Source of the DNA: Daejeonella sp.
Lineage (GTDB): Bacteria; Bacteroidota; Bacteroidia; Sphingobacteriales; Sphingobacteriaceae
NCBI RefSeq assembly: GCF_017495225.1
Contig: NZ_JAFEIG010000033.1
Coordinates: 1 to 64,000 of the forward strand
Length of the DNA: 64,000 nucleotides
Direction of reading: 5' to 3'
Below, piece after piece: positions 1 to 64,000 of the stretch; positions within the stretch are counted from its first letter, which is position 1; each line of letters starts with the position of its first letter. The translations under genes were made by a program, and so were the position numbers. The notes under the pieces were generated by a model, which worked only from the letters and a program-made list of their open reading frames with translations, was not told where the DNA came from and made no database searches.

Positions 1-3000
1 TCGTTTAGTGCATCGGGTCAGACGGTAACGCTGGATATTTCTACGGCTGTATGTAATAATATAGATTGGACTGGTGTAGCCAATATGCCTACTTTTAATG
101 GGAATAACAAAACATTAAAGGTATATGGTTCATTAACGCTGGTGCCTGGGATGACGATCACTGCCAACACCCTGAGCATGAGTTTTGAAGCAACGACTAC
201 TGGTAAAACGATAACTACAGCGGGAAAGTCGATGCACAACCTTTCCTTAAATGGTATAGGCGGTGGCTGGGCCTTGCAGGATGCTTTGACGGTAAGCAGT
301 ACTGTTTCGATTAACAATGGAGCTTTTAACACCAATAACCAGACCGTAACGGCAGATGTTTTCACCTACAGTGGTGGCGGTACTAAATCGCTGACACTAG
401 GTTCTTCTATTATAAATCTTTCAAATGGCAATGTTCCTTGGGAATTTAGAGGCGTTAGTGGAATGACACTTTCTGCGGGTACATCAACCATTAATTTAAC
501 TAGTCCCGGCGGTGCTCATTTTGGGGGAGGTAACCAAATCTATAATGATGTAGTTTTTGCAGATCCTTCAGGCTTTAACAGAATTCTTGACTCGGATACT
601 TTTCGTAATTTGACGTGTCCGGGAAATAATACAACTTTTTATTCTCCTATTACGATTACCAATAATTTGATTTGTGCAGGAACGCTTATCGCAAATGGTA
701 ACATTAATATTGCAGGAACTGCAACCATATCTGGCAATAGCGTAACATTAAACGAAAATAACACTTTTGGAACGCTTAACTTGAATGGACCGGAAGGTTC
801 TATCTACACGTTTGGAGCTGGCAAGACCCAAACTATCATAAATTCATTAAGTATTACCGGTGCTACAGGCGGTTCGCCTGCTTTTCTGCAATCAAGCAGT
901 ATAGGTACACAGGCTACGATTTCCATGGCCAGTGGTTCTATTTGTACTGATTATATCCGTACTACAGATATCAATGTTACCGGAGGAGCAACATTCACGG
1001 CAGGGCCGAGCAGTCAGAATGTGAGCAATTCAACCGGCTGGACATTTATTTCGGGTGTACCCAACCCTACTATTAGCATCACAGCCGATACCGGTACTAC
1101 AACCTGTTTGGGTAACCCAGTAACCTTTACGGCTGCCTTTACTAATGGCGGGTTATCTCGTACCTTTCAATGGTTTGTAAATGGGGTATCGGTACAAAAC
1201 TCTTCATCAGCTACTTATGTTGCAAGTAACCTTAGCGATGGGGCGGCTGTTTATTGTGTTATTTCTGCTTTGCCTACATCTTGTTCGTTTTCTCTGGTGG
1301 TGAACAGCAATACTTTAAACATGACATTGCGCAATGTTACCCCATCGGTAAGCATAGCGGCTTCGGCTACCACCATCGCTTCTGGTACATCGGTAACTTT
1401 TAGCGCTACGCCAACCAATGGAGGCACACCGGCTTATCAATGGCAAAAAAATGGCATCAATGTGGGTACCAATAGCGCTACGTATATAGATGAAACTTTA
1501 GCTAATAATGATGTGGTCACCTGTATTATGACAAGCAGCATTACCTGTTTAACTACGTCAACTGCAACAAGCAATAGTGTGACTATGACGGTTACAGGGC
1601 CGCCAAGTGTACAGGCTTCGAGTGTAAGCTTTTCAAACATTACTGCAACAACTGCAACCATAAGCTGGACAAACGGCAACGGCGGAGCAAGGTCAGTATT
1701 TATTCAGGCAGGTGCATCCGGCTCGCCTTCACCGGTGAACAATACCACGTACACGGCTGGTACTGTTTTTGGTTCGGGTACAGAGATTGGAAGTTCCGGC
1801 TGGTATTGTGTGTATACCGGCACGGGTACATCTGTTAATATAACAGGCTTAACCTCTGGAACAACATACCAGGCTATGTCGGTAGAGTATAACGGCGGGG
1901 TAGGAAACGAACTATACCTGACCACAACGGTGCCGGGAAATCCGAATAATACGTCGGGGATTAACTCCATTAGTAAAACAGGCAGTAGCCCAAACAATGC
2001 TTCAACGGTACCATACACGGTTACCTTCGGACAATCGGTCACCGGTTTAACCACTGGCAACTTTTCATTGACCACAACAGGGAGTTTGAACGGTGCTAGT
2101 GTAAGCTCGATAACCGGTTCGGGCTCATCTTATATCTTAACAGTAAATACAGGCAGCGGAGATGGTACGATCACTTTAAATTTAGCCAATAGTTCGGGTT
2201 TATTACCCGGTATGACTATGGCCCTGCCTTTTGCAGGTGATAAGTACACTATTGATAAAACGGCGCCGTTAGTTTCTTCTATTAACAGGGTTGGCAGTAC
2301 GCCCAATGGGGCATCCTCAGACCAATTTACAGTCACATTCAGCGAGAGCGTAACGGGCGTGGATGTCAGTGACTTTAGCTTAAGCACTACCGGTACGGTT
2401 GGAGGCACAATTAGCAGCGTGAGTGCAGTTAGCGGCAGCGTTTATACGGTAACGGTTAATACCGTAACGGGCGATGGCACGATGCGCCTTGATTTAAATA
2501 GTAGCGGCACGGGAATCACGGATTTGGCAGGTAATGCTATACAGGCAGGCTTCAGCGTTGGACAAGTTTATAGCATAGACCAAACTGGTCCAGTGGTAAG
2601 CTCGGTATTAGTACCGGCCAATGCCACATACATATTAGGTCAAAACCTTGATTTTACGGTTAATTTTGACAAGTCTGTATTGGTAAATACCGGAGGAGGT
2701 GTACCTAATCTCACTATTGGTCTGACGGGGGGCACGGTAAATGCGACATATCTTTCAGGAACAGGCAGTACTACGCTTATATTCAGATATAGTGTAGCTC
2801 TTGGTGATGTAGATCTTAACGGTATAACTGTTGATAACCTTTCATTAAACGGCGGCACTCTTAAAGATGGAGCTGGCAATAATGCAACTTTAACATTGAA
2901 CAGTATAGGCAATACCATTGATATACTGGTGGATGGTGGTTCCATAATCACTACATCAGTAGCTACCTTAACTGGTTTTTCAGCTTGTGCAGGGGCTTCA

Positions 3001-6000
3001 TCAATGGAACAGTCTTTTACTGTTTCAGGTAAAAATCTTAAAAATAATGTGGTGGTTAGCGCAGCAGATGGGTTTGAAGTAAGTAAAACTCCAGGAACAG
3101 GATTTGGATCTTCAGTTAGCATTACTGCTTCTGGAACATTAGCAGCAACAACTGTATATGTTAGAACAACTGTTGGTGCATCAGGTTCTGTATCGGGAAA
3201 TATTTCCGTTTCTTCAACTAATGCTGAAACAAAAATTATTAGTGCCTCAGGTACAGTAGCGGTCATTTCCCCTATTTTAGGAGGAAACTCATCTGTAAAT
3301 GCTACCGTACAAGCTATTGGTGGTGGTGGCGGTGCAAATGGCGACTGGGGTGCTTCTGGCGGTGGCGGTGGAGCTGCTATTAGAACTTTATCCTTAGCTT
3401 CGGGCGATGTAGTTAATATCACCGTTGGTTCAGGTGGAAACAGTGGAATTGGATGGAGTGGTATTCCTGGAGGAAATGGCGAAGATTCAAAAGCGATTTT
3501 CAATTCGATTAATATTATTGGAGGTGGAGGTAAAGGTGCCGGGTTTGGTATGGAAGGTGGAATTGCTACTGGCGGTACAATTAATTTAATCGGTGGAGCC
3601 GGAAGGAATCCAGGTGTACGAGAACCAGGTTTTGATGGTCAAAAACAAGATGGTTACTCAGCTGCAGGCGGTGGAGCCGGAAATTTTGAAGATGGTGTTA
3701 ATACTATCATAAACTTAGGAGGTTTAGGTGGTGGTTTGGCTGGTAATGGAGGTCATGGATCGCCTCAATATCCAACAAGTTCTAATGGTCAACCAGGTTT
3801 TAATTATGGCGGCGGCGGCGGCGGCGGTGGAAATTACAATGGCTATGGCGGTGCCGGAGGGCAAGGTGTTGTAGCAATTACTTATCCTGGCAGACCTATT
3901 GCAAGCGGTGGAACTATTACCCAATCAGGCGGAAATACCATACATACCTTTAGTAATACCGGAACAGATATATTCACAGTACTTAGTTTAAATTCTGCAG
4001 CTGTTGGTCTTGGATCGACGCTTCAATTAAGCAATGCTACTGCAGGGGGTACTTGGAGCTCTTCGGATACTGGTATTGCAACAATATCTAATACCGGTTT
4101 AGTTAGCGGAATAGCCTTAGGGACAACTAAATTGACGTATACTGTCATAAGTAACGGTTGCTCAAACAAGGCAACTATCGATCTAGAGGTAACTCCGTTA
4201 CCTACTATTTCAACATCAGATGCAGCAAGGGCGGTCTGTTCCACTGCTTCAAGTCAAACAACAACATTGAATTATAGTGGTGTGACAGGATCACCTGTTA
4301 GTTACAGTATTACTTGGAATGGAATGCCGACAAACAGTTTTGTTGCAGTAACTGACAATGCTCTCTCTGGCACACCAATTAATATTACTGTACCTGCAAA
4401 TACAAATCCGGGTACTTATACAGGAACTATCACTGTTAAGAATGCGAATGGATCTGTTAGTGATGGAAGCACATTTACCTTATCGGTTACTCCTTTACCA
4501 ACTCTAACTATTTCAGGTACAACTTCGATAAGTGCTGGAAGTTCTACTACCCTAACAGCAAGTGGAGCCAATACGTATTCTTGGTCGATTGGAGGGTCGC
4601 AAGCTACTCCATTAGATTCTACGGCTCAATCAAAACTTGCCGTTGGCTTACGTAAATTGCTTTCTTCCTACACTGGAAGTGCAGTCCGTTTAAGAAGATC
4701 AACAGATAATGTTGAGCAAGATTTTGGGTTTTTCGGATCTGATCTTGATTTAGCTTCCATTACCACCTTCTTAGGAGGCGTTAATGGTTATGTCACCAAA
4801 TTATATGATCAATCAGGTAATGGAAATGATTTGATACAAGCAAATAGTTCGTTACAGCCATTATTTGTTGCAAATGGTTTGAATGAAAAACCAATCTTGA
4901 GAATAACCGCAGCTACACATGAAAGGCTATATAATAACACTAATTTCACACCACCTTATACAGTAATTTATACTGCAAAACAAACAGGAACAACAAGAAA
5001 CCGTTTGTTAGACGGCGTTAATAACAACTGGTTACTTGGTTGGTGGGCAGGGTCAAAAGGAGTAGCTTATTATGAAGGCTGGGTTAATTACAGCGGCGGT
5101 GCTTCAGATTCTGATGCTTATGTTTATACGGGAACAAGCGACGGAAACACCTCTGAAATCTATGAAAATGGCACTTTGTTAACTTCTAATAGTGGTGGAT
5201 TAGCGGGTCCAAATGGTATTTCAATGGGTTCTTCAGGTGAATTTTCAGATGCAGACTTTACTGAATTATTTATTTTTAACTCAGTTGTTTCTAGTAAGGA
5301 TAGGCAATTGGTAGAAAATAGCTCTGGTGGATATTATGGTTTCATTAATCCTGCAATTACAACTGCATCAATTACAGTATCTCCGACAACTAATACCCTT
5401 TATACTCTTGTTGGAACCAACGCAGAAGGATGTTCTAATTCCATAACACAATTAATTACTGTAGATACCAACGCAACAAACGCAGCAAACACAGCAAGTG
5501 CAGCTTCAGTTACGCCAACAGTTTGTATCAATACGGCATTGACGGCTATTACTCATGAAACAACTGGAGCTACAGGAATTGGAACTACAACGGGTTTACC
5601 TGCAGGTGTAACAGCAGCTTGGGTATCAAATACGATAACCGTCAGTGGAACACCTTTAGAATCAGGGGTGTTTAGTTACAGTATTCCATTAACAGGAGGT
5701 TATGGAAGTGTGAGTGCAACAGGAACAATAACAGTTACCTCAGCACCTGAAGTAACACAACCTACCAATCAGGAAGTATGTAATGACAGTTCTACTACCC
5801 TTGTAACATTTACTGGTTCTGTAGTAGGTACAACTTATAGCTGGACAAATAATACAGAGTCCATTGGCCTTGCCTCTAGTGGTACAGGTAATATTGCCAG
5901 CTTTACTGCAACAAATGCAAGCAATGCACCTGTTGTAGCTACTATAACGGTTACACCTTCTACAAGTGGCGTAGCTGTGAGTTGTACTGGAGATTCAAAA

Positions 6001-7854
6001 ACTTTTACCATTACGGTTAATCCAACACTTACAGCAGGAGCAGCATCAACAACTCCAACTTTATATACTAATACGGCATTGACTCCAATTACTCATACAA
6101 CTACTGGAGCTACTGGAATTGGAACTGCTATAGGATTACCTGCAGGAGTAACTGCAGATTGGGCATCAAACACGATAACGATTAGTGGTACGCCAACCGA
6201 ATTAGGTACTTTTAACTACAGTATTCCATTAACAGGAGGTTGCGGTATTGTAAGTGCAACAGGAACGATAACAGTGCTTGTATCTAATAATGCCAATTTA
6301 TCTTTATTAGCTTTAAACAGCGGAACGATATCACCCTCCTTTGCAGCAGGAATAACCAGCTACATGGCAACTGTAAGCCATGTTACAGAATCCATTAAAG
6401 TAACTCCGACGGTGGATGATGCCACAGCAACAGTTACTGTCAACGGAACAAGTGTGACCAGTGGAAGCGCATCGGAAGCTATTACGCTTTCTGTGGGCAG
6501 CAATACTATCAGCATACTGGTTACTGCCCCTGATGGCACTACGACTAAAACATACACCGTGTCTGTTACCCGTTTAAAAGGGGATCAAACCATCAGCTTT
6601 TCGGCATTGCCATCAAAAACCGTTGGTGATGTGGCATATAGTTTAACGGCTACTGGTGGAGCATCAGGCAATGCTGTAAGCTATACCAGTTCCAATACGG
6701 CAGTAGCTACCATCAGCGGAAGCACAGTAACGATTATTGGAGCAGGAACAACTACCATTACTGCTAGTCAGGCCGGAAATGCCAATTATAACGCAGCAAC
6801 CGATGTGCCACAAACACTAACGGTGGCTAAGGCAGCACAGAGTATCAGCTTTGCAGCTTTAGCTGGTAAAATTTTCGGAGATGCGGTATTTAATCTAACC
6901 GCAAGTGGTGGAGGTTCAGGCAATGCGATCACTTATGTTAGTTCGAATACAGCTGTGGCTACCATTTCAGGCAGCACGGTCACCCTTGTTGGTGTAGGCA
7001 GTGCAGATATTATTGCCTCGCAGGCCGGTAATGCAAATTACAATGCAGCAACCGATGTGTCGCAAACACTAACAGTGGCTAAAGCAGCGCAGAGCATCAG
7101 CTTTTCGGCATTGGCACCAAAAACCGTTGGCGATGCGACATTCAGTTTAACGGCTACCGGTGGAGCATCAGGCAATGCTGTAAGATATATCAGTTCCAAT
7201 ACTACAGTAGCTACCATCAGCGGAAGCACAGTAACGATTATTGGAGCAGGAACAACTACCATTACTGCTAGTCAGGCCGGTAATGAGAATTACAATGCAG
7301 CTGCCAATGTGCCGCAAACACTTACTGTGGCTAAGGCTGCGCAAACCATCAGCTTTTCGGCATTGGCACCAAAAACCGTTGGCGATGCAACATTCAGTTT
7401 AACGGCTACCGGTGGAGCATCAGGCAATGCTGTAATCTATACCAGTTCCAATACTGCAGTAGCTACCATCAGCGGAAACACAGTAACGATTATTGGAGTA
7501 GGAACCAGCACCATTACCGCCAGTCAGGCCGGAAATGCCGATTATAACGCAGCAACGGATGTGTCGCAAACACTCAAGGTGGCTCTTACTGAAATAGATG
7601 CCACAAACATTCTCACGCCTAACGGGGATGGTATAAACGATGAATTTGTAATCAGGAATATTACTTTATTCCCAACTAATAAATTGATCATTTTCGACAG
7701 ATCCGGACATATAATTTATAGTAAAGTGAATTATAATAACGATTGGGAGGGATCGCTTAACGGTTCGCCGTTGCCAGAAGGCACTTATTACTATATTTTT
7801 GATGTTGGTGCGGGTTTACCTAATTATAAAGGTTTCATCACTATCGTGCGATAA
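1..7854 (+). CDS. Giant modular cell-surface adhesin with T9SS type B C-terminal domain (5' end outside window)
   Basis: The frame is open from the first base, so the gene is cut by the window edge; 2617 codons are visible. Recognisable modules, in nucleotide positions: two Ig-like domains (about 1057-1590), fibronectin type III (about 1605-1960), three bacterial Ig-like units with [15 protein letters not shown] motifs (about 1965-2940), a glycine-rich stretch (about 3300-3900), a Big_2-like unit (about 4000-4190), a segment like the GH54 arabinofuranosidase B fold with [11 protein letters not shown] (about 4600-5350), a duplicated putative-Ig unit (about 5500-5750 and 6040-6275), a cadherin-like beta-sandwich (about 6290-6570), four 84-residue repeats (6586-7584) and a gliding-motility-associated C-terminal domain starting [14 protein letters not shown] (about 7600-7851). 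In known families that tail directs export through the type IX system and anchoring at the cell surface. Role inferred: adhesion or glycan contact. No PorP/SprF-like gene follows. Confidence 0.9.
6586..7584 (+). repeat. Four tandem 252-bp repeats encoding 84-residue Ig-like units
   Basis: Units begin at 6586, 6838, 7090 and 7342, with an exact period of 252 bp. Each encodes Q[TS]ISF..L..K..GD at its start and Q.L.VA at its end, with a central [15 protein letters not shown] motif typical of bacterial Ig-like folds. Unit 1 and the non-adjacent unit 3 share 76 identical bases (6701-6776 and 7205-7280). This is a repetitive coding region prone to recombination and copy-number change. Confidence 0.95.
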
Positions 7855-7909
7855 ACGAACTCATTCTATAACGAGTTTAACAAAAACACGAAAACACGAT
7901 TCAATAATT

Positions 7910-7936
7910 CCTAACAGCAGCGTTGCTGCTGTTAGG
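7910..7936 (+). terminator. Hairpin terminator after the adhesin gene
   Basis: A perfect 12-bp stem (CCTAACAGCAGC at 7910-7921, GCTGCTGTTAGG at 7925-7936) with a 3-base loop starts 55 bases after the stop codon. It is followed by only a short T run (TTTA), so it may act as a terminator or as an mRNA 3'-end stabiliser. Confidence 0.7.
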
Positions 7937-8540
7937 TTTATACTCCTGAAACGTCTAAAGCAAATTCAAGCTGTTCCTTTTCTGAAAGAAGCAAGCGGTA
8001 AAACTCTGCTCTGGGCAACACAAACCATAGAAATATTTTACTGCATTAAATTTTTAATACATTGATAATCATATTTAAGAATAGATTTTCCTAAAATTAG
8101 ATGTGGCTTCCTTGCCTGTCTGCCGGGATTCCTGTCGCGACCACTTGTTTGACTTTTAATTTTCTTATCCTGAAATAGGTTTACCGTTTCCAATTTAATC
8201 CTTCCATTGCTTTATTTTTTTAAAAGCAATAGACTCACTCCAAGATTCCTCTCAATCTTGAATTTTACATGTAATTTCATGCTTTTTGTTAATATATTTT
8301 TAGAGAGCAATAAAACCTTTTCATTTATTAATCGCTAAACGCTATTCTAAATTCAAGCGGAAATAAGACAAATAAGGCAAACTAAGCTGCTTTGCCTGCT
8401 TCTCTTTGTCGCAATTGGATAAATAAAATACCTACATTCTTATTCTGTCAAATCGCTTATATTTAACCAGTTTTGTATTGCCTGAAAATTAATTTATTTT
8501 TAGACGAACTGCCCCATCAAATATTTAGAAAAACAATAGT
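7937..8540. other. Gene-free interval between the adhesin and the methyltransferase
   Basis: About 600 bases with no convincing gene. It holds a weak AT-rich hairpin at 8206-8230 (ATTGCTTT/AAAGCAAT) and otherwise unstructured AT-rich sequence. A more GC-rich patch at about 8103-8150 matches nothing I recognise. The short plus-strand reading frame running out of the adhesin to 8065 has no coding character. Confidence 0.6.
8471..8502 (+). promoter_or_regulatory. Candidate Bacteroidota promoter for the methyltransferase
   Basis: TTTTG at 8471-8475 is followed, after a 19-base spacer, by TATTTTTA at 8495-8502. This matches five of six informative positions of the TAnnTTTG -7 element, at the spacing expected from a TTTG -33 element. 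The start codon is 39 bases further on. Confidence 0.35.
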
Positions 8541-9317
8541 ATGAATGATTTAGAAAACTATTTTAGATTAAATGATAAAAGACTTATCCACAAATGGAAT
8601 CATTATTTTGAGGTCTATGATCGTCATTTTAGTAAGTATAGAAATAAAGACATTGTAATTCTTGAAATTGGTGTATCACACGGGGGGAGTCTTCAAATGT
8701 GGAAAGATTACTTCGGAGCTAGAGCTAAAATATATGGTATTGATATTAACCCACAATGCAAAGAATTTGAGGAGGAAAACATCAAGATATTTATCGGTTC
8801 TCAGTCTGATAGGAATTTTTTAAGAGAAGTAAAGGCGCAAATACCGCCAATTGATATTCTGATTGACGATGGAGGACATACTATGGTTCAGCAAATAGTT
8901 AGTTATGAAGAATTATTTGATTATGTAAAAGAAGATGGTGTTTATTTATGTGAAGATTTACATACATCTTATTGGCTAGAGTTTGGCGGAGGAAATAAGA
9001 GAAAAGGAACTTTTATTGAGTATAGTAAAAACTTTATTGATTCGCTTAATGCTTATCATTCTGAGCAAAAAAATCTAAAAGTGGATGAGTTTACTAAATC
9101 AGTTTTTTCAATTCATTACTACGACAGCATACTTGTAGTTGAAAAAAGATCAATAAAAGAACCTTTTCATGAGAGAACAGGCACACCCTCATTTGTACAA
9201 ATAAGCACTCCTGAAAATTCATTCTCAAAAATTAGGAATAAAATTACTCGTAGTGTTTTAAAAGTGACAAATAAGGTGTTGCGTTATTTTAGATTAAGTG
9301 GATTTGTATGGAAATAA
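8541..9317 (+). CDS. Class I SAM-dependent methyltransferase (sugar/macrocin O-methyltransferase-like)
   Basis: The 258-residue protein has a SAM-binding loop LEIGVSHGG at residues 41-49, an acidic strand end GIDIN at 66-70, and DDGGH at 109-113. These features resemble the metal-dependent sugar O-methyltransferases related to TylE/MycE, where a DDGSH motif holds Mg2+; here Ser is Gly. The C-terminal 60 residues are basic and could form an amphipathic or membrane-associated tail. There is no signal peptide, so it is probably cytoplasmic. The gene stands alone between two long gene-free intervals, so the substrate cannot be deduced; a glycan or lipid-linked sugar is an inference from the family. 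Confidence 0.75.
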   Translation: MNDLENYFRLNDKRLIHKWNHYFEVYDRHFSKYRNKDIVILEIGVSHGGSLQMWKDYFGARAKIYGIDINPQCKEFEEENIKIFIGSQSDRNFLREVKAQIPPIDILIDDGGHTMVQQIVSYEELFDYVKEDGVYLCEDLHTSYWLEFGGGNKRKGTFIEYSKNFIDSLNAYHSEQKNLKVDEFTKSVFSIHYYDSILVVEKRSIKEPFHERTGTPSFVQISTPENSFSKIRNKITRSVLKVTNKVLRYFRLSGFVWK

Positions 9318-9653
9318 ACCTGTGCTATAATCACATTTTTATTAATCTTGGCATGGTTCTCTTCAAAGAGTATTGTCTTAACTGAATTTGTCTAATCCTT
9401 AAATAGTTTACATTGTTTGATTAATTCTATTTTTCTTTATCATTTTTCAATATTCTCATAATAACGCCTAGAATTTTCTCTATCTAGAACATTTGCAAAC
9501 GGTTTCTGTTCAGATTGTTTCATAAACCTTTGCTTAAGAAATTTTTATAGAAGTTTGAAAATTACTCACGATTTACTAATCCATAGCGAGGTCATACGAA
9601 TACTACTATTTGTAGAATTTTTTTCAAGGTGCTTATTGAAAATTTTAAAGTGC
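9318..9653. other. Gene-free interval
   Basis: About 335 bases between the methyltransferase stop and the next terminator. It is AT-rich, with no plausible gene on either strand. An imperfect palindrome GCAAACGGTTTC at 9495-9506 resembles a LacI-family site, but it lies downstream of both neighbouring genes and has an odd centre, so I do not call it an operator. Confidence 0.5.
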
Positions 9654-9690
9654 AAAAAAAAGCAGCAAGAATATTCTCGCTGCTTTTTTT
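9654..9690 (-). terminator. Rho-independent terminator for the first susCD operon
   Basis: A 12-bp stem (AGCAGCAAGAAT/ATTCTCGCTGCT, 9661-9684, one wobble pair when read on the minus strand) is flanked by A7 and T7. On the minus strand the hairpin is followed by a T run, just past the susD stop codon at 9720. The symmetrical flanks could also stop plus-strand transcripts. Confidence 0.8.
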
Positions 9691-9719
9691 GCTCATTTTA
9701 GAACCTTAGTTAAAAATTA

Positions 9720-11306
9720 TCACCAATTTGGATTTTGTCCAAGATCTGGGTTTAATAATTTTTCTCTTTGTGGCACAGGCCATAAATAATGTTTTGAAGC
9801 ATCAAATGTTTTCACCACACTTGGAAGCTCTATTGTAACTGGATTTCCACCAGAATAATAAGTTAAGCCAAATACTTTACCAGGCATTACTTGAGCTGCT
9901 GTTTTCCATCTTCTGATATCAAATAATCTATGACCTTCAAATGCAAGTTCAACAGTTCTTTCTCTTCTTACGGCTTCTCTTAATTGATCTTGAGTCATAT
10001 CTGCTAATGCAGGTAAACCAACATCAGTACGAGTTCTAACGTCATTGATTGCTTTATAAACTGAAGCATCAATTTGGTTAAGTTCAATTTTAGCTTCTGC
10101 ATAAGTTAAAAGAACTTCTGCATAACGAAGTAGGATAAAGTTTAAGTGAGATGCATTATGTGTAGCGAAATCTTCTGCAGAAACATATTTTTTCAGGTTG
10201 AATCCTGTAGAAGTATTTTGTTGAGTTTTACCTACTTCATCGGCACCATTTTGTCCTGGTACTGGTCTGTAAAAACCTCCACCTGGTAAAGCGTCTCCAT
10301 CCACATAAAATGAGAATCTTAATCGTGGGTCTCTATTATCATAAGGTTTAGTTGGATCAAAACCAGAGGTTGGATCTGTAATTAACTTACCATTTTTCAT
10401 GGTAAATTGATCAATTAAAGCTTTAGTAGGCACATAATTGCTGGCACTAGCCTTCTGACTATTAGGGCCCATAAAAGCGAAAGCATTATGAGTTGCTGTT
10501 CCGGCAAGGAACTGTTTGTCTAGAATAACTTCCTTACTATTTTCATTAGCATAAGTGAATATTTTACCATACTCTGAAAGGAGTCCGTAAACATTTAAAT
10601 CCATTACTTCCTTTGCTGCATCGGCTGCTAATTTAAAGTTTCCAGCTTGCAAATGCGCACGAGCTTTAAGCGCTAGAGCTGCTCCTTTTGTTACTCTTCC
10701 TCTGTCTGCCGCACCATATGAATTTGGAAGGGCTGCTGCTGCTTCAGTTAGTTCTTTATCGATAAAAGCTAAAACGTCTGCAGCTTTTGCTCTCTTAACT
10801 TTTGCTCCATCAGCTGGAGTAACATTGCTTGTAATTAATGGAACATCTCCATATAAACCAATTAATTTAATGTAGTGATAGGCACGAAGAGCTCTTGCCT
10901 CGCTTCTAAATTGGTTTATTAATGCTGTATTTGTTGACTGCACTCTACCAATATTTTCCAATACATCATTTGCTAGGAAAATACCACGGTATCCACTTTG
11001 CCATTCTGCTTGCACTCTCGAATGGGTTGCATCATAGGAACCATTTTCGATTGCATATTCGGCGGTGAACACTGTATTAGTATGACCAATATCAGTAATA
11101 CCATCTAACACAAATAGATTTGTTGCGTCTAATGAGGTATAAACAGAATTTACAGCAAACCTTGCATCTGCTTCAGTTTTCCAAAAAACTGCTGCTGAAA
11201 TTCTATCATCAGGAATTGTTTCTAGTATATCCTTGCGACAAGATTGTAACAGTCCGCTTAATAAAACCAGAACAATTAGTGTATGTTTTAATATATTCTT
11301 TTTCAT
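9720..11306 (-). CDS. SusD/RagB family nutrient-binding outer membrane lipoprotein (pair 1)
   Basis: A 528-residue protein with a lipoprotein signal ending LLQSC (Cys23). SusD-family landmarks include the N-terminal FWKTEADARFAVNSVYTSL helix, the TPR-like EARALRAYHYIKLIGLYGDVPL segment, and C-terminal LRYAEVLLTYAEAKIELN, RRERTVELAFEGHRLFDIRRW and LWPVPQRE motifs. SusD proteins cap the SusC channel on the cell surface and bind the glycan or peptide ligand. The gene starts 19 bases after the upstream susC stop, so the two are co-transcribed. No enzyme gene belongs to this unit, so the substrate is unknown. Confidence 0.95.
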   Translation of the reverse strand: MKKNILKHTLIVLVLLSGLLQSCRKDILETIPDDRISAAVFWKTEADARFAVNSVYTSLDATNLFVLDGITDIGHTNTVFTAEYAIENGSYDATHSRVQAEWQSGYRGIFLANDVLENIGRVQSTNTALINQFRSEARALRAYHYIKLIGLYGDVPLITSNVTPADGAKVKRAKAADVLAFIDKELTEAAAALPNSYGAADRGRVTKGAALALKARAHLQAGNFKLAADAAKEVMDLNVYGLLSEYGKIFTYANENSKEVILDKQFLAGTATHNAFAFMGPNSQKASASNYVPTKALIDQFTMKNGKLITDPTSGFDPTKPYDNRDPRLRFSFYVDGDALPGGGFYRPVPGQNGADEVGKTQQNTSTGFNLKKYVSAEDFATHNASHLNFILLRYAEVLLTYAEAKIELNQIDASVYKAINDVRTRTDVGLPALADMTQDQLREAVRRERTVELAFEGHRLFDIRRWKTAAQVMPGKVFGLTYYSGGNPVTIELPSVVKTFDASKHYLWPVPQREKLLNPDLGQNPNW

Positions 11307-11325
11307 GATTAATTAAATTAAATGA

Positions 11326-14300
11326 TTAAAAGTTCAGGTTTAAACCTAGGCTATATAAGCTAGTTTGTGGATAGTAAATACCTCTACCTGATTCTGCTTC
11401 CGGATCTAAATTCCACTCATTTAACTTTGAGAAAGTTAATAAATTGGTTCCCGATACAAATACTCTAGCATTACTTACTCCTACTTTTTTGGTAATATTT
11501 TTTGGTAAATTATAAAGTAGTTGTACGTTTTTTAATCTTAAGTATGAACCATCAATAATTTGTCTATCGCTAGTTCTAACGTTACGATCATCATTCTTTC
11601 TTGGTAGTGGGAATTTGGCATTAGTTCTTTCAGGTGTCCAGAAATTATCTGTTACAATTTTATGAGTAAAGCCTTCAAAAATACCAAGTTCTGAAAGAGC
11701 TCCAGAAAGTCTAGTATCAACTTCAGCAGCACCTTGTAATAGTATATTTAATGAGAAAGCACCGTAATTAAACTCACTGGTCATACCGAAAGTATATTTT
11801 GGAAATGGATTTCCAATCACAGTCCAATCATCCGAATTGATTTTACCATCTTTATTTAAATCGATATATTTTACATCACCAGGTTTGGTATTTGGTAAAA
11901 TTGTAGGGTTAGCAGCAATATCTGCAGCATCTTTAAAGTACCCATCTGTTTTATAACCCCAATGCGCATTAAATGGTAGTCCTACTTTTACAATATTTCT
12001 TGGATCAAGATCAGAACCACTAATAAACGGACCAGCACCTTTAAGGTCTAATACTTCATTATTATTAATTGCTAAGTTAGCATTAAATGAATATTGCAAT
12101 TTATTATTGTTATTTCTATAACCCAATGTAAACTCCCAACCTTTGTTTTCCATAATTCCAGCATTTTGTGTAGAGCTAGAGAATCCGGTAACAACTGGAA
12201 GAGGTAAGGCCAATAAGATACCTTCTGTTCTTTTCTTATAATAATCTACTGAGAACGAGAGTTTATTATTGAACATAGATGCGTCAATACCGAAATCCGA
12301 CTGGATATTTGTTTCCCAAGTGATGTTAGGATCGGCAAGTGATGTTTGTGAGAAAGTTTGAGCAGCAGTTCCTCCAAAGGTATAAGAACCTTGAGAAAGT
12401 GATGCAAAATAGCTATACAAAGGAACTGTTTGATTTCCTGAATGACCCCAAGAACCACGGAACTTTAAATCGTCTACTGGAAGATTTAAACCTTCAAAGA
12501 ACTTCTCTCTTGAAATTCTCCAAGCTGCAGAGAATGAAGGGAAAAAGCTATATTGATTATCGCCTGTGAATCTAGAAGAACCATCATAGCGTCCATTTGC
12601 TTCTAATAGATATTTGCTATCAAATGCATAATTTAATCTTAAGAATCCAGAACGGAGACCGTATTGATAATTTGAGCCGCTATTGTTTTTGGTTGCATCA
12701 TTAGCTCCTTGACCAATAGACTGTATTTCATTATTGTAAAAACGCTCTCTGTATGCACTTATGCCATTACCTTTGTTATATAATTCAGAATAGCCTAATA
12801 ATCCCTTAAATTCATGCAATTTTATTTTCTTGCTATAATTTAAAAGATAGTTTGTTGTGATTTCAGTCGATTTACTTCTCGATTCTGTAAGTGAATTATT
12901 TGCAACAGCATATGTTCTATTATTGATTAGATCCACATTTAAAACATTGTTTTGAAATGAGGTAGTTCCTGCTTCATCAATTACTGCAGCAGCTTGAGCA
13001 CTAAATACTAAGTCTGGAAGAATTGTATAATCAAGTTTTCCGGAAGTGTATAAATAGTTGGTTGTGATTTTGTTAAATCCAGATTGCTCTGCTAATAATA
13101 GAGGGTTAAAACCTTGCGGACTTAAACCATAGGTTCCGTCTGCGTACTTTGGTGCAGCAAATAATGTTCCATGGAAAAATCTATTGAAGATATCTGAAGC
13201 AAATGGCCTGTTAGAGATATTATTACGTAAGTTAATATCTGTGCTAAACTTTAATTTAGAAGTAAGTGAAAGATCGTTACTCATTCTAATTTCACGAATT
13301 TTGGCGCTATGGTTCGGAGCAATACCGTCTTGATCCATATAGCGTAAACTTACTCTAGTTTTCGAAAAATCATTACCACCGCTAAAGGAGAAGTTATGAC
13401 TTTGCTGAGGAGCTGCTTTTAAAACCGTTTGAAACCAGGTATTTGGTAGAGGATAACGATCTCTATCAGTTGAATTAATCCAGGTGCTAATACTTGCATC
13501 AGTATAACGTGCTGCGATAGGAATACCTGAATTTACATGTGCTAACTGTTGATAGCGCATAAATGGCTCTAAATCCATATTTTCTGGATTGTTAGTTGAT
13601 TCTTGAATGGCGTAGAAACCATTGTATGCAATTTGTGTTTTACCTGACTGACCTCTCTTAGTGGTAACTAAAATAACACCATTCGCAGCTCTAGATCCAT
13701 AAATTGCAGTAGAAGATGCATCTTTTAAAACAGAAATTGTTTCTACATCTTCAGGGTTAATATTAAATAGAGTTTGTTCAACTCCATCGATAATAATCAA
13801 AGGAGAACTATTTGCAGAACTATTTCCAGAGAAAGTGGTGATTCCCCTTACTCTTAAGGTTGCTGAACTTCTACCAGGCTCACCACCTCTATCTAATACC
13901 GTAAGTCCCGGTGCTTGGCCCTGAAGCGCTTGCTGTAAATTAGAAACGGGTCTGCGAACTAAGTCTGCACCCTTAATTTGAGAAACGGCACTCGTTAAAC
14001 TCAATTTACTTTGTGTACCATAACCTACAACAATCACATCATCTAAGGTGTTTGATACTTCAAAAAGAAGGACACTTAATTCGGCTGAACTATTTTCTAC
14101 AGTAATTGTTTCTGTTTCATAGCCTAAGAAACTGATCAATAATTGATCACCAACTTTTGCATTGATGTTAAATTGGCCACCATTATTGGTTTGTGTAGCA
14201 TTTTTTGTGCCTTTAATCGTAACGGTTGCCCCGTCGATTTTTTGGCTTGTTGTGCCCGATTTTACCGTTCCTCGAATGGTAGTTTGAGCAAACAAATGAG

Positions 14301-14361
14301 TACTGAAGATCCCAATTGATAACATCAAAGTAAGGACCAGCTTTTTTGTTTTGTTAATCAT
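11326..14361 (-). CDS. SusC/RagA family TonB-linked outer membrane transporter (pair 1)
   Basis: A 1011-residue protein with a signal peptide ending HLFAQ, a CarboxypepD_reg-like domain (about residues 27-105), a TonB-box-like DDVIVVGYGTQ, a plug domain with the SusC signature LKDASSTAIYGSRAANGVILVTTK, and a long barrel. It imports the ligand caught by its SusD partner into the periplasm using TonB energy. It lies immediately upstream of susD on the minus strand. The preceding 372-base interval carries palindromes but no copy of the CAAACGTTTG motif found at the next locus. This pair therefore probably answers to a different regulator. Confidence 0.95.
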   Translation of the reverse strand: MINKTKKLVLTLMLSIGIFSTHLFAQTTIRGTVKSGTTSQKIDGATVTIKGTKNATQTNNGGQFNINAKVGDQLLISFLGYETETITVENSSAELSVLLFEVSNTLDDVIVVGYGTQSKLSLTSAVSQIKGADLVRRPVSNLQQALQGQAPGLTVLDRGGEPGRSSATLRVRGITTFSGNSSANSSPLIIIDGVEQTLFNINPEDVETISVLKDASSTAIYGSRAANGVILVTTKRGQSGKTQIAYNGFYAIQESTNNPENMDLEPFMRYQQLAHVNSGIPIAARYTDASISTWINSTDRDRYPLPNTWFQTVLKAAPQQSHNFSFSGGNDFSKTRVSLRYMDQDGIAPNHSAKIREIRMSNDLSLTSKLKFSTDINLRNNISNRPFASDIFNRFFHGTLFAAPKYADGTYGLSPQGFNPLLLAEQSGFNKITTNYLYTSGKLDYTILPDLVFSAQAAAVIDEAGTTSFQNNVLNVDLINNRTYAVANNSLTESRSKSTEITTNYLLNYSKKIKLHEFKGLLGYSELYNKGNGISAYRERFYNNEIQSIGQGANDATKNNSGSNYQYGLRSGFLRLNYAFDSKYLLEANGRYDGSSRFTGDNQYSFFPSFSAAWRISREKFFEGLNLPVDDLKFRGSWGHSGNQTVPLYSYFASLSQGSYTFGGTAAQTFSQTSLADPNITWETNIQSDFGIDASMFNNKLSFSVDYYKKRTEGILLALPLPVVTGFSSSTQNAGIMENKGWEFTLGYRNNNNKLQYSFNANLAINNNEVLDLKGAGPFISGSDLDPRNIVKVGLPFNAHWGYKTDGYFKDAADIAANPTILPNTKPGDVKYIDLNKDGKINSDDWTVIGNPFPKYTFGMTSEFNYGAFSLNILLQGAAEVDTRLSGALSELGIFEGFTHKIVTDNFWTPERTNAKFPLPRKNDDRNVRTSDRQIIDGSYLRLKNVQLLYNLPKNITKKVGVSNARVFVSGTNLLTFSKLNEWNLDPEAESGRGIYYPQTSLYSLGLNLNF

Positions 14362-14503
14362 TTTAAAATTTGGTTTTTGGTTTTTTAAAATCTTCTTTTA
14401 AAATCTTCAATTCATTGGATAGATTTTCATTCTGGAGATGCTTTTTATCCTATAAAATAAAATTTTTTGTTTTTTATCGATATAAAATTAATAATATCAT
14501 AAC

Positions 14504-14521
14504 AATATTATTAATAATATT
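14504..14521. promoter_or_regulatory. Perfect 18-bp AT palindrome upstream of susC 1
   Basis: AATATTATTAATAATATT reads identically on both strands and lies 143 bases before the susC start. It could be a regulator site, but AT-only palindromes arise easily in such AT-rich DNA, so the call is tentative. Confidence 0.35.
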
Positions 14522-14673
14522 CGACAATAATTACTTAAAATGATAATTTTAATCGCTTGAGTATGAAAAATGAAAGTTAATTTTTAATCAATAAAGCATT
14601 GAACATCAATTTCAAATTAATTTATTTGGTTCTTATCGTTTTAATCAGAATAACTGAGGAATTATTCTTTTTT

Positions 14674-14709
14674 TGATTAAAACAATCCGTAGGAGTATTG
14701 TTTTAATCA
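14674..14709. other. Hairpin downstream of lacI
   Basis: TGATTAAAACAAT (14674-14686) and ATTGTTTTAATCA (14697-14709) form a perfect 13-bp stem with a 10-base loop, starting 25 bases past the lacI stop on the minus strand. On that strand the hairpin is followed by A residues rather than T residues, so it is not a standard terminator. It may be a 3'-end stabiliser or an operator for susC 1. Confidence 0.5.
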
Positions 14710-14733
14710 TATATATGTTTAAAATGATTGCTT

Positions 14734-15759
14734 TTATTTTAGATTTTCGATTAAGTTAGATTCAATTATAACTTTATAAAAGGCTTCATTTTCCGGTTTA
14801 TCTTCATCCTTTTGTTTAAGGATATCTAGCAGAATTTCGGTTGCCTTTTGGCCTTGTTTATAGGGGTATTGTTCAACAGAGGCAGCGGGAACGTGATGCA
14901 TATATTGGATGAGTGGCAAGTTTGAGTAACTTACAAATACGATTTCATTTGCTGATTTCACATTATTATGGCGTAAATAATTAATGGCATATAAAGCTAC
15001 ATAGTCGTTAAATGTTACAACGGCAGTTACTTTCCTCCTGTTTTTTAGAAGCTTATCCATTGCCAATTCAACCTCTTTTTTAGTTAAATCGCAATTAATT
15101 ACTAAAGATGGATCGAATTTGAGTCGATTTTTGAGAAGAGCGTTGATATAGCCATCTCTACGTTCGGTACTTGCATACAAGTTTATTGGGCCGTTAATTA
15201 AACCGATGGCACGATGTCCCTTTTTAATTAAGTAGTTTAATGCCTGAATGGTTCCAGTTTCCATATTGCAGGCAACAAAATGAATATTTTTTAAACAAGG
15301 AATTCGATCAAAAAACACTATTGGAATATTGTATTTTTTTAATTGCTCAAAATGTTCATAAGAGCTTGTATTTTTTGCCACCGATATTAGGAGTCCGTCA
15401 ACACGGTGGTTTTTCATTTTTTCGACTAGTTGTTTTTCTCTTTCCTCATCATCATGAGATTGAGCTAAAAGAACAGTATAATTTTGTTCGTAGGCAATAT
15501 CTTCAATAGCATTAACGGCAGTTGAGAAAAAGTCTTCAGCTAGCTCTGGAAGAATTACTCCTATGGTTTTTGTTTTACCTTGTTGGAGGAAAATGGCCGT
15601 TTGATTTGGTTCATAGTTCAATTCGGCCGCCAAACTTTTAACTTTTTGTTTGGTTGCGATACCAATACTTCTATGATCATGCAATGCTCGCGACACCGTA
15701 GAAATAGATAATTTTAGCAAACGTGCTATTTCTTTGATGGTTGGCGGTTTGGATTGCAT
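14734..15759 (-). CDS. LacI/GalR-family transcriptional regulator
   Basis: The N-terminal helix-turn-helix reads TIKEIARLLKLSISTVSRALHDH, followed by a hinge and a periplasmic-binding-protein-like sensor domain starting KTIGVILPEL. From the ATG at 15759 the protein has 341 residues; an in-frame ATG at 15795 would add 12 residues ahead of the usual MxxxPTIKEIA start. The internal start is preferred because the candidate -7 element (15804-15811) would leave almost no leader for the longer form. The gene diverges from the GH109 gene. CAAACGTTTG, a typical LacI-family operator, lies between them and twice more before the next susC, so it probably represses itself and the downstream utilisation genes until a sugar ligand binds. 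Confidence 0.9.
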   Translation of the reverse strand: MQSKPPTIKEIARLLKLSISTVSRALHDHRSIGIATKQKVKSLAAELNYEPNQTAIFLQQGKTKTIGVILPELAEDFFSTAVNAIEDIAYEQNYTVLLAQSHDDEEREKQLVEKMKNHRVDGLLISVAKNTSSYEHFEQLKKYNIPIVFFDRIPCLKNIHFVACNMETGTIQALNYLIKKGHRAIGLINGPINLYASTERRDGYINALLKNRLKFDPSLVINCDLTKKEVELAMDKLLKNRRKVTAVVTFNDYVALYAINYLRHNNVKSANEIVFVSYSNLPLIQYMHHVPAASVEQYPYKQGQKATEILLDILKQKDEDKPENEAFYKVIIESNLIENLK

Positions 15760-15803
15760 ATCTTGAGGTAAAACACTAAAATACTTAAATTTCAAGGCTT
15801 AAA

Positions 15804-15835
15804 CAAAATAATAGACTTTGATTAATAAAATCAAA
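15804..15835 (-). promoter_or_regulatory. Candidate lacI promoter overlapping the operator
   Basis: On the minus strand, TTTG (complement of 15832-15835, part of the operator) is followed by a 20-base spacer and TTATTTTG (complement of 15804-15811). That matches five of six informative -7 positions at the usual spacing. The operator would cover the -33 element, which fits autorepression. Confidence 0.45.
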
Positions 15836-15841
15836 CGTTTG
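15832..15841. promoter_or_regulatory. LacI-family operator, copy 1
   Basis: A perfect 10-bp palindrome CAAACGTTTG with the central CG typical of LacI/GalR operators. It sits in the divergent lacI/GH109 intergenic region and shares the longer context ATCAAACGTTTGTGTA with copy 3. Confidence 0.75.
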
Positions 15842-15951
15842 TGTACATTTTAAATAAACAAATTAGCAGCTGTGGTAAAATATATAATTACTTTCATTTA
15901 AAATTAAAATAGGCGTTAAATTCGAATATTAAATACATAATAAATAAGTTC

Positions 15952-17298
15952 ATGAATAGAAAAGATTTTATTAAAACAGGGGCTATCGCTGCTGCGGGAT
16001 TTACAATATTGCCTTCAGGCACTTTATTTGCTAAATCTGGAGCTAAGGTTAGGTTAGGATTTATTGGAGTTGGAGCTCGAGGTATGAGTCATATTTCAGA
16101 AGCAATTTTAAGAGACGATACAGAAATTGTTGCAATTTGTGATATTCAGGAGCGTTCTTTAAATATTTGTAGAACCGAAATTGCCAAATCGGGTAGACCG
16201 GCTGCAAAAGAATATACTGGCGGACTTGATGCTTACAAGCGCCTTTTGGAACATAAGGATATTGATGCAGTAATTATTGCCACACCTTGGCAATATCATC
16301 ATAGTCAAGCGGTAAATTCAATGCTTGCTGGTAAACATGTTGGTTGTGAAGTAATTGCAGGTTTGAGTGTCAAAGAACATTGGGATGTTGTTAACACTTC
16401 TGAGAAAACCGGTATGCATTATAGCACGCTCGAAAATGTATGTTATAGAAGAGATGTGATGGCTGTTTTAAATATGGTTCGTCAGAATGTGTTTGGTGAG
16501 ATGCTTCATGCTGAAGGAGGATATCAACATGACCTTAGAAATGTGCTTTTTAATAATGGAAAGCAAATTTATGGTGGTGGTGTAGAGTTTGGGCCCAATG
16601 CTTTGAGTGAAGCGCAATGGCGTACACAATTTAATATTGATCAGGATGGCGATTTATACCCTACTCATGGCGCGGGACCGGTGATGCAGTATTTTGATAT
16701 CAATCGTGGTAATCGTTTCACAAATCTAGTTTCTTTCAGCTCGAAGGCTAGAGGATTAGCAGCTTATGTAGAAAAGGAATCTCCAGGACATCCCAATGCA
16801 AAAATTAACTATAAAAATGGGGACGTTACTCAAACCATGATGAATTGTGCTAATGGTGAAACAGTTATGCTTACGCACGATACTCATTTACCAAGACCTT
16901 ATTCATTAGGTTTTAGAGTCCAAGGAACCAAAGGTTTATGGATGGATGTAAATAAATCCATTCATGTTGAAGGAGTAAGCAAGCCACATGCTTGGGATGA
17001 GGCTAAAATTTGGTTAGATAAATACGATCACCCACTTTGGAAAAAATACGAAAAAGAAGCATTAGGTGCTGGTCATGGTGGTATGGATTGGTTTGTATTC
17101 AATGGATTTATTGAGGCAATCAAACAAAAGAAAACGCCACCAATTGATGTTTATGATTCAGTTACCATGAGTGTTATCTTACCACTTTCAACAAAATCGT
17201 TGGAAGAAGGAAATAAACCGCAGGAATTCCCTGATTTTACAAGAGGTAAATGGAAGTCGCGTAAAAATGTGTTTGCATTAGATGATAGCGGACTTTAG
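15952..17298 (+). CDS. GH109-type glycosidase (Gfo/Idh/MocA fold), probable alpha-N-acetylgalactosaminidase
   Basis: A 448-residue protein with a twin-arginine-like start (MNRKDFIKTGAIAAAG) and a Rossmann NAD-binding loop GFIGVGARGMSH at about residues 35-46. CDIQERS, IIATPWQYHHSQAV, GDLYPTHGAGPVMQYFDINRG and GMDWFVFNGFIEAI match the GH109 family as I know it. That family cleaves alpha-linked GalNAc by an NAD-dependent redox mechanism. The export signal suggests a periplasmic enzyme. It is the first gene after the divergent lacI gene, has an operator upstream and a terminator downstream, and precedes a SusC/SusD locus. Other Gfo/Idh/MocA oxidoreductases share the N-terminal fold, so GH109 rests on the C-terminal motifs. 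Confidence 0.82.
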   Translation: MNRKDFIKTGAIAAAGFTILPSGTLFAKSGAKVRLGFIGVGARGMSHISEAILRDDTEIVAICDIQERSLNICRTEIAKSGRPAAKEYTGGLDAYKRLLEHKDIDAVIIATPWQYHHSQAVNSMLAGKHVGCEVIAGLSVKEHWDVVNTSEKTGMHYSTLENVCYRRDVMAVLNMVRQNVFGEMLHAEGGYQHDLRNVLFNNGKQIYGGGVEFGPNALSEAQWRTQFNIDQDGDLYPTHGAGPVMQYFDINRGNRFTNLVSFSSKARGLAAYVEKESPGHPNAKINYKNGDVTQTMMNCANGETVMLTHDTHLPRPYSLGFRVQGTKGLWMDVNKSIHVEGVSKPHAWDEAKIWLDKYDHPLWKKYEKEALGAGHGGMDWFVFNGFIEAIKQKKTPPIDVYDSVTMSVILPLSTKSLEEGNKPQEFPDFTRGKWKSRKNVFALDDSGL

Positions 17299-17322
17299 AC
17301 TATAATAAAATTTGAAATATCT

Positions 17323-17353
17323 AGGCCCTTGAATTATTCAGGGGCCTTTTTTT
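17323..17353 (+). terminator. Rho-independent terminator after the GH109 gene
   Basis: AGGCCCTTGA and TCAGGGGCCT pair as a 10-bp stem with one G-T wobble and a short loop, followed by T7. It separates the GH109 gene from the susC transcript, which therefore needs its own promoter. Confidence 0.9.
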
Positions 17354-17372
17354 ATTAATTTAAATAAAATTG

Positions 17373-17382
17373 CAAACGTTTG
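17373..17382. promoter_or_regulatory. LacI-family operator, copy 2
   Basis: CAAACGTTTG within a 12-bp perfect palindrome GCAAACGTTTGC (17372-17383), 20 bases past the GH109 terminator. Its centre is 257 bases upstream of copy 3, a spacing compatible with repression by DNA looping, though looping itself is an inference. Confidence 0.75.
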
Positions 17383-17629
17383 CGTAAAACAATTTATTAC
17401 TAAGTCCTGAATTCAGGTTCATTCTAATTTAACCGCACTTTATTTAAATTAAAATATTTTTATTCCCAAGTTACAAATCATAATATTTTAAAAAAATGGA
17501 GTTTCAAAAAATATACGGCTGAAAATTCAAATCGTTTTAAAGTTCTTTGAAGGTCATTTATTTTTTAGACAATATTTGTATGTAGAAAATATGATTATTT
17601 CATATTATTTTATTGCTTTAAACTCTAAT

Positions 17630-17639
17630 CAAACGTTTG
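17630..17639. promoter_or_regulatory. LacI-family operator, copy 3
   Basis: CAAACGTTTG in the context ATCAAACGTTTGTGTA, the same 16 bases as at copy 1. It lies 111 bases before the susC start codon, where it could cover the -33 region. Confidence 0.75.
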
Positions 17640-17749
17640 TGTAATAATTGTGTAAAAAAAATTCTTTGTCTCGTTTTAACTAAAGTAGATTCATGTAATT
17701 GATTTCTCAATAGGGTATTGGTTATCTTAATTCACTAAACAGACAAATT

Positions 17750-20749
17750 ATGATGAAGATTTACACAAAAAATGTCTTTAAAAGTACTTTTCAAAGTAAA
17801 ATTCTTTCTTCGGTAAGAATGCTTGGAGTATTTAAACTGATTCTGCTACTATCATTGCTATTTTTGAATAGCGCTGATGTGTTCGCACAAGCTAGCCGCC
17901 AGATTACTGGTACGGTTAGAGACGAATCAAAAGAAAGCCTTATTGGGGTTTCGATTAAAATCAAAAATACCAATATAGGAACCACTACAGATCTTGATGG
18001 TAAATTCAAGATTATGGCATCCTCAACGGATGTACTTCAAATTACCTATATCGGTTATGAGACAATTGAGAGGGTGGTTGGTAATGCTAATCAGATTGAC
18101 ATCACCATGAAATCTAGTTCCACAGGATTAGGTGAGGTAGTTGTGGTAGGTTATTCATCTAAAAAACTAGAACAGATTTCCAGTTCGGTTTCTGTAGTAA
18201 GTGGTGAAAAATTAAGGGATGTTACATCGAACGAAGTTTCTAGCTTACTACAAGGTAAAGCTGCAGGGGTATTAGTATCAACAGGTTCTGGTTCACCAAC
18301 TTCTGGTTCAAGTATTGTTATTAGAGGTGCTGGTAGTATCAATGCTAGTACTAGTCCATTAGTTGTAGTTGACGGAAATATTGGTGGTACTTATAATCCC
18401 ACTGATATTGAGAATATCACTATTTTGAAGGATGCTGCTGCAACTGGATTGTATGGTTCAAGAGCAGCTAACGGTGTAATTATTATTACTACAAAAACTG
18501 GAAAAGCCGGAGTAACTAAAATGGATTTCAACAGTAGTGTTGGTTTAAGTAATCCTAATACAGGTAAGTTTAAACTTATGAATACTGCCGAACTTTATGA
18601 TTATCAATCTAAGTTTTATTCTGGTTTAACTCCTGAGCGTAAAAACAATGATACTGACTGGTGGGATTTAGCTTTCCGTCAAGGAATGGTGAATAGTCAT
18701 CAGCTTTCTGCTTCTGGTGGTAGTGAAAAAACACAGTTTTACGTGTCTGGTAACTTTTATAAAGAAGAAGGTACTCAAATTGTAGATAGTAAAACCGGTT
18801 ATAACTTCCGTTCTAACTTAACCCAAAAGTTAAGTGATAAAGTGAAGTTAGGAGTTTTATTGAATGGTATTTTTAACAAGGACACTTATAATCCGACAGG
18901 TACTTTGTACAATGCATATGTAAATCTTCCTTTTGATGCGGCTTATAACGCAGATGGAAGTCCGATAGATCCCCGTTTTGGTACTTGGTATGGTAGAGAT
19001 AGAGATAACTTTTTGCATACACTTCAATATAATACATCTGGTGCAAGAAGCTTTAACGTAAACTTGGATATTAACCTTGATTATAATATCACTAAAAATT
19101 TAACTTTCTCAACCAACAACAGAGGAAGATTAAATAATTTTAGATCAGATAGTTTTAATGATAAAAGATCAAAAAGTGGAGCTACTAATAATGGAACTGC
19201 TAGTGCTTCAACCTCTTACTCGAATTCATTTTTAACGTCAAATCGTTTACGTTATTCAAACACTTTTGGTAATCATAGTGTTGGAGTATTGGGCGTTGCT
19301 GAAGTTGAAGAGGGTTATAATGATAATTTTTCTGCTAATGTAAAAAATCTTCCTGCTGGAAGAGATGCATTTAGTACTGCAACTGATATTGTTACCAATC
19401 CTTCAGGTGGTAGAGATGGTTATCAATTTAGTAAATACTTGGGTCAGGTAGATTATGGATTTAGAGAAAAATACTTTGCCGTAGCATCTTATGTTAATGA
19501 ATATTCTTCAAGATTCGGTACAAATAACCCAAGAGGAAATTTCTATCAGTTAGGTGCATCTTGGATTGTGAGTAAGGAAAGCTTCATGGAAAATGTAAAG
19601 CCTATTACTTTCTTGAAAGTTCGTGGTAGTTATGGTACAACGGGTAATGCGGAAGGTATTGGATATTATGCTGCATTAGGATTATATTCCATTTCTTCGA
19701 GTGCTAGTTATGCTGGTTTACCAGGGGCAGCTCCAAGCCAAAAGGCTAACCCTGATTTAACTTGGGAAAAGTCTAAATCTGCCAACATAGGTTTTGAGGT
19801 TGGATTCTTTAATCGAATCGATTTAAACGTTGATTTATATCAAAAAGAAGCAGCTTCTTTATTGTTCTTCAGACCACTTCCTGCAACTTCTGGTTATAGT
19901 GGTGTTTTTGAGAATGTGGGAAATGTTCGTAACCGTGGACTTGAATTGAGTTTAAACAGCAGAAATTTAGTAAAAACCTTAAAGTGGGAAACTAATTTCA
20001 ATATTGCCTTTAACCGCAATAAAGTTTTGGAAGTTAATGCTGGACGTACTGAGGTAAGTACAGGAGCTAGACAACCAATTGCGGTTGGTCGCGATATGGA
20101 TGAGTGGTTTATGCCAGTTTGGTCTGGGGTAGATCCAGCAACTGGAGCTCCATTATGGGAAAACAGAGTTAAAGATTCGGGTGGTAAAGAATACTTAACT
20201 TATACTAGTAATTATAATTCAGCTACTAGACAATATGTTGGACAATCATCTGCTCCTAAATTTGCTGGAGGTATAAGCAATAATTTCGAGTACAAAAATT
20301 TCAGCTTAAATACCTTCTTTAACTTTGTTTATGGAAACAAGGTGTATAATGATAGTCGTTTTTTCTTTGATAGCGATGGATTATACGAAAGTTATAACCA
20401 AATGAATTTGGCGGAGGGTTGGAATCGTTGGGAAAAACCAGGTGATCTAGCCACACATCCAAAACCTATTCATGGTAGAGCAGATAATTCAAACGCAACC
20501 TCAACCAGATTTTTAGAGGATGGTAGTTATATCCGTTTAAGAAACGTAACTTTAGGTTACGATTTGCCTAAGCAAATTTTGGGCAGAGCTAAAATTTCAA
20601 GAGCGAGATTATTTGTGAGTGGAGATAACCTTTGGACTGCCACTAGATTCTCAGGAACAGATCCTGAAGTAGTTTTAGGTGATGGTGTTTCTTCCATTAA
20701 ATATCCAATTAGTAAGAAAGTTGTGTTCGGTTTCAACATGAGCTTTTAA
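17750..20749 (+). CDS. SusC/RagA family TonB-linked outer membrane transporter (pair 2)
   Basis: A 999-residue protein with an extended N-terminus before the hydrophobic signal (LILLLSLLFLNSADVFAQ), a CarboxypepD_reg-like domain (about residues 50-120), the TonB-box-like GEVVVVGYSSKK, a plug with LKDAAATGLYGSRAANGVIIITTK, and a barrel ending in a terminal Phe. A second ATG lies directly after the first, so the start may be 17753. It takes up glycan fragments and is followed by its SusD partner 55 bases later. The upstream LacI operators suggest induction by the sugar sensed by the neighbouring regulator. Confidence 0.95.
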   Translation: MMKIYTKNVFKSTFQSKILSSVRMLGVFKLILLLSLLFLNSADVFAQASRQITGTVRDESKESLIGVSIKIKNTNIGTTTDLDGKFKIMASSTDVLQITYIGYETIERVVGNANQIDITMKSSSTGLGEVVVVGYSSKKLEQISSSVSVVSGEKLRDVTSNEVSSLLQGKAAGVLVSTGSGSPTSGSSIVIRGAGSINASTSPLVVVDGNIGGTYNPTDIENITILKDAAATGLYGSRAANGVIIITTKTGKAGVTKMDFNSSVGLSNPNTGKFKLMNTAELYDYQSKFYSGLTPERKNNDTDWWDLAFRQGMVNSHQLSASGGSEKTQFYVSGNFYKEEGTQIVDSKTGYNFRSNLTQKLSDKVKLGVLLNGIFNKDTYNPTGTLYNAYVNLPFDAAYNADGSPIDPRFGTWYGRDRDNFLHTLQYNTSGARSFNVNLDINLDYNITKNLTFSTNNRGRLNNFRSDSFNDKRSKSGATNNGTASASTSYSNSFLTSNRLRYSNTFGNHSVGVLGVAEVEEGYNDNFSANVKNLPAGRDAFSTATDIVTNPSGGRDGYQFSKYLGQVDYGFREKYFAVASYVNEYSSRFGTNNPRGNFYQLGASWIVSKESFMENVKPITFLKVRGSYGTTGNAEGIGYYAALGLYSISSSASYAGLPGAAPSQKANPDLTWEKSKSANIGFEVGFFNRIDLNVDLYQKEAASLLFFRPLPATSGYSGVFENVGNVRNRGLELSLNSRNLVKTLKWETNFNIAFNRNKVLEVNAGRTEVSTGARQPIAVGRDMDEWFMPVWSGVDPATGAPLWENRVKDSGGKEYLTYTSNYNSATRQYVGQSSAPKFAGGISNNFEYKNFSLNTFFNFVYGNKVYNDSRFFFDSDGLYESYNQMNLAEGWNRWEKPGDLATHPKPIHGRADNSNATSTRFLEDGSYIRLRNVTLGYDLPKQILGRAKISRARLFVSGDNLWTATRFSGTDPEVVLGDGVSSIKYPISKKVVFGFNMSF

Positions 20750-20804
20750 TTTAAATAGATGAATAAATACAAAATTTATCAATCAAACAATTAATTATAA
20801 TCTG

Positions 20805-22292
20805 ATGAAAATAAAACATGTAACAACAGCTCTTATGGCAGGAATGTTAGTCCTGGCCAATGTAGCTTGTGAGAAATCATTTGAACCATCAACGGCAATT
20901 GATGAGAGTTCTGCGCTTACGAGTGCAGCAGATATTGAAACTGCAACTATAGGTACATATGCTCTATTTAAAGATGCTGCTTATGTTAGAAGCGGTTATT
21001 TTTTCACCGAGTATCCTTCTGATGCAATTGCCCAAGGGCAAAACTCATCGGATGATTTAAGTAATATTTATAAATATACACCGATCAAAACATCCAGTCA
21101 CGCAGCTAGTTTTTGGGCTAGTGCATACCGTTCTGTTGGTGCTGCAAACCGTGTTATTGAGGCAATTCCAGATGCAGCAGCAGCTGATGCTAAACAATTG
21201 AAAGGTGAGAACCTTTACATTAGAGCCATGCTTCATTTTAATTTGGTTCGAATTTTTGGTAGACCTTACCCTCAAAGCCCTGAAGTTAATTTAGGTGTGC
21301 CTATTTTAAAGGATGGTTTAACTGATGCTGAGAAATTAGTATTACCAAGAAGTACTGTTAAGCAGGTTTATGATTTCGTGATTGCTGATTTATTAAAGGC
21401 AGCTGATTTCATGACTCAGAATAAGAGTAATTCTTTTGCATCAAAGCAAGTTGCTGAAGCTCTTTTAGCTCGTGTTTATCTGTACTCAGGCGATAATGCT
21501 AATGCAATAGTATATGCAAATAAGGTTATTAATTCTGGTCGCTATAGTTTATTAACTACTTCAGAATTACCGAATTATTTCAGAAGTAGTCCTGATGCTA
21601 ATAAGGAAACCATTTTCTGTATCAGACACATTAAAACTGAGGATAGAGGCTATAGCGCTATTGGTTCTATGTATTTCAGTGGCGATGCAAGTGGTAATCC
21701 ATTAAATCAGGCAGCTAGTGGTTGGGGTGAATTATACGCTTCAAAGAAAATTTTCGATACCTACATGCAAAATCCACAGGATGTAAGATTGAAATTTTTA
21801 AGTCCGTTAATGGAAAATGGTGTTGTTAAAGTAAATAATAAGATTACGCCAAATGTACCGATGTATTATATCAATAAATATAATCTTCAGGAAGGTATTG
21901 TAAACTTGAGTTCTCCAGTATATCTAAGATTAGCAGAGATGTTCTTAATTAGAGCGGAAGCAAATGCTAAGATTCCAGGAAATGATCAGGCAGCACTTGA
22001 TGACGTAAATCGTATTCGTACAAGAGCTGGTATTCCATCACTTACGCTTACCGGACTTGCAAATGCGGGTAAAACAGTACTCGATGCGGTTCTTGATGAG
22101 CGTGCTTTAGAATTAGCATTTGAGGGCCATCGTGCTTACGATTTGTTCCGTAACAACAGACCTATTGTTAGAAATTATCCTGGAACTGGAACTTCAACAA
22201 ATCAAACTGTTGATCCTGGAGATAGTAAAGTAGTGGCATTTATTCCGCAAACTGAAATCGACAAAAACCCTAAACTAGTTCAAAATCCTTAA
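20805..22292 (+). CDS. SusD/RagB family nutrient-binding lipoprotein (pair 2)
   Basis: A 495-residue protein with a lipobox ending ANVAC (Cys22). SusD landmarks are FWASAYRSVGAANRVIEAI, GENLYIRAMLHFNLVRIFGRPYPQ, LRLAEMFLIRAEANAKI and LDERALELAFEGHRAYDLFRN. It binds ligand at the surface of the SusC channel encoded just upstream. A perfect hairpin follows the stop codon before the next gene, which may lower expression of the downstream lipoproteins relative to the transporter. Confidence 0.95.
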   Translation: MKIKHVTTALMAGMLVLANVACEKSFEPSTAIDESSALTSAADIETATIGTYALFKDAAYVRSGYFFTEYPSDAIAQGQNSSDDLSNIYKYTPIKTSSHAASFWASAYRSVGAANRVIEAIPDAAAADAKQLKGENLYIRAMLHFNLVRIFGRPYPQSPEVNLGVPILKDGLTDAEKLVLPRSTVKQVYDFVIADLLKAADFMTQNKSNSFASKQVAEALLARVYLYSGDNANAIVYANKVINSGRYSLLTTSELPNYFRSSPDANKETIFCIRHIKTEDRGYSAIGSMYFSGDASGNPLNQAASGWGELYASKKIFDTYMQNPQDVRLKFLSPLMENGVVKVNNKITPNVPMYYINKYNLQEGIVNLSSPVYLRLAEMFLIRAEANAKIPGNDQAALDDVNRIRTRAGIPSLTLTGLANAGKTVLDAVLDERALELAFEGHRAYDLFRNNRPIVRNYPGTGTSTNQTVDPGDSKVVAFIPQTEIDKNPKLVQNP

Positions 22293-22302
22293 TATTTATC
22301 AC

Positions 22303-22331
22303 GGTCTGTATTGAAAATTTTAATACAGACC
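22303..22331 (+). other. Intercistronic hairpin between susD 2 and the discoidin lipoprotein gene
   Basis: GGTCTGTATT (22303-22312) and AATACAGACC (22322-22331) form a perfect 10-bp stem with a 9-base AT loop, followed by a short T run. It probably works as a partial terminator or mRNA stabiliser inside the operon. Confidence 0.7.
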
Positions 22332-22347
22332 TTTAAATAAAGAAAAA

Positions 22348-22890
22348 ATGAAAAAAATAACTTACATGATACTAGCCTTTGCTTTGTTAGCAATTTCGGC
22401 TTGTGATAAGAATGATGCAGTACTTTTTAAAGATGAATCAACTGCAATTACTGCTGATAAAAAAGCATGGACAATTACCGCATCTAGCTTTTCTACACAG
22501 GAGGGCACAAATGGTTCGCCTCAAAAATTATTGGATGGGGATAGATTGACTTATTGGCATACTGATTATTCGGTTGTAACTCCTTATCCGCATTGGGTAT
22601 TAATTGACATGAAAACGGCTGTTAAAATGATATCGGTTGGTATCACTAATCGTTATGCAGCAACACCCAATGCTGCAGGTATGAAGAAATTTAAACTTGA
22701 AGCTAGTACTGATGGCACAACTTTTACCTCTTTTGGTGAGTTTAATTTTGCTATTTCAAATGATCTTCAAAATTTCCCAGTATCATCGGAAGTAGCATAT
22801 CGTTATTTAAAACTTACTGCATTAGAAACTCAAAGAGTAGGCACGAATCATACATTTTTGTCTGAAATTGATGTTTTTGCTGTTAAATAA
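22348..22890 (+). CDS. Surface lipoprotein with a discoidin (F5/8 type C) domain
   Basis: A 180-residue protein with a lipobox ending AISAC (Cys19) and one F5/8 type C/CBM32-like domain filling the rest (about residues 40-180). Typical motifs are LLDGDRLTYWHTDY, YPHWVLIDM and RYLKLTALE. Such domains bind galactose-type sugars. No catalytic module is present, so it is likely the SusE-like surface glycan-binding protein of this locus. The domain is clearly related to the C-terminal domain of the protease encoded next, which suggests duplication. A strong terminator closes the transcript after this gene. Confidence 0.85.
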   Translation: MKKITYMILAFALLAISACDKNDAVLFKDESTAITADKKAWTITASSFSTQEGTNGSPQKLLDGDRLTYWHTDYSVVTPYPHWVLIDMKTAVKMISVGITNRYAATPNAAGMKKFKLEASTDGTTFTSFGEFNFAISNDLQNFPVSSEVAYRYLKLTALETQRVGTNHTFLSEIDVFAVK

Positions 22891-22915
22891 TAATTCTATC
22901 CCAAAAATTACAACG

Positions 22916-22947
22916 ACCCAGCAAATGATTATTTGCTGGGTTTTTTT
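22916..22947 (+). terminator. Rho-independent terminator after the discoidin lipoprotein gene
   Basis: ACCCAGCAAAT (22916-22926) pairs perfectly with ATTTGCTGGGT (22931-22941) around a 4-base loop, followed by a T7 run. Confidence 0.92.
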
Positions 22948-22992
22948 AATGTTTTAAAGAACATTTATTTGAATTAATTGAGGATATATTGC

Positions 22993-24588
22993 ATGAGAAG
23001 AATTTTTCTATTTGTTATTGTTATTTTCTTGCTAACCGCTTGTAAAAAAGATCTTAAACAGCCTGAGCAAAAGCTACCTGAACCAGTTAAGCCAATTTCT
23101 TTCTCTAGCAATCAATCACGCAATCTAAATATCGTTTATTTTGCTCCCGCAGATTTAAGTCCCTATACCGATTACGAACGAAGACTCTCCGAGATAATGT
23201 TGGCAGGACAAAAGTATTTTGCCGATCAAATGAGTTTAAATGGTTTTGGATCTAAAACTTTTGGTTTATTAAAGGATGAAGCCAATACTCGTGTTAAAAT
23301 TGTAACAATTAGAGGGAAGCTAAGCCGAGATAATTATAAGAAGGAAACTTACAATACTGTTCTTCAAGAAATCAATGATTATTTTGCTGCAAATCCATCC
23401 GAAAAGACAAGTGATCATACTTTGATTATTTTACCTGCTTTATACCTTAACTCTAATTCAACACTTCCAATAGATGGGGTTAATCCTTTTTTTGGTGTTG
23501 GAAAAAGTTGTTTTGCTTTAGATTTTCCAAACTTTGATTATAAGCACTTTGGAACTGATAATTTTGAATTTACTAAGTGGTATGGTGGACTATTCCATGA
23601 GCTTGGACATGGTTTGAATCTTCCACATAATCGCGCAAAGCAAAGTGAGGTTTCAAGTAAAGGAACAGCTTTAATGGGTGCTGGAAACTATACTTTAGGT
23701 AAATCTCCCACATTTTTAACTGCCGCTGATTGCGCTGTTCTTTCCGTAAATCAGATATTTAATTCGGATAGTAAAACTTATTACAGCTCTGTGGATGCTG
23801 GTATTACGTCCATTGATGCAAGCTATAATTCAGCGAGTGCATCAATTAATGTGAGTGGTAAATTTAATTCAATCGCACCTGTAAATCACATACTCTATTT
23901 TAATGATCCTGAAACTGTTTCAGATATTAATGCAGGCGGAAATAATGATTATAATGCAATTACTTGGACTTCCATACCAATAGGCAATAATGAGTTTAAA
24001 ATAGATTTTCCATTGTCTGATTTTATTGATAAAGCTGATGGTATAAATTATGAGCTAAGGGTAAAATTGGTGCATGACAATGGACGGGTAACAGAAACTA
24101 GTTATAATTATAAATTTGTAACGGGTATTCCTGTGCTTGATTTTAGTACTAAGCAAGAACTTAGTAAGTTGGCTTGGAAAATTAATTCATTTAGTTCTGA
24201 AGAATTATCTGGAGAGGGTAGTATAAATGGTAGAGCAAATACATTAATTGATGCTAATGCAGCAACCTATTGGCATTCTAAATGGTCTAGTGCTGCTAGC
24301 TCCTATCCGCATCAATTTGTTATTGATATGGGCAAAATGGAATCTGCTAAAGGCTTTACATTAACTCAACGTAGCGGACTCTCAAGAGCTATTAAAGACT
24401 TTGAATTATTAGTTAGTAGTGATGGAATAAACTTTAATTCGGTAAAGACTTATTTGGCAGCTAAATCTAATGGTAATCAATATTTTACTTTCGAAACTGT
24501 GCTAACAATGCGGTACTTTAAAGTAATTTCTAAATCCGCATGGGATAATCAACAATTTGCGGCAATTGCTGAAGTTGGTATGTTTTAA
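22993..24588 (+). CDS. Metzincin-like zinc metalloprotease lipoprotein with C-terminal discoidin domain
   Basis: The chosen ATG at 22993 has an AGGA eight bases upstream and gives a clean lipoprotein signal (FLLTAC, Cys17); a TTG 15 bases earlier is in frame but unlikely. The 531-residue product has the zinc site HELGHGLNLPH at about residues 202-212 and a probable Met-turn ALMGAGN near 228. The metzincin consensus has Gly where this protein has Asn in the eighth position. Residues from about 395 form a discoidin domain related to the preceding lipoprotein. It resembles the BF0631-type metalloprotease lipoproteins of Bacteroidota, from memory. Beside a GH109 gene, a role in cutting O-glycosylated proteins at the surface is a reasonable inference. 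Confidence 0.8.
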   Translation: MRRIFLFVIVIFLLTACKKDLKQPEQKLPEPVKPISFSSNQSRNLNIVYFAPADLSPYTDYERRLSEIMLAGQKYFADQMSLNGFGSKTFGLLKDEANTRVKIVTIRGKLSRDNYKKETYNTVLQEINDYFAANPSEKTSDHTLIILPALYLNSNSTLPIDGVNPFFGVGKSCFALDFPNFDYKHFGTDNFEFTKWYGGLFHELGHGLNLPHNRAKQSEVSSKGTALMGAGNYTLGKSPTFLTAADCAVLSVNQIFNSDSKTYYSSVDAGITSIDASYNSASASINVSGKFNSIAPVNHILYFNDPETVSDINAGGNNDYNAITWTSIPIGNNEFKIDFPLSDFIDKADGINYELRVKLVHDNGRVTETSYNYKFVTGIPVLDFSTKQELSKLAWKINSFSSEELSGEGSINGRANTLIDANAATYWHSKWSSAASSYPHQFVIDMGKMESAKGFTLTQRSGLSRAIKDFELLVSSDGINFNSVKTYLAAKSNGNQYFTFETVLTMRYFKVISKSAWDNQQFAAIAEVGMF

Positions 24589-24606
24589 TTTTTTAAATAA
24601 TTACAA

Positions 24607-25887
24607 ATGAATAAAAGACAATTATTGTTCTCCTTCTTGGTTCTCGTTAGCCTAAGTGTTTCTGCACAAACATTTAAATCAATTATTCCTTTAGGTGGTA
24701 ATGCCTATGTAGGTACAGGAGCTAAGATAAAGGATAAGGGACTCGTTGAATGGACTGATTTACAGGCAATTACTAATATTTACTTCAGGGCATCCGTCCC
24801 TCAAATTTTGAATATTTCTTTACGTCTAAGAGTCCCAGAAGGTAAAAGTTTTATAAGAGTTAAATCGGGATCTAAGATTTTTGATAAAGAAATCTCTAAC
24901 TCCATATTTGATACAATTTCAATTGGAAAAATTGAAGTTAAAGCTGCTGGTCACGTAAAAATTGATATTCAAGGGTTAAAAAAGACTCATTCTCAATTTG
25001 CCGAAATTTCAGACTTGATTATCAGTGGCGAAAAAGTTGATCAAGATTTGGTTTACGTTAAAAATGGAAGCTCTTTTCATTTTGGTCGTAGAGGGCCATC
25101 AGTTCATTTGCGATATGATATTCCACCAATCATTAAGAGTGATGTTAAGTGGTTTTATAATGAAATTAAAGTTCCTGCTAAAAATGATATAATTGGATCA
25201 TATTATATGGCTAATGGTTTTGGAGAAGGCTATTTTGGTATGCAGGTGAATTCTCCTACTGAGAGAAGAATATTGTTTTCTGTTTGGAGTCCCTTTGTTA
25301 CTGATGATCCCAAAAGTATTCCTGATAGCATGAAAATTGTCTTGTTAAAAAAGGGTGCAACAGTAAAAACTGGTGAATTTGGGAATGAAGGTTCGGGCGG
25401 ACAAAGCTATATGGTTTTCCCATGGAAAACCGAACAAAGCTATGCCTTTTTACTGGGTGTAAAGCCAGATTTTAAAGATAAGACTACCGAGTACACGGCT
25501 TATTTTAAAGATCCAGTCCAAAATAAATGGTTTTTGATTGCACGTTTTAAAAGACCTCAAAAAGCCACTAATTTGACTAATCTATATTCATTTCTTGAAA
25601 ATTTTGCAACCACAACCGGTAATATTACTCGTATGGGCTATTTTCAAAATCAATGGATTATGGATGGTACGGGTAAATGGCATGAATTAAACAGTGCTAA
25701 ATTTACAGCCGATGCAACCGCGAGAGGCAATTTTCGTAAAGATTATGCCGGCGGTGTTAAAGGCAATAAATTTTTCTTGAAAAATGCAGGTTTCTTTAAT
25801 CAGTTTACTTCAATGGATCAAATTTTCAAGCGTGAGGCTGATGGTATAAAGCCAGAAATAGATTTTGATGAATTAGATAAACTATAG
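24607..25887 (+). CDS. DUF3472 (with DUF5077) domain secreted protein
   Basis: A 426-residue protein with a signal peptide ending SVSAQ. The N-terminal part (about 25-150) looks like the DUF5077 beta-sandwich, starting IPLGGNAYVGTG. The remainder matches my memory of DUF3472, with GGQSYMVFPWKTEQSYAFLL and FENFATTTGNITRMGYFQNQW. Such proteins occur in polysaccharide utilisation loci of Bacteroidota without a known reaction. It starts 18 bases after the protease gene and is almost certainly co-transcribed with it. A weak AT hairpin (25897-25920) follows. Confidence 0.75.
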   Translation: MNKRQLLFSFLVLVSLSVSAQTFKSIIPLGGNAYVGTGAKIKDKGLVEWTDLQAITNIYFRASVPQILNISLRLRVPEGKSFIRVKSGSKIFDKEISNSIFDTISIGKIEVKAAGHVKIDIQGLKKTHSQFAEISDLIISGEKVDQDLVYVKNGSSFHFGRRGPSVHLRYDIPPIIKSDVKWFYNEIKVPAKNDIIGSYYMANGFGEGYFGMQVNSPTERRILFSVWSPFVTDDPKSIPDSMKIVLLKKGATVKTGEFGNEGSGGQSYMVFPWKTEQSYAFLLGVKPDFKDKTTEYTAYFKDPVQNKWFLIARFKRPQKATNLTNLYSFLENFATTTGNITRMGYFQNQWIMDGTGKWHELNSAKFTADATARGNFRKDYAGGVKGNKFFLKNAGFFNQFTSMDQIFKREADGIKPEIDFDELDKL

Positions 25888-26124
25888 TTAATATTATTAA
25901 TTTTGTATTAATAAAATTAACAGTTAATCTTATCATAGATATTCTTATCTCTGAACTTTTAAATCGACTATAATTGTTTTTTAAGGTTTAAAACTGTTAA
26001 AAATATTATAGATATTGTTCATTTAACTTTATTTATACTGTATGCTTCTTGTTTTTATTCTTTTAGCATTAGCTTTGAAATTATAGATTTCTATTATTCA
26101 TAAAAGAAGAATCCATAATTGGAG

Positions 26125-29004
26125 ATGTTGAGAATATTTTATACGTCCATTTTTTGCTGTTTTGTAGCTTTTTCATCCTTTGCAAATGATATCCAGAGTA
26201 TCGGTGTTTCCAATGTTCGAAATTATTCAAAGTCCGAATATTTAGCTGGAAACCAGAATTGGTCATTAACCTCCGACGCAAATCGTGTTATGTATTTTGG
26301 CAATTCGGAGGGCCTATTAACTTTTAATGGTAATGATTGGCAATTATATAAAATACCTCATACTCTAATAGTTCGTTCTGTTGCTGTTGATGATAAAGGC
26401 AAAGTATATACCGGTGGATTTGGTGAGATCGGCTATTGGTATTTTGATTCAAAAGCAATTCTAAAATATAAATCATTAAATAATCTAATTCCTAAAAACT
26501 TCAATTTTAATGATGAAGTATGGAAAATCTATATAGACGGAGATCGTGTTATTTTCCAATCCTTTGGAGCTATCTTAATTTATCATAAGGGAAAAATTCA
26601 AGTCATAGATAAAGGGCCATTTTTATTCCTAATGAAGGTAAAGAATCGGTTTTTTATTCAGGGAATTAATAAGGGGCTATTTGAACTTAAAGGTACAAAG
26701 CTTGAGTTTGTTCCTGGAAGTGAGTTGTTAGGCAATATGGCTGTACTGTGTATGTTACCCTATAGAGCCAACAGTTTTGTACTTGGTACTTCAAATAATG
26801 GCTTATTTATTTTTGATGGTATAAAAGTAAAAAAGTGGGATATTCCTGCAAATAAATTCCTGATTACCAATCAGTTAAATAATGGTGTTGATTTATATGG
26901 CAAATATTTTGCTTTCGGGACTATTCTCAATGGTATAGTTATTATTGACAAAGATGGTAATGTTATTCAACGTATAAATAAGACTGGAGGGCTCCAAAAC
27001 AACACTGTTTTAAGCTTATTTGTTGATCGTTCTAACAATTTATGGGCTGGATTAGATAATGGTATTGATCGAATTGAATTAAACTCCCCTCTTTCCTTTT
27101 TCCTTGACAAGAGTCTTGGTTTTGGTACAGTTTACTCTAGTATTATATTTAAGGATAAGATTTATATTGGTACTAATCAGGGTTTATATTTTAGTGCATG
27201 GAATGCTAATAATAAAGGTCAATCATTTGATTTTAAACTAATTCCCAATTCTCAAGGCCAAGTGTGGGATTTATCATTAATAGATGGTGAGCTTTTCTGC
27301 GGCCATAATAATGGAACATTTAGGGTTAAAGGGGCTTCCTTAGAAAAGATTTCATCTATAAATGGTGGCTGGACGATTAAAAAAATGAGTTCAGAACCTA
27401 ATAAATTAATTCAGGGGACTTATAATGGCTTGGTTATTTACAAAAAGGATGGCGCTGGTCAGTATAAATTTTCGAATAAAATTAATAATTTCTCTGCTCC
27501 ATCTCGTTATGTAGAGCAAGATGAAAAGGGCAATATTTGGTCATCACATGCCTATAAAGGTTTGTTTAAGATGAACCTTAAGCAGAATCTAATAGATATT
27601 GATGGTGCAGTTAAAAATTATGATCAAACAAAAGGTCTTCCTTCGAGCTATGGAATAAATATATTTAATCTTTTTGGAAAGATTGTATTTACCTCAGATT
27701 CAGGATTTTATGTTTATGACCATATTATAGATCGTTTTAAGAAGTACGAAGAATTGAATAAAGATCTTGGATCATTTTCAAGGGCTAACAAGGTTATCAA
27801 GGCTGACGATAAAAGTTATTGGTTTATCGAAAAGGGAAAAGTAGCTCTTGTTAACTTCTCTGATCCAGACAATATCAAGGTCAATTCTAGCCTATTCAGT
27901 GTTTTAAATGGTCGTATGGTTCAGAATTATGAAAATATTTCTAAAATTGACCATAATCTTTATTTAATAAGTATTGACGATGGTTTCGTATTGTATAATC
28001 AAAACCTTAAGGAAGTAAAGCAAAATATCCCTAAGGTTATTATTGGTAAAGTAGAAAATATAACCACAGGGACTGCCACGCTTACTGAACGGGCAACCTT
28101 AAGTTTACCAATTAATATAAGTCACCAAGAAAACAGCATACGAATTCATTATAGCTTACCCGTTTATCGTCAGGGTAAAATTTTATACCAATATTATTTG
28201 GACGGCTATTCAAATGGCTGGTCTTCCTGGTCAACTATCTCTCAGAAAGACTTTACTAATCTTCCTTTTGGGAAGTATGAGTTTAAGGTAAGAGCTAGGC
28301 TTAATGATGAAGAATTATCCGAAATCACTTCCTTTAAATTTGAAATTCTTCCTCCTTTTTATGCAAGTATTTGGGCGATGATTTTTTACATTTTATTAAT
28401 TATTGGAGGAGTTTATTTGATGAGGTTATGGTACTTCCGTAAACTTCAAAAGCATCAAGAGAAAATCCAAATTCGTATTCAAAAAGAGCGTGATGAACAC
28501 TTGAAGCAAGAGGCAATAATTAATGAGCAAAAATTGATTAAGCTAAAAAATGAAAAACTACAAGCTGAGGTCGATAGCAAGAGTCGTGAAGTAACAAATT
28601 CAGCAATGAATATTGTTTATAAAAATGAATTATTGCAGAAAATTAAAGTTGAGATTGAAAATCTAAAGGATGCCAATGGAAAAGTTTTTCCTGATGAACA
28701 ACTCAAGCGACTTCAAAAAATTATTGATGAGGGGATGAATGATGAACGGGATTGGAATTTATTTGAAAGTAGTTTTAATGAGACGCATGAAAATTTTTTT
28801 AAAAAATTGAAAATTCATCATCCTGATCTTGTTCCAAACGACTTAAAACTATGTGCTTATTTGCGCATGAATATGAGTAGCAAGGAAATGGCATCTCTAC
28901 TTAATATTAGTGTTCGAGGCGCTGAAATTAGACGATATCGCTTAAGAAAAAAGCTCAGTCTGCCCCATGATAAGAACCTAGTTGAGTTTCTTATGGAGTT
29001 ATAA
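26125..29004 (+). CDS. Membrane-spanning sensor-regulator: beta-propeller, Y_Y_Y domain and cytoplasmic HTH
   Basis: The start is taken at ATG 26125 (MLRIFYTSIFCCFVAFSSFA signal); a TTG two codons earlier is less likely. The 959-residue protein has an N-terminal periplasmic region of two-component-regulator propeller type (WSLTSDANRVMYFGNSEGLLTF, LWAGLDNGIDRIEL), a Y_Y_Y domain (about 660-735), one transmembrane helix (WAMIFYILLIIGGVYLM), a charged coiled coil and a C-terminal LuxR-like helix-turn-helix (LCAYLRMNMSSKEMASLLNI, then GAEIRRYRLRKKL). It has no kinase or receiver domain, so it appears to couple ligand sensing directly to DNA binding. It precedes the third susC, whose leader carries three TGATGTAG boxes that are candidate targets. 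Confidence 0.85.
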   Translation: MLRIFYTSIFCCFVAFSSFANDIQSIGVSNVRNYSKSEYLAGNQNWSLTSDANRVMYFGNSEGLLTFNGNDWQLYKIPHTLIVRSVAVDDKGKVYTGGFGEIGYWYFDSKAILKYKSLNNLIPKNFNFNDEVWKIYIDGDRVIFQSFGAILIYHKGKIQVIDKGPFLFLMKVKNRFFIQGINKGLFELKGTKLEFVPGSELLGNMAVLCMLPYRANSFVLGTSNNGLFIFDGIKVKKWDIPANKFLITNQLNNGVDLYGKYFAFGTILNGIVIIDKDGNVIQRINKTGGLQNNTVLSLFVDRSNNLWAGLDNGIDRIELNSPLSFFLDKSLGFGTVYSSIIFKDKIYIGTNQGLYFSAWNANNKGQSFDFKLIPNSQGQVWDLSLIDGELFCGHNNGTFRVKGASLEKISSINGGWTIKKMSSEPNKLIQGTYNGLVIYKKDGAGQYKFSNKINNFSAPSRYVEQDEKGNIWSSHAYKGLFKMNLKQNLIDIDGAVKNYDQTKGLPSSYGINIFNLFGKIVFTSDSGFYVYDHIIDRFKKYEELNKDLGSFSRANKVIKADDKSYWFIEKGKVALVNFSDPDNIKVNSSLFSVLNGRMVQNYENISKIDHNLYLISIDDGFVLYNQNLKEVKQNIPKVIIGKVENITTGTATLTERATLSLPINISHQENSIRIHYSLPVYRQGKILYQYYLDGYSNGWSSWSTISQKDFTNLPFGKYEFKVRARLNDEELSEITSFKFEILPPFYASIWAMIFYILLIIGGVYLMRLWYFRKLQKHQEKIQIRIQKERDEHLKQEAIINEQKLIKLKNEKLQAEVDSKSREVTNSAMNIVYKNELLQKIKVEIENLKDANGKVFPDEQLKRLQKIIDEGMNDERDWNLFESSFNETHENFFKKLKIHHPDLVPNDLKLCAYLRMNMSSKEMASLLNISVRGAEIRRYRLRKKLSLPHDKNLVEFLMEL

Positions 29005-29006
29005 CA

Positions 29007-29182
29007 CTACATCATTACCACACAAATCGATTTTATTTTTCAAAAAATTAAGTGCTTTTTAAACACAGTTTGATGTAGTCTAAATATTGCTCATGAAATC
29101 ATTAAACATAGTTTTTGGCTTATTATTAAACTTTTTTTGAGTGTTTGAGGCGAGTCATTTTATTATATGTGTAGTGATGTAG
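29007..29182 (+). promoter_or_regulatory. Three TGATGTAG boxes upstream of susC 3
   Basis: TGATGTAG occurs inverted at 29007-29014 and directly at 29071-29078 and 29175-29182. Extended to 14 bases, the first and third read TGATGTAGTGTTAT and TGATGTAGAGTTAT; the middle is TGATGTAGTCTAAA. The first begins two bases after the regulator's stop codon and the third ends 73 bases before the susC start. They are candidate binding sites of the upstream sensor-regulator. Confidence 0.5.
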
Positions 29183-29255
29183 AGTTATTTTATTTGGTGA
29201 AACATCAAAACAATTCGATTTTGTTCTCGGTTTAACAATTAACTAATTAAAAATT

Positions 29256-32200
29256 ATGAAACAAAAATCTCTACTAGTATTTTTATTTCTTATCACTTGT
29301 TTTAGTGCATTTGCACAAAATATCAAAGTATCCGGAAAGGTTACTGATGGTACTAGCAATGAAGCATTAATCGGTGTAAGTATAAAACTTAAAGGTTCCA
29401 CAATAGGGACTCAAACGGATGCAAATGGTGGCTATTCTATTAGTGCACCTTCTAATGGTATTTTAGTTTTTACCTACATTGGTTTCGGTACAAAAGAAAT
29501 CAGTATTAATGGTAATACAACTATTAATACTTCTTTAACTACAAATTCAAACGAATTACAACAGATTGTGGTTGTTGGTTATGGAACTCAAAGAAAAATT
29601 GATGTTACAGGTTCTGTAGCTACTGTAAAGGGTTCAGAAATTTCTAAACAGGCTTCAATAAACCCAATTAGTGCTTTACAGGGTAAGGTAGCTGGTGTTT
29701 CTATTGTAAATAATGGTGCTCCAGGTTCTTCACCACAAATTACTATCCGTGGTACCGGAACAATTTACGGTAATACAGGAGTATTATATGTTGTGGATGG
29801 AGTATGGTACGATGAGGTAAGTTTCTTAAATCCTAATGATATTGAGAGTTTAAGTATTTTAAAAGATGCTTCTTCACAATCAATTTACGGTATTAGAGCT
29901 GCAAATGGTGTTGTTTTAATTTCAACTAAGAAAGGCACAAGAGGTGAACCAAGTATTAACTATGATGGATCTACAGGTTTTAAGGCTGTAACCAACCAGG
30001 TTAAGATGGCTAATGCTACTGAGTATGCTACTATAATAAATGAGCTTTCTGCATCAAATGGTGCTTCTCCTTTATTTCCTAATCCTTCTAGCTTTGGTGA
30101 AGGTACTAACTGGTACAATCAAGCTTTCAGAAATGCTTTACAAACTAATCATCAGGTATCAGTAAATGGTGGTTCTGAAAAGAATAATTACAACTTCTCT
30201 TTAGGTTATACAAATGAAGACGGTATCGTTAAAACTCAAGGTTATGAGCGTTATACCGCTAAACTTTCAAATGATTTCCGAATTTTAGATCCTTTAAAAG
30301 TTGGTTATACAGTTTCTGGGACTTCTATCAGTACCAATGATATCGATGGAGGAATCTTCCGTCAACTATATGCTGCTGGTCCGGTAGTTCCAGTTTATTA
30401 TGCAGATGGTAGTTATGGTGATGCAAACGACTTTAGTTTAGGTGGTGGAAATAACTTCAACCCTCAGGTAACTTTAGATTTTTTCAATCAAAAATCTAAA
30501 AACTATCGTATGACAGGTAATGTTTTTGCAGAATTAACTTTTGCTAAAAACTTCACTTTTAAAACAAGTGCTGGTGGCGATTTTGGACATAATGAAGTTA
30601 GAGGTTATACTCCTCTTTATGCTGCAACTCAGGGACAAAGAACTACACAAAGTACACTTAGAGTTAATAGAGGAGAAAACAGAAATTGGATTCTTGAAAA
30701 TACATTAACATACAAGAATACTTTTGGAGATCATAATTTAACAGTTTTAGCTGGTCAATCAGTTCAGAGAAGAAAATCTTACTTTTTAAACTCAAGTGCG
30801 TTCAATGTTCCTAATAATAGCGATGGTGATTTATACTTAGCGCTTGGTACTGCGGCAACACGTACTGTTTCTGATGGTGGAAACTTATCTACTGCGGCAT
30901 CATACTTCGGTCGCTTAAATTACTCATTCAAAAACCGTTATTTATTAAATGCAACATTACGTGCTGATGCCGCTTCTCAGTTTTTTGGTGGTGGAGATCT
31001 TTGGGGATATTTCCCAGCTGTTGGTGCAGGATGGGTTGTTAGTAATGAAGATTTCATGAAAGACCAAAAAGTTCTTAGCTACTTAAAGTTAAAAGGATCT
31101 TGGGGTAAAGTTGGTAATGCTGGTGTACCGGTAAATCCTACTACATTAACAGTATCTCAAGGTGGTGGCCTTGTTGCTTTCTTTAATGGTGTTGGTTATA
31201 CAGGAGCAAACGTTAACTCTTTAGTGCCTTCATTCTTAAACTGGGAGCGTACAGTTGGTACAGACCTAGGTTTAGAAGCTAGATTTTTCAATGATAAATT
31301 AAGCGTTGAAGCTGGTTTCTACAACAAGAAAACAGAACAAGCAATTTTTGAAATTCCAATTTTATCATCTATTGGAACTGCTTCAGGCTCCCTAATTGGT
31401 AACCAAGCAGATTTTCAAAATAGAGGTTTCGAATTTTTAGGATCATGGTCTGATCAAACTTCAAAAGGTTTATCTTACTCATTTAGTGCTAACTTCGGAT
31501 ACAACCAAAACAAAGTTCTTTCTGTTGTGACTGGTTTGAATCCAATTTTTGCTGGTGGTGCCGGAATTGCGAATGGAGCTTTAGCTACACGTACTATTCA
31601 AGGACAAGCAATTGGGCAGTTTTTTGGTTATAAAGTAGCAGGTATTTTCCAAAATGCTGCTGAAATAACAGGATCTGCACAACCAAATGCAAAACCAGGA
31701 GATTTCAAATATATTGATCAAAATGGCGACAAGGTAATTGATGGTAGAGACCGTGTTGTTTTAGGAAATCCAAATCCTAAATTTAATTTTGGTTTTAGCT
31801 CTAATTTTGAATACAAGAATTTTGATTTAACTGTTGATGTTCAAGGTGTGGCTGGTGTTGATGTGTATAATGCCAATTTAGCCTTCCGTTTCGGTAACGA
31901 AAACTTTAGTAAAGATTTCTACGATAACAGATGGAGAGGTGCAGGTACTTCAAACACTTATCCTTCAGCAGGAATTGGATCAACTACCAATGCTGCTCCA
32001 AACTCCTTTTATGTTGAGGATGGCTCATACATACGTTTAAGAAATGTTCAGTTGGGTTATTCTTTACCATCAAATATTGCAAATAAAGTTAAAATGCAAA
32101 GACTAAGATTCTTTGCTGATGCTCAAAATGCAATCAATTTATTTGGATACAGAGGATTTACGCCAGAAGTAGGTGGATCACCAACAAATGCTGGTATCGA

Positions 32201-32258
32201 TGCAAGTGTTTATCCATTATCTGGAACTTACAGATTAGGACTTCAAGTTACATTCTAA
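29256..32258 (+). CDS. SusC/RagA family TonB-linked outer membrane transporter (pair 3)
   Basis: A 1000-residue protein with a signal peptide ending SAFAQ, a CarboxypepD_reg-like domain (about 25-105), LQQIVVVGYGTQRK as TonB-box region, a plug with LKDASSQSIYGIRAANGVVLISTKKG, and a barrel ending GLQVTF. It is the first gene of a tightly packed run of transport and glycosidase genes and should import beta-1,2-linked gluco-oligosaccharides if the GH144/GH3 assignments are right. Transcription is probably driven by the sensor-regulator encoded just upstream. Confidence 0.95.
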   Translation: MKQKSLLVFLFLITCFSAFAQNIKVSGKVTDGTSNEALIGVSIKLKGSTIGTQTDANGGYSISAPSNGILVFTYIGFGTKEISINGNTTINTSLTTNSNELQQIVVVGYGTQRKIDVTGSVATVKGSEISKQASINPISALQGKVAGVSIVNNGAPGSSPQITIRGTGTIYGNTGVLYVVDGVWYDEVSFLNPNDIESLSILKDASSQSIYGIRAANGVVLISTKKGTRGEPSINYDGSTGFKAVTNQVKMANATEYATIINELSASNGASPLFPNPSSFGEGTNWYNQAFRNALQTNHQVSVNGGSEKNNYNFSLGYTNEDGIVKTQGYERYTAKLSNDFRILDPLKVGYTVSGTSISTNDIDGGIFRQLYAAGPVVPVYYADGSYGDANDFSLGGGNNFNPQVTLDFFNQKSKNYRMTGNVFAELTFAKNFTFKTSAGGDFGHNEVRGYTPLYAATQGQRTTQSTLRVNRGENRNWILENTLTYKNTFGDHNLTVLAGQSVQRRKSYFLNSSAFNVPNNSDGDLYLALGTAATRTVSDGGNLSTAASYFGRLNYSFKNRYLLNATLRADAASQFFGGGDLWGYFPAVGAGWVVSNEDFMKDQKVLSYLKLKGSWGKVGNAGVPVNPTTLTVSQGGGLVAFFNGVGYTGANVNSLVPSFLNWERTVGTDLGLEARFFNDKLSVEAGFYNKKTEQAIFEIPILSSIGTASGSLIGNQADFQNRGFEFLGSWSDQTSKGLSYSFSANFGYNQNKVLSVVTGLNPIFAGGAGIANGALATRTIQGQAIGQFFGYKVAGIFQNAAEITGSAQPNAKPGDFKYIDQNGDKVIDGRDRVVLGNPNPKFNFGFSSNFEYKNFDLTVDVQGVAGVDVYNANLAFRFGNENFSKDFYDNRWRGAGTSNTYPSAGIGSTTNAAPNSFYVEDGSYIRLRNVQLGYSLPSNIANKVKMQRLRFFADAQNAINLFGYRGFTPEVGGSPTNAGIDASVYPLSGTYRLGLQVTF

Positions 32259-32269
32259 TATAAAGAGCA

Positions 32270-33754
32270 ATGAAAATAAATTTTAGAAATACATATGTAC
32301 AAAAGATAGGCTTACTAATTGTAGGTGCTAGTCTTTTAGTTATGCCTTCATGTCAAAAGAGTTTCTTAGACGTTGAACCGCAAGCAACCCAGCCAGCTCT
32401 TACCTTTTGGAAAAGTCAAGAGGATGCAACTAAGGCTGTTAACTCTATTTATGCTAGCCTTAGAAATTGGGAAAATACAGCTTTTCCGGCATTGGCATTA
32501 GAAAGTATTCCAGGTGATGATGCCGAAAAGGGTAGCTCTCCAAACGATGCTAGCTTTTTAAATGACTTTGATAATTTCACTGTAACTTCTACGCAAGGTC
32601 AGTTAGAAGGATTTTGGAATGGTCAGTATCAAAACATTAATCTTTGTAACCAAGTTTTGGATAATATTCCAAACATCCAAATGGATGCAACTTTAAAAGC
32701 TAGATACTTGGCAGAAGCAAAATTTGTTCGTGCTTATTCATACTTTAGATTAGTTAGAGCTTTTGGCGATGTGCCATTACGTTTAACTGTACCAAAAGAT
32801 GCATCTGAATTTAATAAGCCAAGAACGCCTAAAGCACAGGTTTATGCAGCAATTGAGAAGGATTTAACTGAAGCTGCTGCAGCTTTACCGCAAACTTATC
32901 CTGCTGCTGATTTAGGTCGCGCAACTAAAGGTGCAGCTATGGCATTACATGCTAAAGTGGCGATGTACCAAGCTAAGTGGGATCAAGTTTTAACCTTAAC
33001 TAACTCTGTATTGGGTATGGGTTATAATTTAGTGCCAAACTTTGAGCAAAGTTTCCGTCTTAACAACGAAAATAGCATTGAATCTGTATTTGAAATTCAA
33101 TGTGAAATTGTGGCTGCTATTCCAGGTTCTGCAAATTCTCAATATAGCCAAGTTCAAGGTGTTAGAGGATCAGTAGCTGGTTGGGGCTTTAATGTTCCTA
33201 CCGCAGCTTTGGCAAGCGCTTTCGAAACAGGAGATACTAGAAGAGATGCAACAATCATCTTTAGAGGTGAAACAACGCCACAAGGTGATGCTATTGCCGC
33301 TACTGGTGATAATCCAATGTATAACCAAAAATCATATGTTCCGTTTTCATCAATTATTAGTGGATTTAATGAAGGTGCTCAACAAAATGTTAGGGTAATT
33401 AGATTTGCTGATGTTTTGTTAATGAATGCAGAAGCTGCTAATGAGCAGGGTAATACTACTCTTGCTTTAAATTCATTAAATAGAGTAAGAGCACGTGCTA
33501 GAGGTGGAGTTAGTGGAGTTTTGCCAGATGTTACCACAACTGATAAAGCTTTATTGCGTCAAGCTGTGTGGAAAGAAAGACAAGTTGAATTAGCTATGGA
33601 ATCTGATCGTTATTTTGATGTAATTCGTCAAGGACGTGCTGCAACGGTATTCGGAGCAAAGGGTTGGAAAGCTAATAAAAATGAAGTTTGGCCAATTCCA
33701 GCGAATGAAATTGATAAAGCAGCTGGTGTTTTAACTCAAAATACAGGTTATTAA
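32270..33754 (+). CDS. SusD/RagB family nutrient-binding lipoprotein (pair 3)
   Basis: A 494-residue protein with a lipobox ending VMPSC (Cys28). SusD motifs include ALTFWKSQEDATKAVNSIYASL, EAKFVRAYSYFRLVRAFGDVPL, IRFADVLLMNAEAANEQGN, KERQVELAMESDRYFDVIRQG and VWPIPANEID. It starts 11 bases after susC and forms the outer-membrane uptake complex with it. No unusual features are seen. Confidence 0.95.
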   Translation: MKINFRNTYVQKIGLLIVGASLLVMPSCQKSFLDVEPQATQPALTFWKSQEDATKAVNSIYASLRNWENTAFPALALESIPGDDAEKGSSPNDASFLNDFDNFTVTSTQGQLEGFWNGQYQNINLCNQVLDNIPNIQMDATLKARYLAEAKFVRAYSYFRLVRAFGDVPLRLTVPKDASEFNKPRTPKAQVYAAIEKDLTEAAAALPQTYPAADLGRATKGAAMALHAKVAMYQAKWDQVLTLTNSVLGMGYNLVPNFEQSFRLNNENSIESVFEIQCEIVAAIPGSANSQYSQVQGVRGSVAGWGFNVPTAALASAFETGDTRRDATIIFRGETTPQGDAIAATGDNPMYNQKSYVPFSSIISGFNEGAQQNVRVIRFADVLLMNAEAANEQGNTTLALNSLNRVRARARGGVSGVLPDVTTTDKALLRQAVWKERQVELAMESDRYFDVIRQGRAATVFGAKGWKANKNEVWPIPANEIDKAAGVLTQNTGY

Positions 33755-33772
33755 TAGTTTAAATTTAAAGAA

Positions 33773-34597
33773 ATGAATACAAAATATTTAATCATATTGG
33801 CAATTGGAGCTATAGGCTTTTCATCTTGCCAAAAAGAATTTGATCCATCTAGCTATGCACCGCCTTTAAATATTGGCGGCTATACAAGTGCTAAGCAAAT
33901 CGCTCCAAGCAATCTTGTTGCGCATTGGTCATTCGATGGAAACTTAATAGATAGCGTATCTAAAGTTGCTGGTACTTCTACTGGTACTGATTTTAGTAAT
34001 GGTGTTAAAGGCAAAGCTTTGCAAGGCGCACTAAACGGCTACGTTATAACCAATACTCCTACTGCTGTACAAAACTTAAAAAGTTTTACAGTAAGTCTGT
34101 GGCAAAATATGCCTTTAAATGATAAGGGCATTGTAGGCTTAATGGATATTGCTAATCCTAATAGTTTTTGGGGTAACCTAACCATATTTTTCGAGAATGG
34201 TGGCAATGCATCAACTGGTCAATTAAAAATGCGCGTTAACAATAATGGTGTTGATAATTGGTTGGGAAACTATGCTATGGTAAATCCATGGGATAAGTGG
34301 AATCATATCACTGCCAGTTATGATGCAGCAAGCTCTACTTATAGAATTTATGTAAATGGTTCAAAAATTGCAACTCAGGTGATTGCTAATAACGGACCAA
34401 TAACATTCCAAAACGCTCAAAAGATGGTGTTCGGAACAGTTCATTTTCAAACTCAACCAAGTTTAACTACAAGCACAGGTAAACAAGATTGGGCTAGTTA
34501 TTTAACTGGTCAGTTGGATGAAGTTAGAATTTACGATAAAGCATTAAGTGATGTAGAAATAAGCTCACTTTCTAAACTTGAAGGTAGAGGAAAATAA
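33773..34597 (+). CDS. LamG/concanavalin-like surface lipoprotein (SusE-position)
   Basis: A 274-residue protein with a lipobox ending FSSC (Cys19) and a single laminin-G-like domain (about 50-270): LVAHWSFDGNLIDSV, KSFTVSLWQNMP, WNHITASYDAASSTYRIYVNGSKI and LDEVRIYDKALSDVEI. Such domains bind glycans. By position directly after susD it is likely the accessory surface glycan-binding protein of the locus. A hairpin follows before the first enzyme gene. Confidence 0.85.
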   Translation: MNTKYLIILAIGAIGFSSCQKEFDPSSYAPPLNIGGYTSAKQIAPSNLVAHWSFDGNLIDSVSKVAGTSTGTDFSNGVKGKALQGALNGYVITNTPTAVQNLKSFTVSLWQNMPLNDKGIVGLMDIANPNSFWGNLTIFFENGGNASTGQLKMRVNNNGVDNWLGNYAMVNPWDKWNHITASYDAASSTYRIYVNGSKIATQVIANNGPITFQNAQKMVFGTVHFQTQPSLTTSTGKQDWASYLTGQLDEVRIYDKALSDVEISSLSKLEGRGK

Positions 34598-34604
34598 AAA
34601 CTAA

Positions 34605-34634
34605 TTAAGGGTTGCTCAATGGGGCAACCCTTAA
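34605..34634 (+). other. Intercistronic hairpin between binding-protein and enzyme genes
   Basis: TTAAGGGTTGC (34605-34615) and GCAACCCTTAA (34624-34634) form a perfect 11-bp stem with an 8-base loop, eight bases after the LamG gene stop. Only a weak T run follows, so it probably attenuates or stabilises the transcript rather than ending it. Confidence 0.7.
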
Positions 34635-34646
34635 ATTTAAAATAGA

Positions 34647-36305
34647 ATGAATAGATTTTTTACATTTTTACTATTACTCTTAACGATTGTTAGCTGTAAA
34701 AAATCAAGTACTGTTATAACTCCAACTAACCCAACACTACCTTCCACGTATTTTTTTACCGATTTAAAAGTAAATGGTGCATTCAGCGGTTTTACCTATA
34801 ATGGTTTAAATCAGGAGCCTGAAATTAAAATCTCATTTTCTGCTCCAATTAATGCTGCCTCAATAAAAGATAATATCAATCTTTCAGATTCATTTGGCAA
34901 TACAGCTACATTTAGCTCTACATTCGAAAACAACGATAATACACTTGTAATCAAGCCAACGGCTCTACAAGCGCTTACAAAATATATATTAACAGTCAAT
35001 ACTGGATTGTTATCTAAACTTGGAAACAAGCTTCAAAGTGCAGTCACGGTAAATCTTACTACTTCAGCAAATGATGTAGATAAATTTGCCCGTATCTCCG
35101 ACAACGACCTCCTCACCCTAATCCAAAAACAAACATTTAAATATTTCTGGGACTTTGCTCATCCCAACAGCGGTATGGCACGTGAGCGAAATACCTCTGG
35201 AGATATTGTAACTACTGGCGGTACCGGTTTTGGCATCATGTCTATCGTAACCGCAGTGAACAGAAATTTTATTACCCGAATTGAAGGAAAGGCACGAATT
35301 CAAAAGATTCTTTCTTTTTTAAAGTCGGCCGACCGCTTTCACGGTGTTTTCCCACATTGGATCAATGGAAATACCGGAAAAGTACAAGCGTTTAGCGCTA
35401 AAGATAATGGCGCCGATCTTGTAGAAACAGCTTTTTTAATGGAAGGCTTACTCGTTGCTCGTCAATATTTTAATTCAAATGATGCAGATGAAGTAAACCT
35501 ACGTGCCGACGTAAATCTTCTTTTTAATGCCGTTGAATGGGATTGGTTTAGAAAAAATGGTGAAGATAGATTGTATTGGCATTGGAGTTCAAATTTTAAT
35601 TGGGAAATGAATCTTCCAGTTAGAGGCTGGAATGAAGCCTTGATGGTTTATGTTTTAGCCGCATCTTCTACTACTCATACCATCCCAAAATCTGTTTATG
35701 ATGCGGGCTGGGCAGCAAATGGCGGCATGAAGAATGGAAATACATATTATGGTGTTCAATTGCCTTTGGGGCCTCCTAATGGCGGACCATTATTCTTTGA
35801 GCATTATAGTTTTATGGCATTAAATCCGAATTCACTTACAGATGCTTATGCCAATTATGAAGTTCAAGCTAAAGCCCACACCAAAATAAATTATAATTAT
35901 TGTGTGGCCGATCCACTAAAATTTGGCTATTCAAAAGATTGTTGGGGCTTAACAGCAAGTGATATAAATGGTGGATACACAGCCAGTTCTCCTAATAATG
36001 ACAAGGGTTATATTGCTCCTACAGCTGCTGTGGCATCTTTGCCTTTTGCTCCCGAGGAGTCAATGCAGGCTATTCGCTTTTTCTATTATAAATTAGGTGA
36101 TAAATTATTGGGCGAATATGGCTTTAAAGATGCTTTTTCACTTCATGATCCATGGTTTGCTCAATCTTATTTAGCTATTGATCAAGGCCCTCAAATTGTG
36201 ATGATTGAAAATTACCGTACAGGATTGATTTGGGATTTATTTATGTCATGTCCCGAAGTAAAATCTGGATTAATAAAACTTGGCTTTCAAAGCCCCAAAA
36301 TTTAA
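34647..36305 (+). CDS. GH144-type endo-beta-1,2-glucanase lipoprotein with N-terminal Ig-like domain
   Basis: A 552-residue protein with a lipobox ending IVSC (Cys17), a Big_5-like domain (about 45-150) and a glucoamylase-like (alpha/alpha)6 domain of the PF10091 type from about residue 155. Motifs include QTFKYFWDFAHPNSGMARER, FHGVFPHWINGNTGKV, DLVETAFLMEGLL, LYWHWSSNFNWEMNLPVRGWNEA, GGPLFFEHYSF and MIENYRTGLIWDLF. Characterised members of GH144, such as the Chitinophaga pinensis enzyme, hydrolyse beta-1,2-glucan to sophorose-type oligosaccharides. A surface or outer-membrane position is likely from the lipid anchor. A second copy follows two bases after its stop, and a GH3 gene lies downstream, supporting the substrate call. 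Confidence 0.82.
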   Translation: MNRFFTFLLLLLTIVSCKKSSTVITPTNPTLPSTYFFTDLKVNGAFSGFTYNGLNQEPEIKISFSAPINAASIKDNINLSDSFGNTATFSSTFENNDNTLVIKPTALQALTKYILTVNTGLLSKLGNKLQSAVTVNLTTSANDVDKFARISDNDLLTLIQKQTFKYFWDFAHPNSGMARERNTSGDIVTTGGTGFGIMSIVTAVNRNFITRIEGKARIQKILSFLKSADRFHGVFPHWINGNTGKVQAFSAKDNGADLVETAFLMEGLLVARQYFNSNDADEVNLRADVNLLFNAVEWDWFRKNGEDRLYWHWSSNFNWEMNLPVRGWNEALMVYVLAASSTTHTIPKSVYDAGWAANGGMKNGNTYYGVQLPLGPPNGGPLFFEHYSFMALNPNSLTDAYANYEVQAKAHTKINYNYCVADPLKFGYSKDCWGLTASDINGGYTASSPNNDKGYIAPTAAVASLPFAPEESMQAIRFFYYKLGDKLLGEYGFKDAFSLHDPWFAQSYLAIDQGPQIVMIENYRTGLIWDLFMSCPEVKSGLIKLGFQSPKI

Positions 36306-36307
36306 AC

Positions 36308-37657
36308 ATGAAATATTTTTACACCATTTGTCTTTTAATTTCTGTTTCACTTTTTTCATGTGGACTTAAAAAAAACGTTCAAATTGATGGTAAATTAAGC
36401 GATGAACAGCTTCTTGATACAGTTCAATACCATAGCTTTCAATACTTCTGGGATGGTGCTGAGCCTATTTCTGGTGCTGGAAGAGAGCGTTACCATGAAG
36501 ATAATATTTATCCCCAAAATGATAAAAATACAGTAGCTACTGGTGCTGCCGGATTCGGTTTAATGGGCATCATTAGCGGTATTGATCGGAAATTTGTAGG
36601 TAGAGAAGAGGGTGTTGAAAGACTAAGCAAAATTTTAAATTATCTTAAAAAGGCTGAACGTTTTCATGGCGCCTGGCCTCATTGGATGGTTGGCGAAACC
36701 GGTAAAGTAAGACCTTTCTCAAAATTTGATGATGGTGGCGATTTAGTGGAAACATCTTTCGTTGCTCAAGGACTTATCTGTGTGAAACAATATTTTAAAA
36801 ATGGAAATCGTGAAGAAAGAGCCCTTTCTGCATTAGCTGATGAGCTATGGAAAGGTATCGACTTTGATTTCTATCGTAATGGAAAGAATGTTTTATACTG
36901 GCATTGGAGTCCGCAAAATCAATGGAAAATGAATTTCCCTGTGAAAGGTTTCAACGAATGCCTAATTATGTACGTGATGGCTGCCGCCTCTCCAACACAT
37001 GGAATTGATAAAAAAGTGTATGATGAAGGTTGGGCAATGAGTGGTGATATTAAATCTCCGCGCTCTTATAAAGATATTTCACTTCAGTTTTTTCATCAAG
37101 GAGATGAACCCTATGGCGGACCATTATTTTGGGCACATTATTCCTTCTTGGGTTTAAACCCTAATGGCCTTAAAGATGCCTATGGTGATTACGGACTCGA
37201 AGCTAAAAATCAAGCTTTAATTAATTATCAGTGGTGTGTGGATAATCCGCTTGGATATAAGGGTTATGGTAAGAATAGCTGGGGACTCACATCAAGTTAT
37301 TCCATGATTGGTTACGCGGGTCATGCTCCTAGCAAAGAAAAAGATTTAGGCGTAATTACTCCAACTGCTGCCATTTCATCTCTTGTTTATACTCCAGATC
37401 AGTCTATGGCTGCCATGCGTTACTGGTATGAAAATAAAAAAGATAAAATCTGGGGGAAATTTGGCTTCTATGATGCCTTTAGTGAAAGCGCTAACTGGTA
37501 TGTTCCTAGATATTTAGGTATCGATAAAGGTCCTGAAGTGGTGATGATTGAAAACTACCGAAGTGGATTGTTGTGGAAATTATTCATGCAGGATGAAGAT
37601 GTACAATCTGGATTGAAGAAATTGGGCTTTGAAAGCCCCTATTTAAAAAAACAGTAA
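36308..37657 (+). CDS. Second GH144-type glucanase lipoprotein
   Basis: The start is set at ATG 36308, which gives a clean lipoprotein signal (MKYFYTICLLISVSLFSC, Cys18) two bases after the preceding stop; the open frame begins further upstream inside that gene. The 449-residue product lacks the Ig-like domain of its neighbour but shares all catalytic-domain motifs: TVQYHSFQYFWDGAEP, RFHGAWPHWMVGETGKV, LYWHWSPQNQWKMNFPVKGFNE, GGPLFWAHYSF and MIENYRSGLLWKLF. It is a tandem paralogue. One copy may cut the polymer outside and the other act on oligosaccharides in the periplasm; that division is an inference. Confidence 0.82.
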   Translation: MKYFYTICLLISVSLFSCGLKKNVQIDGKLSDEQLLDTVQYHSFQYFWDGAEPISGAGRERYHEDNIYPQNDKNTVATGAAGFGLMGIISGIDRKFVGREEGVERLSKILNYLKKAERFHGAWPHWMVGETGKVRPFSKFDDGGDLVETSFVAQGLICVKQYFKNGNREERALSALADELWKGIDFDFYRNGKNVLYWHWSPQNQWKMNFPVKGFNECLIMYVMAAASPTHGIDKKVYDEGWAMSGDIKSPRSYKDISLQFFHQGDEPYGGPLFWAHYSFLGLNPNGLKDAYGDYGLEAKNQALINYQWCVDNPLGYKGYGKNSWGLTSSYSMIGYAGHAPSKEKDLGVITPTAAISSLVYTPDQSMAAMRYWYENKKDKIWGKFGFYDAFSESANWYVPRYLGIDKGPEVVMIENYRSGLLWKLFMQDEDVQSGLKKLGFESPYLKKQ

Positions 37658-37658
37658 A

Positions 37659-39383
37659 ATGAAAAGGTTTAGTATAATTTTATTTTTCTCCTTTATTTTT
37701 TTCACTGGGCAAACTTATGCCCAATTTTCTCAAATGAAAACCTATTGTAATCCGATAAACTTGGATTATACCTACATGATTTATAACTCTGATAAAAACA
37801 TCTCATACCGTTCGGGTGCTGATCCGGCTGTGGTTGAGTTTCGTGGCGAGTATTACATGTTTGTAACTAGATCTTTGGGTTATTGGCACTCCACAGACTT
37901 AAGTAACTGGAATTTTATTAAACCTGAAAAATGGTATTTTCAAGGCTCTAATGCCCCTGCAGCACATAATTATAAGGATTCTGTTTTATATGTTATGGGT
38001 GATCCTTCTGGATCTATGAGTGTTTTATACACTGATAATCCTAAAAAAGGTGATTGGAAGGCTACCCCGTCCATTTTAAACGATTTACAAGATCCTGCCT
38101 TATTTATCGATGATGATGATAAAGCCTACATCTATTGGGGTTCATCAAACTTATTTCCTATTCGAGCGATAGAATTAGATAAAAACCGCCGCTTTAGTCC
38201 CAAAGGGAATAAAGTCGAATTATTTAATTTGGATGAGTCGAAGCATGGATGGGAACGATTTGGTGATAATCATAGCTCAACTATGGAGGGCTATATGGAG
38301 GGTGCTTGGATGACTAAGCATAATGGTAAATATTATTTGCAGTATGCGGCACCTGGGACTGAATTTAACGTGTACGGTGATGGTGTTTATACCGCAGATC
38401 ATCCGCTTGGCCCCTTTACTTATGCACCCAATAACCCCGTTTTTTACAAGCCTGGAGGTTTTATTAATGGCGCAGGGCATGGAAGCACGGTCTTAGGGCC
38501 AGGAGGTCAATATTGGCATTTCGCATCTATGGCTGTTTCTGTGAATGTGAACTGGGAAAGAAGATTATGTGTTTTCCCAACCTGGTTTGATCAAGATGGC
38601 TTGATGTACAGCAATACTTCTTTTGGAGATTACCCACATTATGCTCCATCAATCCCGGGTAAACAAGGTGACTTTACGGGATGGATGCTTTTATCCTATA
38701 AAAAACCTGTACTGGCATCCTCCGCTGTTGATACTTTAAGCGCAAACCATGTTACAGATGAAAATGTAAAATCATTTTGGTTGGCTAAGTCTAATGATGA
38801 TCAGCAATGGTTGCAAATTGATTTGGAAAAGCCTGCTCAAGTTCACGCCATTCAAATTAATTACCATGATTATAAATCAAATCTTTATGGTCGCCCGGAT
38901 AGCATGTTCCACCGCTATGAAGTTCAGGGTTCACTTGATGGCAAAAATTGGTTTAGTCTAATTGATCGAAAGAAAAGTTTTAAGGATGTTCCGAACGATT
39001 ATGTAGAACTTGAAAATGCGCAAAGAGTAAGATACATTAAGTATAATAATTTACGAGTACCTACACCACATTTGGCAATTTCGGGACTTCGGGTTTTTGG
39101 GAAAGGAGAAGGTAAAATTGCCGAACCTGTGAAGGCTTTTAAAGTTGATAGACAAAAAGATCAACGTGATGCTTTACTTACTTGGAATAAAGTAAATGGA
39201 GCTCAAGGTTATAATATTAAATGGGGAATTGCTCCCGATAAATTGTATAATTCATGGCTAGTTTATGATGCTAATAGTCTGGATTTAAAGAGTTTAACTG
39301 TTGGTCAATCCTATTATTTCAGCATCGAATCATTTAATGAAAATGGAGTTTCAAAAGCAACAGAACCTGTAAAGGTTAATTAA
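37659..39383 (+). CDS. GH43-like glycosidase with discoidin and fibronectin III domains
   Basis: A 574-residue secreted protein (signal ending TYAQ). A five-bladed GH43-type propeller carries the expected acidic triad: Asp55 in GADPAVV, Asp145 in QDPALFID and Glu214 in MEGAWMTK. A discoidin domain follows (about 350-490; HVTDENVKSFWLAKS, WLQIDLEKPAQVHAI) and then a C-terminal Fn3 domain (about 495-572). GH43 enzymes usually act on arabinose, xylose or galactose linkages, so its place inside a beta-1,2-glucan-like locus is unexpected and hints at a substituted substrate. The start is one base after the preceding stop codon. Confidence 0.8.
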   Translation: MKRFSIILFFSFIFFTGQTYAQFSQMKTYCNPINLDYTYMIYNSDKNISYRSGADPAVVEFRGEYYMFVTRSLGYWHSTDLSNWNFIKPEKWYFQGSNAPAAHNYKDSVLYVMGDPSGSMSVLYTDNPKKGDWKATPSILNDLQDPALFIDDDDKAYIYWGSSNLFPIRAIELDKNRRFSPKGNKVELFNLDESKHGWERFGDNHSSTMEGYMEGAWMTKHNGKYYLQYAAPGTEFNVYGDGVYTADHPLGPFTYAPNNPVFYKPGGFINGAGHGSTVLGPGGQYWHFASMAVSVNVNWERRLCVFPTWFDQDGLMYSNTSFGDYPHYAPSIPGKQGDFTGWMLLSYKKPVLASSAVDTLSANHVTDENVKSFWLAKSNDDQQWLQIDLEKPAQVHAIQINYHDYKSNLYGRPDSMFHRYEVQGSLDGKNWFSLIDRKKSFKDVPNDYVELENAQRVRYIKYNNLRVPTPHLAISGLRVFGKGEGKIAEPVKAFKVDRQKDQRDALLTWNKVNGAQGYNIKWGIAPDKLYNSWLVYDANSLDLKSLTVGQSYYFSIESFNENGVSKATEPVKVN

Positions 39384-39499
39384 TAAATAAACCGTTTTTT
39401 CCATTTTATTGGGAAAAGCAAAGATTGTTCAACAAATAGGTTTTGTAGAATAAAGCACAAAAATATAATTACATAGAAAAACTAATTGAGAGAGAGAAA

Positions 39500-41821
39500 A
39501 TGAGATCATTAAAGTACCTAATTGCAATTTCGGCATTAACAATTTATACAGCATGTGCTCAACAAAAACAAAATCTACAAACATTAAAGACTAGCAATAC
39601 CGCTTCTCAAAGCAAAATGGATATTTTTCTTAATGATTTAATGTCCAAAATGACTGTTGAAGAGAAAATTGGACAGTTAAATTTACTTACAGGTGGTGAG
39701 GCAATTACCGGCTCTACTGGCAATTCTGATTTAGAAAACAAAGTAAAACGTGGCGAAGTTGGCGGTTTTTTCAGTCTAACAAGTCCGCAAAAAATTCGTA
39801 AAGCTCAAGATTTAGCCGTTAATCATACCCGTTTAAAAATCCCACTAATTTTTGGTTTGGATGTTATCCACGGCTATAAAACTACTTTTCCTATTCCTTT
39901 GGGTATGTCGGCGACTTGGGATATGCCATTAATTCAAAAAAGTGCTCAAATTGCTGCCGAAGAAGCTGCGGCTGATGGTATCAACTGGACTTTCTCTCCC
40001 ATGGTTGATATCTCTCGCGATCCACGTTGGGGAAGATTTTCTGAAGGTAGTGGCGAAGATCCATTTTTAGGTTCTGAAATTGCAAAAGCTATGGTTATTG
40101 GGTACCAAGGAGATGATTTGGCAAAAATCAACACTTTAATGGCCTGTGTTAAACACTTTGCCCTCTATGGCGCAGGTGAAGCCGGAAGAGATTATAATAC
40201 GGTAGACATGAGCAAAGTGCGTATGTACAATGAATATTTGCCTCCATACAAGGCAGCTATTGATGCAGGTGCTGGTAGTATCATGACTTCCTTTAACGAG
40301 ATTGATGGTGTTCCGGCAACGGCTAATAAGTGGCTTTTAGACGATCTTTTGAGAAAAGACTGGCAGTTTAAAGGATTAGTTGTTACCGATTATACTGGTA
40401 TTAATGAAATGGTTGAGCATGGTTTCGGCGATTTAAATCAGGTTTCTGCTTTAGCATTAAAAGCGGGTGTAGATATGGATATGGTGGGCGAAGGTTTCTT
40501 GCTTACTCTTAAAAAGTCGTTAGAAGCTGGTTCGGTATCCATTGAGGATATCAATCGTGCTTGCCGCTTTGTTTTAGAAGCAAAATATAAATTGGGTCTT
40601 TTTGAAGATCCATTTAAATATTGTGATGATGAGCGCTCCAAAACCAAAATATTCACTGCCGAAAACAGAAAAATTGCGCGTGAAGCAGCCACAAAAAGTT
40701 TTGTTTTATTAAAAAATGCGAATAATGTTCTTCCAATAAAAAAGACGGATAAAATAGCTTTAATTGGTCCATTAGCCGATTCAAAAGTTAATATGCCCGG
40801 CACTTGGTCGGTTTCTACTGATCTTAGTAAAGCAATTTCAGTGAGAAAAGGTTTAGAAGATGCACTAGGAGCCAGCAATAAATTGATTTATGCAGTGGGT
40901 TCAAACCTATTAGAAGATCCTGAGTATCAAGAACGCGCTACCATGTTTGGTCGTACAATTCCTCGTGATAATCGTCCGGAAGCAGAAATGATTAAAGAAG
41001 CTCTTGATGCGGCTAAGCAATCGGATGTTATTGTTGCTGCCCTTGGCGAAAGTTCTGAAATGAGTGGCGAAAGTTCTAGTCGCACAGATATCAAGATTCC
41101 TGATGTTCAACGCAGATTGCTTGAGGCTTTATTGGCCACAGGAAAACCTGTAGTTTTATTAGTGTTTAATGGTCGTCCATTAGATCTTAGCTGGGAAAAT
41201 AAACATGTTCCTTCAATCCTTAATGTGTGGTTTGGCGGGTCTGAGACTGGTCATGCTATCGCGGATGTTTTGTTTGGCGATGTAAATCCTTCAGGGAAAT
41301 TATCGGCAACTTTTCCTCAAAACATCGGACAAATTCCAATTTATTATAGTCATAAAAATACTGGCCGACCGCTTGCGGAAGGCGAATGGTTTAAGAAGTT
41401 TAAGTCTAATTATTTGGATGTTAGCAATGAACCTCTTTATCCATTTGGATACGGATTAAGCTATACTAATTTCGAAATTTCAGCACCTGTTTTGAGTGCA
41501 AAATCGATGACTTCTACTTCAACTATTCAGGTTTCAGTGCAAGTAAAAAATACGGGTGCTAGAGATGGTGAAGAAGTTGTTCAATTATATATTCGCGATT
41601 TGGTAGGCTCTATTACCCGTCCCGTAAAGGAATTGAAAGCTTTTCAAAAGGTATTTTTGAAGGCCGGCGAGTCAAAGCAAGTGAATTTTAAGCTTAGCAT
41701 CGAGGATCTTAAATTCTATAATTCTAATTTAGATTTTGTAGCCGAACCGGGAGATTTTAAAGTTTTTGTAGGAAATAGCTCTGCAAACACAAAGTCTGCC
41801 GATTTTAATCTTAGCAAATAA
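39500..41821 (+). CDS. GH3 family beta-glucosidase (BglX-like)
   Basis: A 773-residue protein with a lipoprotein-type signal (YTAC, Cys19). The TIM-barrel domain has KIGQL, FGLDVIHGYKTTFPIPLG, DPRWGRFSEGSGEDPFLG and KHFALYGAGEAGRDYN. Asp297 in VVTDYTG is the expected nucleophile. The second domain carries Glu524 in SGESSSRTDI as the expected acid/base, and an Fn3-like C-terminal domain starts near 670. Members next to GH144 genes act on sophorose and longer beta-1,2-glucosides in other Bacteroidota. The gene follows a 116-base gap, longer than others in the run, with a purine-rich GAGAGAGAGA just before the start that may aid initiation. Confidence 0.92.
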   Translation: MRSLKYLIAISALTIYTACAQQKQNLQTLKTSNTASQSKMDIFLNDLMSKMTVEEKIGQLNLLTGGEAITGSTGNSDLENKVKRGEVGGFFSLTSPQKIRKAQDLAVNHTRLKIPLIFGLDVIHGYKTTFPIPLGMSATWDMPLIQKSAQIAAEEAAADGINWTFSPMVDISRDPRWGRFSEGSGEDPFLGSEIAKAMVIGYQGDDLAKINTLMACVKHFALYGAGEAGRDYNTVDMSKVRMYNEYLPPYKAAIDAGAGSIMTSFNEIDGVPATANKWLLDDLLRKDWQFKGLVVTDYTGINEMVEHGFGDLNQVSALALKAGVDMDMVGEGFLLTLKKSLEAGSVSIEDINRACRFVLEAKYKLGLFEDPFKYCDDERSKTKIFTAENRKIAREAATKSFVLLKNANNVLPIKKTDKIALIGPLADSKVNMPGTWSVSTDLSKAISVRKGLEDALGASNKLIYAVGSNLLEDPEYQERATMFGRTIPRDNRPEAEMIKEALDAAKQSDVIVAALGESSEMSGESSSRTDIKIPDVQRRLLEALLATGKPVVLLVFNGRPLDLSWENKHVPSILNVWFGGSETGHAIADVLFGDVNPSGKLSATFPQNIGQIPIYYSHKNTGRPLAEGEWFKKFKSNYLDVSNEPLYPFGYGLSYTNFEISAPVLSAKSMTSTSTIQVSVQVKNTGARDGEEVVQLYIRDLVGSITRPVKELKAFQKVFLKAGESKQVNFKLSIEDLKFYNSNLDFVAEPGDFKVFVGNSSANTKSADFNLSK

Positions 41822-41837
41822 AGCAAAAAAAGATTTT

Positions 41838-41905
41838 TAGGTATTTCTTCATTTTTTGGCTAATTTTCAATTGAATTAACAACAATCAAAATGAAGAAAT
41901 ACCTA
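41838..41905 (+). promoter_or_regulatory. Perfect 18-bp inverted repeat occluding the NIPSNAP start codon
   Basis: TAGGTATTTCTTCATTTT at 41838-41855 is the exact reverse complement of 41888-41905, which contains the ATG and the first five codons of the next gene. The loop is 32 bases. In RNA this would bury the start codon in an 18-bp helix beginning 17 bases after the GH3 stop codon. It may be a translational switch or a processing site. Confidence 0.8.
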
Positions 41906-42637
41906 CTAATTTTATTCCTTTTTCTAAGTCAACTGAGCATTGTAAAGGCGGCGGATAATCGCTATTATGAATTAAGAGTTTATTATTGCAATCCTGGGAA
42001 ACTGGAGGCTTTAATTACCAGATTTAGAGATCATGCGGTGCCATTGTTTAAGAAGCATGGAATCGAAGGATTGGGATATTGGGTGCCTACTAAAAGTTCG
42101 GATAATTCATTTTATTATTTGATGTCTTACCCAAATAAGGAGGCTAGAGATGCATCTTGGAAGGCTTTTGCTGCCGACCCAGAATGGAAAGAAGCTGCTA
42201 GGAAGTCGGAGGAGAATGGAAAATTGGTTGCTAAAGCTGAAACATATTTCTTAAAAACAACAGATTATAGCCCTAAGTTTAAAGCTTCTAAATCAGGCGA
42301 ATTGAGCACTTTTGAAATGCGTATCTATACCGCAAAACCTGAAAAATTACCCAATCTTGAATCTCGTTTTAGAGATCATACCATGAAAATATTTAAGAAC
42401 ATGGGTATGAAAAACATCATTTATTTCACTACCATTGAGAGTGATCCTTCTGTTCAACCTAAATTGCTTTACTTCCTATCGCACAAAAATGAGGCAGCAG
42501 CCAAATTATCTTGGGCAAATTTCCGGAAGGATCCTGAATGGATTAAAGCTAGTACCGAATCTGAAGCGAATGGCAAATTAGTAGAAAAAGTAGAAGCTGT
42601 TTATATGCAGGGGATGGATTTTTCGATGTTAAAATAA
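41891..42637 (+). CDS. Secreted NIPSNAP-family protein with two ferredoxin-like domains
   Basis: A 248-residue protein with a signal peptide ending VKAA. It holds two tandem NIPSNAP/dimeric alpha-beta-barrel domains (about 23-125 and 137-245), each with YELRVYYCNPGKLEALITRF- or FEMRIYTAKPEKLPNLESRF-type starts and an A...W..F..DPEWK/I motif. NIPSNAP proteins have no agreed enzymatic role; in Bacteroidota they often lie in sugar-degradation loci. The start codon sits in a perfect inverted repeat, so expression may be controlled at translation. A bidirectional terminator follows. Confidence 0.88.
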   Translation: MKKYLLILFLFLSQLSIVKAADNRYYELRVYYCNPGKLEALITRFRDHAVPLFKKHGIEGLGYWVPTKSSDNSFYYLMSYPNKEARDASWKAFAADPEWKEAARKSEENGKLVAKAETYFLKTTDYSPKFKASKSGELSTFEMRIYTAKPEKLPNLESRFRDHTMKIFKNMGMKNIIYFTTIESDPSVQPKLLYFLSHKNEAAAKLSWANFRKDPEWIKASTESEANGKLVEKVEAVYMQGMDFSMLK

Positions 42638-42654
42638 TGCTTATCAGCAAATTC

Positions 42655-42700
42655 TAAATTTAAAGGTAGAAGGTACTAATCCTTCTACCTTTAAAATTTA
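42655..42700. terminator. Bidirectional terminator between convergent NIPSNAP and GH95 genes
   Basis: TTTAAAGGTAGAAGG (42659-42673) pairs perfectly with CCTTCTACCTTTAAA (42681-42695) around a 7-base loop. The stem extends by four further pairs after a one-base bulge, and the flanks supply T runs on both strands. It overlaps the GH95 stop codon at 42698-42700. Confidence 0.88.
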
Positions 42701-44995
42701 TATCTCCCAAAACTCCACCCCACTATTCTCTTTAAACTCTACCTCAATAAATCCATTTCCTAAATCCTTCACCTTTAATTTTGAGGTGTTTTTGTATTCA
42801 TATTTTCCCCAATTAGCTTTTATTTTGAGGGTTCCACCTTTTTCGGATTGAATTTTTAAGCTTTTTAATTTTCCGTTTTTCTTTTCGGCACTCACTAGAT
42901 AAGCTCCTTCAGCACGTAAGGTTTGGAATGAAACATTATCCCAACTAGTTGGAATGGCAGGAAATATTTCTAGAAAACCAGCATGCGACTGCATTAACAT
43001 TTCTTGTAATCCGGAGGCAAAAGCGAAATTTCCTTCCAAGGTGAATGGTCTGTAATGAGCGTCCGAATAACCAGATTTAGTCTGGTCGCCATTTACATGG
43101 AAGCTATTGCTCGAGCAAAAGGCTTTGGCAAAAATTGTTAGAGCCTTTGCCGCACCCTCTCCATCTTTTGCTCTTGCATTCAAATTTCCCAACCATGAAT
43201 AGGAATATCCCACCCAGCCTTTTGGACCTATGCTATCTAAAAGCTTAATGCTGGATTTGATTATATCTTTCGATGCATCTGAATCTTCCCACTTGACTAA
43301 TCCCAAAGGGTGTATAGACATCATGTGCGAAAAATGACGATGTGAGGAAGAATATGGATAGTCTGGAGCAACCATTAATTCTTTATTTTCTGAAAGTGCC
43401 AATTCGGGTAGTTGAGTGTATAATTCCGACCAATGTTCGGCTTCTCCCTTTAATTTTAATTCCTGAGCTAGCTCTGCAGCTACCTTAAAATTGAATTGCA
43501 TCAATGATAAATCATAATTGGTTGTTTTGGTAAACCAGGCACTTGCATCATTGTCGTTTATTTCGGGACTAGAGCTGATTACGAGTTTTCTTTTACCTGT
43601 TTTTTCGTCTAAAACAGAAATCTGTTCTAAAAATTGGGCTGTCGATTTTATCCAAGGATAGGCCTTTTCTTTCAAAAATTCCTTGTCCATGCTATAGCGC
43701 CACTGTAAGTAATAATGCTGTGAAATCCATGCTGAAACGGTTGGGGATAGTGAATATTGAATCCATCCGCCCATCTCAGTCCCGTCGAGTGTAGTTACCC
43801 CTGGTACGGCTATTCCCTCTTTAGCAAAAAACTGCTTGGTATAGCGCTTATAGTTATCCTTATTCGATTCAAAATGATTCAGGTAACCCATTGCTTCATT
43901 CAGGTGATTGGCGCTGTAGGATGGCCAATAACTAAGCTGGGTGTTTAAATCATGGTGGAAATCTCCTTTCCAGGGCGGTATGCGACCATTATCTGCCGAC
44001 CAAATAGCTTGTAGTGAGATTGGTGGTGTATTTTCACGAGCAGTTGCTCCAAATTTATATTGTTCCATCTCCCATTGATGCTGTAAAACGGGGTCTGGAA
44101 CCTTCAAGTTTGATTTAGCCCAAAAAGTTGTCCACCAAGCTAAATGACTCTTTTTATTGTTCTCAAAGCCAGATTTAAGTAGTGTTTCTAATGATTTTTG
44201 ATCGAGATTGCTATTAAAATTATCTGGATTACTTCTTATGGTCCAAACCCCTTCAATTGTTTTTGAATCTATTTTTTTCCAGGAAACAATAACTTCATAG
44301 GAGAAATCGCCCCAGCCTTTTTGCTGATAAATGATGGTATTATTTTCTTTGCTAAGCTTTCCTTGTTCATAACCCAAGCGACCTAAATCATCGCCGCCAA
44401 CAGGATCGCCACTGTTTTTTACTTGACTTTGGTAAGCTGGGGGAATTAATTCAACATCGAAACCTGTGCTGAGATTTTCAAATTTAAACCAACCAACAGG
44501 TTTTTCTGCATGGACAAAAGTTTGTAAGCGCGCGCCATTTTTCCAAGTAATTTCCGAGATCGCTTCATTCAGATTTAATTGAGATTCAGCAATTTCAAAT
44601 CCCTTCGTAAATTTAAACTCAATCCCAGCCCCCGGAATTTTTGTCGGCGCCGGTTCCCGATCATAAGGCCAATCAAAATATTCCTGCACCGGTTTATAAT
44701 TATTTTTTAGCCTTTGTTCTGTAACCCATTGGAAGCTAAATTCATCGCGGTGAAGCCCTTTCATCGGTCTGCTATCCCAAAGGTCTGCACGATCTAATGC
44801 AAAACGTAAAACTTGATTTTTCTCCCAAACCAAAGCACCCAACATGCCATTGCCAAGTGGGATCGCTTCATCCCATTGCTTGGGTAGCGGATTAAACCCA
44901 TGTGTTCGTACTTGTCCTACTGACTTAATAGATAGGCATAAGCTCAGGATAAGTATTAAAAACATCCCACTTTGTTGTGTGTTTTTTTGATTCAT
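42698..44995 (-). CDS. GH95-family glycosidase (alpha-L-fucosidase or alpha-L-galactosidase)
   Basis: A 765-residue secreted protein whose N-terminal domain begins WDEAIPLGNGMLGALVWEKNQVLRFALDRADLWDSRP, followed by an (alpha/alpha)6 domain with HDLNTQLSYWPSYSANHLNEA, VISSSPEIND, SHRHFSHMMSIHPLGLV and WLGNLNARAKDGEGAAKAL. These match GH95. In the characterised bifidobacterial fucosidase two Asn residues in NxN help catalysis; here the corresponding motif reads DLN, from memory of the alignment. GH95 removes alpha-1,2-fucose or alpha-galactose caps. It is convergent to the beta-glucan locus and has no transporter partner of its own, so its link to that locus is uncertain. Confidence 0.8.
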   Translation of the reverse strand: MNQKNTQQSGMFLILILSLCLSIKSVGQVRTHGFNPLPKQWDEAIPLGNGMLGALVWEKNQVLRFALDRADLWDSRPMKGLHRDEFSFQWVTEQRLKNNYKPVQEYFDWPYDREPAPTKIPGAGIEFKFTKGFEIAESQLNLNEAISEITWKNGARLQTFVHAEKPVGWFKFENLSTGFDVELIPPAYQSQVKNSGDPVGGDDLGRLGYEQGKLSKENNTIIYQQKGWGDFSYEVIVSWKKIDSKTIEGVWTIRSNPDNFNSNLDQKSLETLLKSGFENNKKSHLAWWTTFWAKSNLKVPDPVLQHQWEMEQYKFGATARENTPPISLQAIWSADNGRIPPWKGDFHHDLNTQLSYWPSYSANHLNEAMGYLNHFESNKDNYKRYTKQFFAKEGIAVPGVTTLDGTEMGGWIQYSLSPTVSAWISQHYYLQWRYSMDKEFLKEKAYPWIKSTAQFLEQISVLDEKTGKRKLVISSSPEINDNDASAWFTKTTNYDLSLMQFNFKVAAELAQELKLKGEAEHWSELYTQLPELALSENKELMVAPDYPYSSSHRHFSHMMSIHPLGLVKWEDSDASKDIIKSSIKLLDSIGPKGWVGYSYSWLGNLNARAKDGEGAAKALTIFAKAFCSSNSFHVNGDQTKSGYSDAHYRPFTLEGNFAFASGLQEMLMQSHAGFLEIFPAIPTSWDNVSFQTLRAEGAYLVSAEKKNGKLKSLKIQSEKGGTLKIKANWGKYEYKNTSKLKVKDLGNGFIEVEFKENSGVEFWEI

Positions 44996-45088
44996 CTTTA
45001 ATTATATTAAAAAATTTAGCTTTTAATCTATCTTAACAATCTCTAATATAATAATTATCACAAAGAAAAAATGCCACATTAAAGGCAA

Positions 45089-45119
45089 TAAAAAAGCCGC
45101 TTTCCTTTCAGAAGCGGCT
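45089..45119 (-). terminator. Rho-independent terminator for the glycine-rich receptor operon
   Basis: AGCCGCTT and AAGCGGCT form a GC-rich stem (45095-45119). On the minus strand the hairpin is followed by a T run (complement of AAAAAA before 45095). It lies just past the stop codon at 45141. Confidence 0.88.
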
Positions 45120-45140
45120 GTATTTTTTAAAAAAATAGGT

Positions 45141-48029
45141 TTAATTATAGCTTCTTTCCATTCCACTTCCACCTCTATTATACATACCCGGACCCATCAT
45201 TTGTTGTTGTTGCTCCGGTTGCTTGCCACTAAACTTCTGAATTCTCATGGTAAAACTAAGCATTACATATCTTGCCAAACGATTGCTTTGACTATCTGTA
45301 ATTACGTTACCAGTAACTGAACGTGATACACTAGTATTTTCATTTAGCAAGTCAAACGCTTGCAAACGAAGTGAAGCACGCTTATCCTTGAAAAACTGCT
45401 TTTCTAAATAGGTATTGATAATGAATGGATTAACCGCCAATGAACTGCTGTATCCATTATTGAATGATTTGCTCAAATCAGAACCTAATAACCATGATTT
45501 TAGGAAAAATACCTTACTATTAAAGTTCAAAGCATAAGTTGAAACTTCGGTATTATTGTTTGTGATTGCATCATTGGTATTGGTATTATAACTATATCTC
45601 AAACCAGGGTTAAACTCTAAATTCTTATTTGGAAGAATTTGCATATTCAATCCTTGAGAGAAAATCCAGTTTTTACCGGTATTCTTCACATCATCTGTGA
45701 AGGAAATATTATTGATATAGTTTGCAGAACCATTGATTGAGAACACATACTTTTTATCCTGGAATGGTTTTGAATAGTTATAAAAAGCACTGGCAGTAAA
45801 ATATCCATCTGTATTTAAATACCTTGATTCTTGTACTAAACCAACAATAGGATCTCTTTTACGTACTATATTAGAAACAATTTTGTTCTCAGTAAGATTC
45901 CCGGATAAATTAATGAATAATACATCACCCGAGTTAAAGTTGAAATTATTGTATCTAAAGTTCAAGATATGTGAAAATTCAGCACTCAAGTTAGGGTTTC
46001 CATAAACTGGGTACTGCGGATTCGAAATATCTGGTGTAGGCTGTAATTGTATGTAAGTTGGCTCACTAGCTCTACCGAAATAGTTTGCATTAAATGCCTT
46101 AGTTCTTGAGAAATTATATGAATATCTCGCAGATGGAATTATGTTGAAGCCAGTATTACGATTTGGCGTTCTAACACCCATTACAACTGAATTTCCCTCT
46201 AATACATTGGGTTGTGCACTCAATCCGAACGAATAATTATATTTTTTTTGATTTACACGATAGTTAATGCCAAATCTATTTGTACTGAATGAGTAATTAA
46301 ATTCATTACTCAAGGTGGTATTAAAAGTTGATAAACCTGCAGTACTTATATCATAAGTATCACGGTCTGTTTTATAATTTGTGGTGCTATGATTATAGTT
46401 AAATTCTAAGTTTGTTGTAGCACTAAGTGGCTCATTATAAGATAGATTCGCATTTATATTTGAATTCCTATTATTATCAAACAATTCTTGATTTCTATAA
46501 ACGGGTGTACTAAGGCCAGAAACGATGTAGTTAATATAGTCTGTTAATTGATCATCTTCCTGTTTAGTTCTAGAGTTATTTGCTGATACTAATAAGGAGA
46601 TATTTCTACCTCTTTTCTGAAGTCGGTGATTGAACAAAATACTAGCCCCGAAATTTGGATTTTTAGAAACGGTATTATTTCTAGAAAGACCATCAGAAGT
46701 TAAGAGGTTGTTATCACGCTGAATATAATTGGAGTTCCCTAATTCTGTTGTACCACTATAACCAAATGTGGGACTGAACTTTATGTAGTTCATGCTATCT
46801 GGTTTGTATTCAAGATTCCATCCGAAACGATGATTATCATTAATTCTGTTGTTTGTTGAATTCTGATCGGTTGAGATAAGTGAATTTTGGAAATTATTTT
46901 GTTGCAGCTGATTGCTAAACACATTATTATCACGATTAGAATAGCTGTAATTACCATAGGAGCTAATTTTCTTTCCATAATCTTTACGGTAATTTAAACC
47001 GATGGATCCAACATTTGTTAAACCATCGTTATTGCCGCCACCGCCGGTAAATCCACCACCGCCACCACCAAATCCGCCACCGCCGGTGAAGCGCGTACCA
47101 CCGCCACCGCCACCGCCAACACTTTGTACACGTGCGCCGCCACCGCCGCCGCCAAATCCGCCACCGCCGCCAAAACTAAATACAGAAGTATTGGTATTGT
47201 TGAGGTTTCCAATAACAGAAAACTGCTCGCTATTGTTGTAGGTATTTGCAGTAATTGATCCTTGATATCTATCCTTGTCGCCACCACCAATAGTTCCGCG
47301 GGCAAAATAACCCTTGTTTTTATCGGCTCTAATGGTAAAGTTTAAGATCTTTTCAGGATCTCCATTTCTTATCCCTGTCAAGTTTGCTTGATCACCATAA
47401 TCTTCAATAATCTGTACCGACTGTAATACGTCTGCAGGTAATTGTTGCGTAGCTGTTTTAACATCACCTCCAAAAAAATCCTTCCCATTAACTCTAACTC
47501 TCGTAATGGCTTTTCCCTGTGCGGTAACATTTCCGTCCTTATCAACCTCAACACCAGGTAATCTTTTCAATAAATCTTCTGCTAAAGCATTTTCACGTAA
47601 AGCATAATCGGATGCTCTATAACTTATAGTATCTTCCTTAATCGTGATTGATGCAGTACCAGAAATTACTACCTCACCAAGCATTCTGTTTTCAGATTTT
47701 AAAACAAAAGGCTCAAGTGTTAGGGGAGTGGCTCCATCATTAAAAAAGAACTTTTTGTTTATTGCTTGATAGCCTAAGCTAGAAACGGTGATTAAGAAAG
47801 TTGATGATTTAATATTCTTGAAATTGAATTTCCCATCTAAGTCTGTACGTGTAAAAAGAGTATCCTTCCCAGCAATATACTTAACCGTTGCGGCAATTAT
47901 GCTAGTCCCGCTTGTATCTTTTACCACCCCACCAATATCACGACTAGTTTGTGCCATAGCACTAAAACTGATCATGAATCCGATCATTAAGGGTAAAATT
48001 CTTTTCATTTTAAATTGTAGTTTGTTCAT
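45141..48029 (-). CDS. TonB-dependent receptor-like outer membrane beta-barrel protein with glycine-rich insert
   Basis: A 962-residue protein with a signal peptide (SFSAMAQ; an internal ATG at 48008 would also fit), a CarboxypepD_reg-like domain (about 30-115), a plug-like region (DLLKRLPGVEVDKDGNVTAQGKAITRVRVNGKDFF is split across residues about 155-190) and a large barrel of the OMP_b-brl_3 kind. Nucleotides about 47025-47178 encode a nearly pure glycine/phenylalanine stretch at the start of the barrel, very GC-rich against the local AT-rich background. The C-terminus is Gln/Met/Gly-rich. There is no SusD partner; the CBM9-like gene upstream is its only operon mate. Function could be uptake or adhesion; the ligand is unknown. 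Confidence 0.85.
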   Translation of the reverse strand: MNKLQFKMKRILPLMIGFMISFSAMAQTSRDIGGVVKDTSGTSIIAATVKYIAGKDTLFTRTDLDGKFNFKNIKSSTFLITVSSLGYQAINKKFFFNDGATPLTLEPFVLKSENRMLGEVVISGTASITIKEDTISYRASDYALRENALAEDLLKRLPGVEVDKDGNVTAQGKAITRVRVNGKDFFGGDVKTATQQLPADVLQSVQIIEDYGDQANLTGIRNGDPEKILNFTIRADKNKGYFARGTIGGGDKDRYQGSITANTYNNSEQFSVIGNLNNTNTSVFSFGGGGGFGGGGGGARVQSVGGGGGGGTRFTGGGGFGGGGGGFTGGGGNNDGLTNVGSIGLNYRKDYGKKISSYGNYSYSNRDNNVFSNQLQQNNFQNSLISTDQNSTNNRINDNHRFGWNLEYKPDSMNYIKFSPTFGYSGTTELGNSNYIQRDNNLLTSDGLSRNNTVSKNPNFGASILFNHRLQKRGRNISLLVSANNSRTKQEDDQLTDYINYIVSGLSTPVYRNQELFDNNRNSNINANLSYNEPLSATTNLEFNYNHSTTNYKTDRDTYDISTAGLSTFNTTLSNEFNYSFSTNRFGINYRVNQKKYNYSFGLSAQPNVLEGNSVVMGVRTPNRNTGFNIIPSARYSYNFSRTKAFNANYFGRASEPTYIQLQPTPDISNPQYPVYGNPNLSAEFSHILNFRYNNFNFNSGDVLFINLSGNLTENKIVSNIVRKRDPIVGLVQESRYLNTDGYFTASAFYNYSKPFQDKKYVFSINGSANYINNISFTDDVKNTGKNWIFSQGLNMQILPNKNLEFNPGLRYSYNTNTNDAITNNNTEVSTYALNFNSKVFFLKSWLLGSDLSKSFNNGYSSSLAVNPFIINTYLEKQFFKDKRASLRLQAFDLLNENTSVSRSVTGNVITDSQSNRLARYVMLSFTMRIQKFSGKQPEQQQQMMGPGMYNRGGSGMERSYN

Positions 48030-48075
48030 AATTGGTTTTTAACCTGTTTGCTTAATGAAACAGATTGGGTAAATT

Positions 48076-48903
48076 TTAATTTTGCCTTACAGCTAATGTA
48101 CTTTTTATAAAAAATTCTGTACTTGTTGAGATCTTAGTAGTTATAAAATTGTCTCGAGGCATGCCCCCATACATTCCATTGTAGCCACGACCATAACGTC
48201 CATTTCTTCCACCGTAAGCGCCTCCATACATATCGTCATAATAATTCATATCTCTTCGCTGGATAGTTGTTGATCCTTCAAATCCATTAACGCGTATTCG
48301 AAATGTGATTAATTCAGTGCGATCGGGTTCAATTCCAAGCAAGCGAAGTGGAACCGCAATTTCCTGAATCATATCATTTTTATCATCAAATGCCATCGCC
48401 GCTTTAATACCATAAGTATTGTATAATGAGATACCACCGTCTACCAACTCTTTAAAACCCTCAACTTTTATCTCCTTGATCTTAGAAATAATTCGCCTTT
48501 GTATTTCTTTAGCTTCTGGCTCTTCCGTTTCTACTTGTTTTTTGCCAGGAGTACGATCAAGAATTGGAAAAGTTACCGTTTGACCCACTGATTTACTATT
48601 TTCATAATTTACAGTGATACTCAAACCACGAGCCAATATTTTGCTTAGATTCTCTTCAGAGTTATTTTTTACTGCGAAATAGATATTCTCATGATCGTTC
48701 GAAATATTATAATAAAGCTTAGTTACATCATTATATAAATCCAAACTATCCGTCCAATCAGTTAATACACCGTCTATTAAAACAGGCTTTGATGCCCATT
48801 TATTCTTAATTATCTCTGCCTTCTTCTGCGACCATCCTTGTGATGGAAAAGCAAAAAATGCAATCAAGCAAAAAATAAAAAGTATATTAATTTTTATCTT
48901 CAT
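48076..48903 (-). CDS. Secreted protein with a CBM9/DOMON-like domain and Gly/Tyr-rich tail
   Basis: The start is set at ATG 48903 (MKIKINILFIFCLIAFFAFPSQG signal, 275 residues); an ATG 24 bases upstream is less fitting. Residues about 35-110 resemble family 9 carbohydrate-binding or ligand-binding sandwiches (KPVLIDGVLTDWTDS, LYYNISNDHENIYFAVKN). A basic/acidic linker and a Gly/Tyr/Arg-rich stretch (YDDMYGGAYGGRNGRYGRGY) precede the C-terminus. It lies 46 bases upstream of the receptor gene on the same strand. Both proteins have low-complexity glycine-rich segments, suggesting they act together at the outer membrane. Confidence 0.7.
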   Translation of the reverse strand: MKIKINILFIFCLIAFFAFPSQGWSQKKAEIIKNKWASKPVLIDGVLTDWTDSLDLYNDVTKLYYNISNDHENIYFAVKNNSEENLSKILARGLSITVNYENSKSVGQTVTFPILDRTPGKKQVETEEPEAKEIQRRIISKIKEIKVEGFKELVDGGISLYNTYGIKAAMAFDDKNDMIQEIAVPLRLLGIEPDRTELITFRIRVNGFEGSTTIQRRDMNYYDDMYGGAYGGRNGRYGRGYNGMYGGMPRDNFITTKISTSTEFFIKSTLAVRQN

Positions 48904-49096
48904 AATGGATTTAGACTGTATGGCCAATTAAGGTTTAAATTCTCTAAGTAAGTATTCCGTTACAATAGAAAATGTAATTAAAGAGAAAGAAAATGAATTT
49001 TTTTGCAATTGGTTTTCGTTGAATTTGCAAATATACCTAAGTATTTAGTCTTTTTTGTGAATTTTAGGTAAGATTCATGTTATAAAGGAATAATAT

Positions 49097-50353
49097 TTAT
49101 TTAAACTTCTCTTCCCAAATTAAAGCTAGGTTTACAATCGTTTGTACTGCTTTTTCCATGTCTTGAACAGATACCCATTCTTGTTTACTATGGAAGGCAT
49201 GCTCTCCAGCAAAAATATTCGGACAAGGTAAACCCATAAATGATAGTCGCGAGCCATCTGTACCCCCTCTAATCCGTTGAAGTTTTGCCTCTAAACCTGC
49301 TCGCTCAACGGCTTCAATGGCCAATTGAGTTAAATTAGGATATTGATCGAGTATCATTTTCATGTTTCGGTATTGCTCTTCCACATGAAATTCATAGGTT
49401 GAATTGGGATAACTTTTTAATACTTGCTTTACAATTTCCTCTAGAAATTGTTCATGCTCTTTTAATTTTTCAGTATCAAAATCACGTATAATAAACTCAA
49501 TATCAGTTTGTTCTACTCCACCGTTAATTGAAACTGGGTGAATAAAACCTGCCAAATCTGAAGTGCTTTCTGGCGATAATGTATCCTTTGGCAATTGCGA
49601 AATGATCTCGGATGCAATCTTAATGGCACTCTCCATCTTGTTTTTCGCAAATCCAGGATGTGCACTTATTCCCTTGATAATTAGTTTAACACCATCGGCC
49701 GAAAAAGTTTCATTTTCGATCGTACCAAGGCTCTCGCCATCAACGGTATATGCAAAATCTGCGCCCAATTTCTTGATGTCCACATGATCTACCCCATGCC
49801 CAATTTCTTCGTCTGGAGTGAACAGAATCTTTATTTCACCGTGTTTGAGCTCCGGATTATTCATTAAAAATTTAGCGGCTTCCATAATTTCAGCTACTCC
49901 AGCTTTATTATCAGCTCCCAAAAGGGTTAAACCACTGGCAGTTATCAGGTCATTGCCAATTTGATTTTTTAAATCTACATGATCTTTCAAACGTAGAATC
50001 TGTGTTTCATCATCTGGTAATATAATATCCTCCCCTTGATAATTTTTATGAATAATTGCTTTTACATTCTCTCCCGAACAGTCGGGCGAGGTATCCATGT
50101 GTGAGCAAAAGCAGATAACTGGGACTTTCTTATCCGAAGTACTCGGAATGCTTGCATAAACATAGCCGTACCCGTCTAAATGTGCATCATTTATCCCCAT
50201 TTCTAAAAGTTCTGCAACAAGCAATCTTCCTAAATTCTTTTGTTTTTCGGTGGATGGAAAGCTATCAGAGCTTGGGTCAGACTGGGTATCAATGGCTGTA
50301 TATCGAACAAAACGATCGGTAAGACTATTATTTATATTTTCGTAAGCACTCAT
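49097..50353 (-). CDS. pepT: Peptidase T (tripeptide aminopeptidase, M20B)
   Basis: A 418-residue cytoplasmic protein of normal family length. Metal-binding and catalytic motifs are SHMDTSPD, GADNKAG, PDEEIGHG and YTVDGE, and RIRGGTDGSRLSFMGLPCPNIFAGEHAFHSKQEW is the C-terminal signature region (split here by motif only). It removes N-terminal residues from tripeptides with two zinc ions. The gene is single and diverges from the MmcQ/YjbR gene with 44 bases between starts. Confidence 0.95.
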   Translation of the reverse strand: MSAYENINNSLTDRFVRYTAIDTQSDPSSDSFPSTEKQKNLGRLLVAELLEMGINDAHLDGYGYVYASIPSTSDKKVPVICFCSHMDTSPDCSGENVKAIIHKNYQGEDIILPDDETQILRLKDHVDLKNQIGNDLITASGLTLLGADNKAGVAEIMEAAKFLMNNPELKHGEIKILFTPDEEIGHGVDHVDIKKLGADFAYTVDGESLGTIENETFSADGVKLIIKGISAHPGFAKNKMESAIKIASEIISQLPKDTLSPESTSDLAGFIHPVSINGGVEQTDIEFIIRDFDTEKLKEHEQFLEEIVKQVLKSYPNSTYEFHVEEQYRNMKMILDQYPNLTQLAIEAVERAGLEAKLQRIRGGTDGSRLSFMGLPCPNIFAGEHAFHSKQEWVSVQDMEKAVQTIVNLALIWEEKFK

Positions 50354-50397
50354 TTTTATCTAGCTTTAAATTATAAGGCAAAATTAAGATTATCCTC

Positions 50398-50736
50398 ATG
50401 AACATTGAAAGTTTAAGAGATTATTGCATTTCTAAAGCTAATGTGGAAGAAACCTTCCCTTTCGGGGATGATACGCTTGTGTTTAAAGTGGGTGGAAAAA
50501 TCTTTTTATTATGTGGCTTAGATAAACCCGACCGATTTAATGTGAAATGTGATCCCGAAAGGGCAATTTTACTCCGAGAGGAATTTGATGAAGTACAAGC
50601 AGGTTGGCACATGAATAAAAAACATTGGAATACGGTGTTTATGAATGGAAGACTGACTGATAAGCAAATTATAGAAATGATAGATCATTCTTATGATTTG
50701 ATAGTTAATAAATTACCAAAAAACAGGCCTTTATAA
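50398..50736 (+). CDS. MmcQ/YjbR family DNA-binding-fold protein
   Basis: A 112-residue protein matching the MmcQ/YjbR (CyaY-like) fold over its whole length: MNIESLRDYCISKANVEETFPFGDDTLVFKV at the start (motif residues 1-31), KIFLLCGLDKP, NVKCDPERAILLREEF, WHMNKKHWNTVF and IDHSYDLIVNKLPK. The family has a proposed nucleic-acid-binding surface but no settled function. It lies alone, divergent from pepT. Confidence 0.9.
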   Translation: MNIESLRDYCISKANVEETFPFGDDTLVFKVGGKIFLLCGLDKPDRFNVKCDPERAILLREEFDEVQAGWHMNKKHWNTVFMNGRLTDKQIIEMIDHSYDLIVNKLPKNRPL

Positions 50737-50843
50737 CCAAGGTATTTTATTGTATAAGTTATTTATAATAAGCAATATATCTTTATAAAAAACATCAACT
50801 AATTAGAATATTCCAAAATTATCAATTCGCTTAGCTATTGCAT

Positions 50844-50851
50844 TATATTTG
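50844..50851 (+). promoter_or_regulatory. Perfect -7 element before the M14 peptidase gene
   Basis: TATATTTG matches all six fixed bases of TAnnTTTG and ends 11 bases before the start codon at 50863. No TTTG is seen at the usual -33 spacing. If used, it would make a transcript with a very short leader. Confidence 0.4.
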
Positions 50852-50862
50852 TATTTACGATT

Positions 50863-52590
50863 ATGTTTAAAAAAACCTTAATTCTTCTCTTTTTTGCTCT
50901 TTGCATTCAAAATGTAAAGGCTCAAGTTATTCCTTTTGAAAAAAACGAAAAAATTAGCAGCACTTATCAAGAACTGATTGATTTTTATACCCTCTTGGAT
51001 AAAAAATATGATCAGATGCGGCTAATCAATTATGGTCCGACAGATATTGGTAAGCCTTTACAATTGGTAGTTTTATCAAAGGATAAAGTTTTCGATCCTG
51101 TTCTCATTCGTAAACAAAACAAGCGTATCTTATTGATTAATAATGGAATACATCCAGGTGAACCAGAAGGTATTGATGCCAGCATGATGCTGGTACGCGA
51201 TATGCTTGAAAAGAATTCAATTCCCGAGAATGTAGTCGTTTGTATTATTCCTGTTTATAATATCGATGGGATGTTGAACCGTGGTTTATCTCGCGTAAAT
51301 CAAAACGGTCCTGAAGCTTATGGTTTTAGAGGGAATTACCAAAATTTGGATTTAAACAGAGATTTTATCAAATCGGATTCAAAAAATTCAAGGTCTTTCC
51401 AGCAGATTTTTAATACCTGGCAGCCCGATGTATTCTTGGATAATCACACCAGCAATGGCGCCGATTACCAATATACCATGACTTTAATTGCGTCACAAAA
51501 AGATAAGTTAAACCCTATTTTATCAAATTATCTAAGTACCAAAATGCTTCCTGAACTTTACAGTAAAATGAAAAATTCAGGGTATGATTTAACCCCTTAC
51601 GTGAATAGCATGGGCGAAACTCCTGAGTCTGGAATTACAGGATTTTTAGAAACCCCAAGGTACTCAAGTGGCTATGCAGCGCTTCATAATACCATTGGAT
51701 TTATTCCAGAAACTCACATGTTAAAGCCTTTTAATGAACGAGTTAAGAGCACTTATCTATTTATGAGTCATGCTATTGCTACTGTTCAAAAGGATGCTCA
51801 ACTCATTGGCGAAACTAAGAAGAAAGCAGATGAAGCGGTAAAAAACCAATTAGTCTTTCCTTTAAGATGGTCATTGAACACCGATACCTTTACTACCTTT
51901 TCATTTAAGGGTTATGAGGCTAAACGTAAAACGAGTGAGGTGAGTGGTAAATCGCGTCTTTATTATGATCGAAATGAGCCTTTTGAGCGCGAAATCAAGG
52001 TTTTTGATGATTATAAGGCTTCTTTAACTGTAAACAAACCCATTGCTTATGTAATTCCGCAAGCATGGCAAAAGGTAATTGAACTTCTGCAGTTAAATGG
52101 CGTTGAAATGAAGCGTTTAAAATCGGATGAGTTGATCGATCTTGAAATGTATTATATAGAAGATTATAAAGGTGGTTCAACACCTTACGAGGGTCATTAT
52201 TTGAAATCGCAGGTTAAGCTTAGGGCTGAAAATCAAAAGGTTAACTTTTATGCTGGCGATTATGTGGTTTTTACCAATCAAGTTAAAAACCGTTATATCG
52301 TTGAAACTCTTGAGCCTCAAGGAGTAGATTCATTTTTTGCATGGGATTTCTTTGATTCTATCATCGGACAAAAAGAGCATTTTTCGGATTATGTTTTTGA
52401 AGATGTTGCTGCTCAGCTTCTCAAAGATGATCCTGCTTTGGCAGAGCGTTTGAGGCTTGAAAAAGAAAAAAATACAGCTAATTTTTCGGCGCTCGATTGG
52501 GTGTACCGAAATTCCAAATATTACGAAAAAACACATAGAAGATATCCTGTTGGCCGATTAGTTTCAGCAATTAAATTAGATTTAGAATGA
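50863..52590 (+). CDS. Secreted M14-family zinc carboxypeptidase-like metallopeptidase
   Basis: A 575-residue protein with a signal peptide ending VKAQ. The zinc site is His97-Pro-Gly-Glu100 (NNGIHPGEPEG) with His195 (LDNHTSNG), and Glu283 in FIPETHM is the likely catalytic residue. The M14 domain covers about residues 25-310; the remaining 260 residues are a further domain without a recognised name. It probably trims peptides in the periplasm or outside the cell. Its stop codon overlaps the rhomboid start (ATGA), so the two are translationally coupled. Confidence 0.9.
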   Translation: MFKKTLILLFFALCIQNVKAQVIPFEKNEKISSTYQELIDFYTLLDKKYDQMRLINYGPTDIGKPLQLVVLSKDKVFDPVLIRKQNKRILLINNGIHPGEPEGIDASMMLVRDMLEKNSIPENVVVCIIPVYNIDGMLNRGLSRVNQNGPEAYGFRGNYQNLDLNRDFIKSDSKNSRSFQQIFNTWQPDVFLDNHTSNGADYQYTMTLIASQKDKLNPILSNYLSTKMLPELYSKMKNSGYDLTPYVNSMGETPESGITGFLETPRYSSGYAALHNTIGFIPETHMLKPFNERVKSTYLFMSHAIATVQKDAQLIGETKKKADEAVKNQLVFPLRWSLNTDTFTTFSFKGYEAKRKTSEVSGKSRLYYDRNEPFEREIKVFDDYKASLTVNKPIAYVIPQAWQKVIELLQLNGVEMKRLKSDELIDLEMYYIEDYKGGSTPYEGHYLKSQVKLRAENQKVNFYAGDYVVFTNQVKNRYIVETLEPQGVDSFFAWDFFDSIIGQKEHFSDYVFEDVAAQLLKDDPALAERLRLEKEKNTANFSALDWVYRNSKYYEKTHRRYPVGRLVSAIKLDLE

Positions 52591-53219
52591 TAGAAAGCTT
52601 TATCAACGAAACACCCGTTGCTACCATTATTTTCATTTTTACCATAGTTACCAGTATTTATGCTTTTTCAAATGCTGAGGTTTATGGAAAATTTATGCTT
52701 CATCCTTATAGTGTAAGTCGCGGTAGCCGACTCTATAGTCTGATTACCAGTGGTTTAATCCATAAGGACTGGACTCACCTTTTAGTAAATATGCTGTCTT
52801 ACTATTTCTTTGCTTTTACTCTTGAAAGAACTTTTGCATCATACAGCAGCTGGGGGCACGTTCAATTTGGAGTTTTATATATTTTAAGCATCATTTTGAG
52901 TGATATCACCTCTATTTTTAAGCATAAAGATCATTTCTGGTTTAACAGTTTGGGGGCTTCTGGAGCAGTTTGTGCTGTGGTTTTTAGCTATATTTTATTC
53001 TATCCTTTGAATAAAATGATGATTTTCCCTATCCCAATCCCAATTCCGGCGGTTATTTATGGATTTTTATTTCTAGCCTATTGCTGGTATGCGGCTCGTA
53101 ATTCTAGAGATGCAATAAATCATGATGCACACTTTTATGGCGCTTTAACAGGTGTTTTTTTAACGATTGTTTATTATCCTGATATTACTAGCTATTTTAT
53201 TAAGCAGCTCATGGGCTAA
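52587..53219 (+). CDS. Rhomboid-family intramembrane serine protease
   Basis: A 210-residue membrane protein with about six hydrophobic helices. HLLVNMLSYYFFAFTLE is the family's loop-helix region; Ser125 in GASGA is the nucleophile and His181 in AHFYGALTG the partner. It cleaves membrane-spanning substrates. It overlaps the upstream M14 gene by four bases and converges on the next gene with a 7-base gap, leaving no room for a separate terminator. Confidence 0.93.
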   Translation: MIESFINETPVATIIFIFTIVTSIYAFSNAEVYGKFMLHPYSVSRGSRLYSLITSGLIHKDWTHLLVNMLSYYFFAFTLERTFASYSSWGHVQFGVLYILSIILSDITSIFKHKDHFWFNSLGASGAVCAVVFSYILFYPLNKMMIFPIPIPIPAVIYGFLFLAYCWYAARNSRDAINHDAHFYGALTGVFLTIVYYPDITSYFIKQLMG

Positions 53220-53226
53220 TTTAATT

Positions 53227-54216
53227 TTAAGAGGGTAAATCAACTTTTGCCGCAGGAATTAACAGACCATTTTCATCTAAAAGGTGAGTAAGCGGATTTT
53301 CCGGATCTTTCAATATCTCAAATAAAAGTATGCCCCAAGGTTTCCAGAAATTTTCTAATACCTGGGCATATGTTTTATTCTGCCAAGCATCAAATAGTGG
53401 TTTACTACTCATTCCCATCAAAGGCATTGCTTCGATGTAAATGGCCTCATCTGTGGGCATAATAGTGTATTCTGGCAAGCGATTAAATAGGTAATTGGAA
53501 TAAAAAAAACGGGCGCAAACTTCTTCAAATTGCGCTGGGTGAAGGGCACTGTTCTGTACTTTTGCTAGAATTTCTTTATGATAAATGGCATTGGTTCCAT
53601 TGTCTTGTAAGCATGCAATTATTCCGAAATCCTTCATGGCAAAAGAATAGGTGAGGGTATTTATTTCATCCCGATAATTGAAAAGATCTTGCTTGGATTC
53701 GATTTTAAATACTTTGATCGTCCAAGGATTACTCCCCTCAAATTCCATAGGTTTTGTAAGGGATTGCAGCATTAAATGCAGATTTCCAAATTTATGTACT
53801 AGCGATTGTGAAAATATAAATTCCTCACCCTTAGCTTTTTGCTGCATTATGCCAATGCGGATTTCATTAAATAAAATCCCGTAAAGCATTTTACCTATCC
53901 ATTGGAATAGTTTTAAATCAGGGAGATTTTGTACCGCATCATAACCAGATAAAAATGCTGTCTTTATTTCCTCTTCTAGCGGTTCTAATATCTCTTTATT
54001 TATGCTTGAAGCACATGGAAGCTTCATGTGACTATAAGTCGACATGCTTTCATCCAATAGCTTAAATGGCTTGTCGTGGAGCTCATATTCGTGCAAAAGC
54101 CATAATGGAAATACATGGATCTCTTCTTCCGAATGTTGAAGTTTTTCTCCGCTAATAAAGCAGTTTTGCTTACTAAAGTTTAAGCGTTCAAATGGTTTGT
54201 AGAGGTTTATTGCCAT
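53227..54216 (-). CDS. Conserved hypothetical protein with a degenerate HNH-like N-terminus
   Basis: The start is taken at ATG 54216 (MAINLYKPFERL; three more residues are possible), giving 329 residues. No signal peptide. The N-terminal stretch NCFISGEKLQHSEEEIHVFPLWLL resembles, in outline, HNH-type proteins that begin CxxC...EHVFPxWL, but the second Cys is replaced by Gly and the downstream zinc ligands are not evident. The rest is alpha-helical and unrecognised. It may have lost nuclease activity, or the likeness may be chance. Its neighbours, a rhomboid and a DUF2490 gene, give no functional clue. Confidence 0.6.
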   Translation of the reverse strand: MAINLYKPFERLNFSKQNCFISGEKLQHSEEEIHVFPLWLLHEYELHDKPFKLLDESMSTYSHMKLPCASSINKEILEPLEEEIKTAFLSGYDAVQNLPDLKLFQWIGKMLYGILFNEIRIGIMQQKAKGEEFIFSQSLVHKFGNLHLMLQSLTKPMEFEGSNPWTIKVFKIESKQDLFNYRDEINTLTYSFAMKDFGIIACLQDNGTNAIYHKEILAKVQNSALHPAQFEEVCARFFYSNYLFNRLPEYTIMPTDEAIYIEAMPLMGMSSKPLFDAWQNKTYAQVLENFWKPWGILLFEILKDPENPLTHLLDENGLLIPAAKVDLPS

Positions 54217-54320
54217 GCTCGGCAAAGTTAGTAAAGCACATTGTTTTATTTACCGGAATTGGTATTTCTATCGTAAAATTTTAAAAGTGAATAATTTTAG
54301 GAATTGGAATAGCTTTTTGA

Positions 54321-55091
54321 TTAAAAATTCAAAATCGTACTAATTAAAATACCTTTATTGTTTTGATATACATTTCTTCCTTCCACTTCTCTGGATAGTT
54401 GGGCAATTTGATTCAAATATCCTCCTTCAATGCGAGTTTTGGAGTTAAAACGATATCCCAAAAGGACTGCAAATCTGTTTTGATCAAACACGTTTTCATT
54501 CACATTTTTACCGAAACCAATCAATAATTCATCATAAACAGCTAAATATGGCGTATTATCAGCCATAGTATTCCCTTTTAGTGGCATTTGCACTCTAAAC
54601 ATGTATCTAAATCTGTTCGAAAATATAAATTGATCTTCTTTTTGAATTTGTGCATTTGAATATCTTCCGATCCATCTTTGTTCAAGCATAAAACGGTGAC
54701 TTATTTCAAAGCTTTTTATTTTATCGTTTAGGTTTACCATTTGCCATGAACGATGCTCAGTGAATTGTTTCCCCAAATTATTTAGTGGAATATCCCCATA
54801 ATTATAGGTTTCTGCTATGGCATAGCCCGCGCGAACACTCAATTTAGGATTTATGGTATAACCAATGCCTGTCCTAAAGAGGTTTTGCATAGGCTCACTG
54901 ATAAGCTTATCACGTCGCCATTGAAACTCGGAGTGTAGGCTCCATGACTTTTTCAATTTAATATTGGCAGAAAACGCATACCAACCGATGCTATTGGGAT
55001 CTGTAATTCTCGTATTTTGTGCGTAATTGGGTGCCCAAATAAAGATTAATAAAATGATTATGATAAAATTTCGGGGAAATTGAATTTTCAT
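54321..55091 (-). CDS. DUF2490 outer membrane beta-barrel-like protein
   Basis: A 256-residue protein with a signal peptide ending PNYAQ and alternating amphipathic strands ending in Phe (STILNF), as in outer membrane barrels. Motifs WYAFSANIKLKKSWSLHSEFQWRRD, LFRTGIGYTINPKLSVRAGYA and HRFMLEQRW fit the DUF2490 family. It lies downstream of the SulP-carbonic anhydrase pair beyond a terminator and may be read independently or by read-through. Whether it helps bicarbonate or sulfate entry is unknown. Confidence 0.8.
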   Translation of the reverse strand: MKIQFPRNFIIIILLIFIWAPNYAQNTRITDPNSIGWYAFSANIKLKKSWSLHSEFQWRRDKLISEPMQNLFRTGIGYTINPKLSVRAGYAIAETYNYGDIPLNNLGKQFTEHRSWQMVNLNDKIKSFEISHRFMLEQRWIGRYSNAQIQKEDQFIFSNRFRYMFRVQMPLKGNTMADNTPYLAVYDELLIGFGKNVNENVFDQNRFAVLLGYRFNSKTRIEGGYLNQIAQLSREVEGRNVYQNNKGILISTILNF

Positions 55092-55148
55092 ATTTTGATG
55101 ATATTTGCTGGAAAAATAGTGCTTTTTGATTTAAAAAATCTATTAAAT

Positions 55149-55174
55149 AAAAAAGGGGCATTTTTATGCGCCCC
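55149..55174 (-). terminator. Terminator after the carbonic anhydrase gene
   Basis: GGGGC (55155-55159) pairs with GCCCC (55170-55174), with two more A-T pairs inside beyond a small bulge. On the minus strand a T6 run follows. It separates the carbonic anhydrase and DUF2490 genes. Confidence 0.75.
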
Positions 55175-55196
55175 TCCTTCCTCAAAATAAACTGGC

Positions 55197-55838
55197 TTAA
55201 TTCAATATTAATGTATCCTCAAAAAACTCTACTTCACCAGTTGTGATATCGTGGCTTCCGCCAACAATTCCTAATTGTCCGCTTTCAATCATTTCTTTTA
55301 AAATCGGACTTCTTTCCATGATTGCTTTCACTGTACGCTTAACATTTATGGCAGAAACTTTTTCAACAAACTCAGCATTACTTGAATTTCTATTTTCTTT
55401 CACCGTGTTTTCGTCATCAACCGCAGGTCTGATTTTTGTTAGAAGGGAGGTTAAATTTCCCATTTCAACATGATCACAAGCTCCTTTAACAGCTCCGCAT
55501 TTAGTATGTCCTAATACTACAATAATCTTAGAACCAGCTACTTTGCAGCCAAATTCCATGCTTCCAAGTATATCTTCATTCAAGATATTTCCCGCAATAC
55601 GCACACTGAATACATCACCTAAACCTTGGTCGAAAATAAGCTCCGCCGAAGTTCTAGAATCGATACAACTTAAAATAACCGCAAATGGATGCTGACCGTC
55701 AGAAGTTTCGTTGGCCTGCTGTAATAAATTACGGTTTACCTTTAAATTACTTACAAATCGTTTATTACCATCTCTTAATAGTTCAAGCGCCTTTGTTGGT
55801 GTGATGGCATCTTGTAATTCCTTTGTTAATGTTTTCAT
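55197..55838 (-). CDS. Beta-class carbonic anhydrase
   Basis: A 213-residue cytoplasmic protein. Zinc and active-site residues are Cys58-x-Asp60-x-Arg62 (SCIDSR) and His111-x-x-Cys114 (GHTKCG), the full beta-class set. It interconverts CO2 and bicarbonate. It lies 14 bases downstream of a SulP-type anion transporter on the same strand. That pairing is known elsewhere and points to bicarbonate uptake coupled to hydration. Confidence 0.95.
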   Translation of the reverse strand: MKTLTKELQDAITPTKALELLRDGNKRFVSNLKVNRNLLQQANETSDGQHPFAVILSCIDSRTSAELIFDQGLGDVFSVRIAGNILNEDILGSMEFGCKVAGSKIIVVLGHTKCGAVKGACDHVEMGNLTSLLTKIRPAVDDENTVKENRNSSNAEFVEKVSAINVKRTVKAIMERSPILKEMIESGQLGIVGGSHDITTGEVEFFEDTLILN

Positions 55839-55852
55839 GTTCTTAATTTTAA

Positions 55853-57409
55853 TTAATTTACAATTGGTTCTATAAAATTGATGGTTTCTACTTTTATGTT
55901 TTTTGTCTTCGCATTTGTACGGTAATTGATAATCAACTCAATTACATCATGCGCAATTGATTTAGATTTTGTACAATCAATAATCACCTTGGAATTTTCA
56001 GGGATCTCATCTAATACCTTTAAAACACTAGCCTTATTAAAGAAAGAAACTTCTTCAGCTAAGGATAAATGATATACTTTCTGACCCTCCTCTGTGCTTG
56101 TTCTTGTTTGTAAATGGTGTGAATTTCTATAACTATGACGTAGCGTATAAAATATTCCGAAAAGTAAACCTATGGTGATTCCTTTAAGTAAATCGGTTAA
56201 TAATATAGCAACAACTGTAGCTACAAAAGGTATAAATTGCTCCCAGCCTAATTTGTACATCTGCTTGAATAGCTCGGGTTTCGCTAGTTTATATCCTACC
56301 ATAATCAAAATGGCCGCCAAACTTGCCAATGGAATCATATTTAACAATCCAGCAATAGTTATCGCGCTAATTAATAAAAACACGCCGTGTAAAATTGCCG
56401 ACATTTTTGTCTTCCCACCAAATGAGATATTTGCCGAGCTTCTTACAATTACTTGCGTGATTGGAAGTCCACCAATTAAGCCAGAAATAATATTTCCTAA
56501 TCCTTGGGCTTTTAACTCCTGATTTGTTGGTGTTACACGTTTATAGGGATCAATTTTATCTGTCGCTTCAACACAAAGTAAAGTCTCTAAACTTGCTACA
56601 ATGGCTAATACAATCGCTATTTTATAAATTTCCGGATTGCTTAATTGGCTAAAATCTGGAAATGTAAATTGTGTTAAGAATTGTGAAAAGTTTTCAGCAA
56701 CAGGAAGTTGAACTACCTGATCAGTTGCTAAACTAAAGTTTAAAACACCATTTTGATATAAATAATTCATTAAAATACCAAAGGCAACTACCACAATTGG
56801 TCCCTGAATTAATTGGAAAATTTTATGCTTTTTAGTCAGGACGGTATCCCAAAGTATTAATATTACTAGCGAAATTGCCGCAATTAATAATGCCCCTGGT
56901 GTAACCCATTCAAATGCATTCGTTATTGCTGAGAAGGTATTCTCACCATCTGCTTGTATAAATGAATCATCACCCTCTACATCTTTATCGTATCCTAAAG
57001 CATGCGGAATTTGCTTCAAAACGATAAGTAAACCAATACCCGTAAGCATACCCTTAATTACTGAAGATGGAAAGAAATAGGCAATAAAACCTGCTTTTGC
57101 AAATCCCATGGCTAATTGAATAATACCAGCAATTACTACTGCCAATAAAAATGCTGGCCATGATCCTAGAGTTGCAATGGATGTTAATACAATTACGGCT
57201 AAACCAGCTGCCGGACCGCTAACCCCTAATGCCGAACCGCTCGCCATCCCAACAATAATACCTCCAATAATACCCGCAATAATTCCCGAAAAAAGTGGAG
57301 CACCAGATGCAAGGGCAATACCTAAACAAAGTGGAACAGCCACGAAAAACACGACTATACTCGCTGGGAGGTCGTTTTTTAGTTCCTTAAACATGTTTTT
57401 TGATTCCAT
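55853..57409 (-). CDS. SulP-family inorganic anion transporter with STAS domain
   Basis: A 518-residue inner membrane protein with many hydrophobic helices (FVAVPLCLGIALASGAPLFSG, SGPAAGLAVIVL, GLIGGLPITQVIVRSSANISFG) and a C-terminal STAS-like domain (about 440-515; VIIDCTKSKSIAHDVIELI). SulP proteins carry sulfate, bicarbonate or related anions. The downstream carbonic anhydrase favours bicarbonate, by inference. A perfect -7 element on the minus strand (57441-57448) lies 31 bases before the start and is overlapped by the palindrome next to the divergent TetR gene, so this operon is probably repressed by that regulator. Confidence 0.92.
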   Translation of the reverse strand: MESKNMFKELKNDLPASIVVFFVAVPLCLGIALASGAPLFSGIIAGIIGGIIVGMASGSALGVSGPAAGLAVIVLTSIATLGSWPAFLLAVVIAGIIQLAMGFAKAGFIAYFFPSSVIKGMLTGIGLLIVLKQIPHALGYDKDVEGDDSFIQADGENTFSAITNAFEWVTPGALLIAAISLVILILWDTVLTKKHKIFQLIQGPIVVVAFGILMNYLYQNGVLNFSLATDQVVQLPVAENFSQFLTQFTFPDFSQLSNPEIYKIAIVLAIVASLETLLCVEATDKIDPYKRVTPTNQELKAQGLGNIISGLIGGLPITQVIVRSSANISFGGKTKMSAILHGVFLLISAITIAGLLNMIPLASLAAILIMVGYKLAKPELFKQMYKLGWEQFIPFVATVVAILLTDLLKGITIGLLFGIFYTLRHSYRNSHHLQTRTSTEEGQKVYHLSLAEEVSFFNKASVLKVLDEIPENSKVIIDCTKSKSIAHDVIELIINYRTNAKTKNIKVETINFIEPIVN

Positions 57410-57440
57410 TTCCTAATTTTTTTCTTGTTATTTAATAAAA

Positions 57441-57512
57441 CAAAGATAGTATCATTATTTTAAATGATAGTAATACTATCTCATATAATTGTAAAACTTT
57501 TATCTAACTTTG
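57441..57512. promoter_or_regulatory. Divergent sulP/tetR promoters with TetR-type operator palindrome
   Basis: On the minus strand TATCTTTG (complement of 57441-57448) and on the plus strand TAACTTTG (57505-57512) both match TAnnTTTG fully. Between them lies GATAGTATCATT (57445-57456) facing AATGATAGTA (57463-57472) and ATACTATC (57473-57480). The outer arms GATAGTAT/ATACTATC are perfect complements, and the inner TAGTATCATT/AATGATAGTA match at nine of ten bases. The palindrome overlaps the sulP -7 element and ends 24 bases before the tetR one, a natural place for a repressor. Confidence 0.72.
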
Positions 57513-57564
57513 TAATTCAGAAATAATTGAATGCAATTTGTGTTCAGAAATAAAAGATGATCTT

Positions 57565-58236
57565 ATGGAATTACAGCTTCAGATTAAAATGAATGACAAA
57601 TTGTTTGTTCGCAACCCTGAGCAGACAGATCTTGGTCGGAAAATTATACAAAATAGTATTCAACTGATTCATGAACATGGATTTGAGGCTTTTACTTTTA
57701 AAAAGCTTGCCGAAGTAATTGGCTCAACTGAAGCAGGTATTTACCGTTATTTTGAAAATAAGCATCGTTTATTGATTTATCTTACTGCTTGGTATTGGAG
57801 TTGGTTAGAGTTTCGTGTTACTTTCCACCTGAACAATATTTCTGATCCTTCAATCAAATTGAAAAAGCTTATTCAGCTTTTGGCTGCCAATGTGGTGGAT
57901 GATGACACTACAATATACGTTAACGAAAGTCTTTTACATCAAATTATTATTGCTGAAGGTTCAAAAGCTTATCTTACAAAGCATGTTTCTGAAGATAATA
58001 AAGATCAATTATTTAAGCCTTATAAAGATCTTTGTACTATAATTTCGGGCATAATTTTAGAGTATAACCCAGCTTATACACATCCTCGTTCACTCGCAAG
58101 TACCATTATTGAAATGGCACATTTGCAGGTATTTTTTATGCATCATTTGCCTTCACTTACTGATTTTGGAGATTGTAAGGATGAGCAATTGGTGGTTCAA
58201 TTTTTAGAAGATTTAGTTTTTTGTAGTATTCGTTAG
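57565..58236 (+). CDS. TetR/AcrR-family transcriptional regulator
   Basis: The start is taken at ATG 57565 (223 residues); the open frame has a TTG 27 bases earlier. The helix-turn-helix is at about residues 25-68: GRKIIQNSIQLIHEHGFEAFTFKKLAEVIGSTEAGIYRYFENKHRLLIYL, read as separate helices. The C-terminal part is a ligand-binding helical domain without a recognised subtype. The gene diverges from the sulP operon and shares a palindromic control region with it, so autoregulation and control of the transporter are likely. The effector is unknown. Confidence 0.88.
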   Translation: MELQLQIKMNDKLFVRNPEQTDLGRKIIQNSIQLIHEHGFEAFTFKKLAEVIGSTEAGIYRYFENKHRLLIYLTAWYWSWLEFRVTFHLNNISDPSIKLKKLIQLLAANVVDDDTTIYVNESLLHQIIIAEGSKAYLTKHVSEDNKDQLFKPYKDLCTIISGIILEYNPAYTHPRSLASTIIEMAHLQVFFMHHLPSLTDFGDCKDEQLVVQFLEDLVFCSIR

Positions 58237-58354
58237 TGCTTTCTCAATCTTAAAAATTCAGCAAATTGGTCAACAAATGTTTTATAGGAATTTTATTCCC
58301 ATAAAATCGTCTCAATGCTATAAATTTCGTTATTTAGTAATATAATTTATTGAT

Positions 58355-59368
58355 ATGAAGATCAGCTATAAACCATTTGAGCTTAATTTAAGGCATCCAT
58401 TTACCATCGCAAAATTTTCTCGTACCTCCACTCCAATCATGCTGATGGAAATTTGTCACGAGGGTTTTACTGGTTACGGCGAGGCTTCTATGGTACCTTA
58501 CATGGGCGAAAATATTGAAACTGCCAATACTTTCATGTCGAAAGTTGATCTTTCTTGGTTAAAAACTCCCTTTGATTTTGATGAAGTAATTGCCTATCTC
58601 GATAGCATTGCACCCGGAAATCCTAATATTAAAGCTGCTATTGATATTGCTTTACATGATCTTAGAGGTAAAATTGAACAAAAACCTTGCTATCAATATT
58701 TTGATGCTGATCCTTCAAAAATGCCTCCTACATCTTATACACTAGGTATTGATACTCCCGAAGTGCTCTTAGAAAAAATTAAGGCTGGCGAAGATTGTCA
58801 TATCATCAAAGTGAAATTGGGTAGAGATAATGATAAAGAATTAATTAATACCATCCGCTCTGCGACAGATAAACCACTTTTTGTGGATGCAAATCAGGGT
58901 TGGAAAGATAAACAAGAGGGACTTGACATGGTATTTTGGTTGCATGAGCAGGGTGTAGTTTTAATTGAGCAACCTATGGCCAAAGAAGATCCTGATTCAA
59001 ATGCTTGGATTACTGAACGTAGTCCCGTAGCCATTGTTGGCGATGAGTCTGTTCAACGTTTTGCTGATGTTCAAAAGGCTCAAGGTGTTTATCATGCTAT
59101 CAATATGAAGCTGATGAAAAGCGCCGGAATGCATGAAGGCTACCGTATGATTATGAAGGCAAAAGAGCTGGGTTTGAAAACAATGGTGGGATGTATGAGT
59201 GAGACGAGCTGCGGAACATTAGCAGCCGCTGCTTTAGCCCCACTTTGCGATTGGGTTGACCTCGACGGACCATTCCTAACGAGTAATAATCCGTATAAAG
59301 ATCCAGAATTTAAGAATGGAAGATGGGTATTGAATGATTTACCTGGCCTCGGACTTATTAAACCTTAA
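58355..59368 (+). CDS. Dipeptide epimerase (L-Ala-D/L-Glu epimerase type, enolase superfamily)
   Basis: A 337-residue cytoplasmic protein with the muconate-lactonizing-subgroup active site: KVK at Lys152/Lys154, metal ligands Asp178 (DANQGW), Glu205 (IEQP) and Asp230 (GDES), and Lys252 (NMKLMKSAG). A C-terminal DLDGPF supplies the DxD used to bind the dipeptide amino group in this family. It epimerises the second residue of dipeptides, for example in recycling of murein peptides. It stands alone and converges on the small membrane protein gene with a 3-base gap. Confidence 0.9.
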   Translation: MKISYKPFELNLRHPFTIAKFSRTSTPIMLMEICHEGFTGYGEASMVPYMGENIETANTFMSKVDLSWLKTPFDFDEVIAYLDSIAPGNPNIKAAIDIALHDLRGKIEQKPCYQYFDADPSKMPPTSYTLGIDTPEVLLEKIKAGEDCHIIKVKLGRDNDKELINTIRSATDKPLFVDANQGWKDKQEGLDMVFWLHEQGVVLIEQPMAKEDPDSNAWITERSPVAIVGDESVQRFADVQKAQGVYHAINMKLMKSAGMHEGYRMIMKAKELGLKTMVGCMSETSCGTLAAAALAPLCDWVDLDGPFLTSNNPYKDPEFKNGRWVLNDLPGLGLIKP

Positions 59369-59371
59369 TAT

Positions 59372-59569
59372 TTAGCTTTTTTTGGGCTTATTTGTCAGGC
59401 TTCTTACACTTTTAACAAGCCTAAATTTAAGATAAATAAGCATGGCTAATGGTGGTAATCCTGCAAAAATGTATAAATAATACTTGTTTTTGAAAGACCA
59501 AGCCAAAGAAATCACCACCACAATGATGGCGATGTTCAGGAAAATATTAAATAAGATTTTTTTGAACAT
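59372..59569 (-). CDS. Small two-helix membrane protein
   Basis: A 65-residue protein with two hydrophobic segments (FNIFLNIAIIVVVISLAWSF and YLYIFAGLPPLAMLIYL) and a basic tail (KSVRSLTNKPKKS). It starts 5 bases after the rhodanese stop codon on the same strand, which is the main support for a real gene. It resembles small uncharacterised membrane proteins seen in Pedobacter-type genomes (possibly DUF6358, from memory). No function is assigned. Confidence 0.65.
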   Translation of the reverse strand: MFKKILFNIFLNIAIIVVVISLAWSFKNKYYLYIFAGLPPLAMLIYLKFRLVKSVRSLTNKPKKS

Positions 59570-59574
59570 AATAA

Positions 59575-59889
59575 TTAATAAACCGGCATATCTGGTTCAA
59601 ATTCTGCCTTCCAAGCAAGAATGCCACCCTTTAAATTATACAGATTGGTATAGCCTAACTGCTCGAGCTGGTTTAATGCAGCCGCACTTCTTGCCCCACT
59701 TCTGCATTGCATAATTACGGGTTTATCTTTGCTAATCTGATCCGCCTCTAATAATAGTCCCGCAAGTGGAATATTTAAACCACTCAGATTAGACATTTCA
59801 TACTCAAAAGTCTCACGTACATCAATCAACTGGAAGTCTTCCTTGTTGTCGATCATCTTTTTTAGGTCCTGTACAGTTATTTCGTTCAT
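59575..59889 (-). CDS. Single-domain rhodanese-like protein
   Basis: A 104-residue cytoplasmic protein with the rhodanese signatures LIDVRETFEYEMSNL and the active-site loop starting at Cys62 (QCRSGARS), followed by LGYTNLYNLKGGILAW. Such proteins carry sulfane sulfur as a persulfide on the cysteine. The loop CRSGARS has the six-residue length of sulfurtransferases rather than that of Cdc25-like phosphatases. It is upstream of, and probably co-transcribed with, the small membrane protein. Confidence 0.92.
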   Translation of the reverse strand: MNEITVQDLKKMIDNKEDFQLIDVRETFEYEMSNLSGLNIPLAGLLLEADQISKDKPVIMQCRSGARSAAALNQLEQLGYTNLYNLKGGILAWKAEFEPDMPVY

Positions 59890-60010
59890 GGCTTATAAAT
59901 AATAGTAAAGGTACGATTTATGAAATATTAAAACAGATACATAGTCATTTTTTAATTAGGAAACTCTCGCTAAGACGCAGAGACGCAAAATGTTGTCTTT
60001 CGAAGCACCT

Positions 60011-60035
60011 CTGGTCGGTGTTGTCACCGTACCAG
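60011..60035. repeat. 25-bp imperfect palindrome, copy 1
   Basis: Arms CTGGTCGGTG and CACCGTACCAG around a short centre. The related copies at 61462-61486 and 62477-62501 have the same length and core (CGGTGTT..CACCG or its variant), so this is a dispersed REP-like element. Confidence 0.8.
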
Positions 60036-60153
60036 TCGTTTTATGTCCCATTATATGTAATCTTAAAATGAGATTGAAATAGGTTTCCCGCAGATTTTCG
60101 GGGATTTACGCAGATAGGATCTCGCAAAGGTGCTGAGGCGCAAAATTCATTTT

Positions 60154-60405
60154 ATTTAATAATGGAATACCGCCTTGTCTTTGCGAGGAGGCACGACGAA
60201 GCAATCTATATATTTATCCAAAGCCCTAAAATTAATATGTCTAGAATGGGATTGCTTCGGTACCCTGGTAATGACAATACCTAGTTTTCATCAATTTCTT
60301 AATAATTATATATTTTAAACTCTCCTTAGTTTTTTAAAATCAAATGTTCTAATCCACTCATTTCTAAATACTATGTACTAAATACTAAGTACTAATTACC
60401 CCATC
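60154..60405. repeat. 252-bp dispersed repeat, copy 1
   Basis: Nearly identical to 62131-62382 over its full length and the same size. It contains inverted arms CGAAGCAATC (60197-60206) and GATTGCTTCG (60250-60259), and ends in a run of ACTA/TACTA words (about 60368-60395). No open frame is preserved, so it is a non-coding element. Confidence 0.9.
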
Positions 60406-60506
60406 GTCTGTAGAACATTAAATATGTTTGGACTAGTAAAAAATCGCTAAATATTTAATTTGAAATTAATATATTTATTAAATAATTATAAAATAGCAAT
60501 TTAAAT

Positions 60507-60779
60507 ATGGAAAGAGCTATAGCGGTATTCATGAAAATTAAACCATGGTTATGGTATATCATATGTATTAGCATTTTACTATTTGTGTTCGCTCGTTTAA
60601 ACTGGATTTCTAGCGATCAAAAGTATCTAGTGCTTTTTAGTGGTATTACCGTTCTGAAATTCTTCACTCTTTACAAATCAATTAAATCTAGAAATGTGGT
60701 AATAATAGTGGTTGACATTATTTTTTCGATTGTTATTTTTTATGGCATGTATATATTTCTCCAACGTTTTTTTAATTAA
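60507..60779 (+). CDS. Small three-helix membrane protein (tandem paralogue 1)
   Basis: A 90-residue protein with three hydrophobic segments (LWYIICISILLFVFARL, YLVLFSGITVLKFFTLY and VVIIVVDIIFSIVIFYGMYIF). Its C-terminal two-thirds align with the next gene (YL....TVLKFFTLYKSIKS..VVIIV versus YL....TLVILLRLYRAFKS..TKIII, both ending LQR[FY]), so the pair arose by duplication. Function is unknown. Confidence 0.65.
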   Translation: MERAIAVFMKIKPWLWYIICISILLFVFARLNWISSDQKYLVLFSGITVLKFFTLYKSIKSRNVVIIVVDIIFSIVIFYGMYIFLQRFFN

Positions 60780-60806
60780 AAACTATTTAATACTGAATCT
60801 AAAATC

Positions 60807-61040
60807 ATGAAACCCAAATACTGGTTTTTTAGCGCAATTTTATTAATTTTATTAGCCAATTTACCTCAGATTTCCGATTTTCAAAGATATTTGCTGGCAT
60901 TCTCTTTTGTAACCTTAGTAATACTCCTAAGGCTTTACAGAGCATTTAAATCAGAAAATACAAAAATAATTATAATTCATATTCTTGTTTCATCTATTGT
61001 TTTTTACTTTATGTTCCATGTTTTACAACGCTATATTTAA
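60807..61040 (+). CDS. Small three-helix membrane protein (tandem paralogue 2)
   Basis: A 77-residue paralogue of the preceding protein, with hydrophobic segments WFFSAILLILLANL, YLLAFSFVTLVILLRLY and IIIIHILVSSIVFYFMFHVL. It starts 27 bases after its sister and ends 9 bases before the next gene, so the three are probably one transcript. Confidence 0.65.
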   Translation: MKPKYWFFSAILLILLANLPQISDFQRYLLAFSFVTLVILLRLYRAFKSENTKIIIIHILVSSIVFYFMFHVLQRYI

Positions 61041-61049
61041 TTCATTTGT

Positions 61050-61451
61050 ATGAAATTTATTTTAGGCATAATTTTTCTATTCTTTTTTCAAGATCAACCT
61101 TTATTACAAAAAATAAAGGCTGATCCTGATTATTTAGTTTATATGGATACACAGATTCAGATTAGAGATGGTTTTAGTTCGAAACGCTTTGTTTTTCCTC
61201 CCAATGCTGCTGATTTATTAAAGAGTGAATTAAAGACTATTGATGAGCAGCATTGGATTGATACTTATAAAAAAGCTGGAATGGTTAATTCAGAAGAGTA
61301 TGTTAAATTACATTTCTTGAGTATAAATAGTATGTTAAAAGTGGTTTCTAAGTTTCAAACTGAACTTCTCAAACTACCAGCCGATAAGCAAAGGGAAATA
61401 TTTATGGAGCTAAGTAAACTTCCTCCAGCCCCAATACCTGAATTGTATTAG
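61050..61451 (+). CDS. Hypothetical exported protein
   Basis: A 133-residue protein with a short hydrophobic N-terminus (MKFILGIIFLFFFQ) and a helical, charged remainder with no recognised domain. It follows the tandem membrane-protein genes after 9 bases, which supports it as a real gene. Candidates for a role cannot be drawn from sequence alone. Confidence 0.6.
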   Translation: MKFILGIIFLFFFQDQPLLQKIKADPDYLVYMDTQIQIRDGFSSKRFVFPPNAADLLKSELKTIDEQHWIDTYKKAGMVNSEEYVKLHFLSINSMLKVVSKFQTELLKLPADKQREIFMELSKLPPAPIPELY

Positions 61452-61461
61452 GATTATCTTG

Positions 61462-61486
61462 TGGACGGTGTTATTACCGTACCACG
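61462..61486. repeat. 25-bp imperfect palindrome, copy 2
   Basis: Arms GTGGACGGTG and TACCGTACCAC, 10 bases after the hypothetical gene's stop codon. It matches the copies at 60011 and 62477 in length and core. It is followed by a second small hairpin (GTAGAA 61491-61496, TTCTAC 61510-61515). Confidence 0.78.
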
Positions 61487-61648
61487 AGTGTAGAATTTAG
61501 CTTAGCGCTTCTACGATTTAATAAATGAGTTATCGCCTCCAGACTCGCTACTATTGCTACTTGGTCGCTCTTATTCTTAACCCTATACAAATGTTAACAT
61601 GTTTGTTAAACTGTTAAATTTTAATTAAAGCTTATAATGGTAATCAGT

Positions 61649-61972
61649 ATGAAAAAGTTAATCACGTTATTTATTCTAATATTAACAATAAGTCAAGTAT
61701 TTGCACAGACTGAGCCTAAAACAAAATCTAAAACTATAGACAAGGATTTATTGTTAAATAAACCCAAAATGGTCCAGGGCTTTGAATTGCACAAAAAGAC
61801 CATGGATAACAGTTACCTTTTAATTGTTGATGATAAAATTTATAATGGCCTAGATAGTGATTTTAAAAATATCAATAGAGAATCAATCGAATTGATCAGA
61901 ACTATTAGTGATACATTATCTAAAACATCCGTAAAGCATGTTTTAATATTTAAAACCAAAACAAAATTTTAG
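61649..61972 (+). CDS. Hypothetical small secreted protein
   Basis: The ATG at 61649 gives a clean signal peptide (MKKLITLFILILTISQVFAQ); the frame has an earlier ATG at 61637. The mature protein of about 87 residues is lysine-rich with a predicted beta/alpha character (YLLIVDDKIYNGLDSDFKNI, SVKHVLIFKTKTKF) and no recognised domain. It is surrounded by repeats on both sides. Confidence 0.6.
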   Translation: MKKLITLFILILTISQVFAQTEPKTKSKTIDKDLLLNKPKMVQGFELHKKTMDNSYLLIVDDKIYNGLDSDFKNINRESIELIRTISDTLSKTSVKHVLIFKTKTKF

Positions 61973-61977
61973 TTGAT

Positions 61978-62131
61978 TTCCCTGTCCTTAGAGTTTAGCC
62001 CTTCGCGGCTCTAAGGATTAGCAAATGATCAGAGTCTTCAGACTCGATTTTAAAAAAAATCTTCCCTGTCCTTAGAGTTTAGCCCTTCGCGGCTCTAAGG
62101 ATTAGCAAATGATTAGAGTCTTCAGACTCAA
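61978..62131. repeat. Tandem pair of 84-bp hairpin-bearing repeats
   Basis: The unit starting TTCCCTGTCCTTAGAG at 61978 recurs at 62062. Each copy carries two hairpins: CCTTAGAG/CTCTAAGG around a TTTAGCCCTTCGCG centre, and GAGTC/GACTC around TTCA. They follow the small secreted protein gene and could serve as its transcript end. Confidence 0.85.
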
Positions 62132-62382
62132 TTTAATAATGGAATACCCCCTTGTCTTTGCGAGGAGGCACGACGAAGCAATCTATATAATCATCCAAAG
62201 CCTTAAAATTACTATGTCTAGAATGGGATTGCTTCGATACCCTACCATTGACAATACCTAGTTTTCATCAATTACTTAAAAATTATATATCTAAAACTCT
62301 CCTTGGTTTTTTAAAATCAAATTTTCTAATCCACTCATTTCTAAATACTATGTACTAATTACTAAGTACTAATCACCCTATC
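62131..62382. repeat. 252-bp dispersed repeat, copy 2
   Basis: Second copy of the element at 60154-60405, with the same arms CGAAGCAATC (62174-62183) and GATTGCTTCG (62227-62236) at the same internal offset. Differences are scattered substitutions and no net length change. Confidence 0.9.
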
Positions 62383-62476
62383 AACCTCATTTTTTCCAAT
62401 ATTTTCTATCCCTTTTCAGCTTTTTGACTTACCTTCGATAATCTTCACAAAATAATTTTTGTTTAGATATTATCCT

Positions 62477-62501
62477 GTGGTCGGTGTTATCACCGCACCA
62501 C
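62477..62501. repeat. 25-bp imperfect palindrome, copy 3
   Basis: Arms GTGGTCGGTG and CACCGCACCAC around a TTAT centre, ending 18 bases before the M28 peptidase start codon. Of the three copies it has the best-paired stem and is the only one that would lie in a 5' leader. Confidence 0.8.
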
Positions 62502-62519
62502 TTTTAATTGAATAGATAC

Positions 62520-63815
62520 ATGAAAAATTTATACATAGCTATTGTTGCCCTTTTATTTTTAAGCTCTTGTGCAGTCCAAAAGCCTGAGAAACTAATAAAA
62601 GAAGCCGATGTTGCCCGTTTAATAAAAACGCTTTCATCTGATGAAATGGAAGGTAGAGCATCTTTCACTCCCGGAATAGATAAGGCCGCTAAATTTATTG
62701 AAAATGAGTTTGAAGAAATTGGACTTCAGCCGGTAGAGGTACACATGGGTTACCGTCAGGAGTTCAGCGTAAAAAGAATTAAAGCCGGACAAATTGAGGC
62801 GATACTCAATGGTAAGTCAATTGAATCGCAAAATGTGTTTGCAGTTTCTGATCTTCCTAATTTTGAATTTAATAATAATGCAGGAAATACGGTTTACCGT
62901 ATCGCAGCAAGCGAGCAGTTTATTCCTCGTTACCGCGAAATTATTGCCACGAAAACTAAAGCCCTAGTACTTGTTGATAATCAGCATGCTACAGCCTTTA
63001 AGCGATTTAAAGATAATTCTTCTAGAGGGCGTGTAGTAGAAAGTGTGAATGAATCGGCCGCCATCGTTTTTGTTTTAGGTGAAACAGATGCTAATTCTTT
63101 CAATGTAAAAGCAAGTAATGTTATTGAGGAGCTTCCATTGTTTAATGTGGCAGGTATGATTCCTGGAAAAACTAAACCAAAGGAAATTGTATTAATTTCT
63201 GCTCATTATGATCATTTAGGCATCGTGAAAGCTGTTGATGGTGATGCTATTGCCAATGGTGCTGATGATGATGCATCAGGTACTACCGCAGTTATTTCTT
63301 TAGCAAGATATTACAAGAAATTAAATAATAATGAGCGTAGCCTAGTATTTGTGGCCTTCACTGCCGAAGAAATTGGTGGTTTCGGTGCTCGATACTTTTC
63401 ATCTCAGTTAAACCCTGAAGATGTTGTGGCTATGTTTAACATCGAAATGATTGGTAAGGAGTCGAAATTTGGTAAAAATGCGGCTTTTATAACAGGTTAT
63501 GATAAATCTGATTTCGGTGAGATACTTCAGAAAAACTTAGTTGGCACAGATTTTAAATTTCATCCAGATCCTTATCCAAGTCAAAATCTTTTTTACCGTA
63601 GTGATAATGCTACACTTGCTGCATTGGGTGTTCCTGCGCATACAATTTCAACAGATCAGATTGACACCGATAAATTTTATCATACAGTCAATGATGAATT
63701 TGAAACCTTAGATGTATCAAATATTTATTCGACCATTAAAGCCATTGCTTTGAGTGCTAGGAGCATTATTTCCGGGACTGATACGCCAAAGAGAATACCG
63801 AAATTGAAGCAATAA
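62520..63815 (+). CDS. M28-family zinc aminopeptidase-like lipoprotein
   Basis: The start is ATG 62520, giving a lipoprotein signal ending LSSC (Cys17); a TTG four codons upstream is in frame but falls beside the palindrome. The 431-residue product has an N-terminal M28-associated region, then the co-catalytic zinc motifs: HYDHLG, GADDDASGT, FTAEEIGGFGAR, MFNIEMIG and FYHTVNDE. Such exported enzymes remove N-terminal amino acids from peptides. It stands alone at the right edge of the window between repeat elements. Confidence 0.92.
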   Translation: MKNLYIAIVALLFLSSCAVQKPEKLIKEADVARLIKTLSSDEMEGRASFTPGIDKAAKFIENEFEEIGLQPVEVHMGYRQEFSVKRIKAGQIEAILNGKSIESQNVFAVSDLPNFEFNNNAGNTVYRIAASEQFIPRYREIIATKTKALVLVDNQHATAFKRFKDNSSRGRVVESVNESAAIVFVLGETDANSFNVKASNVIEELPLFNVAGMIPGKTKPKEIVLISAHYDHLGIVKAVDGDAIANGADDDASGTTAVISLARYYKKLNNNERSLVFVAFTAEEIGGFGARYFSSQLNPEDVVAMFNIEMIGKESKFGKNAAFITGYDKSDFGEILQKNLVGTDFKFHPDPYPSQNLFYRSDNATLAALGVPAHTISTDQIDTDKFYHTVNDEFETLDVSNIYSTIKAIALSARSIISGTDTPKRIPKLKQ

Positions 63816-63851
63816 TTTTGTTTTTTAACAGTTTAGTGAACTTCGTTAAAA

Positions 63852-64000
63852 TGTCATCCCGAAACTTGCTTTTCCGCAGGTGAGGGAACTTCGTTAAGCA
63901 CAAAAACTTTAGCCTTTATAAAAATTTCTCTCACTAAGTTCCCTCAAACGTTCGGGATGACAGGTGCATGGTGTTTAAAAAAAACGATGTCATCCCGAAA
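63852..64000. repeat. Composite palindromic repeat, truncated by the window end
   Basis: Outer arms TGTCATCCCGAA (63852-63863) and TTCGGGATGACA (63951-63962) are perfect complements. Nested inside are TGAGGGAACTT (63881-63891) and AAGTTCCCTCA (63936-63946). A new copy of TGTCATCCCGAAA begins at 63988 and runs off the window, so the element is at least partly tandem. Confidence 0.85.

Follow-up and report, generated by a model that had tools for sequence, protein, structure and literature searches.

The 18 bases at 41838..41855 (plus strand; TAGGTATTTCTTCATTTT) read as an exact inverted copy of the start of a NIPSNAP family gene, and this left arm would likely shut down NIPSNAP translation on mRNA arriving from the polysaccharide genes upstream, an explanation to which we give about an even chance. 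The left arm, transcribed first, would pair with the right arm once the latter emerged; mRNA entering from the glycoside hydrolase family 3 (GH3) gene would carry both arms, form a helix and leave NIPSNAP untranslated, the element acting as a constitutive silencer. Read-through of the gene set upstream would in this manner no longer drive NIPSNAP, whose protein would be made solely from transcripts with a 5' end after about 41850. The gene may simply be kept low, and the preliminary description's proposal that low expression is set for the last gene is a plausible one. Coordinates refer to the window, the whole 64,000-nucleotide stretch of DNA that was analysed, unless another contig or locus is named; the window lies in contig C18 (302,499 bases).

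The inverted repeat and its neighbourhood

The NIPSNAP family gene (PF07978; 248 aa) occupies 41891..42637 on the plus strand and has an N-terminus which by eye resembles a signal peptide. Immediately upstream, on the same strand, lies the GH3 gene (39500..41821), which belongs to about 16 kb of polysaccharide-utilisation genes (25888..41821, plus strand) coding for a regulator-like protein, what we take from gene size and order to be a SusC/SusD-like pair, a lectin-like protein, two glucoamylase-like proteins, GH43 and GH3. The genes of a polysaccharide-utilisation locus are usually assumed to be co-expressed. A GH95 gene (42698..44995, minus strand) is convergent with NIPSNAP, and between the two is a hairpin of 15 bp with a 7-nt loop (42659..42695, no strand assigned), which has the look of an ordinary terminator. 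The gap between GH3 and NIPSNAP showed no hairpin of terminator type, so read-through from the one into the other is plausible.

The left arm starts 16 nt past the GH3 stop codon. The right arm (AAAATGAAGAAATACCTA; 41888..41905, plus strand) spans the NIPSNAP start codon (ATG at 41891-41893) and the first codons, and the two arms are complementary at 18 of 18 positions, as the preliminary description had claimed. They are separated by a 32-nt spacer (41856..41887, plus strand), the predicted hairpin loop, and left arm and spacer together take up most of the 69-base gap between the end of GH3 (41821) and NIPSNAP. Ungapped extension of the repeat gave 29 nt at 86%. A wider quasi-palindrome (41820..41921, no strand assigned) has 76% identity to its own reverse complement and is weakly supported outside the arms: when the arms were held fixed and everything else was shuffled, 11 of 1000 shuffles matched the observed score, so the part outside the arms is at most weakly palindromic.

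A scan of contig C18 for perfect inverted repeats (12 bp or longer, loops of 3-60 nt) gave 25, of which 11 reach at least 14 bp; most of these 11 are short-loop hairpins between ORFs. The repeat at 41838-41905 is the sole one of these 11 with a loop longer than 13 nt, the remaining ten having loops of 3-13 nt, and the sole one of the 25 that lies across a called ORF start, ORFs here being those picked by a basic script, which took the longest ATG-initiated frames of 240 bases or more with little overlap, and not those of a gene finder. When C18 was shuffled locally 60 times, repeats of 14 bp or more arose 0.15 times per run on average; the longest measured 15 bp and 18 bp was never reached. 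The repeat, a striking one for this genome, is beyond chance, which bears out the earlier claim that a chance origin was very unlikely. A second perfect 18-bp hairpin, with a 13-nt loop, was found in the gap between two ORFs at C18 90436-90484 (L039) and looks like a terminator. Two further perfect 17-bp repeats with long spacers (30 and 58 nt), both away from any called start codon, occur within the initial 211,000 bases of contig C35; repeats of this kind are thus uncommon without being unique. One of them is made of TGAGATATGAGA-like sequence that recurs nearby and the other is in an AT-rich gap; among the 14 longest C35 repeats listed none had a called start codon inside it. The repeat with the 58-nt spacer is intergenic, with no start codon near (C35 187298-187389; L107). 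The TGAGATATGAGA-containing inverted repeats, at C35 14195-14258, 15797-15857 and 20928-21004, look like a small dispersed palindromic repeat.

The position of the stem, 16 nt past the GH3 stop, and its 18 unbroken base pairs are also what would be seen in an element that serves the upstream operon in mRNA processing or at its 3' end, either protecting the end of the GH3 message or being cut by a double-strand RNase, with lowered NIPSNAP as a by-product. A precedent is provided by the stem-loops of Clostridium cellulolyticum (PMC4423207). This reading is quite unlikely: the loop is 32 nt against 3-13 nt in the other ten C18 repeats of 14 bp or more, no T run follows immediately, the structure was not called as a terminator, and a cut within the stem would hit the NIPSNAP start. 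Nor was any Rfam family found at its gathering score; a search of 41400-42800 with Rfam 15 gave eight matches with E ≤ 1, all under the gathering scores. An intrinsic terminator was likewise rejected, the 32-nt loop and stem being followed by CTAATTTTATT and no terminator being called. That the inverted copy was made by a fold-back chimera during assembly or amplification is extremely improbable; the genome is in 36 contigs, but the repeat is short, its 32-nt spacer does not give a clean palindrome, and it lies inside a contig of 302 kb.

No consensus TAnnTTTG promoter was found in 41822-41890 with a matrix derived from 36 TAnnTTTG sites of C18. The best core site there scored -0.5, as compared with a 25th percentile of 1.9 and a median of 4.4 for 144 upstream regions, and a weak TAnnTTTG-like site, TAATTTTC at 41861, fell below the 25th percentile of these regions. 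The matrix is blunt (upstream regions had a median of 4.4, and their reverse complements still reached 3.1), does not cover other sigma types, and gave best scores of 0.2 to 6.4, mostly unremarkable, before the NIPSNAP genes of 11 relatives; the missing promoter is therefore weak evidence. TAnnTTTC was not enriched upstream of genes (23 forward and 19 reverse occurrences in 145 upstream regions).

Predicted effect on the NIPSNAP start

The hairpin has a predicted energy of -23.6 kcal/mol. Opening energy was calculated as the cost of opening positions -12 to +13, with 75 nt of upstream sequence included, and the value for the NIPSNAP start, 21.4 kcal/mol, ranked first among the 247 called ORFs of C18 (median 5.1) and exceeded that of all 175 called ORFs in 211 kb of C35 (top 13.2, median 4.9). 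When the left arm alone was shuffled 200 times the opening energy averaged 4.2 kcal/mol, with a maximum of 10.4. A transcript beginning at 41838 gave 22.3 kcal/mol, one beginning at 41845 gave 10.9, and transcripts from eight tested points at 41850 and onward gave 1.2-4.0. The helix is thus predicted to bury the AUG together with the bases immediately preceding it in transcripts carrying both arms, and is predicted to be unable to form in those starting close to NIPSNAP.

Published reporters indicate what a structure of this kind could do. According to Table 3 of a Prevotella bryantii study, protein fell to 0.12 of the control with a structure of -5.2 kcal/mol immediately ahead of the start and to 0.007 with one of -11.1 kcal/mol (PMC3155529); the comparison with -23.6 kcal/mol is rough, the energies coming from different programs. 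A hairpin of -9 kcal/mol placed 20 bases upstream of the start gave no inhibition in the same work (PMC3155529), so position matters, and the NIPSNAP start, unlike that construct, is itself within the stem. In Flavobacterium johnsoniae, structure at -20 to +20 is described as tuning initiation (PMC6847099). The earlier claim that a helix hides the start codon in mRNA with both arms is accordingly supported by the predicted folding and by the P. bryantii reporter data (PMC3155529).

The preliminary description went further and proposed, among other options, a thermosensitive or helicase-dependent switch, or a gate worked by an sRNA or by ribosomes. A helix opened by heat, by a helicase, by an sRNA or by ribosomes finishing GH3, turning NIPSNAP on, would agree with the sequestration of the start in silico and is nevertheless very unlikely. 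The unpaired probability of the AUG was 0.0017 at 37 C and at most 0.053 across 4 to 70 C in silico, and the mean pairing probability of the arms went from 0.994 to 0.985 across 4 to 37 C. A thermosensor is unlikely, since no temperature between 4 and 70 C opened the helix in silico, and an RNA thermometer was rejected on this in-silico ground, arm pairing still being 0.887 at 70 C. Sixteen nucleotides beyond a stop codon is about the edge of the ribosome footprint, and since the left arm starts at that distance a ribosome terminating at GH3 would hardly melt the helix. In favour of such a switch, it has been proposed for some coupled gene pairs that upstream translation opens structure at the next start (PMC12548453). 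A regulated gate of any sort also has against it that the left arm is single in its orientation in the genome and that the element is missing in 11 of 11 comparable relatives, so that no conservation or compensatory change backs a regulator; no evidence for such a gate was found.

Relatives, the seam and the origin of the left arm

A NIPSNAP gene was identified at E ≤ 1e-30 in 12 of 20 genus genomes, the present one included, and the same 12 and no others carried it at E ≤ 1e-40 among 301 sampled genomes of the family. The 5' ends were read in all 11 others (L003-L013), a truncated second copy in G003 (L014/L037) being left out as it lacks the start; closer relatives (P0001-P0009; 86-98% protein identity) are known here as proteins alone and stand outside the arm comparison. 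None of the 11 had an inverted repeat longer than 9 bp near the NIPSNAP start, and the left arm was missing from each. The longest case of note was a 9-bp inverted repeat over the start in L007, and the start opened at 2.3-5.3 kcal/mol in all 11. Compensatory changes between the arms, for which the preliminary description had suggested looking, were therefore not found among these genomes. It had also taken loss of the left arm with gene order kept as counting against its idea; the arm was missing in 11 of 11, but GH3 is not upstream of NIPSNAP in those loci, so they do not strictly refute it. Bearing on its other refuting condition, a transcription start between the arms, no consensus promoter was found there. 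A 765-aa convergent GH95-like gene, assigned by length and protein start, follows NIPSNAP in six of the 11 (L003, L006, L007, L008, L009 and L010). Inspection by eye suggested a tRNA-like gene in L012, ending some 47 nt ahead of NIPSNAP, and in L011 a fragment of tRNA-like sequence upstream of the gene.

The right arm was 17/18 identical in G019 (L007), and seven of the nine closest proteins begin MKKYLL. With up to two mismatches allowed, the genome contains the left-arm orientation a single time. Matches to the arm with two mismatches were found once each in C16, C20 and C35, two of them reading as MKKY gene starts. A genome search with 41780-41960 matched its own place alone, which disposed of the idea of a mobile end or a dispersed repeat. 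G019 shares a 55-bp block beginning at 41888 (E 3e-17), and three other genus genomes match it weakly; at E ≤ 0.01 the block was found in 36 of 301 family genomes, the present one included, mostly as weak matches. That the gene start is a mobile leader was rejected, the genus matches beyond the 55-bp block of G019 being weak.

The left arm lies at a rearrangement seam. Positions 2-3912 of the G019 locus (L007) matched 21945-25880 of the window at 82%, and the match resumed at window 41852 and L007 3961. In G019 a DUF3472 gene adjoins NIPSNAP, and the 16 kb of polysaccharide genes that separate these two flanking genes in the window are missing there. This difference reflects either a gain in the window or a loss in the G019 lineage. 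When the intergenic stretch of G019 was aligned with 41822-41890 the score was reached by 153 of 500 shuffles, so the seam is placed approximately and not to the base. A TTCATTTTTT match at the left arm's inner end prompted the idea of common intergenic ancestry with G019, which was rejected, the alignment being no better than shuffles. Flanking repeats were likewise rejected for the 16-kb difference: comparison of the two border stretches, 25861-26140 and 41701-42000, gave no direct match of at least 10 bases and a single 10-base inverted match.

GH3 relatives at E ≤ 1e-100 were present in six of 20 genus genomes, the present one included; none of the other five (one of them 68% complete) had NIPSNAP at E ≤ 1e-30. 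GH3 is near glucoamylase-like and SusD-like genes also in G002, G005, G008 and G010, in other surroundings and, in G005, with these genes in a different order. In a separate observation, L007 4001-4045 was 96% identical to window 41891-41935, the first 45 nt of the gene, and the remainder was 72% identical, whereas L007 and its sister L006 shared 67% over the first 45 nt and 95% over the remainder. The G019 gene start seems to have been replaced by recombination with a window-like gene, perhaps along with the upstream gene set.

The left arm was probably copied from the right arm, the right being the original, by one template-switch step or by fold-back repair. Copying in this direction is simplest because the right arm is a homologous gene start and the orientation of the left is single in the genome. 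Template switching is documented as a source of perfect RNA hairpins (PMC8794818). At this locus the left arm is an exact reverse complement of the nearby right arm. The arrangement looks recent, being seen in one species.

Such an event need not have had any effect. The repeat may be a neutral scar of template switching or fold-back repair, with NIPSNAP little used or always transcribed from a start inside the loop, a reading which is possible though somewhat unlikely. Its occurrence in a single species, with the left arm missing in 11 of 11 relatives, its seam position, the other long-spaced 17-bp repeats of C35 away from start codons, and the weakness of the palindrome beyond the arms are all as a scar would have them. 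Against a scar are a non-coding left arm free of mismatches, a NIPSNAP ORF that is intact and has close relatives at 86-98% protein identity, and the absence of an own NIPSNAP promoter by motif. Silencing of read-through translation, the explanation we prefer, can be joined with the origin of the arm into a fuller history, in which the island came to be placed upstream of the resident gene and one template switch put an inverted copy of the NIPSNAP start into the seam, insulating the gene translationally and being kept by selection; taken whole, this history is unlikely. If true, such insulation would give bacteria that do not initiate by Shine-Dalgarno pairing an instant and sequence-independent means of uncoupling a resident gene from an operon that arrives beside it.

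Comparison with known systems

A young helix over the last start codon would show that one mutation is enough to free a gene from its operon, with promoter and terminator untouched. Inverted copies of gene starts at rearrangement seams would be a cheap sign to seek. The effect should be strongest in Bacteroidetes, where structure at the start influences initiation sensitively (PMC3155529, PMC6847099). A limited search of the literature, which cannot show absence in print, found no paper naming NIPSNAP.

Intergenic stem-loops which set the output of neighbouring polysaccharide-degradation genes are described for the cellulosome operon of Clostridium cellulolyticum, where, by selective RNA processing and stabilisation, they determine stoichiometry (PMC4423207). 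Those stems act on the stability of upstream mRNA, whereas the NIPSNAP stem would bury the next start codon. In transposase leaders of the IS10/Tn10 type, an inverted repeat around the start folds back in read-through RNA and shields the gene against transcription from outside. The present case differs in that no insertion sequence was noticed at the seam, where no dedicated search was made, and in that the arms copy a gene start and not the end of an element. The hairpins attributed to template switching also arise when one copying error gives a perfect reverse-complement arm (PMC8794818); they were described for RNA genes, while the one here falls at a rearrangement seam, on the start of a gene that codes for protein.

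The sigG gene of Bacillus subtilis is, like NIPSNAP, a cellular gene downstream of an operon and carries a large leader hairpin against read-through, in this case from spoIIGA-sigE (PMC5942855). It differs in phylum and gene and in having its own promoter mapped there, whereas none was found by motif here and the exact inverted copy would bury the NIPSNAP start codon itself. In phage T4, longer early transcripts of gene e (lysozyme) and of I-TevI form an inhibitory helix over the start region, and late transcripts without the 5' strand of the helix are translated (PMC3014915). There the arrangement serves phage timing, with late promoters in the 5' strand, whereas NIPSNAP is a cellular gene behind a polysaccharide set. 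In both gene e and sigG a promoter close to the gene gives transcripts without the 5' strand of the helix (PMC3014915, PMC5942855). The likeness of NIPSNAP to gene e and sigG would lie in the predicted off state. The proposed silencing mechanism is of a known kind; what is new is its setting, and its likely origin is unusual.
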